From Rhodohalobacter barkolensis (lineage in GTDB: Bacteria > Bacteroidota > Rhodothermia > Balneolales > Balneolaceae): a DNA stretch of 64,000 nucleotides. The position numbers were made by a program, and so were the translations under genes. Positions 1-64,000 of the stretch are shown one piece after another. The number at the start of each line of letters is the position of its first letter. Position 1 is the first letter of the stretch. Below the pieces are notes generated by a model that was not told the DNA's origin, made no database searches, and saw only the letters and a program-made list of their open reading frames with translations. The stretch spans positions 1-64,000 of the forward strand of contig NZ_PISP01000006.1 in assembly GCF_002834295.1 (NCBI RefSeq). Reading direction: 5' to 3'.

Positions 1-35
1 ACGAAATAGATTTTAACGAGAAGTATTTGGTTTAG
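1..35 (+). CDS. possible 3' end of an upstream gene (partial)
   Basis: One plus-strand frame stays open from base 3 to a TAG at 33-35 and gives about ten residues ending KYLV. This may be the tail of a gene that begins left of the window. The stretch is too short for any family call, and it is followed directly by a hairpin-rich repeat that often sits just downstream of genes in such genomes. Confidence 0.2.
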   Translation, partial: EIDFNEKYLV

Positions 36-47
36 CCTGAGTAGAAT

Positions 48-190
48 TGAACCCCTTCAGGGTTCTGAATTCTTTGAATCTTTTTACCCCGACTTGCAGT
101 CGGTGCTAATTGGATTGATCCGCCGGTTGGCGGATCTTTGCAGAATTATTGAACTTTTTAAAAAACGAGATTTTCTAAAATCCTGGTTTC
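48..190. repeat. hairpin-rich intergenic repeat
   Basis: Three short inverted repeats lie within 90 bases: AACCC/GGGTT near 51-66, CCGAC/GTCGG near 89-103, and a perfect 8-bp stem GATCCGCC/GGCGGATC at 117-136 with a four-base loop. No reading frame of interest covers them. They resemble REP-like intergenic elements and may also end transcription of genes on either side. The unit is not obviously the same as the repeats at 24.5-25.2 kb. Confidence 0.45.
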
Positions 191-227
191 ATGTTTTAAT
201 ATGACACTTATTTCAGGTTCAGCCCCA

Positions 228-1163
228 TCAAACAAAATCGTCAAACCTTTGATTTTTATTGGCTCCTTTCAGCACTTTGTGCAATTCATCATGTGGTGCT
301 TCCGGTTCCAGGTGAATCGTAACAATTGCATCACTTTTCAGTGCATCGATCAATTTTCGCTCCAACACGGTAGCCTCATCATGGGCTTTTTGCAGGCTGA
401 TCTCTTTTTTGAATGTAACATGCAGCTCAACCCAGGTTGTATAGCCCGAAGTTCTATGACGCAGATGATGCCAGCCCGTAGCATCCGCGGGTAGTTCACT
501 ATTCAGCACTGTTTCAAGTGCATCATGCACCGCGGGATTTCGCGCATCCATAATGCCATCCACCGAATAACGGATCAACTTAAATCCTTCATAGGAAATG
601 TAGAATGCAATAGAAATACTGACAATGGTATCGAGGTAGATCCAACCGGTAATACTGATCAAAAACAGTGTTAAAATTACGCCGCCGCTGGTCCAGACAT
701 CTGTGAGTACATGTTTACCATTGCTAATGGCGATCATGCTGTTCTCTTCCCGGCCAACTTTTTGGACATACAAACCAAGCACCAGGTTCACCACTGCCGC
801 AAACCCAACCATATAAATCCCTGTATCCAGACTTTGGAGCTCAAATCCGGTAATCAGATTCTGAATTGCTAAAAAAAGAATGGTAATGCCTGCCAGAATA
901 ATGACCACACCTTCAACTCCAACAGATAGAAACTCAATCCGCTCATGACCATATAGATGATTGTCATCCGCCGGTTTCAGACTCAGGTGATACCCATATA
1001 AAACAAAGCCAACAGCTAGAACATGAACAATCGATTCTGCAGCGTCAGACATTGCCGTAGTTGAATCCGTTACCAGAAATGCCCCCACTTTTACAGCAAG
1101 AGACAAAAATGAAACAATCAGGCTGATCCGAAGTGCATTTTTAACTTTGGCAGATGCTGTCAT
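228..1163 (-). CDS. cation diffusion facilitator (CDF) family metal transporter
   Basis: Inner-membrane secondary transporter that would export a divalent cation such as Zn, Mn or Fe in exchange for protons. The 311 residues match the usual CDF length: about six membrane segments in residues 10-200, then a cytosolic ferredoxin-like domain containing HLRHRTSG and ELHVTF. The TM5 metal residues H151 and D155 (HVLTD) are present. In TM2 the usual Asp/His plus Asp pair is replaced by E43 and H47 (SDAAESIVH), so the metal preference cannot be read from the classic motif. The ATG start is followed at once by a basic stretch and TM1. The gene is monocistronic and divergent from the CCA-adding gene, with a shared 96-base upstream region. 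Confidence 0.93.
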   Translation of the reverse strand: MTASAKVKNALRISLIVSFLSLAVKVGAFLVTDSTTAMSDAAESIVHVLAVGFVLYGYHLSLKPADDNHLYGHERIEFLSVGVEGVVIILAGITILFLAIQNLITGFELQSLDTGIYMVGFAAVVNLVLGLYVQKVGREENSMIAISNGKHVLTDVWTSGGVILTLFLISITGWIYLDTIVSISIAFYISYEGFKLIRYSVDGIMDARNPAVHDALETVLNSELPADATGWHHLRHRTSGYTTWVELHVTFKKEISLQKAHDEATVLERKLIDALKSDAIVTIHLEPEAPHDELHKVLKGANKNQRFDDFV

Positions 1164-1259
1164 TCTATAAAATATTAACTCAAAAGAAATCCGGACAATA
1201 GCTGAATGCTATGCGGATAGTTTTTATTTTAGTAAGCTAATTAAAAATTAAGATTCGTT

Positions 1260-2684
1260 TTGCTGGATATTCCAAAACAACACAAAGAAATTTTTGAAAC
1301 CATCGGGAACATCGCAGAAACTGCCGGACAACAAGTGTTCGTTGTTGGCGGATATGTACGCGACTACTACCTGCAACGGTTGAATCCTGATGATATCACA
1401 GACATCGATTTTGTAACGGTCGGTTCGGGTATTGCATTGGCAAAAAAAATTGCCGATGAACTCAACACAAGTAAACTCACCATATTCAAAAAATTTGGTA
1501 CCGCACAGATTAAATATAAGGATTTAGATCTGGAGTTTGTGGGAGCCCGAAAAGAGAGTTATCGCAGAGATTCGCGCAAACCAATTGTGGAAGACGGTAC
1601 TCTCGAAGATGATCAGTTACGGCGCGACCTGACGATTAATGCACTTTCGTGGTGCCTAAACCCTGATCAATTTGGAGTTCTGTACGATCCCTTTAACGGG
1701 ACTCAGGACTTAAAGAACAAAATCGTCAGAACTCCCATCGATCCGGAGCAAACGTTTGATGACGACCCGCTGCGGATGATGCGTGCCGTTCGTTTTGCTA
1801 CGCAGCTTCAGTTTGATATAGACCGGGACACATTTGCAGCCATTAGCAAAATGGCACATAGGCTTTCCATTATCTCAAAAGAGAGAATTCTGGACGAGCT
1901 CAACAAAATTGTACTCAGCCCCAAACCTTCAATCGGATTCGCGCATCTGCTCAATACCGGACTTTTAAAGGAGTTTTTCCCGGAGATGGTAAATTTGATA
2001 GGAGTGGATGAGCGTAATGGTCAGCGTCATAAAGACAATTTCTGGCACACTCTAAAAGTTCTCGATAACACAGCTGAAAAGAGTGATGATCTCTGGCTTC
2101 GCTGGGCTGCCATCATGCACGACATCGCCAAGCCCCCGACCAAAAAATTTGTAAAGGGTATTGGATGGACTTTTCACGGGCATGATGCACTCGGCGCCAA
2201 GTGGGTTCCAAGAATTTTTAAACGATTGGGACTGCCACTCGATGAGCGTATGCGTTACGTTCAAAAACTGGTCCGACTCCATTTGCGACCCATTGCACTT
2301 GTTTCAGAGGAAGTGAGCGACAGCGCCGTTCGACGGCTGATATATGAAGCGGGAGAGGATATCGATGACCTTATGACTCTCTGCCGGGCCGATATTACCA
2401 GTAAAAATGAGTGGCGGCGAAAAAAATACCGCAACAACTTCGACCGGGTTGAGAAAAAAATAGTTGAGGTTGAAGAAAAAGACCGGATGCGAAACTGGAA
2501 AAATCCGATCGGCGGAGACGAGATTATGCAGGAGCTTGGTGTAAAACCCGGACCCATTGTTGGTAAGGTAAAAGACCGAATCAAGAACGCCATTCTTGAT
2601 GGGGATATTCCAAATAATTACGATGCCGCATATGATTATCTGCAGCAAATAAAATCAGAATACGTCAATTCAGTTGAAAATTAA
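1260..2684 (+). CDS. cca: CCA tRNA nucleotidyltransferase with HD domain
   Basis: Adds or repairs the CCA end of tRNAs in the cytosol. The class II nucleotidyltransferase signature is visible: VVGGYVRD at residues 28-35 and the metal-binding DID at 48-50, followed by RRDLTINALSW and the DDPLRMMRAVRFATQ helix. A C-terminal HD phosphohydrolase motif (MHDIAKPP, H287/D288) is present as in the E. coli-type enzyme. At 474 residues the length is typical. No ATG lies ahead of the catalytic motif in frame, so a TTG start is assumed and no clear ribosome binding site is seen. A poly(A) polymerase role cannot be excluded, because the two enzymes share this fold. The SemiSWEET gene follows by 16 bases, which suggests cotranscription. 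Confidence 0.93.
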   Translation: MLDIPKQHKEIFETIGNIAETAGQQVFVVGGYVRDYYLQRLNPDDITDIDFVTVGSGIALAKKIADELNTSKLTIFKKFGTAQIKYKDLDLEFVGARKESYRRDSRKPIVEDGTLEDDQLRRDLTINALSWCLNPDQFGVLYDPFNGTQDLKNKIVRTPIDPEQTFDDDPLRMMRAVRFATQLQFDIDRDTFAAISKMAHRLSIISKERILDELNKIVLSPKPSIGFAHLLNTGLLKEFFPEMVNLIGVDERNGQRHKDNFWHTLKVLDNTAEKSDDLWLRWAAIMHDIAKPPTKKFVKGIGWTFHGHDALGAKWVPRIFKRLGLPLDERMRYVQKLVRLHLRPIALVSEEVSDSAVRRLIYEAGEDIDDLMTLCRADITSKNEWRRKKYRNNFDRVEKKIVEVEEKDRMRNWKNPIGGDEIMQELGVKPGPIVGKVKDRIKNAILDGDIPNNYDAAYDYLQQIKSEYVNSVEN

Positions 2685-2700
2685 ACCAACCCGACCGAAA

Positions 2701-2958
2701 ATGGAACTTATGACCTTCATTGGATTGGCAGCCGGATTTTGCACCACAGCAGCTTTTTTGCCTCAGGTTATTAAGACCTGGAAATCTAAGTCTGCAAAAG
2801 ATCTCTCACTTGGGATGTACTCCATTTTTTGCACCGGAGTACTGCTTTGGCTGATTTACGGAATTATGATTTCAGATCTGCCAATTATCCTGGCAAACGC
2901 CATCACTTTAATTTTAGCTGTCAGTATTTTGTTCTTTAAGCTAACGTTTAAAAACTAA
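2701..2958 (+). CDS. SemiSWEET family sugar transporter
   Basis: An 85-residue protein with three predicted membrane helices and a PQ-loop motif (AAFLPQVIKTW) followed by KSAKDLS, the hallmark of bacterial SemiSWEETs. Family members form homodimers that move mono- or disaccharides down their gradient across the inner membrane. I chose the ATG at 2701. An in-frame TTG at 2674 would add nine polar residues and overlap the upstream cca gene. The substrate cannot be told from sequence. The gene lies between cca and ispE in the same orientation, with short gaps on both sides. Confidence 0.88.
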   Translation: MELMTFIGLAAGFCTTAAFLPQVIKTWKSKSAKDLSLGMYSIFCTGVLLWLIYGIMISDLPIILANAITLILAVSILFFKLTFKN

Positions 2959-2988
2959 ATTGAGCTTTAATCTTTCAACCTACACTTC

Positions 2989-3858
2989 ATGAATATGTGG
3001 ATTGCCAATTCGTACGGAAAAATTAATCTTGGTCTTCATGTTTTAGAGAAACTCCCCACAGGTTATCACCGAATTGAATCCGGCATATGCTTTATTGAGT
3101 GGAAAGATCGATTTGAAGTGGAAGAGTCTAAATCCTTTCAGCTCACGTTATCCGATCAATCCATACCAACAGACGGCTCAAACCTGATCACGCAGGCTTA
3201 CAATCTTTTTGATAAATACGTTGGATTGAATCAACACTACAGTTTCAACATCACTAAAAATATTCCCGCCGGGGCCGGATTGGGAGGCGGAAGCAGCAAT
3301 GCAGCTTTAACGCTAAGAATACTGAACAAACTAGAAGATGCCGGATTATCAGATAGTGAATTAATTGACTTTGGACGAACACTTGGCGCAGATGTGCCTT
3401 TCTTCATTAAAGGAACACCGGGAATTGCCACAGGTTTGGGGCACAATATTGAACCGGCCGACATTCAACCCGATGCATGGATTGTTACGATGTATCCAAA
3501 CTTTGAAAGCTCAACTGCTGAAGTTTATCAGAAATGTGTTCCCAATCCGGATCACGATTTCTCCATAAAAGGTGTATTATTGGAAGAAGAGATCGACCAA
3601 TGGCAATTCTTATTGGAAAACGACCTGGAAGCCCCGGTTTTTGCAAATCACGAACTGGTTGGTAACATTAAAGACCAAATGCTTGAATTTGGAGCTGAGT
3701 TCGCCATGATGAGCGGAAGCGGTTCCACGGTTTACGGGGTGTTTGATCAAGATTTTGTTGCAATTAACGCTTACGAATCGTTTCATAAGCTTGGATTTCC
3801 AGCAAATCTAACCAGACCAAATTTTAAGCCCGATTACGGCATTTACAGAAAAGACTAA
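2989..3858 (+). CDS. ispE: 4-diphosphocytidyl-2-C-methyl-D-erythritol kinase
   Basis: Catalyses the ATP-dependent 2-phosphorylation of CDP-methylerythritol in the non-mevalonate isoprenoid pathway. All GHMP-kinase elements are visible: the substrate lysine K11 in SYGKINLGL, the glycine-rich ATP loop at about 92-104 (IPAGAGLGGGSSNAA), GADVPFF with D135, and the C-terminal MMSGSGSTVYG loop. Length (289) is normal. The start is ATG AAT ATG, so Met1 or Met3 could be used. The gene is 30 bases after the SemiSWEET gene and 69 before glycogen phosphorylase, all on the plus strand. Confidence 0.96.
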   Translation: MNMWIANSYGKINLGLHVLEKLPTGYHRIESGICFIEWKDRFEVEESKSFQLTLSDQSIPTDGSNLITQAYNLFDKYVGLNQHYSFNITKNIPAGAGLGGGSSNAALTLRILNKLEDAGLSDSELIDFGRTLGADVPFFIKGTPGIATGLGHNIEPADIQPDAWIVTMYPNFESSTAEVYQKCVPNPDHDFSIKGVLLEEEIDQWQFLLENDLEAPVFANHELVGNIKDQMLEFGAEFAMMSGSGSTVYGVFDQDFVAINAYESFHKLGFPANLTRPNFKPDYGIYRKD

Positions 3859-3927
3859 ACAATTTGGAGAGACTCGCTGCAACGTTCAGCGCTTCTTCAA
3901 CGATCGAATCACTAATTATTTGACATT

Positions 3928-6387
3928 ATGGGTAAAAATAAAAAAGCTGACCCACGCGCCGGTATGGATGTGGATTCATTTAAGGAAGATATTCAACAGC
4001 ACTTGCGATACACGCTTGCCAAAGATAAGTACTCTTCAACCGAGTGGGACAACTACCGAAGTGTAGTACTTTCCGTTATGGATCGCCTGCATGATCGCTG
4101 GCTGAACACCCAACAGCGCTACTATAACGACGATGAGAAGAGAGTTTATTATATCTCTATGGAATATCTGATCGGCCGACTGCTCGACAATATGCTTGTC
4201 AATCTCGGAATGCAGGATGTCGCAGCCGAAGCAATGAAAGAGGTTGGCCTCGACTACGATAAAGTGCGAAATGCAGAGTGGGATGCCGGTCTTGGAAATG
4301 GCGGACTCGGAAGACTTGCGGCCTGCTTTCTTGACTCTATGGCCACACTTGGAATTCCGGCGATCGGTTATGGAATTCGCTATGACTACGGGATTTTTTA
4401 TCAGCAAATAGAGAACGGCTATCAAATTGAAAAACCGGATCTCTGGCTTCGTTATGGAAATCCATGGGACATTGTTCGCCCGAAAATTCAATACAATGTT
4501 CCGTTTTATGGAAACTCACACGCCTATCATGATGATAAAGGTGACCTTCGTTTCCGATGGGACAACACACATGATGTTCTTGCTATTGCCTACGACACAC
4601 CGATACCCGGTTATAAAAATGAAGTTGTAAACAATTTACGTCTATGGAAAGCCTCATCATCCTCGTCCATCGACCTGAAGAGCTTCAACCAGGGACAGTA
4701 CATCGACGCGGTTCGCGACACACAGCTGAATGAAAATATTTCACGTGTACTCTATCCGAATGACAAAGTTTTTGTAGGTCAGGAGTTGAGATTGAAGCAG
4801 GAGTTTTTCCTGGTTGCAGCCTCTGTTCGTGATATCCTCCGCCGATTTAAGAAAACAAACGACGATTGGAGAAAACTTCCCGATAAAGTAGCCATTCAGT
4901 GCAACGATACTCATCCAAATCTGGCCATTCCGGAATTGATGAGAATTTTGGTTGATGAAGAGGGTCTCAATTGGGATCTGGCCTGGGATATCACGAAAAA
5001 AACCATGGCTTACACCAATCACACTCTTTTACCGGAGGCGCTTGAAAAATGGCCGGTATCGCTTCTCAGAAGTCTGTTACCCCGTCACCTGCAGATCATT
5101 TATGAAATCAACCGACGATTTTTGAATGAGATTAGCGATCAAATTGGTGATGACAAAGGTAAGATCAGCCGCCTCTCAATTGTTGGTGAAGGCGAAGATC
5201 CGGTCGTTCACATGGCGTCGCTGGGTATTGTCGGATCGCACAAAGTAAATGGTGTTGCCGAACTTCACAGCAACCTGATTAAGAAAACTCTTTTCAAGGA
5301 TTTCTATGAAATCTACCCAGAGAAATTCACCAATAAGACAAACGGAATCACTCCTCGCCGATGGCTGCGACAGTCGAACCGTGAACTCTCCGACCTGATA
5401 ACCGGAGAAATTGGAGAGGATTGGGTCACCGATCTGGATCAGCTGAAAAAGCTGGAAAAGTTTGTGGACGACAAAAAATTCATGAAAAAGTTTGCCAAGG
5501 TGAAGCAGAACAACAAACAGCGCATGGCAGACTACATCGAAGAGAAGCGAGGTATTGAGGTGAATACCCAATCGATGTTCGACATTCAGATTAAGCGGAT
5601 TCACGAGTACAAGCGTCAGTTTATGCTGGCACTCTATGCCATCACACAGTACAACCGTATCAAAGCAAATCCAGATGGAGATTATGTACCGCGCACCATT
5701 TTAGTTGCCGGTAAAGCAGCTCCCGGGTATACAATGGCGAAGCTCTTCATTAAGCTGATGAATGACATTGGAGAGAAGATCAACAACGACTCGGATGTAG
5801 GCGATAAGCTGAAATTCATTTTCCTAGAAAACTATAGTGTAACGCTTGCCGAGAAGATGATTCCATCGGCAAACCTATCCGAACAAATCTCAACAGCAGG
5901 ATTTGAAGCATCAGGAACAGGCAACATGAAGTTTGCGTTAAACGGTGCACTGACTATCGGAACGCTCGATGGAGCCAATGTGGAGATTAAAGAGGAAGTG
6001 GGTGATGAAAACATCTTCATCTTTGGAAATACCGTGGACGATGTGGAGCGCCTCCGACATGAAGGGTACAATCCCTGGGATTACTACAACTCCAACGAAG
6101 AGCTGAAAAAAGCATTGGATCAGATCAAAGACGGGTTCTTTAATGATGATAAGGAACTTTATCAGCCGATCATTGACGCTTTGCTGCAGAAAGGAGATTA
6201 CTTCCTTGTACTTGCAGATTATGAAGCTTACGTCAAGAAACAGGCGGAAGTGGATGAACTATACAAAGACCAGGATGAATGGAACCGCAAAGCGCTGCTC
6301 AACACAGCTCGAGTGGGTAAGTTCTCCTCAGACCGTACAATCAGAGATTATGCAGATGAAATCTGGGATGTGGAAGTGAAGAAGTAA
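3928..6387 (+). CDS. glgP: glycogen/starch/alpha-glucan phosphorylase
   Basis: Cytosolic PLP enzyme that releases glucose-1-phosphate from alpha-1,4-glucans. The 819-residue GT35 protein has the normal length. EYLIGRLL and GNGGLGRLAAC lie in the N-terminal half, NDTHPN in the middle, and the PLP-binding motif EASGTGNMKFALNGAL carries the Schiff-base lysine at K668. FDIQIKRIHEYKRQ is also intact. The closely related maltodextrin phosphorylase cannot be excluded from sequence alone, though the conserved N-terminal region is full length. A strong hairpin terminator lies just downstream. Confidence 0.96.
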   Translation: MGKNKKADPRAGMDVDSFKEDIQQHLRYTLAKDKYSSTEWDNYRSVVLSVMDRLHDRWLNTQQRYYNDDEKRVYYISMEYLIGRLLDNMLVNLGMQDVAAEAMKEVGLDYDKVRNAEWDAGLGNGGLGRLAACFLDSMATLGIPAIGYGIRYDYGIFYQQIENGYQIEKPDLWLRYGNPWDIVRPKIQYNVPFYGNSHAYHDDKGDLRFRWDNTHDVLAIAYDTPIPGYKNEVVNNLRLWKASSSSSIDLKSFNQGQYIDAVRDTQLNENISRVLYPNDKVFVGQELRLKQEFFLVAASVRDILRRFKKTNDDWRKLPDKVAIQCNDTHPNLAIPELMRILVDEEGLNWDLAWDITKKTMAYTNHTLLPEALEKWPVSLLRSLLPRHLQIIYEINRRFLNEISDQIGDDKGKISRLSIVGEGEDPVVHMASLGIVGSHKVNGVAELHSNLIKKTLFKDFYEIYPEKFTNKTNGITPRRWLRQSNRELSDLITGEIGEDWVTDLDQLKKLEKFVDDKKFMKKFAKVKQNNKQRMADYIEEKRGIEVNTQSMFDIQIKRIHEYKRQFMLALYAITQYNRIKANPDGDYVPRTILVAGKAAPGYTMAKLFIKLMNDIGEKINNDSDVGDKLKFIFLENYSVTLAEKMIPSANLSEQISTAGFEASGTGNMKFALNGALTIGTLDGANVEIKEEVGDENIFIFGNTVDDVERLRHEGYNPWDYYNSNEELKKALDQIKDGFFNDDKELYQPIIDALLQKGDYFLVLADYEAYVKKQAEVDELYKDQDEWNRKALLNTARVGKFSSDRTIRDYADEIWDVEVKK

Positions 6388-6421
6388 CTTCATTCACTGA
6401 CTTTCTGTAACCAACTAATTC

Positions 6422-6451
6422 AAAAGCCCTTCTGATTTCAGGAGGGCTTTT
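6422..6451 (+). terminator. intrinsic terminator after glgP
   Basis: Perfect 9-bp inverted repeat AAAAGCCCT/AGGGCTTTT with a 12-base loop that runs into a T-rich tail, 34 bases after the glgP stop. Confidence 0.85.
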
Positions 6452-6638
6452 CTATTTGAAACTGATGGTCAGTAGTCCATTTTTCGGTTTTTAAATAACA
6501 ACAAATAATCTTTTTTCTCGCTGATTTTCGCAGAATGAGGCGCTGAGTTTCGAAGAGTAAATCAACTAAACCATAGTGAGTAACTGATGCGGATAATCAG
6601 TTACATACATTCTTACTGATTGGACATTTTTAAAATAT

Positions 6639-6779
6639 CTACGATCCCATAAAAAGCGGCATAGAGCGGAGTACTACCTGATAAATTCCCCACATCAAGG
6701 GTATACTGACAAATAACCAAGCCAATACAATGTAGATTACCGGAGTTTTTTCGATCTCTTTTATTGAACCATCACTCAT
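6639..6779 (-). CDS. 46-residue single-pass membrane protein, MFS transporter small subunit
   Basis: A short reading frame with one hydrophobic helix (about residues 13-37, core VIYIVLAWLFVSIPLMWGIY). Its ATG overlaps the TGA of the upstream MFS gene by four bases (ATGA), which is strong evidence for translational coupling. From memory, small helical proteins of this kind are annotated next to oxalate:formate-antiporter-type MFS transporters as a small subunit; the exact family was not checked. The likely role is an accessory helix for that transporter. The sequence and overlap are seen directly; the function is inferred from context. Confidence 0.75.
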   Translation of the reverse strand: MSDGSIKEIEKTPVIYIVLAWLFVSIPLMWGIYQVVLRSMPLFMGS

Positions 6780-8197
6780 TCTGATTCTTCCTCCTTGTCT
6801 TTAAACAGGTGATATTTAGAATCCACCTCTTTTACAAGGTAGTTACAGAATAAGCCGATGAGTAATAAACCGGCCATAATGTACATCGTAACAGTATAAG
6901 CTTCTGCCTTCTCTACACCCGCATTGATCTGTATTTCGCGTATATAATTCACAAGTACCGGCCCTAAAATCCCCGCTGTTGCCCATGCCGTTAGCAGTCT
7001 TCCGTGAATCGCGCCAACCTGATAGGTCCCGAACAGATCCCTGAGATAGGCAGGGACGGTGGCAAAACCACCACCATACATACTCATAATAATTCCAAAA
7101 CCGACTACGAAAAAGATTGCCGTGTCCAGTCGACCCAGCGACGGGATGAGGGAATACATTAAAATGCCAAGACCAAAATAGATTGCATAAACTGTTTTAC
7201 GACCAATTTTATCGGAAAGTGATGACCAGAAAAAGCGCCCGATGAGGTTAAATAAACTCAACAGTCCCACAAAACCGGCAGCAGCTTCTGCAGTTATCAC
7301 TCCTTCAAACATCTCCTGAATCATAGGCGATGCCTGCCCAAGCACTCCGATACCGGCTGTCACATTCACACAGAGAATAACCCATAAAAGCCAGAATTGA
7401 GGAGTTTTCAGCGCGGTATCAGCATCTACGTGGTTACTGGTAATAAGCTTTCTGGGCTTTGTGGATGGGACATAACCTTCTGGTTTCCAATCTTTACGGG
7501 GAATTCTGATGGTAATTACACCGAACATCATCAGTGCAAAATAGATGGCTCCCATCACCAAAAAAGTTTCCCAAACACCGACCGATACATCCGTAGAAAA
7601 ATAATCGAGCAGGGCAACCGCGAGAGGGGAGCCAATCATGGCACCGCCTCCGAAACCCATAATTGCCATTCCTGTCGCCATCCCGGGCCGGTCAGGGAAC
7701 CACTTAATAAGTGTTGAAACCGGTGAAATGTATCCTATACCCAAGCCAATTCCACCCAGCACACCGTAGCCGAGATAGACAATCCAGATCTGGTGCAGGT
7801 GTACGCCAAGGGCCGAGACAAAAAATCCTCCGCTAAAACAGAGCGCTGCAGCAAACATCGCTTTTCTTGGCCCAACCCGCTCAAGCCATTTTCCAAACAC
7901 TGCCGCAGATAAACCCAGAAAAACAATCGCGATGGAGAAAATCCATCCGATGGTTGTAAGTTTCCAGTCGCCGGGAGCAGATTCCGTCACTCCAATAATT
8001 TGTGACAGCGGCAAGTTGAAAACACTGAACGCGTAGACCTGGCCAATTGACAGATGAATAGCCAATGCCGCCGGAGGTATCAGCCATCGGCTATACCCGG
8101 GAGGGGCAATCGTTTTTTCTCGATCCAGAAAAGAGTGCAATGGAATTATATTTAAGCCTTTATCTTTTAACCGATAGAGTAACAGTGACATACTCAT
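6776..8197 (-). CDS. OFA-family MFS transporter (oxalate:formate antiporter-like, possible L-lactate transporter)
   Basis: A twelve-helix major facilitator protein of about 473 residues. The N-terminal block EKTIAPPGYSRWLIPPAALA, the SIGQVYAFSVF stretch and the G-rich GGIGLGIGYISPVSTLIKWFPDRPGMATG region are typical of the OFA group, whose members move oxalate, formate, lactate or related monocarboxylates. The frame is open upstream to 8263, but that part is polar and not family-like; the ATG at 8197 (or 8191) is preferred, and a TTG nearer the conserved block is possible. The gene overlaps the 46-residue membrane ORF by four bases. The substrate is not determinable here. Confidence 0.88.
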   Translation of the reverse strand: MSMSLLLYRLKDKGLNIIPLHSFLDREKTIAPPGYSRWLIPPAALAIHLSIGQVYAFSVFNLPLSQIIGVTESAPGDWKLTTIGWIFSIAIVFLGLSAAVFGKWLERVGPRKAMFAAALCFSGGFFVSALGVHLHQIWIVYLGYGVLGGIGLGIGYISPVSTLIKWFPDRPGMATGMAIMGFGGGAMIGSPLAVALLDYFSTDVSVGVWETFLVMGAIYFALMMFGVITIRIPRKDWKPEGYVPSTKPRKLITSNHVDADTALKTPQFWLLWVILCVNVTAGIGVLGQASPMIQEMFEGVITAEAAAGFVGLLSLFNLIGRFFWSSLSDKIGRKTVYAIYFGLGILMYSLIPSLGRLDTAIFFVVGFGIIMSMYGGGFATVPAYLRDLFGTYQVGAIHGRLLTAWATAGILGPVLVNYIREIQINAGVEKAEAYTVTMYIMAGLLLIGLFCNYLVKEVDSKYHLFKDKEEESE

Positions 8198-8344
8198 CTG
8201 ATGAATATTTACCAATATAAAGAAATCATCTGAATCTAAAATCAAACAAGCCTGCAAAGTCAAAAAAGATAGCTTCTGTATTAGAAGTCAATTTTCATAT
8301 TTTAAGAACTTAATAAATCAACTTTTACAGACCAGTCTGCGACT

Positions 8345-9313
8345 ATGGAAGACGGCAACTTTTTTGAGCAATCCTACTCAGAGATTTTCAGCTCTGGACG
8401 TGACCTTCTCACCACCACACTGTTTCAGCTGCAGGACACACAGGTCAGTCTGCTTACGTTAATCATCTTTTTCCTTTTCCTGATTGCATTCATAATTGCA
8501 AGCAGAGTCATAAAAGGAATACTTCTCAAACGAGTTCTGCAGCGGTTTGAAATTGAGTCTGGTTTACGATACACTCTTGCCCGGATATCTCAATATATCA
8601 TTGTTACCATAGGTGTTCTGATCTCGTTTCAATTCATTGGTATCAATCTCAGCAGCCTTGCCGTTATTTTCGGTTTCCTGTCCGTGGGTATTGGTTTTGG
8701 CCTTCAGAACATCACTTCTAACTTTATATCGGGTCTGATTGTACTTTTCGAGCGTCCAATCAGTGTAGGCGACCGTGTTATGGTGGCAGATATTGAAGGA
8801 GACGTACTTGAGATTAATATCCGGGCTACTAAAATTCGGACGCTAAACAAAGTGTCGATCATTGTTCCAAACTCTGAATTTGTGTCGAGCAATGTAATCA
8901 ACTACTCGCACGGTGATCCCGAGTATCGACTTGATGTTGAAGTGGGAGTATCATACGGTTCTGATCTTGACACTGTAATAAAAGCTCTCCGGGAAGTGGC
9001 AGATGAAAACGAAACCGTGATTAAAAATCCCGAACCACAGATTCACCTGGTCTCATTTGGTGATTCTGCCTGGGATATGGAGCTTCGGGCCTGGATCCCC
9101 GATGTTAAACACTACCCACGTGTTCGGAATGAACTGAATCAAGCCATCGTACGAAAATTCAAAGAGTATGAGATAGAAATCCCATTCCCGCAGCGCGATC
9201 TTCACGTACGCTCATCCGTAAATCTGCCGGTTAAAAACGAGTTATCCGAGAAAAAGCAACCGGATGATAATGGCGAGGAATCTGATAAACAGAGAAGTAG
9301 TTCGAACGATTAA
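8345..9313 (+). CDS. mscS: MscS-family mechanosensitive ion channel
   Basis: Inner-membrane channel that opens under membrane tension to release solutes. Of the 322 residues, the first ~130 hold the TM segments, with the Gly/Ala-rich pore helix FGFLSVGIGFGLQNI. These are followed by the beta domain FISGLIVLFERPISVGDRV and an alpha/beta vestibule domain ending about residue 290. A short charged, disordered tail rich in E, D, K and S closes the protein. Length is slightly above E. coli MscS (286). Its stop codon overlaps the stop of the convergent response-regulator gene by four bases. Confidence 0.94.
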   Translation: MEDGNFFEQSYSEIFSSGRDLLTTTLFQLQDTQVSLLTLIIFFLFLIAFIIASRVIKGILLKRVLQRFEIESGLRYTLARISQYIIVTIGVLISFQFIGINLSSLAVIFGFLSVGIGFGLQNITSNFISGLIVLFERPISVGDRVMVADIEGDVLEINIRATKIRTLNKVSIIVPNSEFVSSNVINYSHGDPEYRLDVEVGVSYGSDLDTVIKALREVADENETVIKNPEPQIHLVSFGDSAWDMELRAWIPDVKHYPRVRNELNQAIVRKFKEYEIEIPFPQRDLHVRSSVNLPVKNELSEKKQPDDNGEESDKQRSSSND

Positions 9314-10239
9314 ATTTTCTGGTACATTCTCCAAAGAATGGTTCCTGCCTGTATATATAGACTCATCAGTAGTTTAAACTCTTTCGTTGAGAAGAGTTTA
9401 TTCCGTTTTAGTACGATATAAGCAAACAGTTCGGTTCCGGGTGGAATTTTTCTTCCCGCTTTCAGAAACTGTTTATCGGTCATTTTGTAGAGCGGGATCC
9501 CGATTTCTGCCGGGAGGTTTACTTTTTTTGATGCCTCCTTAAATATTCCTTTATCACTATCACCGAAAACGTGATTACTTAGATAGGGTTTTTTCTCAGT
9601 CAAAAAAGTCCTGTAGGTTGGTTCAGACAACAGTTCATCGGGACCAAATTGATGAAGTTCTTCTTTACCCATAGCGTGAATCATTCGAGGGTCTCCATCG
9701 TGAATAGTCCAGAAATAGGTATGATCTATATTGAAAATATTAAGTGACATTTCACTCAATTTCCGGGCTACTTCAAAGAAGTTGCCCAAATAGACCTCAT
9801 CCATCAGCTTTTTAACAAACTCTTTTTTATTGAACTGCAGATAGGCCGGCAGCTCCATTTCAATCGTTGTAACCAGCTTCGCCTGAATTCTTTCCAGCGT
9901 CGCCTCTCGCTCCGTTTTAAACTGCTCTTTTCTGATGAATTCTGCAGCTCCGAGATCTAAGGCTTTTTTTTCTTTCTCAACGGTGGGTTTACCGGTCATA
10001 ATAAGTACCGGGATATTTCGCTTCTCTGAATCTGCCATCAGAGATTCCAGAAATTCCAAGCCATCCACTCCCGGCATATGAATATCAGACATGATCAAGT
10101 TGACACTCTCTCCATCGAGCAGGTTTACCGCCTCTTGTGTGTCAAAAGCCTGCAGAATTTCATAATCTTCACCCAGCAGGTTTTTTACAACCAGATGAGT
10201 CATCTTATCATCATCAATTACTAATATTTTGTACTTCAT
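9310..10239 (-). CDS. response regulator with receiver domain and GAF-like C-terminal domain
   Basis: A 309-residue cytosolic signalling protein. The receiver domain (about 1-115) has the acidic pair D9/D10, phosphoacceptor D52 in SDIHMPG, T82 and K104. The usual Pro after the lysine is missing (RKEQF). Residues about 130-309 look like a GAF domain (LSEMSLNIFNIDHTYFW ... EIGIPLY ... FSTKEFKLLMSL) with no DNA-binding or enzymatic output. I chose the ATG at 10239, where the canonical KYKILVIDDD strand begins; an upstream in-frame ATG at 10266 would add nine atypical residues. No histidine kinase is adjacent. It may act through protein-protein contact or as an orphan receiver. Confidence 0.85.
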   Translation of the reverse strand: MKYKILVIDDDKMTHLVVKNLLGEDYEILQAFDTQEAVNLLDGESVNLIMSDIHMPGVDGLEFLESLMADSEKRNIPVLIMTGKPTVEKEKKALDLGAAEFIRKEQFKTEREATLERIQAKLVTTIEMELPAYLQFNKKEFVKKLMDEVYLGNFFEVARKLSEMSLNIFNIDHTYFWTIHDGDPRMIHAMGKEELHQFGPDELLSEPTYRTFLTEKKPYLSNHVFGDSDKGIFKEASKKVNLPAEIGIPLYKMTDKQFLKAGRKIPPGTELFAYIVLKRNKLFSTKEFKLLMSLYIQAGTILWRMYQKI

Positions 10240-10319
10240 CATCCAGTAACCAATTAATCCATTCAAATAATTAAAATTGATCTGAGGTATGAATTAAGGT
10301 AACGAAAACTGGCTATACT

Positions 10320-10922
10320 TTATTCATGACCCCATGGTGCCGGCGGCAATTCTTCCATGGGTTCACTCAGGTCAAAATCCACTCTCCACGACCACTCCTC
10401 ACCACGAATGGTTCCATATGTGTAGCGATCGCCCGGCACGATTTCAATTCGCCAGCCCCGGAATATCCCCGACTCTTCCGTTCTTTCTACTGATTGAAAC
10501 TCCTGCCGGATTGCTGTTCCCTCACCAACGGAAAATCCACCATACATAGTTACTTCGTCTTCACTGCCATCGCGTTCTCTGTGATCGTGACGGAGCTCAA
10601 GACCATCATCGTGTTTTGTGAAAATCCAGGTTCGGGACCGATCCCAGTCCTCATCTTCTTCCAGCTCAATGTGAAAGGGTACTTTCAGCTGATTTTCATC
10701 ACACTCTCTGAAGTGGACGACAAGAAGTTCCGTACCGGTAAGCATCTCATCGCCTTCGGGTTCCTGTGTTAAACCGCCCGGATAGGCATTTCCGCACTGT
10801 TCTGCCAGTGCATTGTAAAACTGTTCAAAGGGCTCCGGTTCCGCTGCCGTTTCTTCGGATTCAGGCTGCCCACAAGAGGTTAAGATCAACATTGAGAGGA
10901 GTGCAATTAGAAATGATTTCAT
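10320..10922 (-). CDS. secreted lipoprotein of unknown function
   Basis: A 200-residue protein with a type II signal peptide (hydrophobic segment then LTSC, lipid-anchored Cys17), followed by an acidic linker. The mature part is very acidic and contains FEQFYNALAEQCGNAY, DRSRTWIFTKHDDGLELRHDH and YGGFSVGEGTAIRQEF. From memory, similar uncharacterised proteins with an AEQCGNAY block and a DRSRTW-HDHR block exist in Proteobacteria; no function is known to me. It stands alone between the response regulator and the toxin-antitoxin pair on the same strand. It is probably anchored in the outer or inner membrane facing the periplasm. Confidence 0.75.
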   Translation of the reverse strand: MKSFLIALLSMLILTSCGQPESEETAAEPEPFEQFYNALAEQCGNAYPGGLTQEPEGDEMLTGTELLVVHFRECDENQLKVPFHIELEEDEDWDRSRTWIFTKHDDGLELRHDHRERDGSEDEVTMYGGFSVGEGTAIRQEFQSVERTEESGIFRGWRIEIVPGDRYTYGTIRGEEWSWRVDFDLSEPMEELPPAPWGHE

Positions 10923-11019
10923 ACAGTGGTTATGGTTAAAGGAAGTTGAATTAATATACTGAAGTGATTTCTCTGCATTTCACTTTCAGGTGAAAACCCA
11001 TTTTTAAGGATTCAAGTCT

Positions 11020-11406
11020 TTACCGCTTAAAAGCCTTTGATCTAAAATGTTCAACAACATCCTCTTTAGACTTCTTTTTTGCAAGAAAATCAAGAACTAA
11101 CCTTGCTAACTCTAAATCGAATTCTTCGTTAACACTGTAACCATTTAGATATAGAAATGTCAGTGCGGAGGCCAGTGCAGCTCGCTTATTCCCATCAACA
11201 AATGGATGCCGAATAACCAAACAAGTCAAATAACTTGCTGCCATTCCAAAGATGTCTTGCAAATAATCCTCTCCAAAAGTTGCTTGAGGTGCATCTACAC
11301 ATGCCCTGACACCTTCCTTATCCCGAATATTGGTCTCTCCACACGCCAATTTTATTTCTTGTCTGTGAATGAACAGTATGTCATCCAGAGTAAGGAAATG
11401 TGGCAT
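11020..11406 (-). CDS. doc: Doc-type (death-on-curing, Fic fold) toxin
   Basis: A 128-residue Fic-fold protein with the signature HPFVDGNKRAA (His at residue 67 from the chosen start). Doc enzymes of this family phosphorylate EF-Tu and stop translation, and the K in NKR is the Doc-type replacement of the Fic NGR. The loop residue is G rather than the A of P1 Doc. The ATG at 11406 is chosen: it lies four bases after the antitoxin stop, whereas the longer frame would start with TTG inside the antitoxin gene. It forms a two-gene operon with the AbrB-like gene upstream. Toxicity is inferred. Confidence 0.88.
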   Translation of the reverse strand: MPHFLTLDDILFIHRQEIKLACGETNIRDKEGVRACVDAPQATFGEDYLQDIFGMAASYLTCLVIRHPFVDGNKRAALASALTFLYLNGYSVNEEFDLELARLVLDFLAKKKSKEDVVEHFRSKAFKR

Positions 11407-11410
11407 CGTT

Positions 11411-11617
11411 TTACTCAGCAAGTTTATCTAAAGATTTGCGATGCTTCTTACTAACCTCATTGTATGCAGATTGAACATCCAATTTTTTAATCAAAAGCCC
11501 ATCTTCATGTGGTACAATTTCTACACTATCGTCATTTTCAACTTTAAGCAATTTGAGCAGAGGTTTTTCTAAAAGGATACCACGACTATTACCTATTTTT
11601 TGAAGCTTTTTAATCAT
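11411..11617 (-). CDS. AbrB/MazE-type antitoxin
   Basis: A 68-residue protein whose N-terminal half is a swapped-hairpin AbrB/SpoVT fold (KKLQKIGNSRGILLEKPLL ... VEIVPHEDGLLIKK). The charged tail (KKHRKSLDKLAE) would be the disordered, toxin-binding part. Such proteins bind the promoter as dimers and neutralise the partner toxin. It precedes the Doc gene by four bases. A Phd-type antitoxin is the classic Doc partner, so this is a hybrid arrangement also known from other TA databases. Autoregulation is likely, but no operator was defined. Confidence 0.85.
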   Translation of the reverse strand: MIKKLQKIGNSRGILLEKPLLKLLKVENDDSVEIVPHEDGLLIKKLDVQSAYNEVSKKHRKSLDKLAE

Positions 11618-11704
11618 TTCTTAGAAAATTTTGTTCTTATTATGTTCTTACAATGATTATACGTAAAACCTTCTATAAAAGTATGTAGCTGATAAAAATC
11701 TCTA

Positions 11705-13135
11705 CTAATCTACCTTTCCAGCCAAATCCCGTATCACTTCAGGAATCCACTCCACATCCTTTTTTGTCGTTCTTGGGTTGATGAAGCAGGTGCGCAGCGC
11801 TGTTTTGCCTCTGATTTTCGTAGCCGTGAGAAATATTCGACCATCCTGTTCGATGGCATGAGCCAGTTTTCTATTTAACTCATCTGTCTCTTCTTCACTC
11901 AGTCCGGCGGGAGCATATTGAAAACAGGCGATCGAAAGAGGTACCGGAGCAAGCATTTCAAAGTCATCCGATTTTTCGATCAAAGACTGCAGATACTGCG
12001 CATTCTCAATATCTCCCTGAATAGTTTCTCTCAAACGTTTAGAACCAAAGGCTTTCAGCGTCATCCAAACCTTGAGCGATTTAAAACTTTTGGTCAGCGG
12101 CAGCTGATATTCCATCAAGTCTGTGCGCCCGCCTTCATCTTCATTTGATCGGAGATAATCGGGAATCAGGCTGAATGTTCGTCGGAGTTTTTCAGGCTCT
12201 TTTACCAAAATACAGGCAGCCTCAAACGGCACATAAAGCCATTTGTGCGGATTCACCACAACCGAGTCTGCCTCTTCAATCCCATCAAAAAGATGCTGTA
12301 CACTCGGCAATTTCGCTGCCGGCCCGCCGTAGGCTGCATCCACGTGATACCACATTTTCTCCTCTTTGGCGACATCAGAAAGCACCCCCAGATTATCAAC
12401 CGCACCTGAATTTGTAGTTCCGGCAATACCGATCACACAAATCGGGTTGAGACCGTCTTTGCGATCCTTTTTAATCTGTTGCCGAAGCAGGTCGGGACGA
12501 ATTTGAAATTGATCATTCACCGGAATTTTCCGCAAATTGTTTAATCCAATGCCCAGGGCATCTACTGCCTTATCGAAGCTGGAGTGGCCTTCTTCCGAAA
12601 CATAAATGGTCATTGGTTTCATCCCATACATTCCTTCTGCAGAAAGATTTTCAGGCGACATATTTTTTCGGGCTACGGCCAGACAGTTAAAATTTGCTGT
12701 GGACCCGCCATCCAGAATGGCACCGGCAACTTGATCTGAATAGCCTATAAACTGTGACACCCAGTTCACCACCAATTTCTCCAGCTCTGTACTTATAGGT
12801 GAAGAGTGCCACTTCAGATTGTTTTGATTGAGCGAAGCGCTGATCATCTCCGCCAGAATTGCCACCTGGTTCCCACCCCCTGTGATATATCCATAGTAGT
12901 GCGGACCAATATTCATTGTAGCTGAACCAATGACATCACTGCGAACTTTCTCGAGCAGTGCCTCCACATTTAGTCCCTGTTCGGGCAACGGTTCATCAAA
13001 CAGAGCCTGAACATCTTTGGGGGTTTTACCTGGAAATACGTGCCGGTCCAGCTTCTCTTCATAAATTTCCCGGACAAGTTCGCCCGCTTTTTTGATGTAT
13101 GAGGCGAGCTCTTTGGGGGTGAAGTCTAAATTCAT
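11705..13135 (-). CDS. PLP-dependent group II amino acid decarboxylase
   Basis: A 476-residue fold-type I PLP enzyme of the aromatic-L-amino-acid/glutamate/diaminobutyrate decarboxylase family (DDC family). The PLP lysine K298 is in NPHKW, the ring-stacking histidine H184 in EEGHSSF, and the ring-nitrogen aspartate D266 in HVDAAYGG. GGSTANFNCLAVAR is also canonical. The substrate is not clear; tyrosine, tryptophan, DOPA or aspartate-type substrates are possible. The product would be an amine and CO2, made in the cytosol. It stands alone between the TA operon and the M28 peptidase. Confidence 0.9.
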   Translation of the reverse strand: MNLDFTPKELASYIKKAGELVREIYEEKLDRHVFPGKTPKDVQALFDEPLPEQGLNVEALLEKVRSDVIGSATMNIGPHYYGYITGGGNQVAILAEMISASLNQNNLKWHSSPISTELEKLVVNWVSQFIGYSDQVAGAILDGGSTANFNCLAVARKNMSPENLSAEGMYGMKPMTIYVSEEGHSSFDKAVDALGIGLNNLRKIPVNDQFQIRPDLLRQQIKKDRKDGLNPICVIGIAGTTNSGAVDNLGVLSDVAKEEKMWYHVDAAYGGPAAKLPSVQHLFDGIEEADSVVVNPHKWLYVPFEAACILVKEPEKLRRTFSLIPDYLRSNEDEGGRTDLMEYQLPLTKSFKSLKVWMTLKAFGSKRLRETIQGDIENAQYLQSLIEKSDDFEMLAPVPLSIACFQYAPAGLSEEETDELNRKLAHAIEQDGRIFLTATKIRGKTALRTCFINPRTTKKDVEWIPEVIRDLAGKVD

Positions 13136-13268
13136 GGTGGGTTAAAATTTTAAGTAGAATTGGAAATGAAATTTCTATTTCTCGCAGAGTTGCGCTGAGG
13201 TTTTCGCGGATTTCCGCAGAGCAAAGAAATTTTTCAAATACTAAAAAAAGTAGAAGTAGAGGTTCAAC

Positions 13269-13303
13269 CACCCCGAACCCCTCCTTGCGAAGGAGGGGAA
13301 ATG
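13269..13303. repeat. CCCCTCC palindromic repeat
   Basis: Perfect 9-bp stem CCCCTCCTT/AAGGAGGGG (13278-13286 and 13290-13298) with a GCG loop, between the decarboxylase and the M28 peptidase. It has the same look as the repeats around and inside the copper efflux operon at 35.5-41.3 kb. Confidence 0.6.
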
Positions 13304-13351
13304 AGGAGTCCAAAATTGATCTTTACACTATGAATTGAAATTTTCGCAGAA

Positions 13352-14749
13352 CTATCGATCAAATGAACCGGCCGGACCCGGAAAGACAACGGGACTTTCA
13401 TATCCTTCTTCCGAAACGCTGGCAACGCCAAAGTAGTAGTTATCAATTACGATATTCTCGAGGGTATATTCGGAAACATCCCCCGTCAGGCGTCCGTGTG
13501 TCCACACCGGTGAAGTTGTCAGTCGCCAGTATACTTTGTATCCCTCCAGGTGCGGATTTTGACCGGAATCAAGTTCATCCCAGTTCAGAGTAGTGCTGGG
13601 ACGAACCGCACCGCTGATCTCCACATTGGAAGGCGGTGCCGGAGCTTTCGCCATACCCGCCAGCGAAACCACATTCAGTGCCGTCAGTTTTGCGGCATAG
13701 TCAAAATCTACGTGTTCAATCACATCCCCGTACTCAATACCATCTTCTGTGCGTATATCCTGATGCTGCCAGTTATAGTTCTCATTGGTTTCCATTATTC
13801 GGACAGCCGGAAAACCCACATCATTAAACGGCCGATGATGCCCGCCGCGTCCAAAGCGGTCGAGCCGGTAGATCATCATCACGTCAAGATTGTCGATATA
13901 CTGCTCGCCCATCACGTGAATGTAGCGTGCCAGGTTTCTTGAAGGTGAATCCACTTCACCACCTGTAAATCGGCGGATTCTGGCTTCGCGCTCCGTTTCC
14001 ACCGCACGTGTTCCCTCAGAAAAGACCCGGGCTGTGGTATTGTTGATAATTCCATTGATTCCCTCGATGTTTCCAATCATGTCGTTATTCAACACCGCCT
14101 GAATTCTCCACTCATTTTCGATGGCATAATCGGCCAGAATTTGTCCGCCAAACAATCCTTGCTCCTCTCCGGAGAGTCCCGCGTAAACAATTGTGCCGGA
14201 AAAATCGTGTTTGGAGAGAACCCTTGCCGCTTCAATCGTACCGGCCATACCCGATGCATTGTCGTTAGCGCCGGGAGAATCTGTTTCCGCATCCATCACA
14301 TCCGAAGCTCGTGAATCGATATCCCCTGTCATCATCACAACACGGCTTGGATCGGCCGTACCACGCTGCACGGCAACCACGTTTACAATCTCTACGGGAT
14401 CGGGGATCCGATTTTCGCCCCCAACAGTTCCGCTAACATAGAACACTTCCAGGCAGCCGCCACACTCTTCAGATATTTTATCAAACTCTGCTTTAATCCA
14501 TCTGCGGGCTGCACCAATACCTTTGGTATTCGATGTTGTATCAGACATCGTATGCCGGTTATCAAAATCGGCCAGCGTACGGTTATAGTCTTCAATGTAG
14601 TCTGCAGAGACATCATCAGCCAGCTGTTTCAGAAAAGGCTGATATTGCGGAGGAGAGGAGAACCCGCTATTGGCGTTGGTTTGAGCCTGAACAGTTCCGG
14701 CCGTAAGCATTATTAAAAAAAGAAGTGTTGTTGTAGCAATCGATTTCAT
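13352..14749 (-). CDS. secreted M28 family zinc metallopeptidase with C-terminal Fn3-like domain
   Basis: A 465-residue exported aminopeptidase-like enzyme. A Sec signal peptide (MKSIATTTLLFLIMLTAGTVQAQ, positions 1-23) leads into an M28 domain with metal ligands in GANDNASGM and the catalytic Glu in GLSGEEQGLFG, then NNDMIGN and a late His (FNDVGFPAVRI ... WQHQ). The last ~90 residues (PSNVEISGAVRPSTTLNWDE onward) look like a fibronectin type III fold. The ATG at 14749 is chosen because it starts the signal peptide; the open frame upstream to 14914 has no such features. It probably degrades peptides outside the cytoplasm. Confidence 0.9.
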   Translation of the reverse strand: MKSIATTTLLFLIMLTAGTVQAQTNANSGFSSPPQYQPFLKQLADDVSADYIEDYNRTLADFDNRHTMSDTTSNTKGIGAARRWIKAEFDKISEECGGCLEVFYVSGTVGGENRIPDPVEIVNVVAVQRGTADPSRVVMMTGDIDSRASDVMDAETDSPGANDNASGMAGTIEAARVLSKHDFSGTIVYAGLSGEEQGLFGGQILADYAIENEWRIQAVLNNDMIGNIEGINGIINNTTARVFSEGTRAVETEREARIRRFTGGEVDSPSRNLARYIHVMGEQYIDNLDVMMIYRLDRFGRGGHHRPFNDVGFPAVRIMETNENYNWQHQDIRTEDGIEYGDVIEHVDFDYAAKLTALNVVSLAGMAKAPAPPSNVEISGAVRPSTTLNWDELDSGQNPHLEGYKVYWRLTTSPVWTHGRLTGDVSEYTLENIVIDNYYFGVASVSEEGYESPVVFPGPAGSFDR

Positions 14750-14766
14750 ATCTGTTTGATTGGTTA

Positions 14767-15000
14767 ATGAGCAAAAAAGAACATAGTGAATTAGTGGGTT
14801 CTTTGGCAGAATATCAACACCAGAGAGTTTTGGAAGTAAATTTTTACAACTATCCGTTTCTCCGGATAACCAACGGAAATGTCTATGATATTTGTGGAGT
14901 GGTAGATAAAGCAAAAAGCATTTTAGGAGATCACGGGGAATTGGTCAGAAGAGTGAACAGTAAAACAGTTGAATTAAGCATTACCTACCAAGTAGGATGA
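14767..15000 (+). CDS. small hypothetical protein, uncertain
   Basis: A 77-residue frame with ATG start and TGA stop, divergent from the M28 peptidase with a 17-base gap between starts. The product is soluble with a plausible residue mix (FYNYPFLRITNGNVYDICGV ... LVRRVNSKTVELSI). No family is recognised. The very short distance to the divergent start leaves little room for a promoter, and the opposite strand is also open here, so this may be a chance frame. Confidence 0.35.
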   Translation: MSKKEHSELVGSLAEYQHQRVLEVNFYNYPFLRITNGNVYDICGVVDKAKSILGDHGELVRRVNSKTVELSITYQVG

Positions 15001-15131
15001 GATCATCTCGATTTAAATGCTCATTCAAAGACCTATCCGGTTATAACAACCGGCACAAAAAAACCTGAGTTTTTTCTAACCAACCATTCAGTTTTGGTTG
15101 CAGACTAATTTATGTTTTAAAACATCTTATT

Positions 15132-16001
15132 TTAATAAGCTGTTTCAATACAGTTCAGTGATCGATCAAAAAAATCGGCCAGGAAATTAAAATAATCAGC
15201 ATCTACTTTATCTCTTCTAACCGGTGATTTTGGTAAAATTTTAATATCAACATCAACTGTTGGAAGCCGAAACCACGATACCTGTTCTGACTTATAGTTA
15301 TTCTCAATATCAAAATTTTTCAAGAACTTCTCTCCGGTTACCGGGGGTGTTCTTCGATCTCCTTCAGCATAAACCAATTGAATTCTGTTTACCCCGGCAA
15401 CATCGAAAGCATGATTTATGGGATTCAATCCATTTAACATTTTTGGATTGAGATACTTTAGCATTTTAAGAATCAGACATGATTTTAAATCTTCTCTGCA
15501 AAACTCTTCAAGAGTTGTAAATGGACGCTCCAGGAAAGCGGATTCAATATTATGTCTTTTTTTCATGGCGCAAATACACCAGGCGGCACCGAATGAAACT
15601 CCATAATACCCAACCTTTTGCTTTCCAGATATACGTGACGCTTCTTTTGCTGCCGCCAGAATATCACCTGCAAAATCAAGCGATGCATCATCGCTTTCAC
15701 CAAACCCATTAAAATCGAATAGAAATACATCATAACCGGCCGATTTTAAACGGCCGGCATGTCCGGTTTTTAGATAATAGCCTTTTGCGAGGGGATGCAT
15801 AGGATGCCCGCAGACAATTACTCCTTTTGAGTTTTTAACGGCCGGTGAGTACAGACCTGTCAATCTTGCACCATTTGGATTAAAAAACATTGTTTTCTTC
15901 CAGTGAGACGGCTCTTCTGTGCAGTGCGGCCAGTACCAATTATCTCTGCCTGATTTAAAGATCGTTTTTTTCAAAAGACTTGATTTCATTTTAAACCTCA
16001 T
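15132..16001 (-). CDS. alpha/beta hydrolase
   Basis: A 289-residue serine hydrolase of the alpha/beta fold. Visible elements are the oxyanion-side HPMHPLAKG block, FDFNGFGESD, the nucleophile elbow GVSFGA, and a late acid/His region that is less clear (VYAEGDRRTPPV, a probable Asp loop). The expected final catalytic His is not obvious; the protein ends KSPVRRDKVDADYFNFLADFF without a canonical GH. Substrate unknown; family members include esterases and dienelactone-type hydrolases. Met1 or Met5 could be the start. It is divergent from the ECF sigma gene. Confidence 0.75.
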   Translation of the reverse strand: MRFKMKSSLLKKTIFKSGRDNWYWPHCTEEPSHWKKTMFFNPNGARLTGLYSPAVKNSKGVIVCGHPMHPLAKGYYLKTGHAGRLKSAGYDVFLFDFNGFGESDDASLDFAGDILAAAKEASRISGKQKVGYYGVSFGAAWCICAMKKRHNIESAFLERPFTTLEEFCREDLKSCLILKMLKYLNPKMLNGLNPINHAFDVAGVNRIQLVYAEGDRRTPPVTGEKFLKNFDIENNYKSEQVSWFRLPTVDVDIKILPKSPVRRDKVDADYFNFLADFFDRSLNCIETAY

Positions 16002-16168
16002 GATATTATTATTAAGTACTTTATCAGTTCAATCAACGAATCCCCTTTCTATTCAATCCTTTCCCCAAATTGGGTGGGGTTTCGATTATAAAGCGACACT
16101 TTAGCCTAAAAACTGACATATACTTTTAAAATTTAGGTTGATATCGGGTAATTAGATTTTACAGATGA

Positions 16169-16750
16169 TTGTCATTCAATTTTTTTGAAGTGGGAAATGA
16201 AATAACACAATTATTGCATGAAATAAGGAGCGGCTCAAAGGAAGCCTACGATAAGCTCTTTTCCATCGTTTATGATCGGTTACATCATATTGCATGGAGA
16301 GAAATTTCAGTTGAGTCGAAAGAGCATACCTATTCAAAAACCGATTTGGTTCATGAAGTCTATTTAAAGCTAGCCGGTCAAAAATCCCTGAACCTTAAAA
16401 ATCGTCGTCACTTTTTTGCAATTACCTCCCGCGCAATGCGTCAGATACTGATTGACTATGCCCGGACCCGCGACAGAAAAAAGCGCGGTGGCAAAATGCA
16501 GCCGATAACCTATATCGACGAGTTAATGAAAGTAGATGACGAAGCGAAGGAACTCCTTGAAATCGACGAGGCACTTAATCGTCTTTCACAACTGGATGAA
16601 AGGCTTGCAGAGATTGTGGAAATGCACTATTTCGGTGAAATGAGTTTTGATGATATTGCAGATGTACTGGACCTCTCATCACGAACCGTTTACAGAGACT
16701 GGGCAAAAGCCCGCGCCTGGCTGTACAAGGAGCTAAAAAGGAATAAGTAG
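16169..16750 (+). CDS. ECF-type RNA polymerase sigma factor (TIGR02999-like)
   Basis: A 193-residue sigma-70 family protein with region 2 (YDRLHHIAWREIS ... TDLVHEVYLKL ... RRHFFAITSRAMRQILIDYAR) and region 4 (LDERLAEIVEMHYFGEMSFDDIADVLDLSSRTVYRDWAKARAWL). The RDRKKRGGK linker and RQILIDYAR block are typical of the ECF subgroup found beside Ser/Thr protein kinases. The start is TTG at 16169 (a GTG at 16190 is the alternative); the nearby ATG at 16165 is out of frame. The kinase-TPR gene follows 145 bases downstream in the same orientation, and phosphorylation of the sigma factor by it is a plausible mode of control. Confidence 0.9.
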   Translation: MSFNFFEVGNEITQLLHEIRSGSKEAYDKLFSIVYDRLHHIAWREISVESKEHTYSKTDLVHEVYLKLAGQKSLNLKNRRHFFAITSRAMRQILIDYARTRDRKKRGGKMQPITYIDELMKVDDEAKELLEIDEALNRLSQLDERLAEIVEMHYFGEMSFDDIADVLDLSSRTVYRDWAKARAWLYKELKRNK

Positions 16751-16894
16751 ATTTTTATTTTAAAATTGATTTGATTACTTCAGTCAGGCTTAGGTTTCCA
16801 AAAGCATAGAGAGAGCCTGAAATCAGCATGTTAGACGAAGACCACACAGTCTCGGCTCTTAATACATCACTTTTCAACCTGAAGTAGGATTACC

Positions 16895-19597
16895 GTGAAT
16901 AAGAGACACTGGAATCTTATCAAATCCGTAGTTGATGAAGCCCTAACCTATTCGGGAGATGAGAGGGACGTATATCTGAAAATAATTCTTGAGGAGAAAC
17001 CGGCCATCGCAAACGAGGTTCTGGAAATGCTCTCCCTGATTGAAGAGGCTGAGGCAGAACATTTTATGCAAAATGTGAAGCTTGACGGAGAAAAGCTTCT
17101 ATCTGAACTCACTTCTGATTTCTCCCTCTCCGAGACCAAAAAAAGTTATATCGGCAAGAAGGTAGGCAACTACAACATTACACAATTGCTGGCTGTTGGC
17201 GGGATGGGAGTGGTTTTTAAGGCCAGCAGGACCGATGGCGAATTCAATCATGAAGTAGCTGTCAAAATTTTAAAAAGTGGATTTGATTCAGATGAAAACA
17301 TTCATCGTTTCAGAATAGAGAGAGAAATTCTGGCATCTTTGAATCATCCGAATATTGGTCAGATCTACGATGGCGGTTTCACAAATGAAGGACTGCCCTA
17401 CCTGGTTATGGAATTGATTGAGGGCAAACCTATTCATGAATACTGTAATGAAAAGAAACTGATTCTTGCCGAGCGGATAAAAATCTTTGCGCAAATCTGT
17501 CGAGCCATAGATTTTGCACATAAAAACCTGGTAATCCATCGTGATCTGAAAGCGCCAAATATCTATGTGACGACTAACGGTGTTGTTAAAATTCTGGACT
17601 TTGGAATTGCCAAACTCTTGGATAGCGAGCGTTCACAGCTTGATCTGACAGAGACACTGCCCGGGCAAAAGTTCTGGACACCGTATTACGCCTCGCCCGA
17701 ACAGGTACGGGGTGATCAGATAACTACATCCACCGATGTATATTCCCTGGGTGTACTGTTGCATTACCTCCTCACAGATACATATCCTTTCGATTTAGAC
17801 GAAAAAAATATCCATGATATTGAACAGATCATCCTCGAACGTGATCCTCTTCCACCCAGCCGAGCTATAAAAGAAAGTGGCAACATTGACGACATTGCAA
17901 AATCCCGTTCTGCAAATATAACATCACTGATAAAACCACTCGAAGCTGAACTGGATGCAATGGTTTTGAAATCGCTGCGTAAGGATCCCCGATATAGATA
18001 CAATTCGGTGAGTCAACTAATCGAAGAATTGGAACGGTTTGAAGCCGGCAAACCCTTGTTAGCCAAATCCGATTCAGCTCGCTACAGGATGAACAAATTC
18101 ATGAGAAGAAATCGTAATATCCTGTCAATTGCAGCCCTTTTCTTGATCACAATCGTTGGCTTTTCATTCATATATACCTGGAATATCACTCAGGAGCGAA
18201 ATATCGCAGAGCTCGAACGAAATAAAGCGGAACAGGCGGTCGACTTTCTTACCAGTCTTTTCAGTGCCGGGAACCCAGTGAATGCCCAGGGAGAAATTCT
18301 GACTGCGATAGATCTTCTTGAGATTGGAATCGAACGCGCCGAAAACCTTTCAGACCAGCCGCTTTTACAGGCGGACATGCTCTATGCCATTGGCAGTTCA
18401 TTCAGGGGAATGGTGATGCCTGATAAAGCAGCTCCCCTCCTTAAAGAATCTCTTGAACTTCAGCGGAAACACCTCCCTGATGACCATCCTGACATCGCAT
18501 TCACACTCAATGCCCTTGGATCTGTATACTGGTCGGTAGATGAGGATCTTCTGGCGGAACCCTACCTGTATGAAGCACTTGAAATGCGAAAGCGACTGCA
18601 TGGTGATAATCATCCCGATGTATTTACCAGCCTGAACAATTATGCGCTGGTACTTAAAGACCTGGGACGACTTGACGAAGCCGAAAACATATATCGCGAA
18701 AATCTGGAAGCGCGGAAAGCTTACTACGGTCCCATCCATTCAAAGGTAACCTACAGCCTGAATAATCTCGCATTCCTACTGGCTGAAAGAGGGAAAATAG
18801 ATGAAGCAGAACACTACTATCGAGAGGGACTTGATGCTGTAAGGGTATTACAAGGCGAGGATCATTCGGACGTCGCAATTTATTTGAATAATCTTGGAGA
18901 TCTTCTTCAAAAACAGGGCAAATTGGATGAAGCTGAAGAGATGATCAGGGAGTCTATCCGTATAAGGGAAAGTGTATATGGAGAAAATCACAGCAATGTA
19001 TCCCGAAGTCTGAACGTTTTGGCCGGAGTTTTAAGAGAGAAAAAGGACTTTGATGCAGCTGAAGATGCGGCCAACAGGTCGCTTGAAATTCTAACTGCCA
19101 TTTACGATGAAGATCATACCCATATCGCCAATACACTGGCAATTCTTGGGGATATCTATCAGCAAGGCGGTAATCCGGATAGGGCTGAAGAATTTTTCCT
19201 TGAATCCATGCAAATGCGGCAAAGACTCTACCCAGACGGGAATATCGATCTGGCAATTTCCTACAACAGGCTGGGTTATTTTTACTTGAATACCGACCGA
19301 CCGGTAGATGCCGTACCTCACTTCACAAATGCCCTGAAAATGTACCGGGAAATCTCACCTTCCGCCAAATTTACCATCGCAAGAGTTCAGCATAATATTG
19401 GCCGGGCACTTCTGGAAACAGGCCATTATTCTGATTCCGAAGTGCATCTTTTAAACGCTTACAATTTTTTTGCTGAAAGTGACAATATCTCAAGTTCCTA
19501 TTATCGACGTGCACTTCAGCATTTAATTGCACTGTACCGAGACTGGGACAAAATAGAACAGGCCGAACTTTTTGAAAATGAATTAGCAGCACTTTAA
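16895..19597 (+). CDS. transmembrane Ser/Thr protein kinase with TPR domain
   Basis: A 900-residue Hanks-type kinase. A short N-terminal helical region (1-80) precedes the kinase domain (about 92-390) with G-loop AVGGMGVVFKA, K124 in VAVKIL, catalytic IHRDLKAPN and LDFGIAK. One TM segment follows (about 406-427, SIAALFLITIVGFSF). The rest is about ten 42-residue tetratricopeptide repeats of the kinesin-light-chain style (LNNYALVLKDLGRLDEAENI and similar). The start is GTG at 16895. Kinase inside and TPRs outside is the expected topology. It is paired with the upstream ECF sigma, a common arrangement in Bacteroidota/Rhodothermota. Confidence 0.93.
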   Translation: MNKRHWNLIKSVVDEALTYSGDERDVYLKIILEEKPAIANEVLEMLSLIEEAEAEHFMQNVKLDGEKLLSELTSDFSLSETKKSYIGKKVGNYNITQLLAVGGMGVVFKASRTDGEFNHEVAVKILKSGFDSDENIHRFRIEREILASLNHPNIGQIYDGGFTNEGLPYLVMELIEGKPIHEYCNEKKLILAERIKIFAQICRAIDFAHKNLVIHRDLKAPNIYVTTNGVVKILDFGIAKLLDSERSQLDLTETLPGQKFWTPYYASPEQVRGDQITTSTDVYSLGVLLHYLLTDTYPFDLDEKNIHDIEQIILERDPLPPSRAIKESGNIDDIAKSRSANITSLIKPLEAELDAMVLKSLRKDPRYRYNSVSQLIEELERFEAGKPLLAKSDSARYRMNKFMRRNRNILSIAALFLITIVGFSFIYTWNITQERNIAELERNKAEQAVDFLTSLFSAGNPVNAQGEILTAIDLLEIGIERAENLSDQPLLQADMLYAIGSSFRGMVMPDKAAPLLKESLELQRKHLPDDHPDIAFTLNALGSVYWSVDEDLLAEPYLYEALEMRKRLHGDNHPDVFTSLNNYALVLKDLGRLDEAENIYRENLEARKAYYGPIHSKVTYSLNNLAFLLAERGKIDEAEHYYREGLDAVRVLQGEDHSDVAIYLNNLGDLLQKQGKLDEAEEMIRESIRIRESVYGENHSNVSRSLNVLAGVLREKKDFDAAEDAANRSLEILTAIYDEDHTHIANTLAILGDIYQQGGNPDRAEEFFLESMQMRQRLYPDGNIDLAISYNRLGYFYLNTDRPVDAVPHFTNALKMYREISPSAKFTIARVQHNIGRALLETGHYSDSEVHLLNAYNFFAESDNISSSYYRRALQHLIALYRDWDKIEQAELFENELAAL

Positions 19598-19804
19598 TCC
19601 TTTCCATCCCAAAACTGTCTCATCAGTGGACCTGAGTTACGAGCATTGTAAATAAAAAGTTTAGAACTAAATTTCAGTAAACTGCTCTTCGTAACAAATT
19701 CTGCCGCAACCACTTTTTATTAACATCTCTTTTCAAAAAGAGTCGAGCATTTGTATTGTGATCTCTTATTTTATAGCCGCACAAATAAATACCATACCAT
19801 ACAC

Positions 19805-21373
19805 ATGAGCAATTTTTTAGAGGATACAGTACAAAAGTGGAAAACCCCCGAGATTCGACGGAGAATCTATTTCGGAGCTTTTATGGCTCTGGTTATAGCA
19901 GGTGTATATTATGCATTGAACTGGGGCAGTTTCCCGGAACAGGATGGACATTTCGGATTTTGGTCGGTCATGCCTCCACTGGTTGCCATCCTGCTCGCTT
20001 TCTGGACTCGCGAAGTTGTGAGTGCGCTGTTTATCGGTATTTTTCTGGGTGGCGTTATCGCCGGGCAATTGAATATCGTACAGGACTTTCTGATCCCTTC
20101 CATCGGAACTGAAAGTTTTGCATTAATCCTGCTGGTTTATCTTTGGGCTTTGGGCGGACTGATTGGAATTTGGACCCGTACCGGTGGAGCTGAGGTTTTT
20201 GCCAAGTGGGCATCAGAAAAAATGGTTGTCGGGCCTAGGTCTGCAAAGTTTTTTACCTGGCTGATGGGACTGGTTTTTCACCAGGGCGGAACCATCAGTA
20301 CGGTATTAACCGGAGCAACAGTGAGGCCGATAGCCGATAAGCATAAGGTTTCACACGAAGAGCTCTCTTATATGGTAGACAGTACGGCATCACCTGCCGC
20401 TACGCTGATTCCTTTTAATGTTTGGCCCATTTATGTAGCCGGGCTTGTTCTTGGCACCATTTCCATTTTTGAAACTGCAAACGACGGAATTCAATTTTTC
20501 CTCGCCTCCTTGCCCTATAATTTTTACGCTATTTTTGCAATTCTCATCACGCTGTTATTTGCCATCGAAAAATTGCCGTGGATTCCCGGCAAAAAGATGC
20601 GAAAAGCCATAGAACGTTCCCGAACCAAGGGAACACTCGATCGAAAAGGGGCTACACCTATGGCAGCCGATGAACTGACACAAAGCAAAATTCCAAGTGG
20701 ATATAAACCCGGCCTGATTGACTTTTTCGGCCCGATTGGTGCACTTTTGGGCATCGCTATCATTCCCTACCTCTACACCTTTTTTATTCTTGGATCGGAC
20801 GAACCCACATTGTTGATTGCCGAGGCATTTGTGCTTGCAGTGCTTGCAGGAATTGGAATTGCCATAGCAAAGGGGATGAGTCTGCAGGTTGCCATTAACG
20901 GTTTCATTGACGGCTGTAAAGGTGTCACCATTGGGGCCATTATTTTGGCTCTTGCTGTTACTCTGAAAGAGGTTGCTGATGCTGTTGGAACGGCCAATTA
21001 CGTTGTGATGATGATCGGCGACCTGGTATGGCCCGCGTTTTTGCCCGGTGTGTTGATGATCCTGTGCATGCTGATCGCCTTTTCCACCGGAACCTCCTGG
21101 GGAACCTACGCTGTCGTTTTTCCAATTGCTGTTCCGCTTGCCTGGGCCGTGGTTCCGGAAGACATCTTCTTCCTGCAGCTCTGTTTTGCTGCGGTTATCG
21201 GCGGCAGTGTAATGGGCGATCAATGCTCCCCTATTTCTGATACTACCATCCTCAGTTCACTCTCAACCGGTTGTGATCTGATGGATCACGTAACCACACA
21301 GCTTCCGATTGCCATAATGGCGGGTGTTTTAGCCATGATCAGTTATGCAGTCATGGTTGTGTTATTTGTATAA
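19805..21373 (+). CDS. nhaC: NhaC-family Na+/H+ antiporter
   Basis: A 522-residue inner-membrane protein with about 12 helices. It exchanges Na+ for H+ and is expected in a halotolerant or marine organism. Family-typical stretches include SALFIGIFLGGVIAG, HQGGTISTVLTGATVRPIADK, DSTASPAATLIPFN and GGSVMGDQCSPISDTTILSS. The ATG at 19805 is chosen; the open frame extends to a TTG at 19751 without conserved sequence. A bidirectional-looking hairpin lies between it and the convergent gene. Confidence 0.92.
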   Translation: MSNFLEDTVQKWKTPEIRRRIYFGAFMALVIAGVYYALNWGSFPEQDGHFGFWSVMPPLVAILLAFWTREVVSALFIGIFLGGVIAGQLNIVQDFLIPSIGTESFALILLVYLWALGGLIGIWTRTGGAEVFAKWASEKMVVGPRSAKFFTWLMGLVFHQGGTISTVLTGATVRPIADKHKVSHEELSYMVDSTASPAATLIPFNVWPIYVAGLVLGTISIFETANDGIQFFLASLPYNFYAIFAILITLLFAIEKLPWIPGKKMRKAIERSRTKGTLDRKGATPMAADELTQSKIPSGYKPGLIDFFGPIGALLGIAIIPYLYTFFILGSDEPTLLIAEAFVLAVLAGIGIAIAKGMSLQVAINGFIDGCKGVTIGAIILALAVTLKEVADAVGTANYVVMMIGDLVWPAFLPGVLMILCMLIAFSTGTSWGTYAVVFPIAVPLAWAVVPEDIFFLQLCFAAVIGGSVMGDQCSPISDTTILSSLSTGCDLMDHVTTQLPIAIMAGVLAMISYAVMVVLFV

Positions 21374-21392
21374 AAGTATTTTTCCATTACAA

Positions 21393-21434
21393 ATTTGACA
21401 CCTCTCCTCAATTACTGACGGACAGGTGTCAATT
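21393..21434. terminator. intrinsic terminator, probably bidirectional
   Basis: Nine-bp inverted repeat TTGACACCT/AGGTGTCAA, extended by A/T pairs on both sides, between the convergent nhaC and the 163-residue gene. A-rich and T-rich flanks occur on both sides. Confidence 0.75.
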
Positions 21435-21445
21435 TGATTTCTCAT

Positions 21446-21937
21446 TTATGCTTTTATAGCAGTATCAAGCTCATTGTGGGCTGAATTTATTTTTCCAATC
21501 CAATGCTGGGTGATCAAGCGTTCATCACCAAACAAAGTACCTTCCTTACCTTCAAAAATTGGAAGCTTAATGCTCAACCCTTTTTGAAGCTTCATATGGA
21601 TTCCAATTTGCTGAATAACTCCATCACCACTATCCAAATCCTTTTTATGATTTGAATATATTGAACAGTGAACCACATCAGCCAACTCGATCAATTCAAA
21701 CTGATTTTCATGTAGATAAAGCAGCTCTTCATGGTTTTTATCCATGCCTATCGCGGCATGATTTCGGAGAATCTCAATATCTCCGGTTTGAAAACCAAGG
21801 TCATCCGCTTTCTTTAAAAATAGTTTTTTTACCTCTTTGAGGCCTTTCTTTTCATGAAGTTGATAATAGCCTATTGGTACTAAAAATACTGCCAGTGAAG
21901 CTAAACCAATAATAATTGAAGTTAAATCTGTTTCCAT
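21446..21937 (-). CDS. hypothetical protein with one N-terminal membrane segment
   Basis: 163 residues. A single TM helix (about 7-26, IIIGLASLAVFLVPIGYY) is followed by a basic, then mixed soluble domain with alternating beta-like stretches (ELLYLHENQFELIELADVVHCSIYS ... IGIHMKLQKGLSIKLPIF), reminiscent of small PH-like cytosolic domains. No catalytic motif. Not recognised. It stands alone, convergent with nhaC. Confidence 0.65.
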   Translation of the reverse strand: METDLTSIIIGLASLAVFLVPIGYYQLHEKKGLKEVKKLFLKKADDLGFQTGDIEILRNHAAIGMDKNHEELLYLHENQFELIELADVVHCSIYSNHKKDLDSGDGVIQQIGIHMKLQKGLSIKLPIFEGKEGTLFGDERLITQHWIGKINSAHNELDTAIKA

Positions 21938-22073
21938 CTTTCTGATATTTTTAAATTCTTGATTAGGTATTCCAATCCCATATGCAGCCTTTCATTAAAA
22001 AAGAACTCTGATGCAGTTGATTGAAATATTTATAGAAGTGTGATCCGGGAGGTTTCCCGGATTAAAGATGGGT

Positions 22074-22430
22074 TCAGAAGTGTGTATGGAATGGGAAAAT
22101 CAGATCCTGAATCGTAAGGCTTGTTAAAATCCGTTTTGATTTCTTAAGGTATGCGTTGTTATCAAAACTGAGATCAGCAGTATTTAAAAAAGATGCAGAG
22201 CCTGATTCTTTCGGTTCAATTTCAGAACCGCTATCAACCATAATCTCTGATAAAAGCAGCGCAGGATATGGAGTGGAAAAAAGCAGATCTTTACTGCCGG
22301 ATACGTCATTAACTTCAATCCCGGCATAAAAGTCATTCTTCTGGAATTCAGATCCAACAGCTATTCCACTGAGGATGGCAATAGTAGCTGCAAGACAAAA
22401 ATTGAGTAATATTTTGGGTACCTTTCGCAT
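22074..22430 (-). CDS. hypothetical exported protein
   Basis: 118 residues with a Sec signal peptide (KILLNFCLAATIAILSGIAVGS), then a short soluble region with no recognised domain, ending in a His/Phe-rich tail (FPFHTHF). It is divergent from the DksA/TraR-like gene. A real but poorly conserved small secreted protein is the best guess; a decayed gene is possible. Confidence 0.5.
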   Translation of the reverse strand: MRKVPKILLNFCLAATIAILSGIAVGSEFQKNDFYAGIEVNDVSGSKDLLFSTPYPALLLSEIMVDSGSEIEPKESGSASFLNTADLSFDNNAYLKKSKRILTSLTIQDLIFPFHTHF

Positions 22431-22499
22431 TCTTTAATAGTACGAACAAAATACAGAATTTGTTCTATCACTCGTAAGTAATTTAATCAGTTTTAAATA

Positions 22500-22838
22500 A
22501 TGACTGAACAAGAAAAAGAAGAGCTTTTAGAGATCATTCACGATCAAATTGAATCTACAAAAGTGGAAGTCAAAGAGTTGATTGAGCTCACCAAACCAAT
22601 TTCACTCGATAACTCCATTGGCAGACTCTCACGAATGGATGCCATCAACAATAAAACCATTAATGAAAGTGCCCTTCGGGAAAAAAAGAAGATCCTCCAA
22701 AAACTTGAAAGGGCAAAAGAGAGAAGTAAAGAGGGTAAACTTGGAACATGCCTGAAGTGTGGAGAAGAAATTCCCTTCGGCCGATTGAAGATTATGCCCT
22801 ACACTACCCGCTGTGTAAAATGTGCAAATCGTCCTTAG
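22500..22838 (+). CDS. DksA/TraR-family zinc-finger regulator
   Basis: 112 residues: an N-terminal coiled-coil region (1-80, acidic then basic) and a C-terminal C4 zinc finger, CLKCGEEIPFGRLKIMP ... CVKC. Family members bind the RNA polymerase secondary channel and alter initiation, often with ppGpp, or act as small TraR-like regulators. The acidic DxxDxA tip of E. coli DksA is not clearly present (SRMDAINNK is the nearest). The stop overlaps the convergent 85-residue gene by four bases. Confidence 0.88.
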   Translation: MTEQEKEELLEIIHDQIESTKVEVKELIELTKPISLDNSIGRLSRMDAINNKTINESALREKKKILQKLERAKERSKEGKLGTCLKCGEEIPFGRLKIMPYTTRCVKCANRP

Positions 22839-23092
22839 TTCTGCTGAACTTTTTCTTTCTTCATTTCCATATAAATTCGCTGTTTTACCGCATCAGCAAT
22901 AAATGATATCCCGGCATTCAGCGAGCCAATCCCAAATAAGCCGATCCAAAACCACAAGGCCATATGTCCCAAATCAAACTCATCCGGGCTATTACTCTTT
23001 ATAATTGTAGCTTCGGCAATTAAATTTACTGCAAGGCCAATCAGCATTACACCGATAATAGAGTGGCGCCACCATTTTTTTTCGTAGGTCAT
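22835..23092 (-). CDS. small membrane protein of unknown function
   Basis: 85 residues with two predicted membrane helices (about 10-29, SIIGVMLIGLAVNLIAEAT, and 44-66, ALWFWIGLFGIGSLNAGISF) joined by an acidic loop, and a basic C-terminal tail (MEMKKEKVQQN). Basic residues flank both ends, which suggests both termini are cytosolic. No family recognised. Convergent with the DksA/TraR-like gene. Confidence 0.65.
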   Translation of the reverse strand: MTYEKKWWRHSIIGVMLIGLAVNLIAEATIIKSNSPDEFDLGHMALWFWIGLFGIGSLNAGISFIADAVKQRIYMEMKKEKVQQN

Positions 23093-23366
23093 GGGAATGT
23101 GGTTATTTAAAAATCATACCCAATGAAGCTTCAACTGTACCCAATTCGTTCCTCCCTTGCTTTAAGAACAAAAAAATCACTATCGAAAAGTGCTCTTAAA
23201 GCATAAAAAATTTACCTCTCCTTTATTTTCGAACTAATTTTTTAATTATGTCTATTTAGATTTCAAAAGCTATTACAGGCAAAGAGTTATAGATACTTTT
23301 ACCTTAAATACTTCCTATCTTGAAAGAGTATCGAATTATAATTTCACTAAACTACCATAACAAATT

Positions 23367-24368
23367 ATGATTAATGTAATTCAAATTGGAATCGGCGCAC
23401 TCGGGAAGCAGGTGCTTCAATATCTGGCCGACAGAGATGGTATCAACGTAGTGGGTCTTGTAGACCTGAACCCTGAAGTAGTCGGTAAAAATATCAGTGA
23501 TATTGCTGATACGAATCGATCTGATGTAACAGTTTACAAATCACTGGACGATGCAATTTCGAACGCTCCTGAAAAACCTGAGGTAGCGGTTCTAACTACT
23601 GTTTCTTCTATTGAAAAACTGGTTTCTCAGGTTGAGGAAGCAGCGAATGCAGGCCTTCACATTGTTTCAACCTGTGAGGAACTCACATTTCCGTGGGAAC
23701 AGCACCCCGAAGCAGCAAACAAAATTGACTCCGTTTGTAAGGAGAATAGCGTAGCCTGTCTTGGAACCGGTGTAAATCCCGGATTTTTGATGGACTATCT
23801 CCCATCAGCTTTCACCTCTGTTTGTCAGCGAGTGGATTCTATTACCGTTGAACGTGTTCAGGATGCATCCGTTCGCCGGATTCCATTCCAGCAAAAAATT
23901 GGAGCCGCTCTTACTCACGAAGAATTCCAGACTAAAAAGGATGATGGAAGCCTTCGCCATGTAGGTCTGCCTGAATCAGTAGACCTGATTGCACACGCGA
24001 TGGGTTGGGTTCTGGACGAAAATCGTGAAACTCTGGATCCTGTCATTGCCAGAGATAAAATCACCAATGGGTATAAACCGATTGAGAAAGGAAATCCTGC
24101 CGGCGTAGAACAGGTTGGTTCAGGTTTTATTAATGGTGTAGAGAAGATCAAACTGGTTTTCCGTGCTGCTGTTGGTGAAGAGAAATCTTACGACCGTATA
24201 ACGATCAAAGGATTGCCAAATATCACGACTGAAATTGATGGCGGATTGAATGGCGATGTTGCCACCTGCGCCATTACCGTGAATGCAGTTCGATCTGCCA
24301 CAGCGTCCACACCCGGACTCAAAACGATGCTGGACGTTCCTGTTCCGGCCTATTTTTCTGATATTTAG
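23367..24368 (+). CDS. NAD(P)H-dependent dehydrogenase, DapB / 2,4-diaminopentanoate dehydrogenase-like
   Basis: A 333-residue cytosolic oxidoreductase. The Rossmann fold is at the N-terminus (IQIGIGALGKQVLQYLADRD), followed by VGLVDLNPEVVGK, a dihydrodipicolinate reductase N-domain hallmark. ISTCEELTFPW-like and CLGTGVNPGFLMDYLP blocks are shared with 2,4-diaminopentanoate dehydrogenases and related enzymes. It lacks the compact DapB C-domain motif, so lysine biosynthesis is unlikely. The substrate is probably an amino acid or amine, but is undetermined. A strong terminator-like hairpin follows 5 bases after the stop. Confidence 0.85.
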   Translation: MINVIQIGIGALGKQVLQYLADRDGINVVGLVDLNPEVVGKNISDIADTNRSDVTVYKSLDDAISNAPEKPEVAVLTTVSSIEKLVSQVEEAANAGLHIVSTCEELTFPWEQHPEAANKIDSVCKENSVACLGTGVNPGFLMDYLPSAFTSVCQRVDSITVERVQDASVRRIPFQQKIGAALTHEEFQTKKDDGSLRHVGLPESVDLIAHAMGWVLDENRETLDPVIARDKITNGYKPIEKGNPAGVEQVGSGFINGVEKIKLVFRAAVGEEKSYDRITIKGLPNITTEIDGGLNGDVATCAITVNAVRSATASTPGLKTMLDVPVPAYFSDI

Positions 24369-24373
24369 ATCAG

Positions 24374-24412
24374 ATTCCCGTCAGACCGTTTCGCGCGGTC
24401 AGACGGGAATTT
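24374..24412 (+). terminator. intrinsic terminator after the dehydrogenase gene
   Basis: 15-bp stem with one internal mismatch, ATTCCCGTCAGACCG against CGGTCAGACGGGAAT, seven-base loop, then TTTTATT. Nearly the same hairpin recurs at 25182-25221. Confidence 0.8.
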
Positions 24413-24504
24413 TATTAACTCCCTATGATCTTTCCCATAACACAGTAAAATCCCCACATAGAAGGGAGATTTACCAATTGACTCTTCTTAACAGATTCAA
24501 AATC

Positions 24505-24695
24505 CATTGTTCGAAATGAATTTATCGTAGTATCGCCTCTGATGACTATGATCTTCGATCAATGCACTCTTTTCGGCGCATGATGTTTTCCGTCTCAGTA
24601 CCCCGGGCTCCCGCCCGAGGCTATGTTCTGTCGCTCCTTTGGAGCTATCCTTCTGCCAAACCGATAAAATTACCCTGTCTAAAACATTAAACAAC
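24505..24695. repeat. dispersed intergenic repeat, copy 1
   Basis: A block containing TATCGCCTCTGATGACTA, an imperfect CCCCGGGC/GCCCGAGG palindrome and CTATGTTCTGTCGCTCCTTT followed by GGAGCTAT. It is followed by a GATAAAAT-CCTGTCTAAAAC motif. The same block, about 80% identical by eye, occurs at 25003-25145. No gene is carried; open frames here are by-products of the repeat. Confidence 0.75.
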
Positions 24696-24867
24696 CATCC
24701 TTCGATCTCTCCTTATATCGAAAGAATTACACAACACAGAGGCAGGGGATTAGATTTAGTTTTTCAATAAACAGGCCCTGTAAGGGTCAAATATAAATAG
24801 CCTCAGGTGTAGCGAGGCGGAACCTGGGGTAATTGAATTCATATCATATTGCCGCCGAATAGAGTGT

Positions 24868-24955
24868 TTGGTTAATATTATTAAACAAAATAGAGGCGGT
24901 TCTACACAAAGATTTGAGAAAAAGCATTATCAACCAAACACTATTAATCGGTTAA
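24868..24955. repeat. inverted repeat pair in the 24.4-25.3 kb non-coding stretch
   Basis: AGTGTTTGGTTAATA at about 24870-24884 and its near-perfect inverse TATCAACCAAACACT at about 24939-24953 enclose 54 bases. This could be a small non-autonomous element or a structured RNA. Upstream, 24770-24840 holds another hairpin-like motif typical of Bacteroidota intergenic repeats (AGCCTCAGGT ... ACCTGGGG). Confidence 0.5.
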
Positions 24956-25002
24956 TACGATAAAATAATCCTGTCTAAAACGTTCAGTTCAGATTCTTTT
25001 GC

Positions 25003-25145
25003 TTGAAATTAATTTATCGCAGTATCGCCTCTGATGACTACGAGCTTCAATCGAAGCCCTCTGTTCGGCGAATGGTGTTTTCTGTCTCTTTACCCCGGGC
25101 GGAAGCCCGGGGCTATGTTCTGTCGCTCCTTTGGAGCTATGAGAA
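25003..25145. repeat. dispersed intergenic repeat, copy 2
   Basis: Second copy of the block at 24505-24695. It has the same TATCGCCTCTGATGACTA opening and a better palindrome (CCCCGGGCGGAAGCCCGGGG), then the same CTATGTTCTGTCGCTCC tail. The GATAAAAT-CCTGTCTAAAAC motif precedes this copy (24960-24985) whereas it follows copy 1. Confidence 0.75.
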
Positions 25146-25181
25146 GCAGGACAAGCTCTACTTTTTTGAGACACATTCCAA

Positions 25182-25221
25182 GATCCCCGTCTGACCGCTT
25201 CAAGCGGTCAGATGGGGATTT
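25182..25221. terminator. strong hairpin, second copy of the 24.37 kb terminator sequence
   Basis: GATCCCCGTCTGACCGCTT pairs with AAGCGGTCAGATGGGGATT (one wobble) and runs into TTTTTT. No plus-strand gene ends just before it, so it is probably a duplicated terminator carried with the repeats. About 90 bases of degenerate 7-base repeats (ATACTTA/ATACTCA style) follow to about 25310. Confidence 0.65.
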
Positions 25222-25335
25222 TTTAACTCAATACTTGATACCCGATACTTAATACTCACTACCTAATACCCAATACCTACCACAGACGACTCAAGACTCA
25301 CATCTCCTGTCTCAAATCTCACATCTCAAAACTTC

Positions 25336-26007
25336 TCACGGATTGGTAAACACATACGTCAACACATTCGCACCAAATTGAAGGGCATCACGGTTGATCT
25401 CTTCCGGATTATCATGCTCATCATACGCCCAACCATCACTTGGGTTGGATTCATACGTGTAGAGCAGAACCATTCTTCCGTTTCGAAACAGAGCAAACGC
25501 CTGAGGTTGCTTTCCGTCGTGCTCATGTACTTTTGGAGGCCTTCCTTCAGAAAACGGATAGACAACACTGTAAATCGGGTGATTGGCTGGCAATTCAATC
25601 AATTCTTCATCCGGGAAAATCCTGTCCAGAAGAGGCCGGACATATTGATCCATTCCATAGTCGTCATCCACCATCAGAAAACCTCCGTTCTCCAGGTAGC
25701 GGCGAAGATTCTCCATTTCGGAGTTGTTCAGGGTAATATTTCCGTGTCCGGTTGCAAACAGAAACGGGTAGTTAAAAATATCACGGCTGCCAATTTGCAC
25801 ATCATCATACCTTTCAGAAATTCGAATCGGTAGATTTTGGTTGGCGAACTCAATCAGGTTGTTAAGTGCGGAGGGAGAACTGTACCAATCTCCTCCTCCC
25901 TGATATTGAACCCGGGCAATTTTAAATGAATCTTCAGTCTGCCTGCTTTCTGCATCAAAAACACCGCACAACAGCAGACAGATTGTTAAAATCGTAAATC
26001 GTATCAT
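25336..26007 (-). CDS. DUF4159 domain-containing exported protein
   Basis: 223 residues with a signal peptide (FTILTICLLLCGVFDAES) and a DUF4159 domain filling the rest. Recognisable blocks are ARVQYQGGGDWYSSPSALNNL, PFLFATGHGNI, LRRYLENGGFLMVDDDYG and the C-terminal GANVLTYV. The domain resembles glutamine-amidotransferase-like folds often placed near MoxR/DUF58 genes, but no such neighbours are here. Function unknown. It faces the repeat region with its 3' end. Confidence 0.85.
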   Translation of the reverse strand: MIRFTILTICLLLCGVFDAESRQTEDSFKIARVQYQGGGDWYSSPSALNNLIEFANQNLPIRISERYDDVQIGSRDIFNYPFLFATGHGNITLNNSEMENLRRYLENGGFLMVDDDYGMDQYVRPLLDRIFPDEELIELPANHPIYSVVYPFSEGRPPKVHEHDGKQPQAFALFRNGRMVLLYTYESNPSDGWAYDEHDNPEEINRDALQFGANVLTYVFTNP

Positions 26008-26093
26008 TATTACCCTAAACTCTGTTTTTCATTCGATGTTAAGATAGAAAACGGTAGTTTCATCCCAAACGTACAAAATGAAAAATCAGAACC

Positions 26094-26483
26094 TTGCTTA
26101 AACTACTTTTGATCGCTGCCGGCGGAGCCATCGGGGCATCCCTTCGATTCCTTACTTCATTGGCCGCTCAAAAAATCAGCAAACGCATCACATTTCTCAC
26201 AGGAACTGTTTTTGTCAATTCCATTGGATGCCTCGCGGCCGGAGTATTTACCGCGTGGATCTCCATTTCAAACCCGTTTGGCAGTGACATTACCAGCATG
26301 CTCTCAATCGGAGTTTTAGGCTCTTACACTACATTTTCAACGTTTTCACTCGAGGTTTTCCAGCGTTTAGACAAGCCTCTTCGTGAACTTCTATCCTATC
26401 TTTTTGTTCAACTCGTTGTTGCAGTCAGCCTGGTCTTTGCGGGTTACTCTTTTACAATGCAATGGTTTGGGGGCGCAGCATGA
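26094..26483 (+). CDS. crcB: fluoride channel subunit CrcB/Fluc, first of a pair
   Basis: 129 residues, four TM helices. Fluc-type motifs are GGAIGASLRF, TVFVNSIGCLAAG (pore Asn) and GSYTTFSTFSLEVF (Phe box). Such proteins export fluoride as dual-topology dimers. The start is TTG at 26094; the only close ATG (26078) is out of frame. It overlaps the second crcB by four bases (ATGA). No fluoride-riboswitch sequence was found upstream. Confidence 0.9.
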   Translation: MLKLLLIAAGGAIGASLRFLTSLAAQKISKRITFLTGTVFVNSIGCLAAGVFTAWISISNPFGSDITSMLSIGVLGSYTTFSTFSLEVFQRLDKPLRELLSYLFVQLVVAVSLVFAGYSFTMQWFGGAA

Positions 26484-26860
26484 ATCGGCCGGATTTAAAA
26501 TCGATAGGCTGGGTTGCACTTGGAGGAGCCATTGGCGCAGTGTTTCGCCATATTGCTAATCTCGGATTTGAATTTCTGCTACCTGGCACTGAACTTTTTA
26601 CAGCTACTTCATTCGTTAATATTCTGGGAAGCTTTTTGATGGGATACTTCATTACTCACATTGCAGCCCATCAACAATCAAATGAGAAAAGATTGTTTCT
26701 GCTGACCGGACTAATTGGAAGTTTTACAACTTATTCAGGTTTTGGCCTGGAAGCGATGGCACTTTTCGGAGAGTCTCCACTTATCTTTTCTGCCTACATA
26801 TTTAGTCAGCTTTTTTTGGGAATTGTAGGGCTTATTATCGGGGTGAAGGCGTCTAAATAG
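26480..26860 (+). CDS. crcB: fluoride channel subunit CrcB/Fluc, second of a pair
   Basis: 126 residues with the same fold: GGAIGAVFRHI, TSFVNILGSFLMGYF and GSFTTYSGFGLEAM. The ATG at 26480 overlaps the TGA of the first crcB. A further in-frame ATG at 26462 exists but lies inside the partner gene. Two tandem, non-identical crcB genes usually encode oppositely oriented subunits of a heterodimer; here the sequences differ clearly, consistent with fixed opposite topologies. Confidence 0.9.
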   Translation: MNRPDLKSIGWVALGGAIGAVFRHIANLGFEFLLPGTELFTATSFVNILGSFLMGYFITHIAAHQQSNEKRLFLLTGLIGSFTTYSGFGLEAMALFGESPLIFSAYIFSQLFLGIVGLIIGVKASK

Positions 26861-26955
26861 TTCACATTTTCATTTATATTGATAATAGCAGGCAACTAAA
26901 TCATCAAGATTATGAAATCGAAATAATCTCAATTCTTCTGCTAATCTAGGATTAT

Positions 26956-27081
26956 GTTGTAACGAAGATTCCAACCGGTCTGGTGCTCTATCCCCGCGAA
27001 CCTCAAGGTTTGACCGAACGGGCGCATCAACTCGACTTTATGCAGCGCGTGATTGACTGGTTTGGGGAGCATGTGAAGTAG
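26956..27081 (+). pseudogene. C-terminal remnant of an S9-family (prolyl oligopeptidase) peptidase
   Basis: One frame reads VVTKIPTGLVLYPREPQGL, then TERAHQLDFMQRVIDWFGEHVK and a TAG. This matches the C-terminal end of S9 acylaminoacyl/dipeptidyl peptidases, where a PREGHG-type motif holds the catalytic His. Here the G-H of that motif reads P-Q, so the His is lost. A stop lies just upstream at 26947-26949 and no start or catalytic Ser region is nearby, so the gene is a fragment left by deletion. The rest of 26861-27280 shows nothing else of note. Confidence 0.75.
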
Positions 27082-27280
27082 AAAAGAAAAATCACTTTAT
27101 ACATCCAGCTTTCGCAAAGAGAGCGGGATTTTTTATGAAAATATCTGAACTATAAGTAAGAGGCCAAGAGCGGTTTAAAGGAATTTTTTACAATTACCGG
27201 ATTGAAATAAATTGACATTCTACCCTTTATCAAGTAATTAACATTTGTCTTATTTCAATCGAATTAAGCCTATCATACCT

Positions 27281-28297
27281 ATGAAATCGACACTATCTCT
27301 GTTAGCCGTATTTTTGTTTTTAGGATGTGCCAATCAGGATGCTGAGCAGGCTGAAACCAATGCACCTGCCGAAGTTATTGTATCTGTTGAAGAGTGGGAT
27401 GTGCCCTTCGATGACACCCGCTCCCGTGATCCTTATGTAGCACCTGACGAAACCGTCTATTTTGCCGGACAAAGAGCTCACTATGTAGGACATTTCAACC
27501 CGGAAACGGAAGAGTTCCGTGAACTCCCTCTTGAAGATGGTGCCGGTCCGCATACCGTTACCGTTGCAGATGACGGAACCGTGTGGTATGCCGGTAACCG
27601 TGCTCAACACATCGGTAAAATGGATCCCGAAACCGGGGAAATTACCAAATATATGATGGAAGATGACTACGCCCGTGACCCTCACACGTTCGCGTTTGAT
27701 AAAGATGGTAACATCTGGTTTACGGCTCAGGGCGGAAACGGAGTTGGTTACTTTAATGTGGAAACCGGAGAAGCTACCGTCATTCCCGTGCCAACAGAAC
27801 GGGCACGTCCTTATGGAATACGTATGGCACCTGACCAGGAAACACCATGGATTGCGCTCTTTGGCACCAACAAACTCGCAACTGTTGATCCAGAAACGAT
27901 GGAGCTTACGGAGATCGAGCTTCCCCGCGAAGAGATTCGTCCCCGAAGACTCGATGTAACCTCAGACGGAAATGTTTGGTACGGAGACTATGCCACAGGC
28001 AAAATAGGAAAATACAATCCTACCGACGGTTCAATTCAGGAGTGGGATATGCCGGACGGAGAAGACTCTCGGCCCTATGCTGTTCTGAAAGATCATAAAG
28101 ACAGAATTTGGCTTGGAGTCAGCGGGTCCGACCCAAGTAAGCTGGTAGCATTTGACACAGAAAGTGAAGAGTTTGTCGCATCCCAGGTCATTGAGTCTGC
28201 TGAAGGTTCTATCCGCCACATGGATTTTGATGAAAGAACAAACTCAATGTGGTTCGGTACAGATACCGGTCACATCGGCAGAATCGTTGTTAACTAA
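27281..28297 (+). CDS. Vgb-like beta-propeller lipoprotein (streptogramin-lyase fold)
   Basis: A 338-residue lipoprotein: a signal peptide ending LFLGC (lipid-anchored Cys16), then about six to seven propeller blades with the repeated pattern DGTVWYAGN..QHIGKMDPETGEI, DGNIWFTAQGGNGVGYFN and similar. This is the fold of virginiamycin B lyase, but most such periplasmic proteins are uncharacterised and not resistance enzymes. The ATG at 27281 is chosen because it starts the signal peptide. Its neighbour downstream is the haem-motif protein. Confidence 0.87.
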   Translation: MKSTLSLLAVFLFLGCANQDAEQAETNAPAEVIVSVEEWDVPFDDTRSRDPYVAPDETVYFAGQRAHYVGHFNPETEEFRELPLEDGAGPHTVTVADDGTVWYAGNRAQHIGKMDPETGEITKYMMEDDYARDPHTFAFDKDGNIWFTAQGGNGVGYFNVETGEATVIPVPTERARPYGIRMAPDQETPWIALFGTNKLATVDPETMELTEIELPREEIRPRRLDVTSDGNVWYGDYATGKIGKYNPTDGSIQEWDMPDGEDSRPYAVLKDHKDRIWLGVSGSDPSKLVAFDTESEEFVASQVIESAEGSIRHMDFDERTNSMWFGTDTGHIGRIVVN

Positions 28298-28317
28298 TTG
28301 ATTCGAAATTTTAAAGG

Positions 28318-28358
28318 CACACTTCAGTACTTAAAGGTTGCTGAAGTGTGTCATTTTT
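28318..28358 (+). terminator. intrinsic terminator after the beta-propeller gene
   Basis: Perfect 10-bp stem CACACTTCAG/CTGAAGTGTG, 13-base loop, then TCATTTTTT. Confidence 0.8.
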
Positions 28359-28392
28359 TAAGGTCACTTGAACTAACTCCTTTTTAGCCTCT

Positions 28393-28986
28393 ATGAAGAT
28401 CCTTCTGAAACTACTGGGCATTGTCTCCATACCGTTTATAGTAGGTCTATCCATGCCCGAAGTAAAAAGCAATCATAGCTTGATAAGCAAAGTAGAAAAC
28501 CCGGACCATCTTGATGGAGCTTTCACAGGTGGCTTTGGAGAAGAGACCTGCCGTTCCTGCCATTTTGATTATGATCTGAATATGGATGGCGGCAGCCTGA
28601 CTATGGACGGTGTACCTGAAACTTATGAAGCCGGTAAAGATTATGAAATAACAATCAAGCTTAAGGCAGAGCAGCTTGAAGTTGGAGGCTTTCAGATGAC
28701 AACCCGTTTTGAGGACGGCTCACAAGCCGGTGAATTTTCATGGGAGGGAAATGACCTGATGTTTACGCCTTCCGTTTCTGATGAAGTGAAATATCTGCAG
28801 CACTCTGCATCCGGTACTCAAAAAGCAGAAGATCGAACGATTCAATGGTCATTTACCTGGAAAGCACCTGAACAGGACGGTGAAAAGGTTATACTCAACA
28901 TAGCCGCAAACTCCGGAAATTATGATGATTCCTCCTTCGGCGACTGGATTTATGCAGATGAAACTACTCTTGAGCAAGATAATTGA
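28393..28986 (+). CDS. exported Reeler/choice-of-anchor V-like protein with one haem c motif
   Basis: 197 residues with an N-terminal signal segment (LLGIVSIPFIVGLSM). GGFGEETCRSCHFD contains a CxxCH haem-binding motif. The rest is a beta-rich domain (YEAGKDYEITIKLKAE, GGFQMTTRFEDGSQAG, FTWKAPEQDGEKVILN) resembling reelin-like/choice-of-anchor V domains seen in Bacteroidota surface proteins. The role is unknown; a surface-exposed or periplasmic redox or binding protein is possible. No cytochrome biogenesis genes are near. Confidence 0.75.
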   Translation: MKILLKLLGIVSIPFIVGLSMPEVKSNHSLISKVENPDHLDGAFTGGFGEETCRSCHFDYDLNMDGGSLTMDGVPETYEAGKDYEITIKLKAEQLEVGGFQMTTRFEDGSQAGEFSWEGNDLMFTPSVSDEVKYLQHSASGTQKAEDRTIQWSFTWKAPEQDGEKVILNIAANSGNYDDSSFGDWIYADETTLEQDN

Positions 28987-29139
28987 ATGGTAATCTCTTT
29001 TTAAAAATGGGGTTTATGCACAAACCTTCCGGTTTACGAAAGCTTTTCTTTTTTTATTATTATGGTAAAAGTCTCTTAACAGGGAATGCATATTTAAGAA
29101 TATCATTATAAATATACCTGTTAACCAGATTTCCTTGAC

Positions 29140-30531
29140 ATGTCCATTTCTCGACGCAATTTCTTAAAACAAGCAGGAGCTGTCTCTGTTGGTTTTTCCG
29201 GCCTCCACCTGTTAATGGGAGCCGGCTTCGGATTTTCATCAGCTTTCAACTCACCAGCCGCAGAGGGTTACGGGCCTTTGCAAGAAGATCCGGATGGAAT
29301 ATTCGATCTGCCCGATGGATTTTCTTATAAAATTGTTTCACGCTTTGGCGAAATCATGGATGATGGGTTCAGGTTACCTCATGTGCCTGACGGAATGGCT
29401 GCGTTTCCGGGAAAGAACGGCTTAACAGTGGTTGTAAGAAATCATGAAGTAAATGCGGACGCACCGGATCATGACGGGCCATTTATTCCGGGAAAGAGTT
29501 CCGGTTTCGACCACTCCAAAGTGTACGATTGGGGTGGTGGAAAGCCTGCCCTTGGCGGTACAACCAACCTCATTTACGACACAAAAAATCAAAAAGTAGT
29601 CCGCCAGTTTTTAAGCTTGGCCGGTACCATACGTAATTGTGCCGGAGGCCCTACACCCTGGAACACCTGGATCACTTGTGAGGAAACGGTTCAAAAAGCT
29701 GACGGACATTTTGAAAAAGATCACGGCTTTGTATTTGAAGTTCCTGCTTCAACAAATCCTGAGCTATACCATGCACAACCAATTAAGGAAATGGGGCGAT
29801 TTAATCATGAAGCCGTGGCAGTCGATCCCAACAGTGGTGTGGTTTACCTCACCGAAGATCGCTCTGACGGACTTCTTTACAGATTTATCCCTAACAAAAA
29901 AGGTGAGCTGCTGGAAGGCGGCGAATTACAGGCACTGATTGTAAAAGATCAGAGAAGCTTAGACACGCGAAATTGGGAAGCAGCGAGAACTGTAGAACTC
30001 AATACATCTTTGGAAGTAGAGTGGATAACCATGGAAAATGTCCTGGCTCCCGATGATGACCTTCGCCACCGAGGATTTGAGAAAGGAGCAGCAAAATTTG
30101 CACGCGGTGAGGGTATGTGGTATGGTAATGGCACGGTCTTTTTTGCCTGCACAAATGGCGGCCGCGCTAAAAAAGGACAGATTTGGAAATATACCCCTTC
30201 CCCCTACGAAGCAACCGGAGAAGAGTCAGGCGCCCCCGGCAAACTGGAGTTATTTGTTGAACCAAATGACGCAACCGTAATCGAAAATGCAGATAATCTG
30301 ACTGTGTCTCCCTGGGGTGATCTCATTGTATGTGAAGACGGAGATGGCGATCAATATCTGGTTGGAGTAACCCCGGAAGGTTCTCTATATAAATTCGGCA
30401 GGAATGCGCTCAATGAATCAGAACTTGCCGGAGCAACTTTTTCCCCCGATGGTTCTACACTTTTCTTCAACATTCAGAAAGCAGGATTAACACTGGCAGT
30501 TACGGGTCCGTGGAAAACACATAAAGCCTGA
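29140..30531 (+). CDS. phoX: PhoX-family (DUF839) phosphatase, Tat-exported
   Basis: 463 residues. A twin-arginine signal (SRRNFLKQAGAVSVGFSG) is followed by a PhoX-type beta-propeller: FSYKIVSRFGEIMDDG, VVVRNHEVN, CAGGPTPWNTWITCEET, GRFNHEAVAVDPNSGVVYLTEDRSDGLLYRF and a late CEDGDGDQYLVG. PhoX enzymes need Ca/Fe and release phosphate from phosphoesters in the periplasm. Many DUF839 proteins have unproven activity, but the E/R/N-rich motifs look intact. Next genes are a TonB receptor and a phytase-like lipoprotein, which supports a role in organic phosphate use. Confidence 0.88.
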   Translation: MSISRRNFLKQAGAVSVGFSGLHLLMGAGFGFSSAFNSPAAEGYGPLQEDPDGIFDLPDGFSYKIVSRFGEIMDDGFRLPHVPDGMAAFPGKNGLTVVVRNHEVNADAPDHDGPFIPGKSSGFDHSKVYDWGGGKPALGGTTNLIYDTKNQKVVRQFLSLAGTIRNCAGGPTPWNTWITCEETVQKADGHFEKDHGFVFEVPASTNPELYHAQPIKEMGRFNHEAVAVDPNSGVVYLTEDRSDGLLYRFIPNKKGELLEGGELQALIVKDQRSLDTRNWEAARTVELNTSLEVEWITMENVLAPDDDLRHRGFEKGAAKFARGEGMWYGNGTVFFACTNGGRAKKGQIWKYTPSPYEATGEESGAPGKLELFVEPNDATVIENADNLTVSPWGDLIVCEDGDGDQYLVGVTPEGSLYKFGRNALNESELAGATFSPDGSTLFFNIQKAGLTLAVTGPWKTHKA

Positions 30532-30849
30532 TCGTTTGTCATCACTTATAAATATTTGTACAATCATTATGTTATTTCGAAAGCCAAAGTCGATCCGGAG
30601 CAACATATGATTAATAAATGATTCATCCGGTGACGTTCCTATTCCTTATCTCAGCAGACAAGTAAATTTGAGCTTCTTTAGAACCTTAACCGTAATCCTT
30701 CGGTTCTACTTTTCCAAATTGTTATGCAACAGTTAAAGAACGTAGTTATAAGTGATATTCCATTAACAGTAATATAATAAAAGACATATACAGGGATAAC
30801 AATAACACTATAGGTTTTGGGATCAATCCTTAACAAAACCTATCTGTTT
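30532..30849. other. 318-base intergenic stretch before the TonB receptor
   Basis: AT-rich, no open frame, no strong hairpin. It probably contains the promoter of the TonB-receptor/phytase pair. No confident Pho box or -33/-7 element could be picked by eye. Confidence 0.4.
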
Positions 30850-33606
30850 ATGTTCTCTCTTAGAAAGATATCAGGTTTACTCGCAACATGCCTGGTATTG
30901 ATAATATGTTGCTCTCAAAACGTTCATGCTCAGAACGGCTCCGTTCGAGGTGTTGTACTTGATACAGGCACACAGGAACGGCTACCGGGTGCTACAGTAA
31001 TGCTTAGTAGCCGAGACCGCGGTACAACTACCGATGCTAACGGCAGTTTCCGGATTAGGAACCTTCAACCCGGCACATACCAACTGGAAGTCAGTTATAT
31101 TGGATATGAGACAGCAACCGTAGAAATAGAGGTAATTTCGGATTCCACAACAGAGATTGAAGTTTCGTTGAATGATAATTTTACGGAGCTTGATGGAATT
31201 ACAATTGTTGGAAACCGGCAGGGCCAAGTTCGCGCACTTAGTATGCAGAAAAATGCGCTGAACATCAAAAATGTAGTCTCTTCTGATCTTATTGGTCGCT
31301 TTCCTGATCCCAATGTGGCTGAAGCTCTTCAACGAATTCCCGGAATCTCCATTCAGCGTGATCAGGGAGAGGGCCGGTATGTTCAAATAAGGGGAACAGA
31401 TCCCAATCTTAGTAATGTAATGATTAACGGCGAACAGATCGCCGCACCGGAGGGAGATGATCGAACGGTTGCCCTCGATATGATTCCATCCGATATTCTT
31501 TCAAGTATTGAAGTAACCAAAGCCATTACTCCGGATATGGACGGTGATGCAATTGGCGGTTCCGTTAATCTGAATACTCTTTCAGCGATATCTGATGAGC
31601 GGGTTATAAATATGACTCTAAATACCGGATACAATAACCAAGTGGTTCAAAACTCTCCTCTTTTAGGTCAAGGATCTATTTCAATTGGTGAGCGATTAGG
31701 AGAAAATAATAAATTCGGTTATCTGATCTCTGGAAGCTACAATCGGTCTAATAGGGCCTCCGACAACAATGAGATGGAGTACGATGACGGTGAACTTGAT
31801 GTACTGGAACTCCGTGATTATGAACTTACACGTGAGCGGCTTGGATTGGTGTCCGCTTTTGACTACAGGTTAAATGATGAAACCCGTTTTTTCCTGAATG
31901 CGAACTACAACTACTTTTCTGATCTCGAGTACCGCCGCCGGGTAACTCTGGAAGCTGACGAAGTGGCCAGAGACTTTAAGGACAGGCTGGAAGAACAGCA
32001 GATTTTCAGTGCCTCAGCGGGAGGTGAGCACGCTGTTGTCGGAAACACGGTCCTGGACTATAAACTCTCCTATTCATACTCCGATCAAAATACACCGACC
32101 GATAAAGAAATCAGTTACGTTCTTGAAGACGACAGCGGTGACTTTATTGAGTTCAACAGAAATAATCCAGACTATCCGCAATTCAGCGTTTCTTCATCTG
32201 CTGATCCTTCTACCGGCGTCTATAATTACAGCCGCTATGAATACGATGAGTTTGCAGATGCATCCGAGATTACAACAGACAGGCATTTCACGGCAAAAAT
32301 GAACGTCACAACAAACTTCAGCATTGCCGATGACGCTTACGGATTTGTAAAATACGGTGCATTGGGCCGTTTTAAAAAGAAAGACCGTGACGTAACCGAA
32401 AATATTTACGGGTATAACGGCTCTATTGGATTTCAATCGATATTGGGAGATTTTGAAGACAACGATTTTCTTTCGAACCGGTACGCAAATGGCATTGGAC
32501 TCTTCCCTGACAGAAGCGGTGTTTCGAATTTTTTCAACAATAACCAGTCAGACTTTGAGCTGGAGACTGAAGATTCAATTGAAGCATCCGGTGAAGAGGA
32601 TTACAATGCTACAGAAGACACTTTTGCGGCGTATGCGATGGCAAATATTCAAACCGGGAAGCTTAGCTCTTTGATTGGGCTTAGGTACGAATATACCCAG
32701 GTTGATTATACAGCAAACATCACTGAGTTTGATGATCAGGACGATCTTATCACACCGATTCCATCAGTATCTGATAAGAATTCATTCGGTTTTCTCCTCC
32801 CTATGGCCCACCTTACCTACCGTGCATCAGACAACTTGAATGTGAGGCTTGCATGGACCAATACATTCTCCAAACCAAAATATTTTGATCTTGCCCCCTA
32901 CCGTATTATTGCACGGCAGGATCAGGAGATTGAACTTGGAAATCCTGATCTTGATCCCGCGCGTTCCACTAATCTGGATTTCATGGGAGAATACTACTTC
33001 TCCAACGTTGGGATCCTATCAGCTGGGGTGTTTTACAAGCGAATCAACGACTTTATATTCATCAGTAATTTTGATTTCCAGGAACAAGGCCCTTACCTGG
33101 GGTACGAAGCCGTTCAGCCAATTAATGGTGATGATGCAGACCTGTTTGGGTTTGAATTAAACCTGCAGCAACAGCTTACGTTCCTACCCGGGTTCTTAAG
33201 TGGACTGGGTATCTATGCAAACTATACTTATACCTGGTCAGAAGCCCGCCTAACCACCGAAGGTGGAACCGACCGGACTGTGAGTCTTCCGGGGCAGGCT
33301 GAAAATGTGGCGAATCTAGCACTTTCATATGAAAAAAGTGGATTTAGTGGGCGACTGTCGCTTAACTATGCCGGAGCATTCGTAGATGAAATCAGAGAAA
33401 GCAGCAGCTCCGACAGAATATATGACGAACGCTACCAGCTTGACGTATCCGCTAGCCAACAGATATTGCCCAACATTCGGGTTTTTGCAGAAATGATCAA
33501 CCTTACAAATGCACCTCTGCGATATTATAACGGTGTATCCAACAGACCTGAGCAGCAGGAGTTCTATTCATGGTGGGGTAACGTGGGTGTAAAACTCAAT
33601 TTCTGA
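30850..33606 (+). CDS. TonB-dependent outer-membrane receptor
   Basis: 918 residues. Signal peptide (LLATCLVLIICCSQNVHAQ), then an N-terminal carboxypeptidase-D-like domain (GVVLDTGTQERLPGATVML ... GSFRIRNLQPGTYQLEVSYIGYE). The plug follows (LIGRFPDPNVAEALQRIPGI, RYVQIRGTDPNLSNVMING, SIEVTKAITPDMDGDAIGG), then a 22-strand barrel ending in the aromatic KLNF. The protein would import a substrate across the outer membrane with TonB/ExbBD energy. There is no SusD neighbour, so it is of the stand-alone class. The phytase-like gene 80 bases downstream suggests a phosphorylated ligand such as phytate. Confidence 0.93.
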   Translation: MFSLRKISGLLATCLVLIICCSQNVHAQNGSVRGVVLDTGTQERLPGATVMLSSRDRGTTTDANGSFRIRNLQPGTYQLEVSYIGYETATVEIEVISDSTTEIEVSLNDNFTELDGITIVGNRQGQVRALSMQKNALNIKNVVSSDLIGRFPDPNVAEALQRIPGISIQRDQGEGRYVQIRGTDPNLSNVMINGEQIAAPEGDDRTVALDMIPSDILSSIEVTKAITPDMDGDAIGGSVNLNTLSAISDERVINMTLNTGYNNQVVQNSPLLGQGSISIGERLGENNKFGYLISGSYNRSNRASDNNEMEYDDGELDVLELRDYELTRERLGLVSAFDYRLNDETRFFLNANYNYFSDLEYRRRVTLEADEVARDFKDRLEEQQIFSASAGGEHAVVGNTVLDYKLSYSYSDQNTPTDKEISYVLEDDSGDFIEFNRNNPDYPQFSVSSSADPSTGVYNYSRYEYDEFADASEITTDRHFTAKMNVTTNFSIADDAYGFVKYGALGRFKKKDRDVTENIYGYNGSIGFQSILGDFEDNDFLSNRYANGIGLFPDRSGVSNFFNNNQSDFELETEDSIEASGEEDYNATEDTFAAYAMANIQTGKLSSLIGLRYEYTQVDYTANITEFDDQDDLITPIPSVSDKNSFGFLLPMAHLTYRASDNLNVRLAWTNTFSKPKYFDLAPYRIIARQDQEIELGNPDLDPARSTNLDFMGEYYFSNVGILSAGVFYKRINDFIFISNFDFQEQGPYLGYEAVQPINGDDADLFGFELNLQQQLTFLPGFLSGLGIYANYTYTWSEARLTTEGGTDRTVSLPGQAENVANLALSYEKSGFSGRLSLNYAGAFVDEIRESSSSDRIYDERYQLDVSASQQILPNIRVFAEMINLTNAPLRYYNGVSNRPEQQEFYSWWGNVGVKLNF

Positions 33607-33617
33607 TACGACTCGCA

Positions 33618-33647
33618 AAGTATCCTTTGTATTGAAGGGTACTTTTA
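33618..33647 (+). terminator. weak terminator or attenuator between TonB receptor and phytase genes
   Basis: AAGTATCCTT/AAGGGTACTT stem (one wobble) with a TTTT tail lies 12 bases after the TonB-receptor stop and 40 before the next start. It could lower expression of the downstream gene. Confidence 0.55.
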
Positions 33648-33686
33648 TTCATTTCCAAAAAAATCAGATTTTAAAAATAGTTTTAT

Positions 33687-34769
33687 ATGAAATATCTAAT
33701 TTCTTTGATATTGGTACTCCCGATCCTGCAGGCATGTAATCTGCAATCTGGATCCTCTTCGCCTGATCCTGATACCATAAACAATCGGGCCGTGATTCTT
33801 ACTGAAGCCTTCCATACCGATCGTGACGAAGGGGACAACGTTGACAGCCCGGCGGTATGGCACGGACCGGACAGCCAGAATTGGCTGCTAGCTACAGCAA
33901 AAGAGGGGAATACCATCATTGCTTACGATGCAACCGACGGCTCGCTGATTGAGCGGTTTGGTGAAGGAGGTGTCGGCGAGGGGCAATTTGAGCGGCCCAA
34001 CGGTATTGCCGTTATCGACAACCTGGTTTTGATAGTGGAACGCGATAACCAGCGTGTCCAGATCTTTTCACTTCCCGATTTTGAACCCATTGGGTTTTTA
34101 AAGCATGAAGATCTCAGGTTGCCGTATGGCCTTTCCGTCTTCAAAACAGATTCAGGCTCTTATGAACTGTACGTCACGGACAACTTTAATCCATATCTCG
34201 AAGGGTATCCTGCCGAGGAGGAGTTGGATGAACGTATTCATCATTTCAGGTTCACAATAGAGAACGGCGAACTGGATGGGGAGCATTTTAACCTGTTCGG
34301 GGATGTTACGGGAGACGGAGTTTTGCATAAAGTGGAATCACTCTATGCCGATCCGGTTTATAATCGATTGCTGATTGCAGATGAGGCCTACTCACAGAGA
34401 ACGATAAAAATTTACAACCTCGACGGTGAGTTCACCGGAGATATCATTCCAGACAGATACTTTACCAGCGAACCCGAAGGTATCGCTCTCTATAGCTGTG
34501 ATGATCAAAGCGGATACTGGATTATTACAGATCAACACCCCAACGAACGAAACATCTTCCAGGTGTTCGATAGGGAATCGCTTGATTACATTGGAGGTTT
34601 TAAAGGAGAGCTGACCCGAAACACGGATGGAATCTGGCTGTCTCAACAGTCATTTGAAAATTTCGAAAAAGGAGCATTTTTCCCTGTTCATGACGACGGA
34701 AGTGTGACAGCCATAAGTTGGGCTGAAATTTCCGATGCCCTTAATCTCGAAAAAAATTGTACCATCTGA
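33687..34769 (+). CDS. phytase-like beta-propeller lipoprotein
   Basis: 360 residues. Lipobox LQAC (Cys17), then a propeller with the beta-propeller-phytase layout: DNVDSPAVWHGPDSQNWLLATAK, then AYDATDGSLIERFGEGGVGEGQFERPNGIAVID, YELYVTDNF, DEAYSQRTIKIYN and ITDQHPNERNIFQVF. The early D-SPA-W and late EPEGIAL..C blocks fit 3-phytases (BPP), which bind Ca and cleave phytate. NHL-like GQF-RPNGIA repeats are also present, so a non-enzymatic propeller is possible. With phoX and the TonB receptor it forms a probable phosphate-scavenging set. Confidence 0.8.
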   Translation: MKYLISLILVLPILQACNLQSGSSSPDPDTINNRAVILTEAFHTDRDEGDNVDSPAVWHGPDSQNWLLATAKEGNTIIAYDATDGSLIERFGEGGVGEGQFERPNGIAVIDNLVLIVERDNQRVQIFSLPDFEPIGFLKHEDLRLPYGLSVFKTDSGSYELYVTDNFNPYLEGYPAEEELDERIHHFRFTIENGELDGEHFNLFGDVTGDGVLHKVESLYADPVYNRLLIADEAYSQRTIKIYNLDGEFTGDIIPDRYFTSEPEGIALYSCDDQSGYWIITDQHPNERNIFQVFDRESLDYIGGFKGELTRNTDGIWLSQQSFENFEKGAFFPVHDDGSVTAISWAEISDALNLEKNCTI

Positions 34770-34816
34770 TTATTCAGTAGTCACACTTAATTTATTAAAA
34801 GACGTCATTCTTTACC

Positions 34817-34848
34817 GCCCGGTTTTTTTTAAGCCGGGCTTTCTTTTA
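34817..34848 (+). terminator. intrinsic terminator after the phytase-like gene
   Basis: GCCCGG/CCGGGC stem around a T-rich loop, followed by TTTCTTTT. Confidence 0.75.
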
Positions 34849-35052
34849 ATATATTTATCTATCTACGAGTTGATTAGCATTTATGAACTGTATAAAAGTC
34901 TTCGAATTGATTTATTCTAAGTGCACACTCTCTATCACTTAACTGATACAGTACCAGACTGTCCACAAATTCGCCTTTGCAGATTTGTCCGCTAATTGTG
35001 TAATATTTTTGTTTCGCATGAAGTTGTGCTGCACAACCACTATTCTTAGCTT

Positions 35053-35499
35053 GTGAAAATCTCTACAACAACATATCAGCGCTTTACAAATGCAACAGCA
35101 CTACTTCTGCTGATAGCTTTTCTCATTCCGGCAGGCCTCCAGGCCAAACAGCTGGTTGATTTCTGCATGATGGATATGGGTCATCATAACACCATGGAGA
35201 TGGCCGACGACCATAGCTGTTGCACGGAAAAAGAACCCGTTCATCATGATCAAAATGATGACAGCTCTCATTCACATGAATGTGAATCCCTGGGGATTTG
35301 TGCCTGTAACACCAGTCAACCTCTATTAAAAGACGCAGACTGGACCATAGTTACAAATGAGTTTTCCGTTATTCTCCCCAAAAAGACTTATTTAACACCG
35401 TTCATCACCTCCGATGAACCGATTACGTTTAGCAACGCCCACAATCTGAGCCAGTATAAACCTCCCCTTTGGCTCATGTACGACACCTTTTTGATGTAG
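35053..35499 (+). CDS. exported His/Cys-rich protein at the copper efflux locus
   Basis: 148 residues, GTG start. The signal peptide (NATALLLLIAFLIPAGLQA) is followed by a metal-ligand-rich region (about 38-85) with MMDMGHHNTMEM, HSCCTE, HHD, HSHECES and CAC. This composition indicates binding of copper or another soft metal in the periplasm, and its place ahead of CusA-type efflux genes agrees. The C-terminal half (VTNEFSVILPKKTYL ... PLWLMYDTF) is not recognised. A possible regulator or chaperone of the efflux pump. A palindromic repeat cluster separates it from cusA. Confidence 0.8.
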   Translation: MKISTTTYQRFTNATALLLLIAFLIPAGLQAKQLVDFCMMDMGHHNTMEMADDHSCCTEKEPVHHDQNDDSSHSHECESLGICACNTSQPLLKDADWTIVTNEFSVILPKKTYLTPFITSDEPITFSNAHNLSQYKPPLWLMYDTFLM

Positions 35500-35821
35500 C
35501 CTTTCTTTTTTATTGGAAGGAAAATCTCCTCCCCTCTTGAGAGGGGAAAGAAAACGAAGCGTTCAGCGGAGTTTTCAGGGGTGTGTTAACGGAGTGTTGA
35601 TTTGGCAAAGAGTTAAATATAAAACTCCTTGCCCAACATAGACCCACCCCCAACCCCTCCCTCACCCGACTAAAAAACAGTCGGGACAAGGAGGGGAGAA
35701 TTCCCTTCCCAAATCCAACACCACCAAACCCAAAAACCAATTTAAAACCCTTTATTTCGTCTTCCCTCCCTGTGTCGGTGATTTTCCGACACAGGGAGGG
35801 GAACAAGGGGTGGGTCAAAAC
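35500..35821. repeat. cluster of palindromic repeats ahead of cusA
   Basis: No gene. Three hairpin units are seen. CCCCTC/GAGGGG lies at 35531-35546. A nested unit at 35655-35700 has CCCGACT/AGTCGGG inside CCCCTCC/GGAGGGG. A perfect 15-bp stem (CCCTCCCTGTGTCGG and its complement, seven-base loop) sits at 35764-35800. The last ends only 21 bases before the cusA ATG, and its downstream edge supplies the G-rich sequence that would serve as ribosome binding site. Confidence 0.8.
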
Positions 35822-38800
35822 ATGACAAACAAACTCATACGCTTTTTTCTCGAAAACAAACTCATTGCCCTGCTGCTGTTTCTTGCACTGGCAGGCTGGG
35901 GTATTTCTACGGCTCCGTTCGATTGGGATATTGACTTTCTCCCGCGAGATCCCGTTCCGGTGGATGCCATCCCCGATATCGGTGACAATCAACAGATCGT
36001 CTTTACCGAATGGCCGGGACGTTCGCCGCAGGATATTGAAGATCAGATCACCTATCCGCTAACCACACAGCTATTGGGACTCCCCGGGGTTCGAACCGTT
36101 CGCAGTAACTCCATGTTCGGCTTTTCATCCATCAACGTGATTTTTGAAGATGACATTGAGTTTTACTGGAGCCGCTCAAGAATTTTAGAAAAATTGAATG
36201 CACTTCCGGGCCGTACGCTTCCGGAGGGTGTTCAGCCCGCATTGGGTCCGGATGCCACTGCTTTAGGACAAATTTTCTGGTACACGCTCGAAGGATATGA
36301 TAGCGATGAGAATCCCACCGGGGGATGGGATTCGCAGGAATTGCGATCCATTCAGGATTTTCAGGTTCGATACGCGCTCTCCTCAGTTGATGGTGTAGCT
36401 GAAGTAGCAAGTATCGGCGGATTTGTGAAGGAGTACCAGGTAGATATCGATCCGGTTGCCATGCGGGAGTCGGGAGTAAATGTGAACCAGATTGCCAACG
36501 CTGTTCGAAAAAGCAACCTGGATGTAGGTGCCCGAACCATAGAGATGAATCGTGCTGAGTATCTCGTTCGCGGACTTGGCTACATTGAAAGTATTGAAGA
36601 TCTCGAAGAGAGCGTTGTTTCCGCTACAGATAACACCCCTATCCGAATCAAGGATGTTGCCCGGGTAACGATGGGGCCCGCTCAGCGACGTGGAGCTCTC
36701 GACAAAGCTGGGGCAGAAGCTGTGGGTGGAGTAGTTGTAGCCAGGCATGGCGAAAATCCGCTGGAAGTAATTAATAATGTAAAAGAAGAGATCGAAACCA
36801 TTGCCACAGGCCTACCAACTAAAGAACTGGCTGACGGTACAACGTCCCAGGTGAAAATTGTGCCTTTTTACGACAGAACCGGCCTCATCTACGAAACGCT
36901 AGGTACACTCGAAGAAGCGCTGACCCTTCAAATATTGATCACCATCATTGTCATTATTGTGATGGTGATGCATCTCCGAACCTCATTAGTCATTTCAGCA
37001 CTTCTGCCACTGGCGGTTCTGATGAGTTTTATCATGATGAAATATATTGGCGTGGATGCCAATGTGGTGGCGCTGGCCGGAATCGCAATATCGATTGGTA
37101 CCGTTGTAGATATGGGGATTATTCTCACCGAAAATATGCTTCGGCATATGGATGAAAAAAGTCTGGACGAGAAGTTACTCGAAACCATCTACCGGGCTAC
37201 GGCAGAAGTGAGCCCTGCTGTTATCACAGCCTTGTTAACCACTATTGTCAGTTTCCTTCCGGTTTTTATGCTCCAAGCGCAGGAAGGTCGCCTGTTTGGC
37301 CCGCTTGCATGGACCAAGACCTTCATTCTCATTGCCGCACTCATTATCGTACTCACGCTAATTCCTGTTTTCGCCCACTGGCTTTTTTCTCAAACGATCA
37401 AAAGCCGAAAGTGGAAGTTTATCTGGAATTCGTTGCTGATTTTTGCCGGACTTGTCATTGGGATTTTTTATCTCGGCTGGGCAGGTATTACACTGATGGC
37501 GCTTGGTGTCAATAATCTTATCGGTCTCTACCGGGAAGATTATCAGCCGTGGGCACCCTGGGTGAATAACGGGATCATCCTGCTTGGAGTAGCCTGGCTT
37601 CTTGCCGGAAACTGGCTTCCACTGGGAGCGCAAAATCCAATTTCACTCAGCCTTCTGTTTATTCTTTTAACCGTCGGGGTGATTTTTGGACTTTTCTGGC
37701 TCTTCATGAAATATTATGAACAAATTCTGGATTGGGCACTTCGCCATAAGGCACTTTTTCTTTCATTACCGATTTTGATTCTCGTTATTGGATTTGTTAG
37801 CTGGCGCGGATTTGATACCTCATTCAAATACGCTGCAAATGGATTCAACGCCATCGGGATTGAAATTGAAGAAACCGATTTTTGGTCGGCTATGAATGAT
37901 CGGTTTCCCGGACTGGGACAAGAGTTTATGCCCACACTCGATGAGGGCTCCTTCCTGCTGATGCCGACAACCATGCCTCATGCCGGAATGGAAGAATCTC
38001 TTCAGATGATGCAAGAGATGGATATGAGAATTGCATCTATTCCTGAAGTTGAATCCGCGGTTGGTAAAATTGGGCGGGCTGAATCAGCACTCGACCCGGC
38101 TCCGATCTCCATGTTCGAAACAGTTATTCAGTACAAAAGTGAATACAAAACCGATGAGCGTGGACGCCGTATTCGGTTCAAAACGGAAAATGGAGAGTAT
38201 GTGCGGGATGAGAACAATGAATTAATCCCCGATCGAAACGGACAATACTACCGTCAGTGGCGGGATCAGATTCAAAGTGAAGATGATATCTGGACAGAAA
38301 TTCTACACGCATCAGATATTCCCGGAGTTACCTCTGCGCCCAAACTTCAGCCCATTGAAACCCGGCTGATTATGCTTCAAACCGGAATGCGGGCAAACAT
38401 GGGAATTCGGATCAGTGGTTCAGACCTTAACGTTATTGACGAATTTGCCACCTCGCTTGAACCTATCATACGGGAGGTTGATGGAGTTCGCCCCACATCT
38501 GTATTTGCCGACCGGGTAGTGGGAAAACCCTACATCGAAATTGATATTGACCGCCGGGAAATTGCGCGTCACGGATTAACGATTCAGGATGTACAGCAGA
38601 TTATCAGTACAGCCATTGGGGGGCAAATGCTTGGAATGACGGTGGAAGGGCGTGAACGTTATCCACTGCGGGTTCGATATGCACGGGAGTACCGAAATTC
38701 TCCGGAAATGATGGAGCGAATCTTAGTCCCCACACCCGATGGAAGCCAAATTCCGCTGGGGCAGCTCACAGAAATTCGTTTCGAGACCGGCCCGATGAAC

Positions 38801-39589
38801 ATCAAAAGTGAGAACACATTTTTAAGTGCGTACGTCACGTTTGATCGTCAACCGGATCAATCACCGATCGATGTAGTTAACCGTGTTCGTGAACAATTGG
38901 ATGGGCAGATCAATGAAGGTTCACTTAGCGTACCGGATGGAATCAGCTACACATTTGAAGGTGAGTTTAGAAATCAACAACGGGCAACCGACCGGTTATC
39001 TGTTGTGCTCCCAATCACACTTCTGATAATTTTTCTGATCATCTACTTCCAGTTCAGGTCATCACCCGTTACGCTCATCGTATTCTCAGGAATTGTACTG
39101 GTTTGGGCAGGCGGCTTTATCCTGCTCTGGCTCTATGGACAAGATTGGTTCTTCAACTTTTCGCTATTCGGCATTGAGCTACGCGACTTTTTCCAGATGG
39201 GCACCATTAACATGAGTGTGGCGGTGTGGGTTGGATTTCTGGCACTGTTTGGCATCGCTGTGGATAACGGCGTAGTAATGGCCACCTATCTTGAACAGCT
39301 TTTTGAGAAGAAAAAACCTCAGGCCAGGGAGGGAATTTATGCCACCGCAATCGAGGCCGGTTTCCGAAGAGTGCGGCCCTGTTTGATGACTACCGGAACC
39401 ACACTACTGGCACTCCTGCCCATTATTACATCCCCGGGAAAAGGGTCAGAGATAATGATTCCCATGGCGATCCCAATCTTCGGCGGAATGCTGGTCCAGG
39501 TTCTGAGCCTGCTGCTGGTTCCGCTAATCTATGCCATGTGGAAGGAGTTTGAGTTGAGAAACGTGAATGTAATGGAGGAGAAAATATGA
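35822..39589 (+). CDS. cusA: CusA/CzcA-family RND heavy-metal efflux pump
   Basis: 1255-residue inner-membrane RND transporter that expels Cu(I)/Ag(I) or divalent metals through a tripartite complex. Typical blocks are PVDAIPDIGDNQQIVFTEW, GRSPQDIEDQITYPLTT, the TM region AISIGTVVDMGIILTEN, EFMPTLDEGSFLLMP and the late GIAVDNGVVMATYLEQ. It is about 200 residues longer than E. coli CusA because of an extra hydrophobic insertion (about residues 525-650 with several TM segments) and a polar insertion near 775-820, as in other Bacteroidota/Rhodothermota homologues. The ATG at 35822 is preferred over an in-frame GTG at 35810 that lies in the repeat. Its stop overlaps the TolC-gene ATG (ATGA). Confidence 0.93.
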   Translation: MTNKLIRFFLENKLIALLLFLALAGWGISTAPFDWDIDFLPRDPVPVDAIPDIGDNQQIVFTEWPGRSPQDIEDQITYPLTTQLLGLPGVRTVRSNSMFGFSSINVIFEDDIEFYWSRSRILEKLNALPGRTLPEGVQPALGPDATALGQIFWYTLEGYDSDENPTGGWDSQELRSIQDFQVRYALSSVDGVAEVASIGGFVKEYQVDIDPVAMRESGVNVNQIANAVRKSNLDVGARTIEMNRAEYLVRGLGYIESIEDLEESVVSATDNTPIRIKDVARVTMGPAQRRGALDKAGAEAVGGVVVARHGENPLEVINNVKEEIETIATGLPTKELADGTTSQVKIVPFYDRTGLIYETLGTLEEALTLQILITIIVIIVMVMHLRTSLVISALLPLAVLMSFIMMKYIGVDANVVALAGIAISIGTVVDMGIILTENMLRHMDEKSLDEKLLETIYRATAEVSPAVITALLTTIVSFLPVFMLQAQEGRLFGPLAWTKTFILIAALIIVLTLIPVFAHWLFSQTIKSRKWKFIWNSLLIFAGLVIGIFYLGWAGITLMALGVNNLIGLYREDYQPWAPWVNNGIILLGVAWLLAGNWLPLGAQNPISLSLLFILLTVGVIFGLFWLFMKYYEQILDWALRHKALFLSLPILILVIGFVSWRGFDTSFKYAANGFNAIGIEIEETDFWSAMNDRFPGLGQEFMPTLDEGSFLLMPTTMPHAGMEESLQMMQEMDMRIASIPEVESAVGKIGRAESALDPAPISMFETVIQYKSEYKTDERGRRIRFKTENGEYVRDENNELIPDRNGQYYRQWRDQIQSEDDIWTEILHASDIPGVTSAPKLQPIETRLIMLQTGMRANMGIRISGSDLNVIDEFATSLEPIIREVDGVRPTSVFADRVVGKPYIEIDIDRREIARHGLTIQDVQQIISTAIGGQMLGMTVEGRERYPLRVRYAREYRNSPEMMERILVPTPDGSQIPLGQLTEIRFETGPMNIKSENTFLSAYVTFDRQPDQSPIDVVNRVREQLDGQINEGSLSVPDGISYTFEGEFRNQQRATDRLSVVLPITLLIIFLIIYFQFRSSPVTLIVFSGIVLVWAGGFILLWLYGQDWFFNFSLFGIELRDFFQMGTINMSVAVWVGFLALFGIAVDNGVVMATYLEQLFEKKKPQAREGIYATAIEAGFRRVRPCLMTTGTTLLALLPIITSPGKGSEIMIPMAIPIFGGMLVQVLSLLLVPLIYAMWKEFELRNVNVMEEKI

Positions 39590-41238
39590 GTAGTGAGAAT
39601 CGAGTCTTGAGTATTGAGAAATCTCCCCTCGAGGGGAGTGCCGAAGCGAAGCACAGGCGAGGGGTATTCGTCAGGACCCACCCCTTGATCCCCTCCCTAT
39701 CACACCAAAATCAGCGTGACATGGATGGGGAACTCGAAAATCACCTCTTGCCTGTCCCGAGTAATTCGGGGAGAGGAGACAGATTACGGATCATCCAGCT
39801 AAGTGATCAGGAGTGTGTTAACGGGTTTTCTAACCACGATGATTTTCGGTCGAAGCTAAGTGTACGTTCCGAACACACCCCTAAATCCCCTCTCAAGAGG
39901 GGACTTCTGATAACCATTGCTGTGTTGATTGTTATTTTTACGGGAGCATTTACAAATACACTGCATGCGCAGGGTTTTGAGTCATCTCCAAATCAGGAAA
40001 ACACCCCTCTAAGTCTCCCCTTATTAGGGGAGACTTCTCAATACCCACAACTCGAAGAGTATCTCCAGATTGCCATTGAGCAAAATCCTGAGTTACAATC
40101 TCTTCAGTTTTTATTTGAAGCCGAAAGAGAAAGAGCCAATGAGTTTGGGGTAATGCCGGACCCGGAGTTGAACATCAATTACGATTTTAATCCAATGATG
40201 TCCGAATCGCGTCTGGGCCGATTTTCTGTTTCTGCAATGCAGATGTTTCCTTGGTTTGGTACACTCGGTTCAAAAAAAGAGGCGCAGCAATTTTCGGCCG
40301 AAGCTCAACGATCAATGATTGACAGTCGTCAGCTTGAAATTCTACGGGACATTCAGATCACTTGGTTTGATATCGCTGAAGTTGAAGAGCAGATTAGAAT
40401 TGCCGATGAAACATTCAAACTAGTCGGTGATTTGGAGCAGCTGGTGGAAATCAGATATGAGACGGCAAGCACCGGTCAGGCAGATATTCTGCGAATTCAG
40501 ATGGAAAAACAACGAATCCAAAACCGTATAGAAAATCTTGAAGACAAACTCTGGCCGCTTCGGGCAAAGTTTAATGAACTCTTAAACCGGGAAACCGGTG
40601 AAGAGGTCATTTCGGCTGAACCGCAACAGCAAGCAGAGCTTCCATACTCTGCTGAGGAGATTGCGCAACTGGCTAAAAATCAAAATCCAGTGTTTGAAAC
40701 TCTGAGTCTTCAGGAATCTGCACTTCAACAACAGGAACGCACGGCAGAGCTTAGCGGACGTCCCTCCTTTGGAATCGGACTTGAAGTGATGGGAAGAGAT
40801 TTTGGCCCAATGTCGATGTTTCCGGATTCGAAGGAGAGTTTTATCGGAATGGCTACTATTCGGCTGCCGATCTACCGATCCCGAACCAAATCCCAAAAAC
40901 AGCAGATTTCGAGCCGGCTTCAAGCTGTAGAGATGGAGCGGGTTCAAGCCGAAAACAGAATATCATCCGATCTGGAATCGACCCAGGAAACGTTACGGTC
41001 ATCCAACCGATCTATTGAACTTTTAGATAATGAGCTGATCCCGAGAGCGCGACAGGTGCTCGATATTCTGAGTGAAGAGTATACTTCAGGAAATGCCCGT
41101 TTCGACGAACTGTTGCAAATCCAGCGGGAACTGCTCGATCTGGAATTTGAGCGGGTTGAGGCGGTTGTAAACCAGAACAAAGCCATGGCAAGAATTGAAC
41201 GATTGGTCGGGGGGCTGAGGAATGAGTTTCGAGATTGA
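39586..41238 (+). CDS. TolC-family outer-membrane efflux protein, 5' end altered by repeats
   Basis: The frame is 550 residues long. The TolC fold starts about residue 155 (LEEYLQIAIEQNPELQSLQF) and runs through two coiled-coil halves (AMQMFPWFGTLGSKKEAQQF; ATIRLPIYRSRTKSQKQQI). The first ~105 residues look like translated intergenic repeats, and a signal peptide (LLITIAVLIVIFTGAFTNTLHAQ) begins only at about 107. The frame overlaps cusA at its ATG, but that start would bury the signal peptide; a downstream GTG or TTG (39922/39925), preceded by AGAGGGGA, may be used. A second palindrome lies in frame after the signal peptide. Outer-membrane channel of the pump. Confidence 0.85.
   Translation: MSSENRVLSIEKSPLEGSAEAKHRRGVFVRTHPLIPSLSHQNQRDMDGELENHLLPVPSNSGRGDRLRIIQLSDQECVNGFSNHDDFRSKLSVRSEHTPKSPLKRGLLITIAVLIVIFTGAFTNTLHAQGFESSPNQENTPLSLPLLGETSQYPQLEEYLQIAIEQNPELQSLQFLFEAERERANEFGVMPDPELNINYDFNPMMSESRLGRFSVSAMQMFPWFGTLGSKKEAQQFSAEAQRSMIDSRQLEILRDIQITWFDIAEVEEQIRIADETFKLVGDLEQLVEIRYETASTGQADILRIQMEKQRIQNRIENLEDKLWPLRAKFNELLNRETGEEVISAEPQQQAELPYSAEEIAQLAKNQNPVFETLSLQESALQQQERTAELSGRPSFGIGLEVMGRDFGPMSMFPDSKESFIGMATIRLPIYRSRTKSQKQQISSRLQAVEMERVQAENRISSDLESTQETLRSSNRSIELLDNELIPRARQVLDILSEEYTSGNARFDELLQIQRELLDLEFERVEAVVNQNKAMARIERLVGGLRNEFRD
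39613..40036. repeat. in-frame palindromic repeats within the TolC gene
   Basis: Three palindromes of the CCCCTC family lie inside the open frame: CTCCCCTC/GAGGGGAG (39623-39638), TCCCCTCT/AGAGGGGA (39886-39903), and a perfect 11-bp stem AAGTCTCCCCT/AGGGGAGACTT (40011-40036). The first two encode the segments SPLEGSAEAKHRRGVF and TPKSPLKRG. The third encodes TPLSLPLLGET in the mature protein, without breaking the frame. Confidence 0.75.
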
Positions 41239-41249
41239 GGAAAATCATC

Positions 41250-41295
41250 ATCAGGCGTTCCCCTCCTTTCCAAGGAAGGGAAGTGTTACACAACA
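41250..41295. repeat. palindromic repeat between TolC and adaptor genes
   Basis: GCGTTCCCCTCCTTTCCAAG followed by GAAGGGAAGTGTTACAC, the same family as at 35.5 and 39.6 kb, with an imperfect stem. It fills the 84-base gap before the adaptor gene. Confidence 0.6.
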
Positions 41296-41322
41296 TTTTA
41301 TCACAGTTAAATCAACAACAAA

Positions 41323-43137
41323 ATGAACATCACAAAAACCCAATATCTCACATACGCATCTGTCCTGATAACAGGAATCATTCTCGGATGGCTCTTTTTC
41401 GGCGGATCAAGCACTGTCCAGAATGACCATGAAGGTCACGAGCATGAACAGGTTACGAATGAATCAGGCGAACAGGTCTGGACTTGCTCCATGCACCCTT
41501 CCGTTCGTGAAGATGAACCCGGATCTTGCCCGATTTGCGGAATGGACCTGATACCCGCCTCTTCCGAAGAACGTGAGGATGACTACAGCATGGTGATGAC
41601 GGAAGCCTCCATGCAGCTTGCAGACATCCAGACAACACCCGCAGTACGTGAACAGCCCGTGCGGGAAATTCATCTGCCCGGACGTGTTGAAATTGATGAA
41701 CGGCGAATCAGTTATGTCACCGCTCACTTTGAGGGACGGGTACGGGACGTCAAAATTGACTTCACCGGTGCTCCCATTCGAAAAGGGGAAGTAATGGCAA
41801 CCATATACTCTCCTGATTTAGTCAGTGCACAGCGCGAGCTGCTTCAGGCCGTTCAGGTACAAGATAGAAATCCACAACTCTATGAGGCTGCAGTGCGAAA
41901 GTTTAGGCTTTGGGAGTTCTCTGATGAACAGATTCAGACCATCATAGATCGAGGTGAAGTTCAAACCAATATGGAGATTCTCTCTCCGGTAGACGGTTTT
42001 GTGATGAAGCGAAATGTGGTGGATGAGCAACACGTGATGGAAGGAACCGTCATTTATGAAGTTGCTAACCTGGACCAGCTCTGGGTTACACTGGATGCAT
42101 ACGAAGAGGACATTCCCTGGATTACGGAAGGAAATGAAGTCACTTTCCAGACCCGATCCAATCCCGGGCAGGATTATCAGGCTACCATCGATTTTATTGA
42201 TCCGGCCTTTGATCCCCAAAAAAGAACCATCCGTCTAAGGGCAAATGTGGAGAATGGAGATCACTCCCTGCGACCTGACATGCTTGTACGTGGAACTGTT
42301 CAGGCTGAAGAAAGTGAAGAGAAAATTCTCGTACCGGTTTCTGCCGTTCTGTGGACCGGGCCAAGATCTCTCGTTTATGTAAAAGATCCATCTGCCGAAA
42401 CCCCACGCTTTGAAGTACGTGAGGTAGAACTGGGAGCTCAAGCCGGAGATTATTACATCATTGAAAGCGGCCTCACTGAAGGTGAAGAAGTTGTATTCAA
42501 TGGAAATTTCCGTATCGACAGTGAGTTTCAGCTCGCCGATCGCTTCAGCATGATGAACCGTGAGCCGGGAAGCGGAGCAGTTCCGGCAGGACATCAGCAT
42601 GGAGGCTCGGATATGGACGAAAGTGCAATGGAGGAAGAAGATCACAGCGAACACCAGTCTGAAGCAAGTATCGGAGAGGAAGAAAATGAAGTTGATGAAG
42701 CATTTCGTGAAGAGTTTACCGAATTGCTGGAGAACTACCTTACGCTAAAAGATGAGCTAATAGAGTCTGATCTGGAAAGTGCAGTAAACTCAGCTACTGA
42801 TTTGATTACTCAATTAGAAGAGATCGGAGAACACCGCCTGGAAGGTGATTCCCATGTAGCCTGGATGGAAAGTTATTCCGCTATTATGGATCATGCCGAA
42901 AGTATGAGCAATACCGATGACATTGAGGAGTACCGGGAAGCATTCAGCCGGTTGTCTGATCAACTCATTGAGGATGTAAAAACCTTTGGTATTGAGGGAG
43001 TGGTTTATCACCAATACTGCCCCATGGCGTTTGATAATGAAGGGGCTGATTGGCTGAGCAGAGAAGAACAGATTCGAAATCCGTATCTGCCGGAGAATAT
43101 GTTAACCTGTGGAGAAGTGATTGATTCGATCGAATAG
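41323..43137 (+). CDS. cusB: RND periplasmic adaptor (CusB-like) with heavy-metal-binding and DUF3347 domains
   Basis: 604-residue membrane-fusion protein. The N-terminal anchor (SVLITGIILGWLFFGG) is followed by His-rich HEGHEHEQ and a heavy-metal-binding domain (about 53-78: WTCSMHPSVREDEPGSCPIC then GMDLIP). Next come the barrel-sandwich/lipoyl and hairpin parts (LPGRVEIDERRISYVTAHFE; ILSPVDGFVMKRNVVDEQHV) and the beta-barrel region (VPVSAVLWTGPRSLVYVKDP). After a Met/His/acidic linker the C-terminus (about 455-604) is a DUF3347-like domain (LLENYLTLKDELIESD ... VYHQYCPMAFDNEGADW). It would link CusA to TolC and hand over metal. Confidence 0.92.
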   Translation: MNITKTQYLTYASVLITGIILGWLFFGGSSTVQNDHEGHEHEQVTNESGEQVWTCSMHPSVREDEPGSCPICGMDLIPASSEEREDDYSMVMTEASMQLADIQTTPAVREQPVREIHLPGRVEIDERRISYVTAHFEGRVRDVKIDFTGAPIRKGEVMATIYSPDLVSAQRELLQAVQVQDRNPQLYEAAVRKFRLWEFSDEQIQTIIDRGEVQTNMEILSPVDGFVMKRNVVDEQHVMEGTVIYEVANLDQLWVTLDAYEEDIPWITEGNEVTFQTRSNPGQDYQATIDFIDPAFDPQKRTIRLRANVENGDHSLRPDMLVRGTVQAEESEEKILVPVSAVLWTGPRSLVYVKDPSAETPRFEVREVELGAQAGDYYIIESGLTEGEEVVFNGNFRIDSEFQLADRFSMMNREPGSGAVPAGHQHGGSDMDESAMEEEDHSEHQSEASIGEEENEVDEAFREEFTELLENYLTLKDELIESDLESAVNSATDLITQLEEIGEHRLEGDSHVAWMESYSAIMDHAESMSNTDDIEEYREAFSRLSDQLIEDVKTFGIEGVVYHQYCPMAFDNEGADWLSREEQIRNPYLPENMLTCGEVIDSIE

Positions 43138-43281
43138 TGAGAGTCGTCTGTAATCTATGAAATTTTTAATGTTCCGTCGGCTGCTATCAAAATTCTAAAG
43201 ATTACAGGCCGCTATTTATCGCGATAATCTATTTGAATTCAACCATTTAAAAATTTCAAATCCCGATCTTATCTAAATCCA

Positions 43282-43317
43282 AAACCCACCTAAATTTTTG
43301 AGTTCGGGTGGGTTTCC
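43282..43317 (+). terminator. intrinsic terminator downstream of the copper efflux genes
   Basis: Perfect 9-bp stem AAACCCACC/GGTGGGTTT, 16-base loop. About 140 bases separate it from the adaptor stop; the tail is only weakly T-rich. Confidence 0.65.
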
Positions 43318-43418
43318 CTAATTAACCTCTGCGTTTAGAGTTGTTCCATAAAAAAGTTTATCTATTTTAGGGGCGTGTAAAAAAACGATCTCTACAATTA
43401 TTTCGGCTCTATTGAGGT

Positions 43419-45209
43419 ATGATGTTCTCTATTCGTTCTCTCTGCTTTCTTTTACTGACTCTGTTTTTCGGCATCATCACTGAACTTGCTTTATCACAGC
43501 CAAGGCAGCCTGTTGATTTTGAAGGTTTCCGTTCCGCATTGGATGAAGCCCAATCAGATGATGAAAAGCTCGAATCTTATATTTCTTTCTCATTTACAGA
43601 ATTTCGAAATATTCCGGACTCTCTGTTCAAAATTGCACAAGAGATAGAAACTCTGGAGCAGGCATCAGCGAAAAGAAAAGATGCCTATCGCAATTTTGTG
43701 CTTGCCTTTGCCTGGCGGCAAAGTAACCGCGACTCTTCTCGCAATTATGCAGAACGTGCATCCGATCAGTTAAAAGAGTTGAATAACCACGTGAACTACT
43801 TACGGTCTCAAAATCTACTGGGTTCTGAGTATGCCCGCTATGGCAATACTTTAGGTGCAGAAGCTGTTTTTATGCAGGCTTTGGAGTATCAATCGGAAAA
43901 TGAAGTAACAGACTACCCGGAGCACTTTTTCTATGGAAACCTGGGAAACATTTACTCACGTGTAGGCGCGTACGATCTGGCTGTAGAGATGTACCGGTAT
44001 GTTTTGGACAACAGTGAAAGATCATCAGACCGGTGTAATATCCTCTCAACACTGGCGGTAAATCTCTCCAGGCTTGAAAACTATAAGCGTGCCCAAGAAA
44101 CGCTTTCCCCCTGTTTGGATGAAGAAGATCTCATTCCACCTATTGCTTCTGTAGTTCAGTCAAATATGAGCCAAATCATGCTCGACTCCGGTGATATCAC
44201 ATCAGGATTGAAATATTTGGAACAGGCCGCAGCTATCAGCTTCGAAAATCGTGTTCCAAATATGGAGCTGGCTCATCAAGTCAGATTGGGAAGGCTCTAT
44301 CTTGAACAAGACATGCTGGATGAAGCCGAGGAGATTGAGATTAGAATCCTTGATGATCGGTTCAGATCTGGTCCACCAAATATTTTAATCGATAAGCATC
44401 TGTTTCTGGCAGAACTAAGCAGTCTGAGACGTGATTATGATGATGTGTTGTCATATTCGAATCGAGCTATCGCACTTGCCCGGCAAATGAATATGACCCC
44501 GCTTTTAAAAGATGTTTACTCTCTGCGATCCGAGGCATATATCGGATTGGACAACTTGGATGAGGCGATTGATGCCGCAAACAGTCAGATTGAACTAACT
44601 ACGAATATCAGCCGACAGAAAGAGAATCAGGAGCTTGCTAATGCGAAAGTCCGCCACCAGCTCATTCAGTACGAAACAGAATTAGCAAGTTCGCAAACAG
44701 TTTTAAACAACTTAACCAACCAATTGGGAGTTGTTGGAAGTCTGTTTTTACTACTAAGTCTCGGATCAGGATTTCTCTACTATCGATATTCCAATTCCAA
44801 AGCTGAACAAGCCCTTGCCATAAAAAAACTTTCCGAAAGTGAGACCCGAAGGAAAGAGCTTGAATTGGCCATCAAAAAGCAAAAAGAAATTTTTGATAAG
44901 AAGGACACCCAGGTTTTTGTCCATATAAACAGCAGCTTAATGCTTGCTGTTGAAGATATCCGCTACATTCAATCTGATGGAAACTACGTTCGTATCTTTC
45001 TTGCCGATGAGAATAAACCTCCTATCCTTGAACGATGCACTCTCAAACATTGCGAATCCATTTTACCTGAAGATTACTTCCGAAAAGTTCACCGGTCTAC
45101 GATTGTAAATCTACTTCACATTGTTCAGGTTGATGGTGAACATCTTACGCTCAAGGATGGAACCACAATTAAAATGGCCCGGCGAGCCAAGAAAGAGTTT
45201 TTCACATAA
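43419..45209 (+). CDS. TPR-transmembrane-LytTR transcriptional regulator
   Basis: 596 residues. Signal/anchor segment (FLLLTLFFGIITELALS), a periplasmic TPR region (about 30-440; GNLGNIYSRVGAYDLAVEMY is one unit), one TM helix (about 440-465, VVGSLFLLLSLGSGFLYY), a coiled coil, then a cytosolic LytTR DNA-binding domain (about 495-596: AVEDIRYIQSDGNYVRIFL ... YFRKVHRSTIVNLLHIVQVD). This is a one-component membrane regulator, typical of Bacteroidota. ATG ATG gives two possible starts. Targets unknown; the copper operon upstream and the phospho-signalling operon downstream are candidates by proximity only. Confidence 0.9.
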   Translation: MMFSIRSLCFLLLTLFFGIITELALSQPRQPVDFEGFRSALDEAQSDDEKLESYISFSFTEFRNIPDSLFKIAQEIETLEQASAKRKDAYRNFVLAFAWRQSNRDSSRNYAERASDQLKELNNHVNYLRSQNLLGSEYARYGNTLGAEAVFMQALEYQSENEVTDYPEHFFYGNLGNIYSRVGAYDLAVEMYRYVLDNSERSSDRCNILSTLAVNLSRLENYKRAQETLSPCLDEEDLIPPIASVVQSNMSQIMLDSGDITSGLKYLEQAAAISFENRVPNMELAHQVRLGRLYLEQDMLDEAEEIEIRILDDRFRSGPPNILIDKHLFLAELSSLRRDYDDVLSYSNRAIALARQMNMTPLLKDVYSLRSEAYIGLDNLDEAIDAANSQIELTTNISRQKENQELANAKVRHQLIQYETELASSQTVLNNLTNQLGVVGSLFLLLSLGSGFLYYRYSNSKAEQALAIKKLSESETRRKELELAIKKQKEIFDKKDTQVFVHINSSLMLAVEDIRYIQSDGNYVRIFLADENKPPILERCTLKHCESILPEDYFRKVHRSTIVNLLHIVQVDGEHLTLKDGTTIKMARRAKKEFFT

Positions 45210-45256
45210 AAGCCATACCCGATAGCGAGTATGGCTTTACATCAGCTTTTTTGATG
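45209..45256. terminator. bidirectional terminator region
   Basis: Perfect 10-bp stem AAAGCCATAC/GTATGGCTTT (45209-45238) and a smaller CATCA/TGATG hairpin after it, between the convergent LytTR and kinase genes. Confidence 0.8.
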
Positions 45257-45259
45257 TAA

Positions 45260-47470
45260 TCAGTATTCGGTGATTACCAGTGTTGCATTGACTGTTTCGT
45301 TATAAAAAGTACCAATCCAGATATTGTATAAACCTTCCTCCGGATCTTCAAATACAACTCCGGGATTAATACCTTCTAAATCATCACTAAAGTACCACTC
45401 GCCGTTTGGTGCATTTATCAATAATACCGTGTCATCATTACTTTCAGCTTTTATGGTAAGCGGTAAGCTTCCCGGTGTATAATAGAAGTCAAACGAAGGC
45501 TCTATGGTTACATACCCACTGTAACCCATTTCAGACAGATCGTATGACCCTGACAGACTAATCGATTGAGTATAAGGATCCGGTGAAAACCCGGCCTCTA
45601 AAGTAATATCTCCTCCGATTGGTATTTCTCCTACGTCAGGCCCGCCTTCACTATCCACATAAATATCATCATCCTCTTCATACAGCACTTCAGAAACTTT
45701 CACCAGGGCGCTGCCGGCTGTCTCTTCATAACTGCCCACCCAGATCATATAGGTTCCGCTTTGAGGATCTTCAAATTCTACGCCGGGATTGTACCCAACA
45801 AAATCATCATTGAAGTACCATTGATCATCCGGCCCATAAACCAGCATTATAAGATCGTTATCGGCCTCTGCACTGATAAAAAGTGGATAAGCCCCTGAAT
45901 TATATTCTAAGTGAACGGTTGCCGGTGATGTTGTGAATCCAAAATAATTGAAGTTTTCAAGGTCGATATTTGGACTCAACTGAACGGAATGCGGCCAGGG
46001 ATCGGGGGTAAAGTCGCTGTCTAAGGTAATCGTTCCCTGAAGCGGAGCCGCGGTAATGTCCGGACGAGACCGTCTCTCTTCCAGCTCTCGCTGTCTCTCT
46101 TCCTCTTCGCGCCGGATCCTATCGGCTTCCTCACGTTCACGCTGTTCGGCGAGTTCTCTTTGGCGTTCTTCACTCGCCAACTGATCTATTTCGGCCTGAC
46201 GAGCAATCTGCTCAATCTCCTCCTGCACTTCGAGCATCTGTTGCTCCACATCTTCATTCTCCGGCATGATTTCCAGAGCCTGTTCATAGAAACTTACAGC
46301 CCCCTCTAAATCATCCGTTGATCTTGCTTCGTCTGCCTGTTGAACCAATTCTGCCACAGCCTGTTGGTTGGCTTCCTGTTCGGCCAGCCTCTGTGCTTCA
46401 GCACTGTTCTCTGTCATCAGATAAAATCCACCCGCCGAGAACACAACAATCAGTAATACGGCTGCAATAATCCATGTTTTCATCGAATCGGAACCTCCCC
46501 GGCTCTGTTTTACCTTTTTGGGAGTTTGTATTCCCTTCTTCGTTTTTGCACTGCCTGAAGCAGATTGTTGTGGAAGTTGTGCCGACTCAATTTTTTGTGT
46601 TTTTCGTCCACCTCCAACTTTTGGAGTCTTGGCCTTCGGTATTTTAATTTCAGGCCAGTGCCCCGTTTCCATATACTTTTGCGTAACCTCTTTTAAATCC
46701 CCGGATTTTGGCCTTTCTCCCGGGTTAGCACTCATCATCAATTTAACGAGATTTTTAAAGCGGGATGAGAAGTGATCGGGTAGCTCAGGAACTTCCGCAC
46801 CGCTGTTCAGACTAATTCCGCCGTTGCCCATCCAGGGCACATTTCCTGTTGCCAGCTCATACACCAATACACCGAGAGAGAAAATATCACTCGCCTCCAT
46901 ATTTTCAGGATTCGCAGTAAAACGTTCGGGCGGAGCATAGGCTATTGTCATCGATTTTGAACTTCCCGTATGCTTTCTCAGTGTACTTCTCAATCTTCCG
47001 CTGATTCCAAAATCCGTCAACAAGTAGGAACCGTTGCCGTCAATTAAAATATTATCCGGTTTGATATCCTGGTGGAGAATATCCTTGCTGTGCAGATACT
47101 GCAAACCTGCAGAGATCTGTGCCAGCAACTTCGCCAGCTCATCCTCATCCATATTGCCCTTTTCAATAAGACGTCCCTGAAGTGAACCGCCCTCAATAAA
47201 TGGCATCACCAGGTAGGGCCGCCCTTCCCAAACATCAAAGTGACGGGCTGTAAGCAATACGGGATGATTGAGGTTTAAAACAACAGCATATTCACGCCGG
47301 AACTGCTTCAGCCCGTGCTGATCCATCCCTTTATCCGGGGCATAAATTTTGATCGCAACGGTTGCGTTTTCAGCCATCTGGTCATTTGCCTTCCAGACTT
47401 CAGAGAATCCCCCGATTCCAATTCTTTCAATGAGCAGATAGCGATTTGCAAATAGTGTATTTGGTTCCAT
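45260..47470 (-). CDS. membrane Ser/Thr protein kinase with coiled coil and two tandem extracytoplasmic repeats
   Basis: 736 residues, last gene of the seven-gene operon. The kinase domain (about 10-270) has G-loop RIGIGGFSEVWKA, K41 in VAIKIY, a catalytic loop reading HQDIKPDN (HRD Arg changed to Gln; such kinases often do not need activation-loop phosphorylation) and LTDFGISG. A basic linker follows, one TM (332-351, TWIIAAVLLIVVFSAGGFYL), a Glu/Arg-rich coiled coil (357-470), then two copies of a ~110-residue beta-rich domain (about 483-600 and 620-736). Each copy has a DSDF/EAGF-PDP start and a WYF-DD..G-NPGV-FEDP block. Kinase faces the cytosol; repeats would sense in the periplasm. Confidence 0.9.
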   Translation of the reverse strand: MEPNTLFANRYLLIERIGIGGFSEVWKANDQMAENATVAIKIYAPDKGMDQHGLKQFRREYAVVLNLNHPVLLTARHFDVWEGRPYLVMPFIEGGSLQGRLIEKGNMDEDELAKLLAQISAGLQYLHSKDILHQDIKPDNILIDGNGSYLLTDFGISGRLRSTLRKHTGSSKSMTIAYAPPERFTANPENMEASDIFSLGVLVYELATGNVPWMGNGGISLNSGAEVPELPDHFSSRFKNLVKLMMSANPGERPKSGDLKEVTQKYMETGHWPEIKIPKAKTPKVGGGRKTQKIESAQLPQQSASGSAKTKKGIQTPKKVKQSRGGSDSMKTWIIAAVLLIVVFSAGGFYLMTENSAEAQRLAEQEANQQAVAELVQQADEARSTDDLEGAVSFYEQALEIMPENEDVEQQMLEVQEEIEQIARQAEIDQLASEERQRELAEQREREEADRIRREEEERQRELEERRSRPDITAAPLQGTITLDSDFTPDPWPHSVQLSPNIDLENFNYFGFTTSPATVHLEYNSGAYPLFISAEADNDLIMLVYGPDDQWYFNDDFVGYNPGVEFEDPQSGTYMIWVGSYEETAGSALVKVSEVLYEEDDDIYVDSEGGPDVGEIPIGGDITLEAGFSPDPYTQSISLSGSYDLSEMGYSGYVTIEPSFDFYYTPGSLPLTIKAESNDDTVLLINAPNGEWYFSDDLEGINPGVVFEDPEEGLYNIWIGTFYNETVNATLVITEY

Positions 47471-47475
47471 AACTG

Positions 47476-48789
47476 TTATTTCTGATTAATAACTACTTTT
47501 AGAGTTGTATCCCCGATGGCGATAATATCCCCGGGTTTAAGTTTTTTCCCACCTTCATCAATACGGCTGCCCTGTACCAGAACCCCGTTTGTTGACCGGT
47601 ACCATCCCGGCACTCCGCCTTTTTCTCTCCACTGTCCATCCCGGATGTACCAGTGATAGTCATCACTGTTGTATTCAAGTGTGGCGTGAAAATTGGAGAT
47701 ATACTCCGTGAAATATTCGGCTATACCGATGTCGTTTGAAAAGGGGTTTTCGGTATTGAACCAGCCGATGGTAAGCACCCCGGCTGATTTTGAATTCTTT
47801 AAATTTGTCAGGTGATATTCACGCCCGATCTCTTCTCCATTTTGAACCCGTAACACCCAGTCCGATTGTGGATATACTTCCGGACCCGGCTCTTCGCGGA
47901 CCGGTTGATAACCCAATACAGACAATACTTCATCTATGGTCCCAAACCGATCTTCCGGCCGGTATCGAATACATCTGGAAATGATCTCCACCCATTTTTG
48001 ATCCGGTGAGCTCTTTTCAAGTGCAGCGCGATCCCACTTCTCTTCCTTTTTTTTCTGCTCATAAGCCGCCATATCTTTCATAAACTCCTCAAAAGGCCCA
48101 AAGGGCAACCGGCCTCCGGTAATCAGCTCATACATCATGGCGCCGAACGCGTAAACATCATTTGACGGGCCCATCACTTTCATCGCCTGCTTCGGGTCAA
48201 TCTGTTCAGGGGGTGAGTAGGTACCCGTGGCAAAAACCTCTTTGGCATGTCCCATAAAATTGGCAACCGTGTGGCGCTTCTTGATGGAAGCAGAAATTCC
48301 AAAATCGGCCAGTTTTGGGACTCTGTTCTCATCGAACAGAATATTTTCCGGTTTGATGTCTCTGTGGATAATTCCTTCATCATGCAGGTCTTTCAAGCCC
48401 ATCAAAATACCGTGAGCGATCTCATCCAGTTTTTGAGAACCGAACGTTTTCCCAACCAGGTCGCGCAAATTCCCGCCGGTACAGAGATCCATCACCATGA
48501 ATGGATTTCCCTCCAGCATATCAAAATCGTGGCTGCGAACAATGTAGGGGCTGGTAATCCTGGATCCGTAGTCGTACTCTTGGCGAAACCTTTTGGCAAA
48601 TTCAATTCGCTCGTGCGGCATAAAGGTCCACATCTTGGTCAGCTTCAACGCGTACAGATTCTCCATATCGCTGATCTGGTACACACTGCCAAAGCCGCCC
48701 TCACCCAGCTCATTTTCAACCCGGTAAGTCGCTTTTTTCGAAGCAACTTTACTGCCTCTGTCGATATGTATAACTCCGGGTGAACTCAT
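47476..48789 (-). CDS. Ser/Thr protein kinase with C-terminal FHA domain
   Basis: 437 residues, no TM segment. Kinase motifs are complete: G-loop ELGEGGFGSVYQI, K49 in YALKL, IIHRDIKPENI (142-151) and LADFGIS. The C-terminal ~110 residues form an FHA-like phosphothreonine-binding domain (LTIGWFNTENPFSNDIGI ... SNFHATLEYNSDDYHWYIRD ... TNGVLVQGSRI). The usual FHA GR and S-R/KH residues are only partly kept (SNFHA), so phosphopeptide binding is probable, not certain. The start overlaps the stop of the upstream FHA/zinc-ribbon gene by four bases. Confidence 0.92.
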   Translation of the reverse strand: MSSPGVIHIDRGSKVASKKATYRVENELGEGGFGSVYQISDMENLYALKLTKMWTFMPHERIEFAKRFRQEYDYGSRITSPYIVRSHDFDMLEGNPFMVMDLCTGGNLRDLVGKTFGSQKLDEIAHGILMGLKDLHDEGIIHRDIKPENILFDENRVPKLADFGISASIKKRHTVANFMGHAKEVFATGTYSPPEQIDPKQAMKVMGPSNDVYAFGAMMYELITGGRLPFGPFEEFMKDMAAYEQKKKEEKWDRAALEKSSPDQKWVEIISRCIRYRPEDRFGTIDEVLSVLGYQPVREEPGPEVYPQSDWVLRVQNGEEIGREYHLTNLKNSKSAGVLTIGWFNTENPFSNDIGIAEYFTEYISNFHATLEYNSDDYHWYIRDGQWREKGGVPGWYRSTNGVLVQGSRIDEGGKKLKPGDIIAIGDTTLKVVINQK

Positions 48790-49505
48790 TCTTCGCTTTC
48801 AGGGATTTCTACCCTGAATACCTTATCTCCTAAAATGATTAATGACCCGCTTTCAACAGTCGTCTTACCCTTTACCTGTATAAAAGTCGCCCCGTTACTG
48901 CTTTTATCTTCGAGCGTCCATTTTCCATCTTTATGGGTAAATGTTGCATGTTCTTTCGAAGAGATGGAGCTGTTCTCCGGAGCCAGGTTCGTTCGATTCA
49001 GTGATATTTTTTCACCTTCATATGCCTGCTCAGCATTCTTATTTTCATCAACCAGAATCAGTTTGGGTTTTGGAGCCTCTTTGGAAATATTAACCTGCCC
49101 AATTCTCATTGTCTTTGCGCCGGATGGTGCTGCCGGTTTTGATTTTTCAGGCATGGGAGCAGGTTGCTCTTTGCTTAGAGATTCATCACTCCCTTTATAT
49201 CCGCAATTTGGACAGGGGCTATCGCTGGCAGGTTTGTTACGCAGGGGGTAGTAGCCGCAGGCATCGCACTTTAAGATGCTCGCATCCACGGGCTCAGACA
49301 TCTTCTTTGGTGATGCATTCTCACCATCCCATGCAGGAGCGGAAGCGACTTTTCCCCGTACGGTTGCCGCACCCTGGTCGCCTGAACTTGCTGCAGGATT
49401 ACTTTGAGCCTGACCACCACTGCCTGAAGACGTCAGTTTTGTGCCGCATTTTACGCACACTTTCACGTCTGATTGATTCTGATATCCACATTCGTAACAT
49501 CTCAT
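48786..49505 (-). CDS. zinc-ribbon plus FHA domain protein
   Basis: 239 residues, cytosolic. Two CxxC..CxxC zinc ribbons (CYECGYQ ... CVKCG at 3-21, and CDACGYY ... CPNCG near 78-101), a disordered Ser/Pro-rich linker, then an FHA domain at about 145-239. The FHA part has SLNRTNLAPENSSISSKEHATF, WTLEDKSSNGATFIQVKG and GSLIILGDKVFRVEI. The FHA core Ser-x-x-His and Ser-Asn-Gly are present. An adaptor that binds phosphothreonine on partner proteins; ribbons may mediate protein contacts. It lies 11 bases after the PP2C gene. Confidence 0.9.
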   Translation of the reverse strand: MRCYECGYQNQSDVKVCVKCGTKLTSSGSGGQAQSNPAASSGDQGAATVRGKVASAPAWDGENASPKKMSEPVDASILKCDACGYYPLRNKPASDSPCPNCGYKGSDESLSKEQPAPMPEKSKPAAPSGAKTMRIGQVNISKEAPKPKLILVDENKNAEQAYEGEKISLNRTNLAPENSSISSKEHATFTHKDGKWTLEDKSSNGATFIQVKGKTTVESGSLIILGDKVFRVEIPESEE

Positions 49506-49516
49506 TGTATCGGGGT

Positions 49517-50917
49517 TTAGTTATTGACTTGTTTTTCGATTGAACCGGTTGAGGTCGTATCTGCCGTGCTATCAGCATTTGTGCTGTCAGGCAAAGCAGG
49601 CTGGGTACTCATGGTATCCTTAGGTTCTTGAATCTTTTTTCCGGGCTCTGTCAATGTTGTGTCTTTTTGAACCGGAGGAATCTGCTGTCTGACAGAATCT
49701 TTTTCTTCCTCTGAAGGCCTCTCGGCGTTTCCGGGTGGAAGTGGGCTTTGTTCATCCGGTGTTTCTGAAGGTTCTTCAGCAGGTTCAGGATCAGGATCAG
49801 CCACCGGTGGTTGTTCTTCTTCAGGCGGATCAACATCTCCCGGCTCATCTTCAATTGGCGGGTCTTGATTCGTTTCTGCAGAATCAACCGGTTCCTCGGT
49901 CTGACCGGTATCTCGATCTTGTATAACCGGATCTGCATTCGCCTCGGGTGATCTTCCATCAAAGTAAATCCAGGCGGCCAATACGGCTATTACCACAATC
50001 AAAACCCCGATCATCAAGCTCTTGGATGAGTTTTTCTTTCGCAGAATTTGTGTCGTCGTGGTTTTAGATTTGATTTGACTCTGTGCAGCCAGATCTGCTT
50101 CTGACGGTTCTGCTCCCTCATGCACTTCAAGCATCAGGCAAGTGATATTATCGCCGCCTCCGGCTTCATTGGCAGCTTTTATCAGCTTTCCGCAGGTTTC
50201 GTCAATGGGTCCGCCATCTTCCAGAACAGACTCAATCTGTTCATCACTCAGCATTCCATTCAGACCGTCACTGCACAAAATCAACTGGTTTCCCTTGTAG
50301 AGTTTTGTTGTTTTAACAGAGGGCTGAGGCGGGTTTTTTTCATCCCCCAGGCTTTGCGTAACAATGTTGCTCTCCGGATGAACTCTGGCCTCCTCGGGCG
50401 TCATATGATTCTCTTCAACCATCTGCCACACCAGGGAGTGATCTTCGGTAAACGGATAAAGTGGTTTGTATCCGTTATAGATGTAGCAGCGGCTGTCGCC
50501 CGACCACGCCACGTGAACCGAATCCTCCACTACCCAGGCAATAATGAGCGTTGTGCCCATTCCGGCCGTGTCGAGGTTTTTATGCTGATGGTTAACAACT
50601 GCCTGATGTGCTTTCAGAATAGAACGGGCAAGAAGGCCTTCCCGCTCTGATACGGAATCCGGGAGTTCATCGAGTGCGTCGAAATCCTCTTTTACCGTTT
50701 CCTGAGCCAGGTGAGAAGCCACTTCGCCGGCGTTCTCACCGCCCATTCCGTCGGCAACAATCAGAAGCGCACCCAATTCGGAAAGGGAGTGGACTTCACC
50801 TCGTTTAAACCCCCATTTATGATTGGACAGATCTTTACAGATCGCAAAATCATCTTCATTGTGAGTGCGGGAACGACCGACATCGGTAATTCCAAATATG
50901 GATATTTTTTTAATCAT
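49517..50917 (-). CDS. PP2C-type Ser/Thr phosphatase with TM anchor and extracytoplasmic tail
   Basis: 466 residues. PP2C motifs are complete: RSRTHNEDD (15-23), VADGMGG with D56, CSDGLNG with D217, and GGGDNIT with D256. One TM helix (301-319, LMIGVLIVVIAVLAAWIYF) follows a basic cytosolic stretch. The last ~145 residues are a low-complexity Pro/Glu/Asp-rich tail, predicted outside the membrane. The enzyme would remove phosphates added by the two kinases encoded downstream. The gap to the FHA-protease gene is 60 bases, the largest within the operon. Confidence 0.93.
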   Translation of the reverse strand: MIKKISIFGITDVGRSRTHNEDDFAICKDLSNHKWGFKRGEVHSLSELGALLIVADGMGGENAGEVASHLAQETVKEDFDALDELPDSVSEREGLLARSILKAHQAVVNHQHKNLDTAGMGTTLIIAWVVEDSVHVAWSGDSRCYIYNGYKPLYPFTEDHSLVWQMVEENHMTPEEARVHPESNIVTQSLGDEKNPPQPSVKTTKLYKGNQLILCSDGLNGMLSDEQIESVLEDGGPIDETCGKLIKAANEAGGGDNITCLMLEVHEGAEPSEADLAAQSQIKSKTTTTQILRKKNSSKSLMIGVLIVVIAVLAAWIYFDGRSPEANADPVIQDRDTGQTEEPVDSAETNQDPPIEDEPGDVDPPEEEQPPVADPDPEPAEEPSETPDEQSPLPPGNAERPSEEEKDSVRQQIPPVQKDTTLTEPGKKIQEPKDTMSTQPALPDSTNADSTADTTSTGSIEKQVNN

Positions 50918-50977
50918 CCCGTGTGCTCTTAACCGCGATTTAAATTTTGATTACTCATTATCTGGCGACCCGGATAA

Positions 50978-52546
50978 TTAAAAATTTATTAGTGGCGTAA
51001 CCATCTTTATTGAAGTAGGTGTGTAAATTACGTCACCCCCTTCTGATATCGTTGCCTGCTGATACCTTCCTGTCACAAGACCGATCGCCGTTGGTACCCC
51101 GTTATTCATCGTCAATACGGGCCCTCCTGAGTTCCCTGAATCCCAGCCGGCTTCGGTGACATGTACCGTACCATCCTGAATACCTGACAAGGTCACTTTT
51201 GCCGTTGAAAAATAGGGCTCAAGATTTCCTTCAACCCTGTACTCTGCACCGTACGAATATCCCAATACAAACAGATCTGTACCGTTTCTCAGATTTTCCG
51301 ACAACGGCTTATCAAATGCCATACCATCACTATAGTCGGTTTGCATGTACGCCCAATCGGCTCCTCTGAAGTATTCAGGTATTCTTATAGAACCCACCCC
51401 ATTACTGTTTGGCATTTCCCATGGAATGAATCTATCCATAGATTCATCCTGGATGAAATCTTTATTAGTAAACTCCAGGCTAAACTGACCATCATACGAT
51501 TGTGCAGTAAAATGAAATGAAGCGCTCCCACCACTGTGCTCTATTAAATTTGCCTGAAAAAACGAGCCTTCTTCAGTACTTGTTCCGTACATATCTATAC
51601 AATGCCTGGCCGTTACAAAAATTCCTCCCTCTATTAAAAACCCGGTGCACATTATATTTTCCTCCTGAATTTCGTACCCGTTTCGTTCTCCATCAAATTC
51701 TGTTACCCACCCTTTAATAGACATTGCCATTACATACGGCTTCAGTTCTTCAATTACGTCAGCATAGTTCACTCCACCGGATACATTTCTCAAGCTGTCC
51801 AGCTGTCGCTGGCTTCTCTCTTCAATGGCGGCTAATTCTCGTTCAAACTGTTCCCGCTCGCGGATCATTCTTTGCCTGTCCCGCTCGATTTGTTCTTGAG
51901 AAATCTGAAAATTTTCTGCAAGATCACTATTTCTCGCATTCAAGCTTGCGATAGAATCAGCCTGTGCTCGGCTGATTTGATTTTGTTCGGCAATTAACTC
52001 TCTCTGTAAATCGGTTTCCATAGTTAAGTTATAGATCATATAACCGGAACCACTCATTGCCAGAATGAAAATCATCAAAAATGAAACCGCCGCAGTTTTA
52101 TACGGCTTGATCGCCTGCTGCATCACTAGGTTCATCTTATTAGTAAATCCAATCTTTGCCGTTCCGGCTTTGGTGGTGTTATATCGCAACCTCGGCCCCT
52201 CAACAGAGAGCTGAATCTCATCCCCGTTATTCAAAAAATATTTATTCTGTACCGGCCGACCATTCACCAGCGTTGGGTTCGATTTGGACAGGTTGATGAT
52301 GAAGGTTTCATCCCCCTTGCGCTCAATAGCGGCATGCTTACGGCTAACCGTAGGTGTATCATCGCCAAAGGATACCCCGCATTTACTGTCACGCCCCAGT
52401 TCCACATAGGGAACAACAATGGTTTCGAATGAGCCCTGGTTTTTCTTTGCTGTAGATGTCAGATACTCTAGGGTATAGGTTGGAATATTGGCCCCGCTGA
52501 GAATTTTCATTCCCGTTCCAATAGATTGTGTAGCTCTGTTTGCCAT
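50978..52546 (-). CDS. FHA-TM-coiled-coil-trypsin-like serine protease
   Basis: 522 residues. An N-terminal FHA domain (about 42-125: ELGRDSKCGVSF, PTVSRKHAAIE with S68/R69/H71, and NPTLVNGRPV), TM helix (151-172), coiled coil (175-255, Arg/Glu/Gln-rich), and a C-terminal chymotrypsin-fold protease (265-522) with H315 in VTARHC, probable D397 in GADWAYM and S473 in GNSGGPV. Topology places FHA in the cytosol and protease in the periplasm, so phosphothreonine binding inside could control proteolysis outside. The protease substrate is unknown. Operon position four-fold linked to kinases and PP2C. Confidence 0.92.
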   Translation of the reverse strand: MANRATQSIGTGMKILSGANIPTYTLEYLTSTAKKNQGSFETIVVPYVELGRDSKCGVSFGDDTPTVSRKHAAIERKGDETFIINLSKSNPTLVNGRPVQNKYFLNNGDEIQLSVEGPRLRYNTTKAGTAKIGFTNKMNLVMQQAIKPYKTAAVSFLMIFILAMSGSGYMIYNLTMETDLQRELIAEQNQISRAQADSIASLNARNSDLAENFQISQEQIERDRQRMIREREQFERELAAIEERSQRQLDSLRNVSGGVNYADVIEELKPYVMAMSIKGWVTEFDGERNGYEIQEENIMCTGFLIEGGIFVTARHCIDMYGTSTEEGSFFQANLIEHSGGSASFHFTAQSYDGQFSLEFTNKDFIQDESMDRFIPWEMPNSNGVGSIRIPEYFRGADWAYMQTDYSDGMAFDKPLSENLRNGTDLFVLGYSYGAEYRVEGNLEPYFSTAKVTLSGIQDGTVHVTEAGWDSGNSGGPVLTMNNGVPTAIGLVTGRYQQATISEGGDVIYTPTSIKMVTPLINF

Positions 52547-52563
52547 AACTGTCGGTATTGGTT

Positions 52564-53316
52564 TTAATTAAAAGTAATGATCCCCGAATCGGGTATAGTT
52601 GCCGTGGATATGAGAACTTTTTCCTGCTCATTTGCCAATTCAATGGATTCATAAGACTCTACCCCGTTCCGGTGATAGATCGTTACCTCCGCCATCCCGT
52701 TTTCGGGATTCCCGTCTTCACACCCATTTCGTGAGAAGAGGTTTGTGTAGATTTCATAATCGCCCTCCTTCGGGGCCGCAATATTCCAGACCTCATAGCC
52801 GGGGCCACAGGTATTATCAACCGTCAGCTCACCCTCAACTCCCTCAAATGTTCTGCTGTTATACATGAACTCGTTTCCATCCGGATCTACTACATGAAGG
52901 TCCACATCGTGATTTGCTGTACTCCAGGACATCACTACAACCAGAAACCGTGCATCCCCTTCAATTTTTTCCAGATCTTCCTCACAACCGGCACGGCCCT
53001 GTTCACACTGTTCCAGTTCCTCACGTGTTGATTCAGCCTCTTCTTCCATCTCACGAATCTGCTGCTCCAACTCCTCAATCAATCTCAACTGATCTGCCGG
53101 CTCCTCCTCATCAAGCCTGGGAATCAATTCAGAAATCTCTTCAACTGATAAGCCAAGAGCCGCAATCTCCTCAGCAATGCGCTGTTGCTCTTCATACTCC
53201 TCAACCGGAACATCCATTTTGGGTACAATCACATATAAAATGATTACCGCCCCCAGTGCTCCCGAAAGCAGGTCCAGAAATGACGCCCCAAATACGTTAA
53301 TCTGCTTTTTAGCCAT
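52564..53316 (-). CDS. single-pass membrane protein with ExbD/MotB-like Asp, coiled coil and DUF2135-like domain
   Basis: 250 residues. The N-terminal helix INVFGASFLDLLSGALGAVI (continuing LYVIV) carries Asp15 at the position where ExbD/MotB-type stators keep their proton-binding Asp. A coiled coil follows (about 38-115, Glu-rich), then a beta-rich C-terminal domain (ARFLVVVMSWSTANHDVDLH, PDGNEFMYNSRTF, EGDYEIYTNLFSRNG) resembling DUF2135/YfaP. No peptidoglycan-binding OmpA domain. Its start overlaps the stop of the ExbB-like gene (TGATG), so the two are surely coupled. A stator partner role is inferred. Confidence 0.85.
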   Translation of the reverse strand: MAKKQINVFGASFLDLLSGALGAVIILYVIVPKMDVPVEEYEEQQRIAEEIAALGLSVEEISELIPRLDEEEPADQLRLIEELEQQIREMEEEAESTREELEQCEQGRAGCEEDLEKIEGDARFLVVVMSWSTANHDVDLHVVDPDGNEFMYNSRTFEGVEGELTVDNTCGPGYEVWNIAAPKEGDYEIYTNLFSRNGCEDGNPENGMAEVTIYHRNGVESYESIELANEQEKVLISTATIPDSGIITFN

Positions 53317-54134
53317 CAGGTCACATCAATTTTGTTGATGAAATGCTCAATCACATACTCTTCAATGTCGTGATGCAGGGTCTCAGTGGCCTCCTGTAGG
53401 CTGTGGTAGCTGAACATCATAATTAAGCTCAGGACCAGTGCAACGAGAGTAGTGTCAAATGCCACAGCAAGGGTTGATGTGATCAGGTCGATGTCTCCGG
53501 TATTGGCTATAGCCAGTGACTGGGAAATACCCAGAATGGTACCCACAAAACCGATGGACGGAATAGCCCATAAAAGGTACCGGATACCGGATTGGCGGCT
53601 TTCAGATTTATCCCTGTTGATCCGGCTTTGCGACTCCACAATCATAAAAGCAGACTCGGCAGACTGATTGGCCCTGAATTTTGTACACGCCTTTTTTACG
53701 ATCTGCAGAAGAAAGTAATCTTCGCCTTGACCCTCACTGTACTTCTGCTGAAGATATTGGCTGATTCGAAGACGAATCTTATTGATTTCGGTTTCCCCGA
53801 TCACTCTGTGCTCCTCTTCCGGCAGTAATTCAGTAGAGAAATAGGCCCGCTCAAATCGATTTTTTCTGCTTTGGAAACGGATCTCCAATAGCCCCCACAC
53901 AAAACAGAAAATGGTGATAAACTGAACATATCCACCGGCTGACAGACTCCCGCCCAGCAGGATGGAGATGCGGTGCAGTGAAGGAAAGATTTCACTTCCT
54001 GTGTTGATGTAAATGAGAACGATAATCGCCTGGATAAATAAGGCCGTTGCAAATGCCAGTAGTACCCTGTTAGCCCGATCCAGCGAGTTCGATGATTTTG
54101 TCAAAATAGTGCTGTTGAATGATCCTTTGCCCAA
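53316..54134 (-). CDS. MotA/TolQ/ExbB-family proton-channel subunit
   Basis: 272 residues, first gene of the operon. Four predicted TM segments: about 24-43 (NRVLLAFATALFIQAIIVLI), 70-85 (FITIFCFVWGLLEI), 187-208 and 225-245. The two C-terminal helices contain the ExbB/TolQ signature IPSIGFVGTILGISQSL and AFDTTLVALVLSLIMMF, with a large cytosolic region between helices 2 and 3. Family members use ion flow to drive work across the envelope. With the Asp-bearing partner next to it this is a complete minimal stator pair. No TonB or flagellar genes are near. Confidence 0.88.
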   Translation of the reverse strand: MGKGSFNSTILTKSSNSLDRANRVLLAFATALFIQAIIVLIYINTGSEIFPSLHRISILLGGSLSAGGYVQFITIFCFVWGLLEIRFQSRKNRFERAYFSTELLPEEEHRVIGETEINKIRLRISQYLQQKYSEGQGEDYFLLQIVKKACTKFRANQSAESAFMIVESQSRINRDKSESRQSGIRYLLWAIPSIGFVGTILGISQSLAIANTGDIDLITSTLAVAFDTTLVALVLSLIMMFSYHSLQEATETLHHDIEEYVIEHFINKIDVT

Positions 54135-54715
54135 ATAAAATCACAAAAAACAGTACTGACAATTTTATGTGATGAACGGTTTATAAAACGTGACGAAATG
54201 CATACTAAACACTTCTCAGAGACTCTAACGAGCGGTTAAAACCTTTTATCCCAATCTTACCTCCCTTTAAAAAACTGAACCAATTCTGTCGGAACGAGAA
54301 AATTTACCCCCCTATTTTTCCAATTGCTAAACAGCCTTGCATGGAGGATCAAAGACGAAGTCACAGTAAAGATCACTATCACTACAAATAATCCTATCAA
54401 CTCCCTACAAGTAAAAGATGTAGATTTTAAATATTGGTTTGAGGGTATTCTTATCAACGGGGACGGTTATTTCCTTTAAAGTATTTGGAGTTGAAAGTAT
54501 GATCAATCAGCAGTGATGTGTGGTGACATTCCACTTCATAAAAGGTATTAGATCAATATTAAAGTACAGACTCAGAATCCCCAGGAGTTTAAGGCGATGA
54601 TATTGCGGGAGAATAAGTTGGAAGAAAAGAGTATACACTTTAAGAGGAAACTTTGACGTTGGACACATTGTTAATTATACAGAGAGCAAAAATTCATTTA
54701 ATGAAATGAAATATT
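54135..54715. other. 580-base intergenic stretch between the phospho-signalling operon and the next plus-strand gene
   Basis: Contains the divergent upstream regions. A 66-residue minus-strand frame with a TTG start (54257-54457) has one TM-like segment but no recognisable relatives. No strong terminator or repeat is seen; the promoter of the seven-gene operon should lie here or just inside. Confidence 0.45.
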
Positions 54716-55009
54716 ATGCCACTTTTAGATAGAAGCGATTTAAAATACGACTACGATTGGTCATCAGAAGCGGGTAAAGAACCCCGAAAGGAAGCAACAC
54801 AACAAAAACCTTCTAATACAAATGTTTTCCGCCCGAAAGAAGGCAATAAGGTACTTGATTTTATAAATGAGTATGCAAAAAGCCGCAATATCTCGGAAAA
54901 GGAAGAGGCACGTAATCTTGAACCTCTGCTTCAGAAAAGACTTGAAAAAGAGGATGGGATTTCCAAAGGGGAATTGGAAGAATGGTTGGATACGCAGCGA
55001 AAACAGTAA
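54716..55009 (+). CDS. small hypothetical protein
   Basis: 97 residues, highly charged and helical, ATG start. The N-terminal part (LLDRSDLKYDYDWSSEAGKE) is probably disordered, and the C-terminal part (KVLDFINEYAKSRNISEKEEARNLE) may form a short helical bundle. No family recognised. It is 79 bases ahead of the copper ATPase in the same orientation and could be cotranscribed. A role in metal handling is not supported by any motif; there are no Cys or His residues. Confidence 0.6.
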   Translation: MPLLDRSDLKYDYDWSSEAGKEPRKEATQQKPSNTNVFRPKEGNKVLDFINEYAKSRNISEKEEARNLEPLLQKRLEKEDGISKGELEEWLDTQRKQ

Positions 55010-55088
55010 TGTTACTTTAAGTTCAGAAAAAACATAGTCGGTGTCGGAATGGCCCGACTCCTCCAAAGACTTCTAAATAAACAACTGA

Positions 55089-57152
55089 ATGAAAAACAAA
55101 TCCGAAGCACACTCAAATCAACCAAATAATCATTCAGTAAAAGATGATCATAGTCCTGACGGTCATGATCACCACGATGAAAACGATCACGGTGACCACT
55201 CCCACCACGACCATCACAAAATGATGGTACAGGATTTCAAATTCCGTTTCTGGTGGGTGCTGGCCTTAACCATTCCGATTCTTGCACTCTCGCCTATGAT
55301 TCAACAGTTCATGGGAGTGGATTGGAGTTTTTCCGGTGACGAGTGGATTTTGGCCGCTCTCTCCACCGTGGTATTCTTCTTTGGCGGATGGCCGTTTTTA
55401 ACAGGCTTGGTGGATGAGCTTAAGGAAAAACAGCCCGGTATGATGACCCTCATCGGGCTGGCGATATCGATTGCCTACCTCTACAGTACAGCCGTTGTGT
55501 TTGGGTTTGAAGGAGATCTGCTTTACTGGGAGCTTGCCACACTGGTGGGCATCATGCTATTGGGCCACTGGGTCGAGATGCGGTCGGTAATGAGCGCATC
55601 ATCTGCTTTGGAAGAGCTTGCCGAATTGATTCCCGGAGAAGCACATTTAGTTAAAGAGGATGGATCTACCGAAGATGTATCCGTCGATCAGCTTCAAAAA
55701 GGAGACAAGGTTCTGATCAAACCCGGAGAAAAAGTACCGGCTGATGGGATTGTAGTTGATGGAAAATCCAGCGTTAATGAAGCCATGCTTACCGGAGAAT
55801 CCAAACCGGTGGATAAAACCGATGGGGACGAAGTCATTGGTGGGTCGGTCAACGAAAAAGGATCACTCACAATTGAAATTTCCAAAACTGGCGATGATTC
55901 TTTTCTATCGCAGGTCATGAACCTGGTGAAAGAGGCGCAAGAGAGCAAATCCAAAACACAGGATCTTGCCAACCGGGCAGCGTTTTGGTTAACAATCATT
56001 GCTATTACCGCCGGACTTCTCACCTTTGGAGCCTGGATATTTTTTACCGGCGAGAGTTTCGATTTTGCCATGAACCGAACCGTGGCCGTAATGGTGATTA
56101 CCTGTCCGCACGCGCTGGGACTGGCCATACCGCTGGTTGTGTCAATGTCTACCAGTATTGCCGCTTCTAACGGATTCCTGATCCGAAACCGTGTTGCTTT
56201 TGAACAGGCGCGAAACCTGGACGCTGTAATTTTCGACAAAACCGGAACGCTTACCGAAGGTACATTTACCGTTACCGATATCCTGAATTTTGACGATGAA
56301 TTTTCTGATGACGAAATCCTGAAATATGCTGCCTCGCTCGAAACCAACTCCGAGCACCCACTGGCCAAAGGGATTTTAGAAAAAGCGGACGACACGTTTG
56401 ATGTAGAAGAATTTGATTCCATTACCGGAAAAGGAATTCAGGGCAGGGCAAACGGTAAATCGGTGAAAGTCGTGAGTCCGGGCTACATTCGGGAACAGGA
56501 GATAAACTATCCTGAAGAACAGGTTGAAGAGATTTCTTCACAAGGAAAAACGGTCGTGTTTGTGGTGATTGACGACTCCCTGGCCGGAGCGATAGCCCTC
56601 GGAGATCAGATCCGGGAGTCGTCAAAAAGTGCAATCAAAGCCCTGCATGAGATGGGCATTGAGTGCATCATGCTGACCGGCGATAATCAACAAACCGCTG
56701 AATATGTGGCCGGTGAACTTGACATGGATCAGGTATTCGCTGAGGTGCTACCGGATGAAAAAGCCGATAAAGTGAAAGAGGTACAGGGACAGGGCAAACT
56801 CGTAGCCATGACCGGCGACGGTGTGAATGACGCTCCTGCTCTTGCAACTGCCGATATCGGAATTGCCATTGGCGCCGGATCGGATGTAGCGGTAGAGACC
56901 GGTGATATCGTGCTTGTTAAAAACAACCCGAAAGATGTGACAGCACTGATCAAGCTATCGAAGTCAACTTATGGGAAAATGGTACAAAATCTGTTCTGGG
57001 CTACCGGTTACAACGTAGTGGCCATTCCGCTTGCGGCCGGTACTCTCTATGCCTGGGGAATTATTTTAAGTCCTGCCGTGGGAGCAATTTTGATGTCGCT
57101 CAGTACGGTGATTGTAGCGATTAATGCGCGGCTCTTGAAGTTGGAAGAGTAG
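55089..57152 (+). CDS. copB: CopB-like P1B-type ATPase (CPH subclass), copper export
   Basis: 687-residue P-type ATPase. The N-terminal ~45 residues are His/Asp-rich (HDHHDENDHGDHSHHDHHK), the typical CopB metal-binding tail, with no CxxC domain. The membrane metal site reads C339-P340-H341 (ITCPHALGLA), defining the CPH/P1B-3 subclass linked to Cu(II)/Cu(I)/Ag. The phosphorylated Asp is D383 in DKTGTLT; TGES, TGDN and GDGVNDAPAL are intact. It would pump copper from the cytosol. This is the second copper-related locus in the window, 12 kb from cusA. Confidence 0.93.
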   Translation: MKNKSEAHSNQPNNHSVKDDHSPDGHDHHDENDHGDHSHHDHHKMMVQDFKFRFWWVLALTIPILALSPMIQQFMGVDWSFSGDEWILAALSTVVFFFGGWPFLTGLVDELKEKQPGMMTLIGLAISIAYLYSTAVVFGFEGDLLYWELATLVGIMLLGHWVEMRSVMSASSALEELAELIPGEAHLVKEDGSTEDVSVDQLQKGDKVLIKPGEKVPADGIVVDGKSSVNEAMLTGESKPVDKTDGDEVIGGSVNEKGSLTIEISKTGDDSFLSQVMNLVKEAQESKSKTQDLANRAAFWLTIIAITAGLLTFGAWIFFTGESFDFAMNRTVAVMVITCPHALGLAIPLVVSMSTSIAASNGFLIRNRVAFEQARNLDAVIFDKTGTLTEGTFTVTDILNFDDEFSDDEILKYAASLETNSEHPLAKGILEKADDTFDVEEFDSITGKGIQGRANGKSVKVVSPGYIREQEINYPEEQVEEISSQGKTVVFVVIDDSLAGAIALGDQIRESSKSAIKALHEMGIECIMLTGDNQQTAEYVAGELDMDQVFAEVLPDEKADKVKEVQGQGKLVAMTGDGVNDAPALATADIGIAIGAGSDVAVETGDIVLVKNNPKDVTALIKLSKSTYGKMVQNLFWATGYNVVAIPLAAGTLYAWGIILSPAVGAILMSLSTVIVAINARLLKLEE

Positions 57153-57293
57153 TTTTTGATTCAAGATTTTAAAATGGGCTCTAAACCCAAAGGAGCATAA
57201 AAATAATTTCTTTTCTACAAGAGAAGTTTACCCGGTGGTTCTTTTGAGTCATTTCTATATATTTAAAATGAACACTACTTAATCTCTTGCCCT

Positions 57294-60200
57294 ATGTCCT
57301 ATCGCTACAATTTTTTAGCTTCTATTCTGATCTTTTTGATCGCAGCACCTTCACTCTTTTCTCAGGGAACCCAGCTTCTGCGTGAACCTACAATTTCCGA
57401 GAACAGTATTGTTTTTGTTCACGCCTACGACCTTTGGAAAGTTCCACTCTCAGGTGGTAAAGCAACCCGCCTTACAAGCAATATCGGGGGTGAAAGAGCG
57501 CCTCATTTTTCTCCCGATGGCAGTATGGTCGCCTTCACAGGACAATACGACGGCAACTCTGATGTATATGTGGTTTCAGCTGATGGCGGGTCACCCGAAC
57601 GTCTAACCTGGCACCCCGGGGATGATGTAGTAACAGGCTGGTCACCGGATGGGAAGATCCTGTTCCGTTCATCACGTGATGGCCATCCCACTCAGACAAA
57701 TAGAATATGGAAGGTAAGCCCTGACGGAGGTACGCCCACTGTACTACCAATTCCGCGAATCGCCAGTGGTGATATATCTCCCGACGGACAATATATCGCA
57801 TACAATCCCATAACATTCTGGGATCCCGAATGGAGGAACTATCGCGGCGGGCAGGCGCAGCCAATCTGGATCGTCGATCTTGAATCATACGACCTCATTC
57901 AAACCCCAAGAACCGACAATGAACGCCATACCGATCCGGCCTGGCTCGGAGATGATGTGTTCTATCTGTCTGAAAGAGATTACGCAAACAATATTTGGTC
58001 CTACAATCCTCAAACCGGTGAAGAGAAGCAGTGGACATTTCACTCGCAGTTTGATGCAAAAAATATTGACGCCGGTTTTGGCATGGTCGTCTATGAACAA
58101 GGCGGATACCTGCATCTACTGGATCCTGAAACCGGAAACAGTGAGCAACTTGAGATAGACGTAGCCGGTGATATGAGCTATGGCCGCACCCGGTGGGAGG
58201 AACCATCGGCCGGAAATCTGAGTAACGCCTCAATTTCACCTACCGGAAAACGAGCGGTATTCGAATACAGGGGTGAGATCATAACGGTACCAAAGGAAGA
58301 CGGAACATGGCGTAACCTTACAAACTCATCCTCTTCAGCAGAACGATATCCTGTTTGGTCACCCCAGGGTGATAAAATTGCCTGGTTTTCTGATAAAAGC
58401 GGGGAATATACACTCATGATTTCTGACCAGTTTGGTTTGGAAGAACCCCGGATGATTGAACTCCCCAACCCAACATTCTATTTCCGTCCGGATTGGTCGC
58501 CCGACGGACAGCACATCGCTTACACCGATACGGACTACAACCTCTGGTATGTTAATGTAGAATCAGGTGATGCCGAGCTTGTAGACACCGATGGATACGC
58601 ACACCCAAATCGCACTTTGAATCCGGTATGGTCGCCCGATAGCCAATGGATTGCCTATGTGAAGCTTCTCGACAACCAGTTCAAAGCTCTTCATGTACAC
58701 AATGTGGAAACAGGTGAGACACATCAACTGACTGATGGCATGTCGGATACAATTACTCCGGCGTGGAGCGAAGACGGTAAGTACATCTGGTTCCTGGCCA
58801 GCACCAACTATGGACTAAATACCGGCTGGCTAGATATGAGTTCATACAACATGCCGGTTACACGTGCCCTCTATATGATTGTGCTCAATGACGATGAACC
58901 ATCGCCGCTACTGCCGAAAAGTGATGATGAAATTGCAGAATCAGAAAATAAAGAAGATGACAGTGATGAATCTGAAGATGAAATCAGAGTAGTTATTGAC
59001 ACTGAAGGCATCGCTGAACGCACCTTGGCTATAAGTATTCCCGAACGGAACTATACAGGACTTTTGCCCGGCCCCGGAGGTTCAGTTTTCTATACGGAAG
59101 CAGTCCCGAACGAAGGAACCAGGCTTCATAAATATGATCTTGATACGCAGGAAAGCAGCCTTTTCATGGCCGGTTTTAATGAGGGAGCGGTTTCTCACGA
59201 CAGAAAATCCCTGCTCTACAGAAGCGGCAGCACCTGGGGGATAGCAGAAACAGCCACCGGTGAAAAATCACCCGCCGACGGCGCAATTGACATTTCAGGT
59301 ATTAACGTAAAAGTTAATCCCAATGAAGAGTTTACCCAGATTTTCCGTGATGGATGGCGTTTTATGCGAGACTTCCTCTATGTTGACAACATTCACGGCG
59401 CTCCCTGGGAACAAGTTTATGAGTGGTACGCTCCCTGGGTTGAACACGCCAAACACCGCTCTGACCTGAATTACGTATTGGATATCATGAGTGGTGAGGC
59501 AGCTGTTGGTCACTCATATGTGGGAGGCGGTGACTTTCCGGATCTTGAAGAGGTTCAGGCCGGTCTGCTCGGGGCAGATATCTCCCTGCAAAACAGCAGA
59601 TTTCGAATCGACAAGATCTACACTGCAGAAAGCTGGAATCCTGATTTAAGGGCGCCACTTTCAGGCCCGGGATTAGACGTGAATGAGGGAGACTTCATTC
59701 TGGCTGTAAATGGGAATCCCATCAGCCCGGACGAAAATTTTTACAGCTATTTTGAAGGCACGGTAAACCGTCAGGTTCAGTTGCTCATAAACGATACACC
59801 CGACGAAGAGGGTGCCCGTCTCGTGACAGTCGTTCCAATTGCCAATGAAGGTGGTTTGAGAACCCGGGACTGGGTAGAAACCAACCGGCGAATGGTTGAT
59901 GAGATGTCTGACGGACAGCTTGCTTATGTGTGGGTACCTAATACAGGCCAGGGCGGCTACACTTACTTCAACCGTTACTATTTTTCACAGCAAGACAAAC
60001 TCGGCGCAGTGATTGATGAACGAAATAACGGCGGAGGGTCAGCTGCAGATTATATGGTCGATATCATGGCTAGGGAACTACACGGGTTTTTTAACAGTAA
60101 AGCAGGTGACCGAAAACCGTTTACTACACCGGGTGCCGGAATATGGGGACCCAAAGTAATGGTGATGAACGAACGAGCCGGCTCAGGCGGAGACCTCCTT

Positions 60201-60554
60201 CCATTTCTTTTCAGAAAGATGGAGATTGGCCCGCTGGTTGGAACCAAAACCTGGGGAGGACTAGTGGGAACTTGGGATACGCCACCCTTTATAGATGGCG
60301 GATATTTTGTAGCACCTCGCGGTGGGTTCTATAACCTTGACGGAGAGTGGGATGTAGAAGGAGAAGGCGTAGAGCCCGATATTGAAGTGATCCAAACTCC
60401 AAAAGAGGTCATTGAAGGCCACGATCCTCAGCTGGAACGCGCGGTTGAAGAAGCACTGCGGATGCTCCAAAACTATGAAAATCCGATAGTGCCCACCCCT
60501 GAAGATCCCGTACGATGGAAACGTCCTGACCGATTTGAAATGGATAACGAGTAA
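57294..60554 (+). CDS. secreted tricorn-like S41 family protease
   Basis: 1086 residues with a signal peptide (NFLASILIFLIAAPSLFSQG). N-terminal WD40/PD40-type propeller repeats (APHFSPDGSMVAFTG, YPVWSPQGDKIAWFSD, PDWSPDGQHIAYTDTD), then a C1-like region, a PDZ domain (GPGLDVNEGDFILAVNGNPI) and an S41 peptidase domain. The nucleophile is S964 in ERAGSGGD, with GHSYVGGGD as the probable His motif. An acidic insert (about 540-565, rich in E and D) separates propeller and core. In this setting it would cut peptides in the periplasm. The start is a plain ATG; upstream terminator not seen. Confidence 0.93.
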   Translation: MSYRYNFLASILIFLIAAPSLFSQGTQLLREPTISENSIVFVHAYDLWKVPLSGGKATRLTSNIGGERAPHFSPDGSMVAFTGQYDGNSDVYVVSADGGSPERLTWHPGDDVVTGWSPDGKILFRSSRDGHPTQTNRIWKVSPDGGTPTVLPIPRIASGDISPDGQYIAYNPITFWDPEWRNYRGGQAQPIWIVDLESYDLIQTPRTDNERHTDPAWLGDDVFYLSERDYANNIWSYNPQTGEEKQWTFHSQFDAKNIDAGFGMVVYEQGGYLHLLDPETGNSEQLEIDVAGDMSYGRTRWEEPSAGNLSNASISPTGKRAVFEYRGEIITVPKEDGTWRNLTNSSSSAERYPVWSPQGDKIAWFSDKSGEYTLMISDQFGLEEPRMIELPNPTFYFRPDWSPDGQHIAYTDTDYNLWYVNVESGDAELVDTDGYAHPNRTLNPVWSPDSQWIAYVKLLDNQFKALHVHNVETGETHQLTDGMSDTITPAWSEDGKYIWFLASTNYGLNTGWLDMSSYNMPVTRALYMIVLNDDEPSPLLPKSDDEIAESENKEDDSDESEDEIRVVIDTEGIAERTLAISIPERNYTGLLPGPGGSVFYTEAVPNEGTRLHKYDLDTQESSLFMAGFNEGAVSHDRKSLLYRSGSTWGIAETATGEKSPADGAIDISGINVKVNPNEEFTQIFRDGWRFMRDFLYVDNIHGAPWEQVYEWYAPWVEHAKHRSDLNYVLDIMSGEAAVGHSYVGGGDFPDLEEVQAGLLGADISLQNSRFRIDKIYTAESWNPDLRAPLSGPGLDVNEGDFILAVNGNPISPDENFYSYFEGTVNRQVQLLINDTPDEEGARLVTVVPIANEGGLRTRDWVETNRRMVDEMSDGQLAYVWVPNTGQGGYTYFNRYYFSQQDKLGAVIDERNNGGGSAADYMVDIMARELHGFFNSKAGDRKPFTTPGAGIWGPKVMVMNERAGSGGDLLPFLFRKMEIGPLVGTKTWGGLVGTWDTPPFIDGGYFVAPRGGFYNLDGEWDVEGEGVEPDIEVIQTPKEVIEGHDPQLERAVEEALRMLQNYENPIVPTPEDPVRWKRPDRFEMDNE

Positions 60555-60737
60555 TAGAAAATTTGGTCATCAAAAATTTCAGAGCATTATTTAAAGCAAA
60601 AACGGAAGTCTCCCCACCAATGGAGAGACTGAGAGGAGTGCTGAACAGATTTTTCAAGTATTGAATTAAATCCTCATATATCACCTTTTATAAAGAGAAA
60701 ACCGATGACAATTTTCATAAACCGATCTTAGTGTTTT

Positions 60738-61409
60738 ATGGACATTCAAAACAAAACAGCAATTGTAACAGGTGCCAGTCGAGGAATTGGACTGGCGATT
60801 TCAAAAGCACTCATCAATGAAGGCGTAACCGTTGCAGGATGGAGCCGGAATCCACCCGATTCGTTCACCAATGAATATTTTCACCATATCAAAGTGGATT
60901 TAACCGTCGAGTACTTAGTCAAAGCAGCTTATGAGAAAACCGTAAAAAAGTTGGGCAGTTTTATCCCTATCCTCATCAACAATGCAGGAATGGGATACCG
61001 CGGGCCTACCGAGGAGATGCCAAGCGACAAGTGGCGACAGCTTTTTGACCTGAATGTGCACGGTCTGTTTTATACAACAAAGCACGTGATACCTCAGATG
61101 AAAAAAGAGAACTCAGGTCACATCATTAACATTGGGTCGGGAGCGGGCACAAACGGTATTGCAGAAATGAGTTGTTACTGCGGCACCAAATTCGCCGTCA
61201 ACGGAATCACAGAATCACTCCACCAGGAGCTTCGTGATTTTGGGATCAAGGTCAGCTGTCTGTCTCCGGGATCTGTGGATACCGGATTCTCCCAATCAAA
61301 GAAAAACAAACTGATGCCTGAGGATTTGGCCGCATCTGTCGTCCACATGCTCAGGTGTCCGAAAAACTTCCACTACACAGATGTTCAGGTTCGGCCGCTG
61401 CAGCCTTAA
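60738..61409 (+). CDS. short-chain dehydrogenase/reductase (SDR)
   Basis: 223 residues. Classical SDR features are the TGASRGIGLA cofactor loop, NNAGMG, INIGSGAG with the catalytic Ser (GSGAG), and YCGTK with catalytic Tyr and Lys. VSCLSPGSVDTGF follows. An SGWSR-like stretch (AGWSRNP) after beta-2 suggests NADPH use. The C-terminus is short. It could be a 3-oxoacyl-ACP reductase-like enzyme, but the substrate is not known. Confidence 0.9.
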   Translation: MDIQNKTAIVTGASRGIGLAISKALINEGVTVAGWSRNPPDSFTNEYFHHIKVDLTVEYLVKAAYEKTVKKLGSFIPILINNAGMGYRGPTEEMPSDKWRQLFDLNVHGLFYTTKHVIPQMKKENSGHIINIGSGAGTNGIAEMSCYCGTKFAVNGITESLHQELRDFGIKVSCLSPGSVDTGFSQSKKNKLMPEDLAASVVHMLRCPKNFHYTDVQVRPLQP

Positions 61410-61618
61410 AATACTTTAGTGGAAACGTGATTGAAATTTATGAAGCGGGATTCAGTAAAACAGATGCTCTGTATAAAGCTTTACTCGTAATACAGAATTC
61501 TGCCGTAATTAAGTTGGTGTTAAAATAGATTCCTGCATTTAGCGGAACTACCATTTCATATCATTCATTTTATTAATAAGTGACTTATTGGGTTAATCAA
61601 AATTAAGAGGCGAATACA

Positions 61619-64000
61619 GTGAAAAAATTAAAAAAAGAGAACCTTAACCTTGTTTGCGATACAAGCCGGTTTGAATTTGAAACCACAGAAGAGATCTCGG
61701 CAAAGACAACAATTATCGGACAAGAGCGACTCTCCTCATCCATGGAACTTGGAGTAGATATTTCCAAAGATGGATACAACATTTTTGCTCTTGGCCCAAA
61801 TGAAACCAATCGCTTGAGCCATATACAGCATTTTCTTGAAGAGAAAGCTACTGATAAACCCACTCCCTCAGATATTTGCTATACAAATAATTTCGATGAT
61901 CGCTATAAACCAAATGTTCTAAAGGTTCCTGCAGGCAGAGGAATGGAGCTAAAAAAAATGATGGATCAGCTCATTGAAGACTTGGTTCCAACTCTTCAAT
62001 CTTCTTTTGAAACAGAAGAGTATCAAAATAGAAAACAGGCACTGAAGAACAGGTTGCAGGAAGAGCAGGATCAAACATTTGAAGATTTACAGAAAAAAGC
62101 TCAGGAAAAGGGTCTTGCATTGGTTCGCACGCCTGCGGGTTTCTCATTCACTCCGATGAAAGACGGTGACCTGATGGATGAAAACGATCTCCAAGAACTC
62201 TCTGATGAAGAAAAAGAGAGGCTGGAAAAAGAGACTAAAAAGTTGCAGAAAGAGCTGCAGAAAATCATCCAGAAAATGCCTGTCAATAAACGGAAAATCC
62301 GTGATGAACAGAAAGAGTTGGACAAAGAGATTGCAACCTATGCCATCAAAGAACTATTTAAAAAAATAAGAGAAGAGTTTTCAGATCTGGACAATGTACA
62401 GGATTTCCTGGATAGCGTTGAGATGGATATCGTAGATAACGTTCAAAAAATTATGACTCCACATGGTCAGCAAGGGCAGGGAAATCAGCTGATGCAGTTA
62501 GCCGGTGGCGGCCAACAAATTCAGCAGCAAGCAGATTCATCCCAAAACCAGATTCTGGACCGGTATAAAGTAAATGTTCTTGTAAATCACAGTGAAACAG
62601 AGGGGGCGCCGGTGATTTATGAAGACAACCCAAGCTACAAAAATCTTGTCGGACGGGTTGAATATCAGTCGAGAATGGGTGCACTGACAACCAATTTTAA
62701 TCTGATTAAACCCGGTGCATTTCACAAGGCTAATGGCGGCTATCTGATATTGCACGCCCGGCAGCTACTGATGGAGCCATTTGCCTGGGAAGGATTGAAA
62801 AGAGCTTTGAAATCGGGTGAACTGAAAATTGAATCATTAGGTGAATCTTACAGCCTGATCAGCACTGTTTCTCTGGAGCCGGAGCCGATAGATCTTGATG
62901 TAAAAGTTGTACTTGTCGGTGAAAGGATGCTCTATTATCTGTTGTGTGAGTTGGAACCGGAATTTCATTCACTCTTTAAAATTGAAGCCGACTTTGAAGA
63001 TGAAATAGATAGGGATGACGGCAATCAATCTCTTTATGCGCAGCTGCTCGCCGGATTGATTGAAAAGAATGAACTGTTGCATTTTCATAAAGACGCCGTG
63101 GGTCGCGTAATAGAACAAAGTGCACGCATGGCCGGCGACAGAGAAAAGCTTTCAGCCAAAACGCAGGATATCGTAGACCTGCTGATAGAGTCATCTCATT
63201 GGGCCGAAAAAAATGACCACGACGTCGTGCAGCATTCAGATGTTGAAAAAGCAATTGAACAAAAAGTTTACCGTTCCGGACGACTGAAAGACAAAATTCA
63301 CGAAGCCATTAACCGTGATTATATATTTATCGATACGGAAGGAGAAGAGACCGGTCAGGTAAATGGACTATCGGTATCTATGATCGGAAATTCCACATTT
63401 GGCCGACCTAATCGAATAACCGCACGGGTTCAGCTCGGTAAAGGTGAAATCGTTGATATCGAGCGGGAAGTGGAGATGGGTGGTCCCATTCACTCGAAAG
63501 GCGTCCTGATCCTAAAGGGATTTCTGGGTGAACGATATGCCAAAAACCAACCTCTTTCGCTGTCAGCAAGTATTGTGTTTGAGCAATCCTATTCAGGTAT
63601 CGACGGAGATAGCGCTTCAACTGCTGAACTGTATGCGCTGCTCTCTGCTATCGGCAAGATTCCAATCAAACAAAATTTTAGTGTAACGGGATCAGTCAAT
63701 CAACATGGCAAGGTACAGCCGATAGGCGGCGTGAATGAAAAAATTGAAGGCTACTATGATATCTGCAAAGAACGCGGCCTTACAGGAGAACAGGGAGTAT
63801 TAATTCCAAAAGCCAACGAGAAAAACCTGATGCTCAGAAAGGATGTCAGAGATTCGGTGGAAGATAATAAGTTCCACATTTATTCAGTTGAAACAGTGGA
63901 TGAGGGTATGGAAATTCTTACCGGGCTCGAGATTGGGAAACCTGACGATGACGGAGTCTATCCGGAGGGAACAATCAATCGTAAGGTAACAGATCAGCTC
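61619..64000 (+). CDS. Lon-family ATP-dependent protease (AAA_32/S16), 3' end cut by window
   Basis: Frame open from a GTG at 61619 to the last base, 794 codons so far. The start is supported by TTAAGAGG eight bases upstream. N-terminal region has TNNFDDRYKPNVLKVPAGRG, a helical middle, then a Walker-B-like HKANGGYLILHARQLL. The S16 domain carries the Ser/Lys dyad S665 (DGDSASTA) and K708 (GGVNEKIEG), 43 residues apart as in Lon. This matches LonB/LonH-type (YcbZ-like) proteins, in which a clear Walker A is not obvious. Protein quality control in the cytosol. Confidence 0.92.
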   Translation, partial: MKKLKKENLNLVCDTSRFEFETTEEISAKTTIIGQERLSSSMELGVDISKDGYNIFALGPNETNRLSHIQHFLEEKATDKPTPSDICYTNNFDDRYKPNVLKVPAGRGMELKKMMDQLIEDLVPTLQSSFETEEYQNRKQALKNRLQEEQDQTFEDLQKKAQEKGLALVRTPAGFSFTPMKDGDLMDENDLQELSDEEKERLEKETKKLQKELQKIIQKMPVNKRKIRDEQKELDKEIATYAIKELFKKIREEFSDLDNVQDFLDSVEMDIVDNVQKIMTPHGQQGQGNQLMQLAGGGQQIQQQADSSQNQILDRYKVNVLVNHSETEGAPVIYEDNPSYKNLVGRVEYQSRMGALTTNFNLIKPGAFHKANGGYLILHARQLLMEPFAWEGLKRALKSGELKIESLGESYSLISTVSLEPEPIDLDVKVVLVGERMLYYLLCELEPEFHSLFKIEADFEDEIDRDDGNQSLYAQLLAGLIEKNELLHFHKDAVGRVIEQSARMAGDREKLSAKTQDIVDLLIESSHWAEKNDHDVVQHSDVEKAIEQKVYRSGRLKDKIHEAINRDYIFIDTEGEETGQVNGLSVSMIGNSTFGRPNRITARVQLGKGEIVDIEREVEMGGPIHSKGVLILKGFLGERYAKNQPLSLSASIVFEQSYSGIDGDSASTAELYALLSAIGKIPIKQNFSVTGSVNQHGKVQPIGGVNEKIEGYYDICKERGLTGEQGVLIPKANEKNLMLRKDVRDSVEDNKFHIYSVETVDEGMEILTGLEIGKPDDDGVYPEGTINRKVTDQL

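Follow-up and report, generated by a model that had tools for sequence, protein, structure and literature searches.

A conserved operon of Ser/Thr kinases, a PP2C phosphatase and FHA proteins in Rhodohalobacter barkolensis as a possible membrane phosphothreonine switch

TerY-P systems combine the gene of a cytosolic TerY vWA protein with a PP2C phosphatase gene and a kinase gene, and Zorya systems contain ZorB in addition to either ZorC/D or ZorE. KKP systems, which defend against phages, consist of a PP2C phosphatase, a kinase with an FHA domain and a further kinase, and are delimited, in an excerpt of the paper, as adjacent PP2C-kinase-kinase triplets with genes of 900–1300 bp (PMC11341870). 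In the T6SS of Agrobacterium, PpkA phosphorylates Thr14 of TssL, to which Fha binds (excerpt of PMC3953482). The pairing of FHA with trypsin has been on record since 2008 from the FHA-FHA-trypsin protein NP_811686.1 of Bacteroides thetaiotaomicron (excerpt of PMC2605481). Among the papers that searches of the open-access literature listed, a scope outside of which subscription journals lie, none describes the operon analyzed here in its title or displayed abstract. Our favored reading, which falls a little short of being probable, is that it encodes a portable membrane phosphothreonine switch, akin to the T6SS threonine-phosphorylation pathway but placed on other envelope parts.

The window (the whole 64,000-nucleotide stretch of R. 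barkolensis DNA that was analyzed, to which all positions refer) carries seven minus-strand open reading frames at 45260–54134, in the order ExbB, ExbD-like protein, FHA-TM-trypsin, PP2C-TM, zinc-ribbon-FHA, kinase K2 and kinase K1. Read from K1 to ExbB, they are spaced by 5, −4, 11, 60, 17 and −1 bases, in agreement with an earlier note on this DNA that had described seven minus-strand genes with overlaps or gaps of at most 60 bases. The two kinases, PP2C and three FHA proteins that it listed were all matched above Pfam cut-offs. The GC content of the operon in 2-kb bins (46–48%) is inside the range of the flanks (42–48%). A scan of the DNA for promoter-like sites returned a number expected by chance (17 versus 15.6), and terminator-like sites (18 versus 9.7 in shuffles) fall in their majority within the operon genes. 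One terminator-like site (45189–45175, operon strand), located approximately 70–85 bases beyond the K1 stop codon, could end the transcript.

K1 (45260..47470, minus strand) is a Ser/Thr kinase (Pkinase, E 2.5e-46) followed by a linker, a TM helix placed near residue 333 by hydropathy, a TPR/coiled-coil region and predicted tandem PPC-like periplasmic domains; a model of residues 470–736 (pLDDT 66) resembles PPC/collagen-binding domains with Z of about 10. K2 (47476..48789, minus strand) is a cytosolic Ser/Thr kinase (Pkinase, E 4.2e-45) with a C-terminal FHA domain, and is 61–65% identical to the five other operon copies in its alignment. The phosphatase (49517..50917, minus strand) has a C-terminal TM helix near residue 301 (hydropathy) and a low-complexity periplasmic tail; it matches PP2C_2 (E 6e-14, above the Pfam cut-off) and the NCBIfam Stp1/IreP PP2C model with an E of 4.8e-64 that is nevertheless under that model's cut-off. 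Catalytic motifs are intact in both kinases and in PP2C, with HQD instead of HRD in K1.

The three FHA matches, all above Pfam cut-offs, have E values of 7e-15, 1.8e-8 and 2e-4. Judging from the residues, the FHA pocket is kept in the FHA-trypsin and zinc-ribbon-FHA proteins, whereas the K2 FHA reads GW in place of GR in six of eight K2 sequences (one of the other two is truncated and one is off-pattern). The FHA-trypsin protein (50978..52546, minus strand) matches FHA, Trypsin and Trypsin_2 (Pfam, above cut-offs), and its layout, with the topology predicted from hydropathy, is a cytosolic FHA domain, a TM helix, a coiled coil and a periplasmic protease domain, as the note's protease tethered to a cytosolic FHA domain implies. 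The protease triad is intact in the window protein, and the FHA pocket residues, H315, D397, S473 and C300/C316 are invariant across the seven aligned sequences. (The alignments of FHA-trypsin, zinc-ribbon-FHA and K2 leave out genomes G720 and G548, and the latter two alignments also G691.) The zinc-ribbon-FHA protein (48786..49505, minus strand; Pfam Zn_Ribbon_1 and FHA) contains a zinc ribbon, a second CxxC/CxxC pair (four CxxC motifs altogether), a linker and an FHA domain. In the PDB, its sequence matches ArnA alone, in two entries (E 9e-6 and 1e-5) and over residues 2–99.

The 272-residue ExbB/TolQ/MotA-type membrane protein (53316..54134, minus strand) matches MotA_ExbB (E 8e-12, above the Pfam cut-off); PomA is its only sequence match of solved structure (E 0.004), and the motifs IPS[IV]GF[VI]GT and AFDTT are present in all five sequences. 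Its TTG start at 54134 is uncertain, and the true start is probably at about residue 16, because that is where the G223 ortholog begins. The ExbD-like partner (52564..53316, minus strand) carries FLDLLSGALGAVI in its only TM helix, at the N-terminus, and further has a coiled coil and a putative periplasmic DUF2135/YfaP-like beta domain. Its membrane aspartate (Asp15) is kept in 5/5 sequences, window included, which is consistent with the MotA/ExbB-type protein and Asp-bearing partner that had been proposed, and 31 of its first 33 residues are identical in G223. The protein has no credible Pfam family (weak coiled-coil matches only) and is 38–43% identical to plasmid YfaP/DUF2135 proteins over approximately 70 residues. 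In a low-confidence model, the tip may resemble TerD, which occupies rows 2–4 of the structure matches (Z of 8.0, 8.0 and 6.9; for 2qz7, rmsd 3.4 over 116 aligned residues), although row 1 is a protein of unknown function at Z 8.0, a best Z of 7–8 is commonplace and profile comparison with TerD gives a probability of 22%.

The FHA-trypsin gene is found in nine genomes, and in eight of them it is followed by PP2C, zinc-ribbon-FHA, K2 and K1: completely in the window, G223, G540, G541, G691 and G588, and, in G418 and G720, as far as the end of the contig, which cuts K1 and K2, respectively. G548 has no kinase gene after PP2C. That these genes are loosely co-transcribed with no joint function is highly improbable, given that the order is kept between copies whose proteins are 35–65% identical, with short or negative spacings and in differing flanks. 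The recurrence of the core order in different surroundings also bears out the notion of a self-contained set. Strong matches to the FHA-trypsin profile come from two of 394 genomes of a phylum sample, and those to the zinc-ribbon-FHA profile from the same two, with a partial third in G351. A genome-wide contig scan, which used two patterns only and covers the distribution beyond the sampled genomes poorly, returned two loci. The cassette is a real, conserved and rare unit of patchy distribution. It may have moved horizontally; the operon tree, from which G548 (partial) and G720 (truncated) were left out, is at odds with genus. A mobile-element reading was rejected, as one FHA-trypsin pattern scan of viral contigs found no relative and plasmids yielded one weak, FHA-only match.

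In the window, the operon is flanked by a copper P-type ATPase gene and by efflux genes of the CusA/CusB type, and in G541 a gene with a heavy-metal-associated (HMA) domain lies just beyond K1 on the opposite strand. These neighbors would point to a metal role for the operon as an envelope- or metal-stress sensor tied to them, but the neighbors of the operon in G223, G418, G540, G588 and G691 include no recognized metal gene (partly by eye), and we consider this explanation quite unlikely.

The periplasmic ends vary by lineage: ExbD carries either a DUF2135-like or a vWA domain, and K1 carries PPC-like, ankyrin or MORN domains. The vWA of ExbD scores above the Pfam cut-off in G541 and just below it in G540, and is predicted to be periplasmic because it comes after the single N-terminal TM helix. 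The earlier statement that no vWA is present consequently holds for the seven window proteins (Pfam), none of which has the vWA of TerY-P, but not for these two orthologous operons. ExbB and ExbD were found in five of the nine genomes with FHA-trypsin. Since ExbB was not found in the other four, a motor cannot be the sole output, and the ion-driven part that the note had built into its scheme is optional.

Four of the proteins contain a linker threonine motif that is a candidate FHA-docking site on the basis of its sequence. It reads T-Q-K-I in the K1 linker (T291, 46589..46600) and T-Q-I-L next to the PP2C membrane helix (T289, 50042..50053), both candidate phosphothreonines; T-A-K-I in the juxtamembrane region of FHA-trypsin (T129, 52151..52162), where the motif is found in 8/8 long sequences; and T-M-R-I (T132, 49101..49112) and T-V-R-G (T48, 49353..49364) in the zinc-ribbon-FHA linker, where both threonines are invariant in the six aligned sequences (all on the minus strand and all designated post hoc). 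The motif occurs in 24 of 31 linkers, compared to a mean of 2.45 and a maximum of 12 in 2000 rounds of shuffling, for a motif chosen post hoc and for orthologs that are not independent; the counts leave out the truncated K1 of G418 and the FHA-trypsin of G548. The strict threonine pattern fails in 5/9 PP2C and 2/6 K1 linkers.

In the proposed phosphothreonine switch, the outer, exchangeable domain of K1 would sense a periplasmic cue, upon which K1, K2 or both would phosphorylate the short threonine motifs that K1, PP2C, zinc-ribbon-FHA and FHA-trypsin carry in their cytosolic linkers. By known FHA chemistry, the FHA domains of FHA-trypsin and zinc-ribbon-FHA would then dock on these motifs and cluster the membrane proteins. 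Clustering across the membrane might toggle the trypsin-like domain, as well as the ExbB/ExbD motor where present, and the membrane-anchored PP2C would reset the switch. That phosphorylation controls the motor or the protease is something we infer rather than observe.

The order of PP2C before two kinases, one of them with a C-terminal FHA domain, recalls KKP, whose combination of PP2C, kinase-FHA and kinase protects against phages (excerpt of PMC11341870), and raises the prospect of an anti-phage or toxin-antitoxin module, KKP-like with a membrane arm, in which the kinases are toxic once freed from PP2C and the protease or motor executes the response. We regard this as improbable. The patchy distribution and the operon tree at odds with genus would suit defence, as would PADLOC matches of the kinases to mad6 (E 3e-61 for K1, 7e-53 for K2) and PD-T4-6 (2e-50 and 8e-46), of PP2C to PDC-M21C (2e-9), of the protease to RT-Protease_XI (4e-6) and of ExbB to ZorA2 (2e-6, MotA part only). 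Two cyanobacterial plasmids carry distant relatives of ExbB, with CRISPR III-B and viperin, or helicase, SLATT and methylase genes, alongside, and in G588 a large WD40 protein with a tail that looks caspase-like by eye is encoded next-but-one to the operon. However, the kinase and PP2C matches are generic to such domains, and the mad6 model of NCBIfam, whose cut-off is 460, gives a score of 138. Among the non-kinase proteins, PADLOC (E 0.1) gave no match to ZorB/C/D/E models and no strong nuclease match (for the kinases, among the best 25 of 34 matches). K2 does supply the one FHA kinase of KKP (Pfam), but zinc-ribbon-FHA interrupts the triplet, K2 and K1 measure 1314 and 2211 bp, and Pfam finds in K1 no cold-shock domain of the kind that marks a KKP kinase. 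Furthermore, the identified flanking genes are mainly metabolic, transport or envelope genes (others by eye), and the viral contigs contained no relative in the one pattern scan.

A T6SS was kept apart from the operon in the earlier note, and indeed the sheath gene VipB (PF05943) is found in none of the nine genomes with FHA-trypsin, several of which are drafts. Because VipB may miss the Bacteroidota type (the sheath of G351 is PF17541), the search was rerun with TssC (PF17541), which likewise gave 0/9 in these genomes, several of them drafts, and was found in the G351 positive control. That separation is incomplete, as a related set occurs in the T6SSiii locus of G351, from the same phylum: zinc-ribbon-FHA, a K2-like pseudokinase-FHA, a TM kinase, PP2C and FHA-FHA-TM-trypsin (TM assigned by eye). 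The nearest known logic is therefore that of the T6SS threonine-phosphorylation pathway, along with KKP. K2 is 29–30% identical to its G351 homolog over the length of the latter, a pseudokinase by motif; taken with the K2 FHA domains that lack the usual arginine (6/8), this suggests that in some relatives K2 may have no writer role. The window FHA-trypsin aligns with the G351 FHA-protease in its FHA part alone, so their likeness may be convergent and we do not claim descent. The K2 and zinc-ribbon-FHA homologs at that locus, the sheath gene not found in the nine genomes and the optional ExbB/D would be expected if the operon were derived from T6SSiii control, as an offshoot or relic, and now acted in trans on unrelated targets, with protease and ExbB/D as passengers. 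This explanation seems unlikely to us: relics decay, but FHA-trypsin, the gene used to find the genomes, retains the motifs of its active site and FHA domain, the neighboring genes keep their order and catalytic motifs, and one T6SSiii locus cannot give the direction of descent.

If the proposed switch is real, the kinase/FHA/phosphatase circuit that switches T6SS would be a general, portable controller for envelope machines. It would offer a simple route to studying how phosphorylation in the cytosol can gate an ion-driven motor or a protease in the periplasm, and roles could be given to the little-studied zinc-ribbon-FHA, FHA-TM-trypsin and DUF2135-tipped ExbD families. More speculatively, and with rather less conviction, the operon could represent a new class of phosphorylation-gated envelope machine: a constant phosphothreonine circuit in the cytosol, fitted with exchangeable heads in the periplasm, would be coupled to a tethered protease, an ExbB/ExbD-type motor or, in a cousin, a T6SSiii, and FHA recruitment across the membrane would let the cytosol power work on the outside.

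Compared with described systems, the operon has the single-protein zinc ribbon and FHA architecture of ArnA from the archaeal ArnA/ArnB/ArnC system, although the match is weak and confined to the zinc-ribbon half, and the window lacks vWA. NP_811686.1 likewise joins FHA and trypsin in a single protein, but with two FHA domains instead of one and, in the excerpt, no operon (PMC2605481). With KKP the operon shares PP2C and two kinases, and differs in the intervening zinc-ribbon-FHA, the membrane-bound K1 and PP2C, and the added protease and motor. It has the TM kinase, PP2C and FHA reader of the T6SS threonine-phosphorylation pathway (PpkA-PppA-Fha), whereas its PP2C is membrane-anchored, no sheath gene was found in the nine genomes, and five of these have ExbB/ExbD instead. 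As in ExbB/TolQ/MotA motors, a MotA_ExbB domain is accompanied by a partner with one predicted TM helix and a membrane aspartate; relative to Zorya ZorAB and ExbBD/TolQR, which have these parts in common with it, the 272-residue ExbB is without a long tail and the partner has a DUF2135-like or vWA tip.

The seven minus-strand genes that the earlier note placed at window positions 45260–54134 are borne out, with intergenic spacings of −4 to 60 bases. They are transcribed in the order ExbB, ExbD-like protein, FHA-TM-trypsin protein (FHA-trypsin), PP2C-TM protein, zinc-ribbon-FHA protein, kinase-FHA protein (K2), and kinase-TM protein (K1), and the domain assignments of their products are backed by scans with Pfam, NCBIfam, and PADLOC. 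No credible Pfam family was found for the ExbD-like protein; approximately 70 residues at its tip match plasmid proteins in eight records, of which four are named YfaP or DUF2135 (38–43 per cent identity) and four are nameless. In an alignment of FHA-trypsin, the active-site His is flanked by two invariant Cys, an arrangement like that of a chymotrypsin disulfide, and this likeness fits the predicted periplasmic location of the protease.

The earlier note's reading of these genes as one set held in a neighbourhood check: all seven recur in identical order in Bacteroidetes bacterium HLUCCA01 (G223; contig LIHN01000017, identical protein), with best-segment identities to the window of 39–65 per cent for six genes and 35 per cent for ExbD. 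G418, from the window's genus, keeps the window's gene order until its contig ends within K1. G540 (MAG RI_201) and G541 have an eight-gene version, in which an extra protein of ~260 residues is placed between FHA-trypsin and PP2C; G691 and G588 have this form without ExbB/ExbD, as does G720, readable until its contig ends within K2. In G548, FHA-trypsin is partial, lying at a contig end; next come a 282-residue protein and PP2C, then an opposite-strand gene, and no kinase gene follows at the locus. Pfam gives no match for the ~260-residue protein, whose start is signal-like (L036, 13366–14163; L052 in G588, 7714–8487).

At a threshold of E 1e-15, the FHA-trypsin profile matched 3 of 244 genomes in the class, 2 of 394 in a phylum sample, 6 of 198 relatives of G540, 3 of 12 in G540's order, and 3 of 5 in G588's order; these sets overlap and together yield nine genomes. 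The zinc-ribbon-FHA profile matched 3 of 394, namely both FHA-trypsin genomes and, partially, G351 of the same phylum. In an unrooted tree of seven operon copies, G418 pairs with G223 (support of 0.997), although G223 belongs to another family, and this grouping suggests that the operon may have moved horizontally.

The operon flanks in the window, G223, G418, G540, G541, and the G588/G691 pair are unlike one another. In the window, CusA/CusB-like metal efflux genes (35810–43137) and a copper P-type ATPase (55089–57152) lie on opposite sides of the operon, and a TPR-LytTR protein (43419–45209) is convergent with K1, the operon's last gene. Elsewhere in the window are another Ser/Thr kinase with a TPR-like C-terminal part (16895–19597) and two copies of Acido-Lenti-1 RNA (RF01687; 24601–24646 and 25093–25138), ~490 bases apart. 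In G541, an HMA (heavy-metal-associated) domain gene lies directly beyond K1 and on the opposite strand to it (L049, 14785–15297), and a 1255-residue WD40 protein, its C-terminal part caspase-like by eye, is encoded near the operon in G588 (L052, 14589–18356).

ExbB is present in five of the nine genomes, some of which are drafts, and in each case ExbD and FHA-trypsin come after it. Three genomes have a DUF2135-like ExbD tip and two a vWA tip. Outside the membrane, K1 carries PPC-like domains in the window and in G223 (the latter with an additional carboxypeptidase-regulatory-like domain), ankyrin in G540 and G541, and MORN in G588 and G691. A model of the K1 tail (pLDDT 66) matched PPC/collagen-binding domains with Z of about 10. 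For the DUF2135-like ExbD tip (window 52567–52962), a model of low confidence (whole-model pLDDT 58) shows a likeness to the TerD fold: its first row is a protein of unknown function (Z 8.0), and three TerD proteins come next (Z 8.0, 8.0, and 6.9); profile comparison with TerD gave a probability of just 22 per cent.

In Agrobacterium, TssL that PpkA has phosphorylated at Thr14 is bound by Fha, and this activates secretion (PMC3953482). Among 31 linkers from four operon proteins, 24 contain the motif T-[QMVAI]-[KRIV]-[GILVM] (K1, 4/6; PP2C, 4/9; FHA-trypsin, 8/8; zinc-ribbon-FHA, 8/8), whereas 2000 rounds of shuffling averaged 2.45 and never exceeded 12. Because the pattern was picked post hoc and linkers of orthologs are akin rather than independent, this Thr motif is a candidate FHA docking site, a lead rather than proof. 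The phosphate pocket is kept in two of the three FHA domains; the K2 FHA is without the pocket Arg in six of eight copies.

No T6SS sheath gene, classical or Bacteroidota-type, was found in the nine FHA-trypsin genomes. G351 has a T6SSiii locus (L064 and L066) crowded with phospho-signalling genes. Its TssC (PF17541) and TssD (PF17642) score above cut-off, and its TssK, VgrG, and ClpB/ClpV-like ATPase below NCBIfam cut-offs. The signalling genes of the locus encode a zinc-ribbon-FHA protein; a K2 homolog (a pseudokinase-FHA protein as judged by its motifs, with 29–30 per cent identity along its length, E 4e-55); three other kinases, one of them TM-kinase-like; a PP2C; and two further FHA proteins, one FHA-TM and the other FHA-FHA-TM-trypsin, the alignment of the latter with the window's FHA-trypsin being confined to FHA. 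FHA-FHA-trypsin was already noted in B. thetaiotaomicron in 2008 (PMC2605481). On a Rhizobium leguminosarum plasmid there is a looser relative: it has two genes for PP2C and two for kinases, along with FHA, ExbB, an ExbD whose tip is similar, and a protein in which FHA is joined by a weak vWA scoring below cut-off. On cyanobacterial plasmids (L034 and L035), distant relatives of ExbB adjoin CRISPR III-B/viperin or helicase/SLATT/methylase genes, and are possibly an unrecognised defence motor.

In PADLOC the operon kinases match defence kinases, as most such kinases would, and the NCBIfam defence-kinase match is far under cut-off. By the membership tests applied, the operon does not belong to T6SS, KKP, TerY-P, or Zorya, and searches of an open-access library turned up no description of it. 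We conclude that this signalling operon is real and conserved, though rare, and built in modular fashion, and that its control circuit varies an already known type: it may be likened in its working to the T6SS phosphothreonine pathway and to KKP (PMC11341870), and its reader is ArnA-type (PMC12852372).
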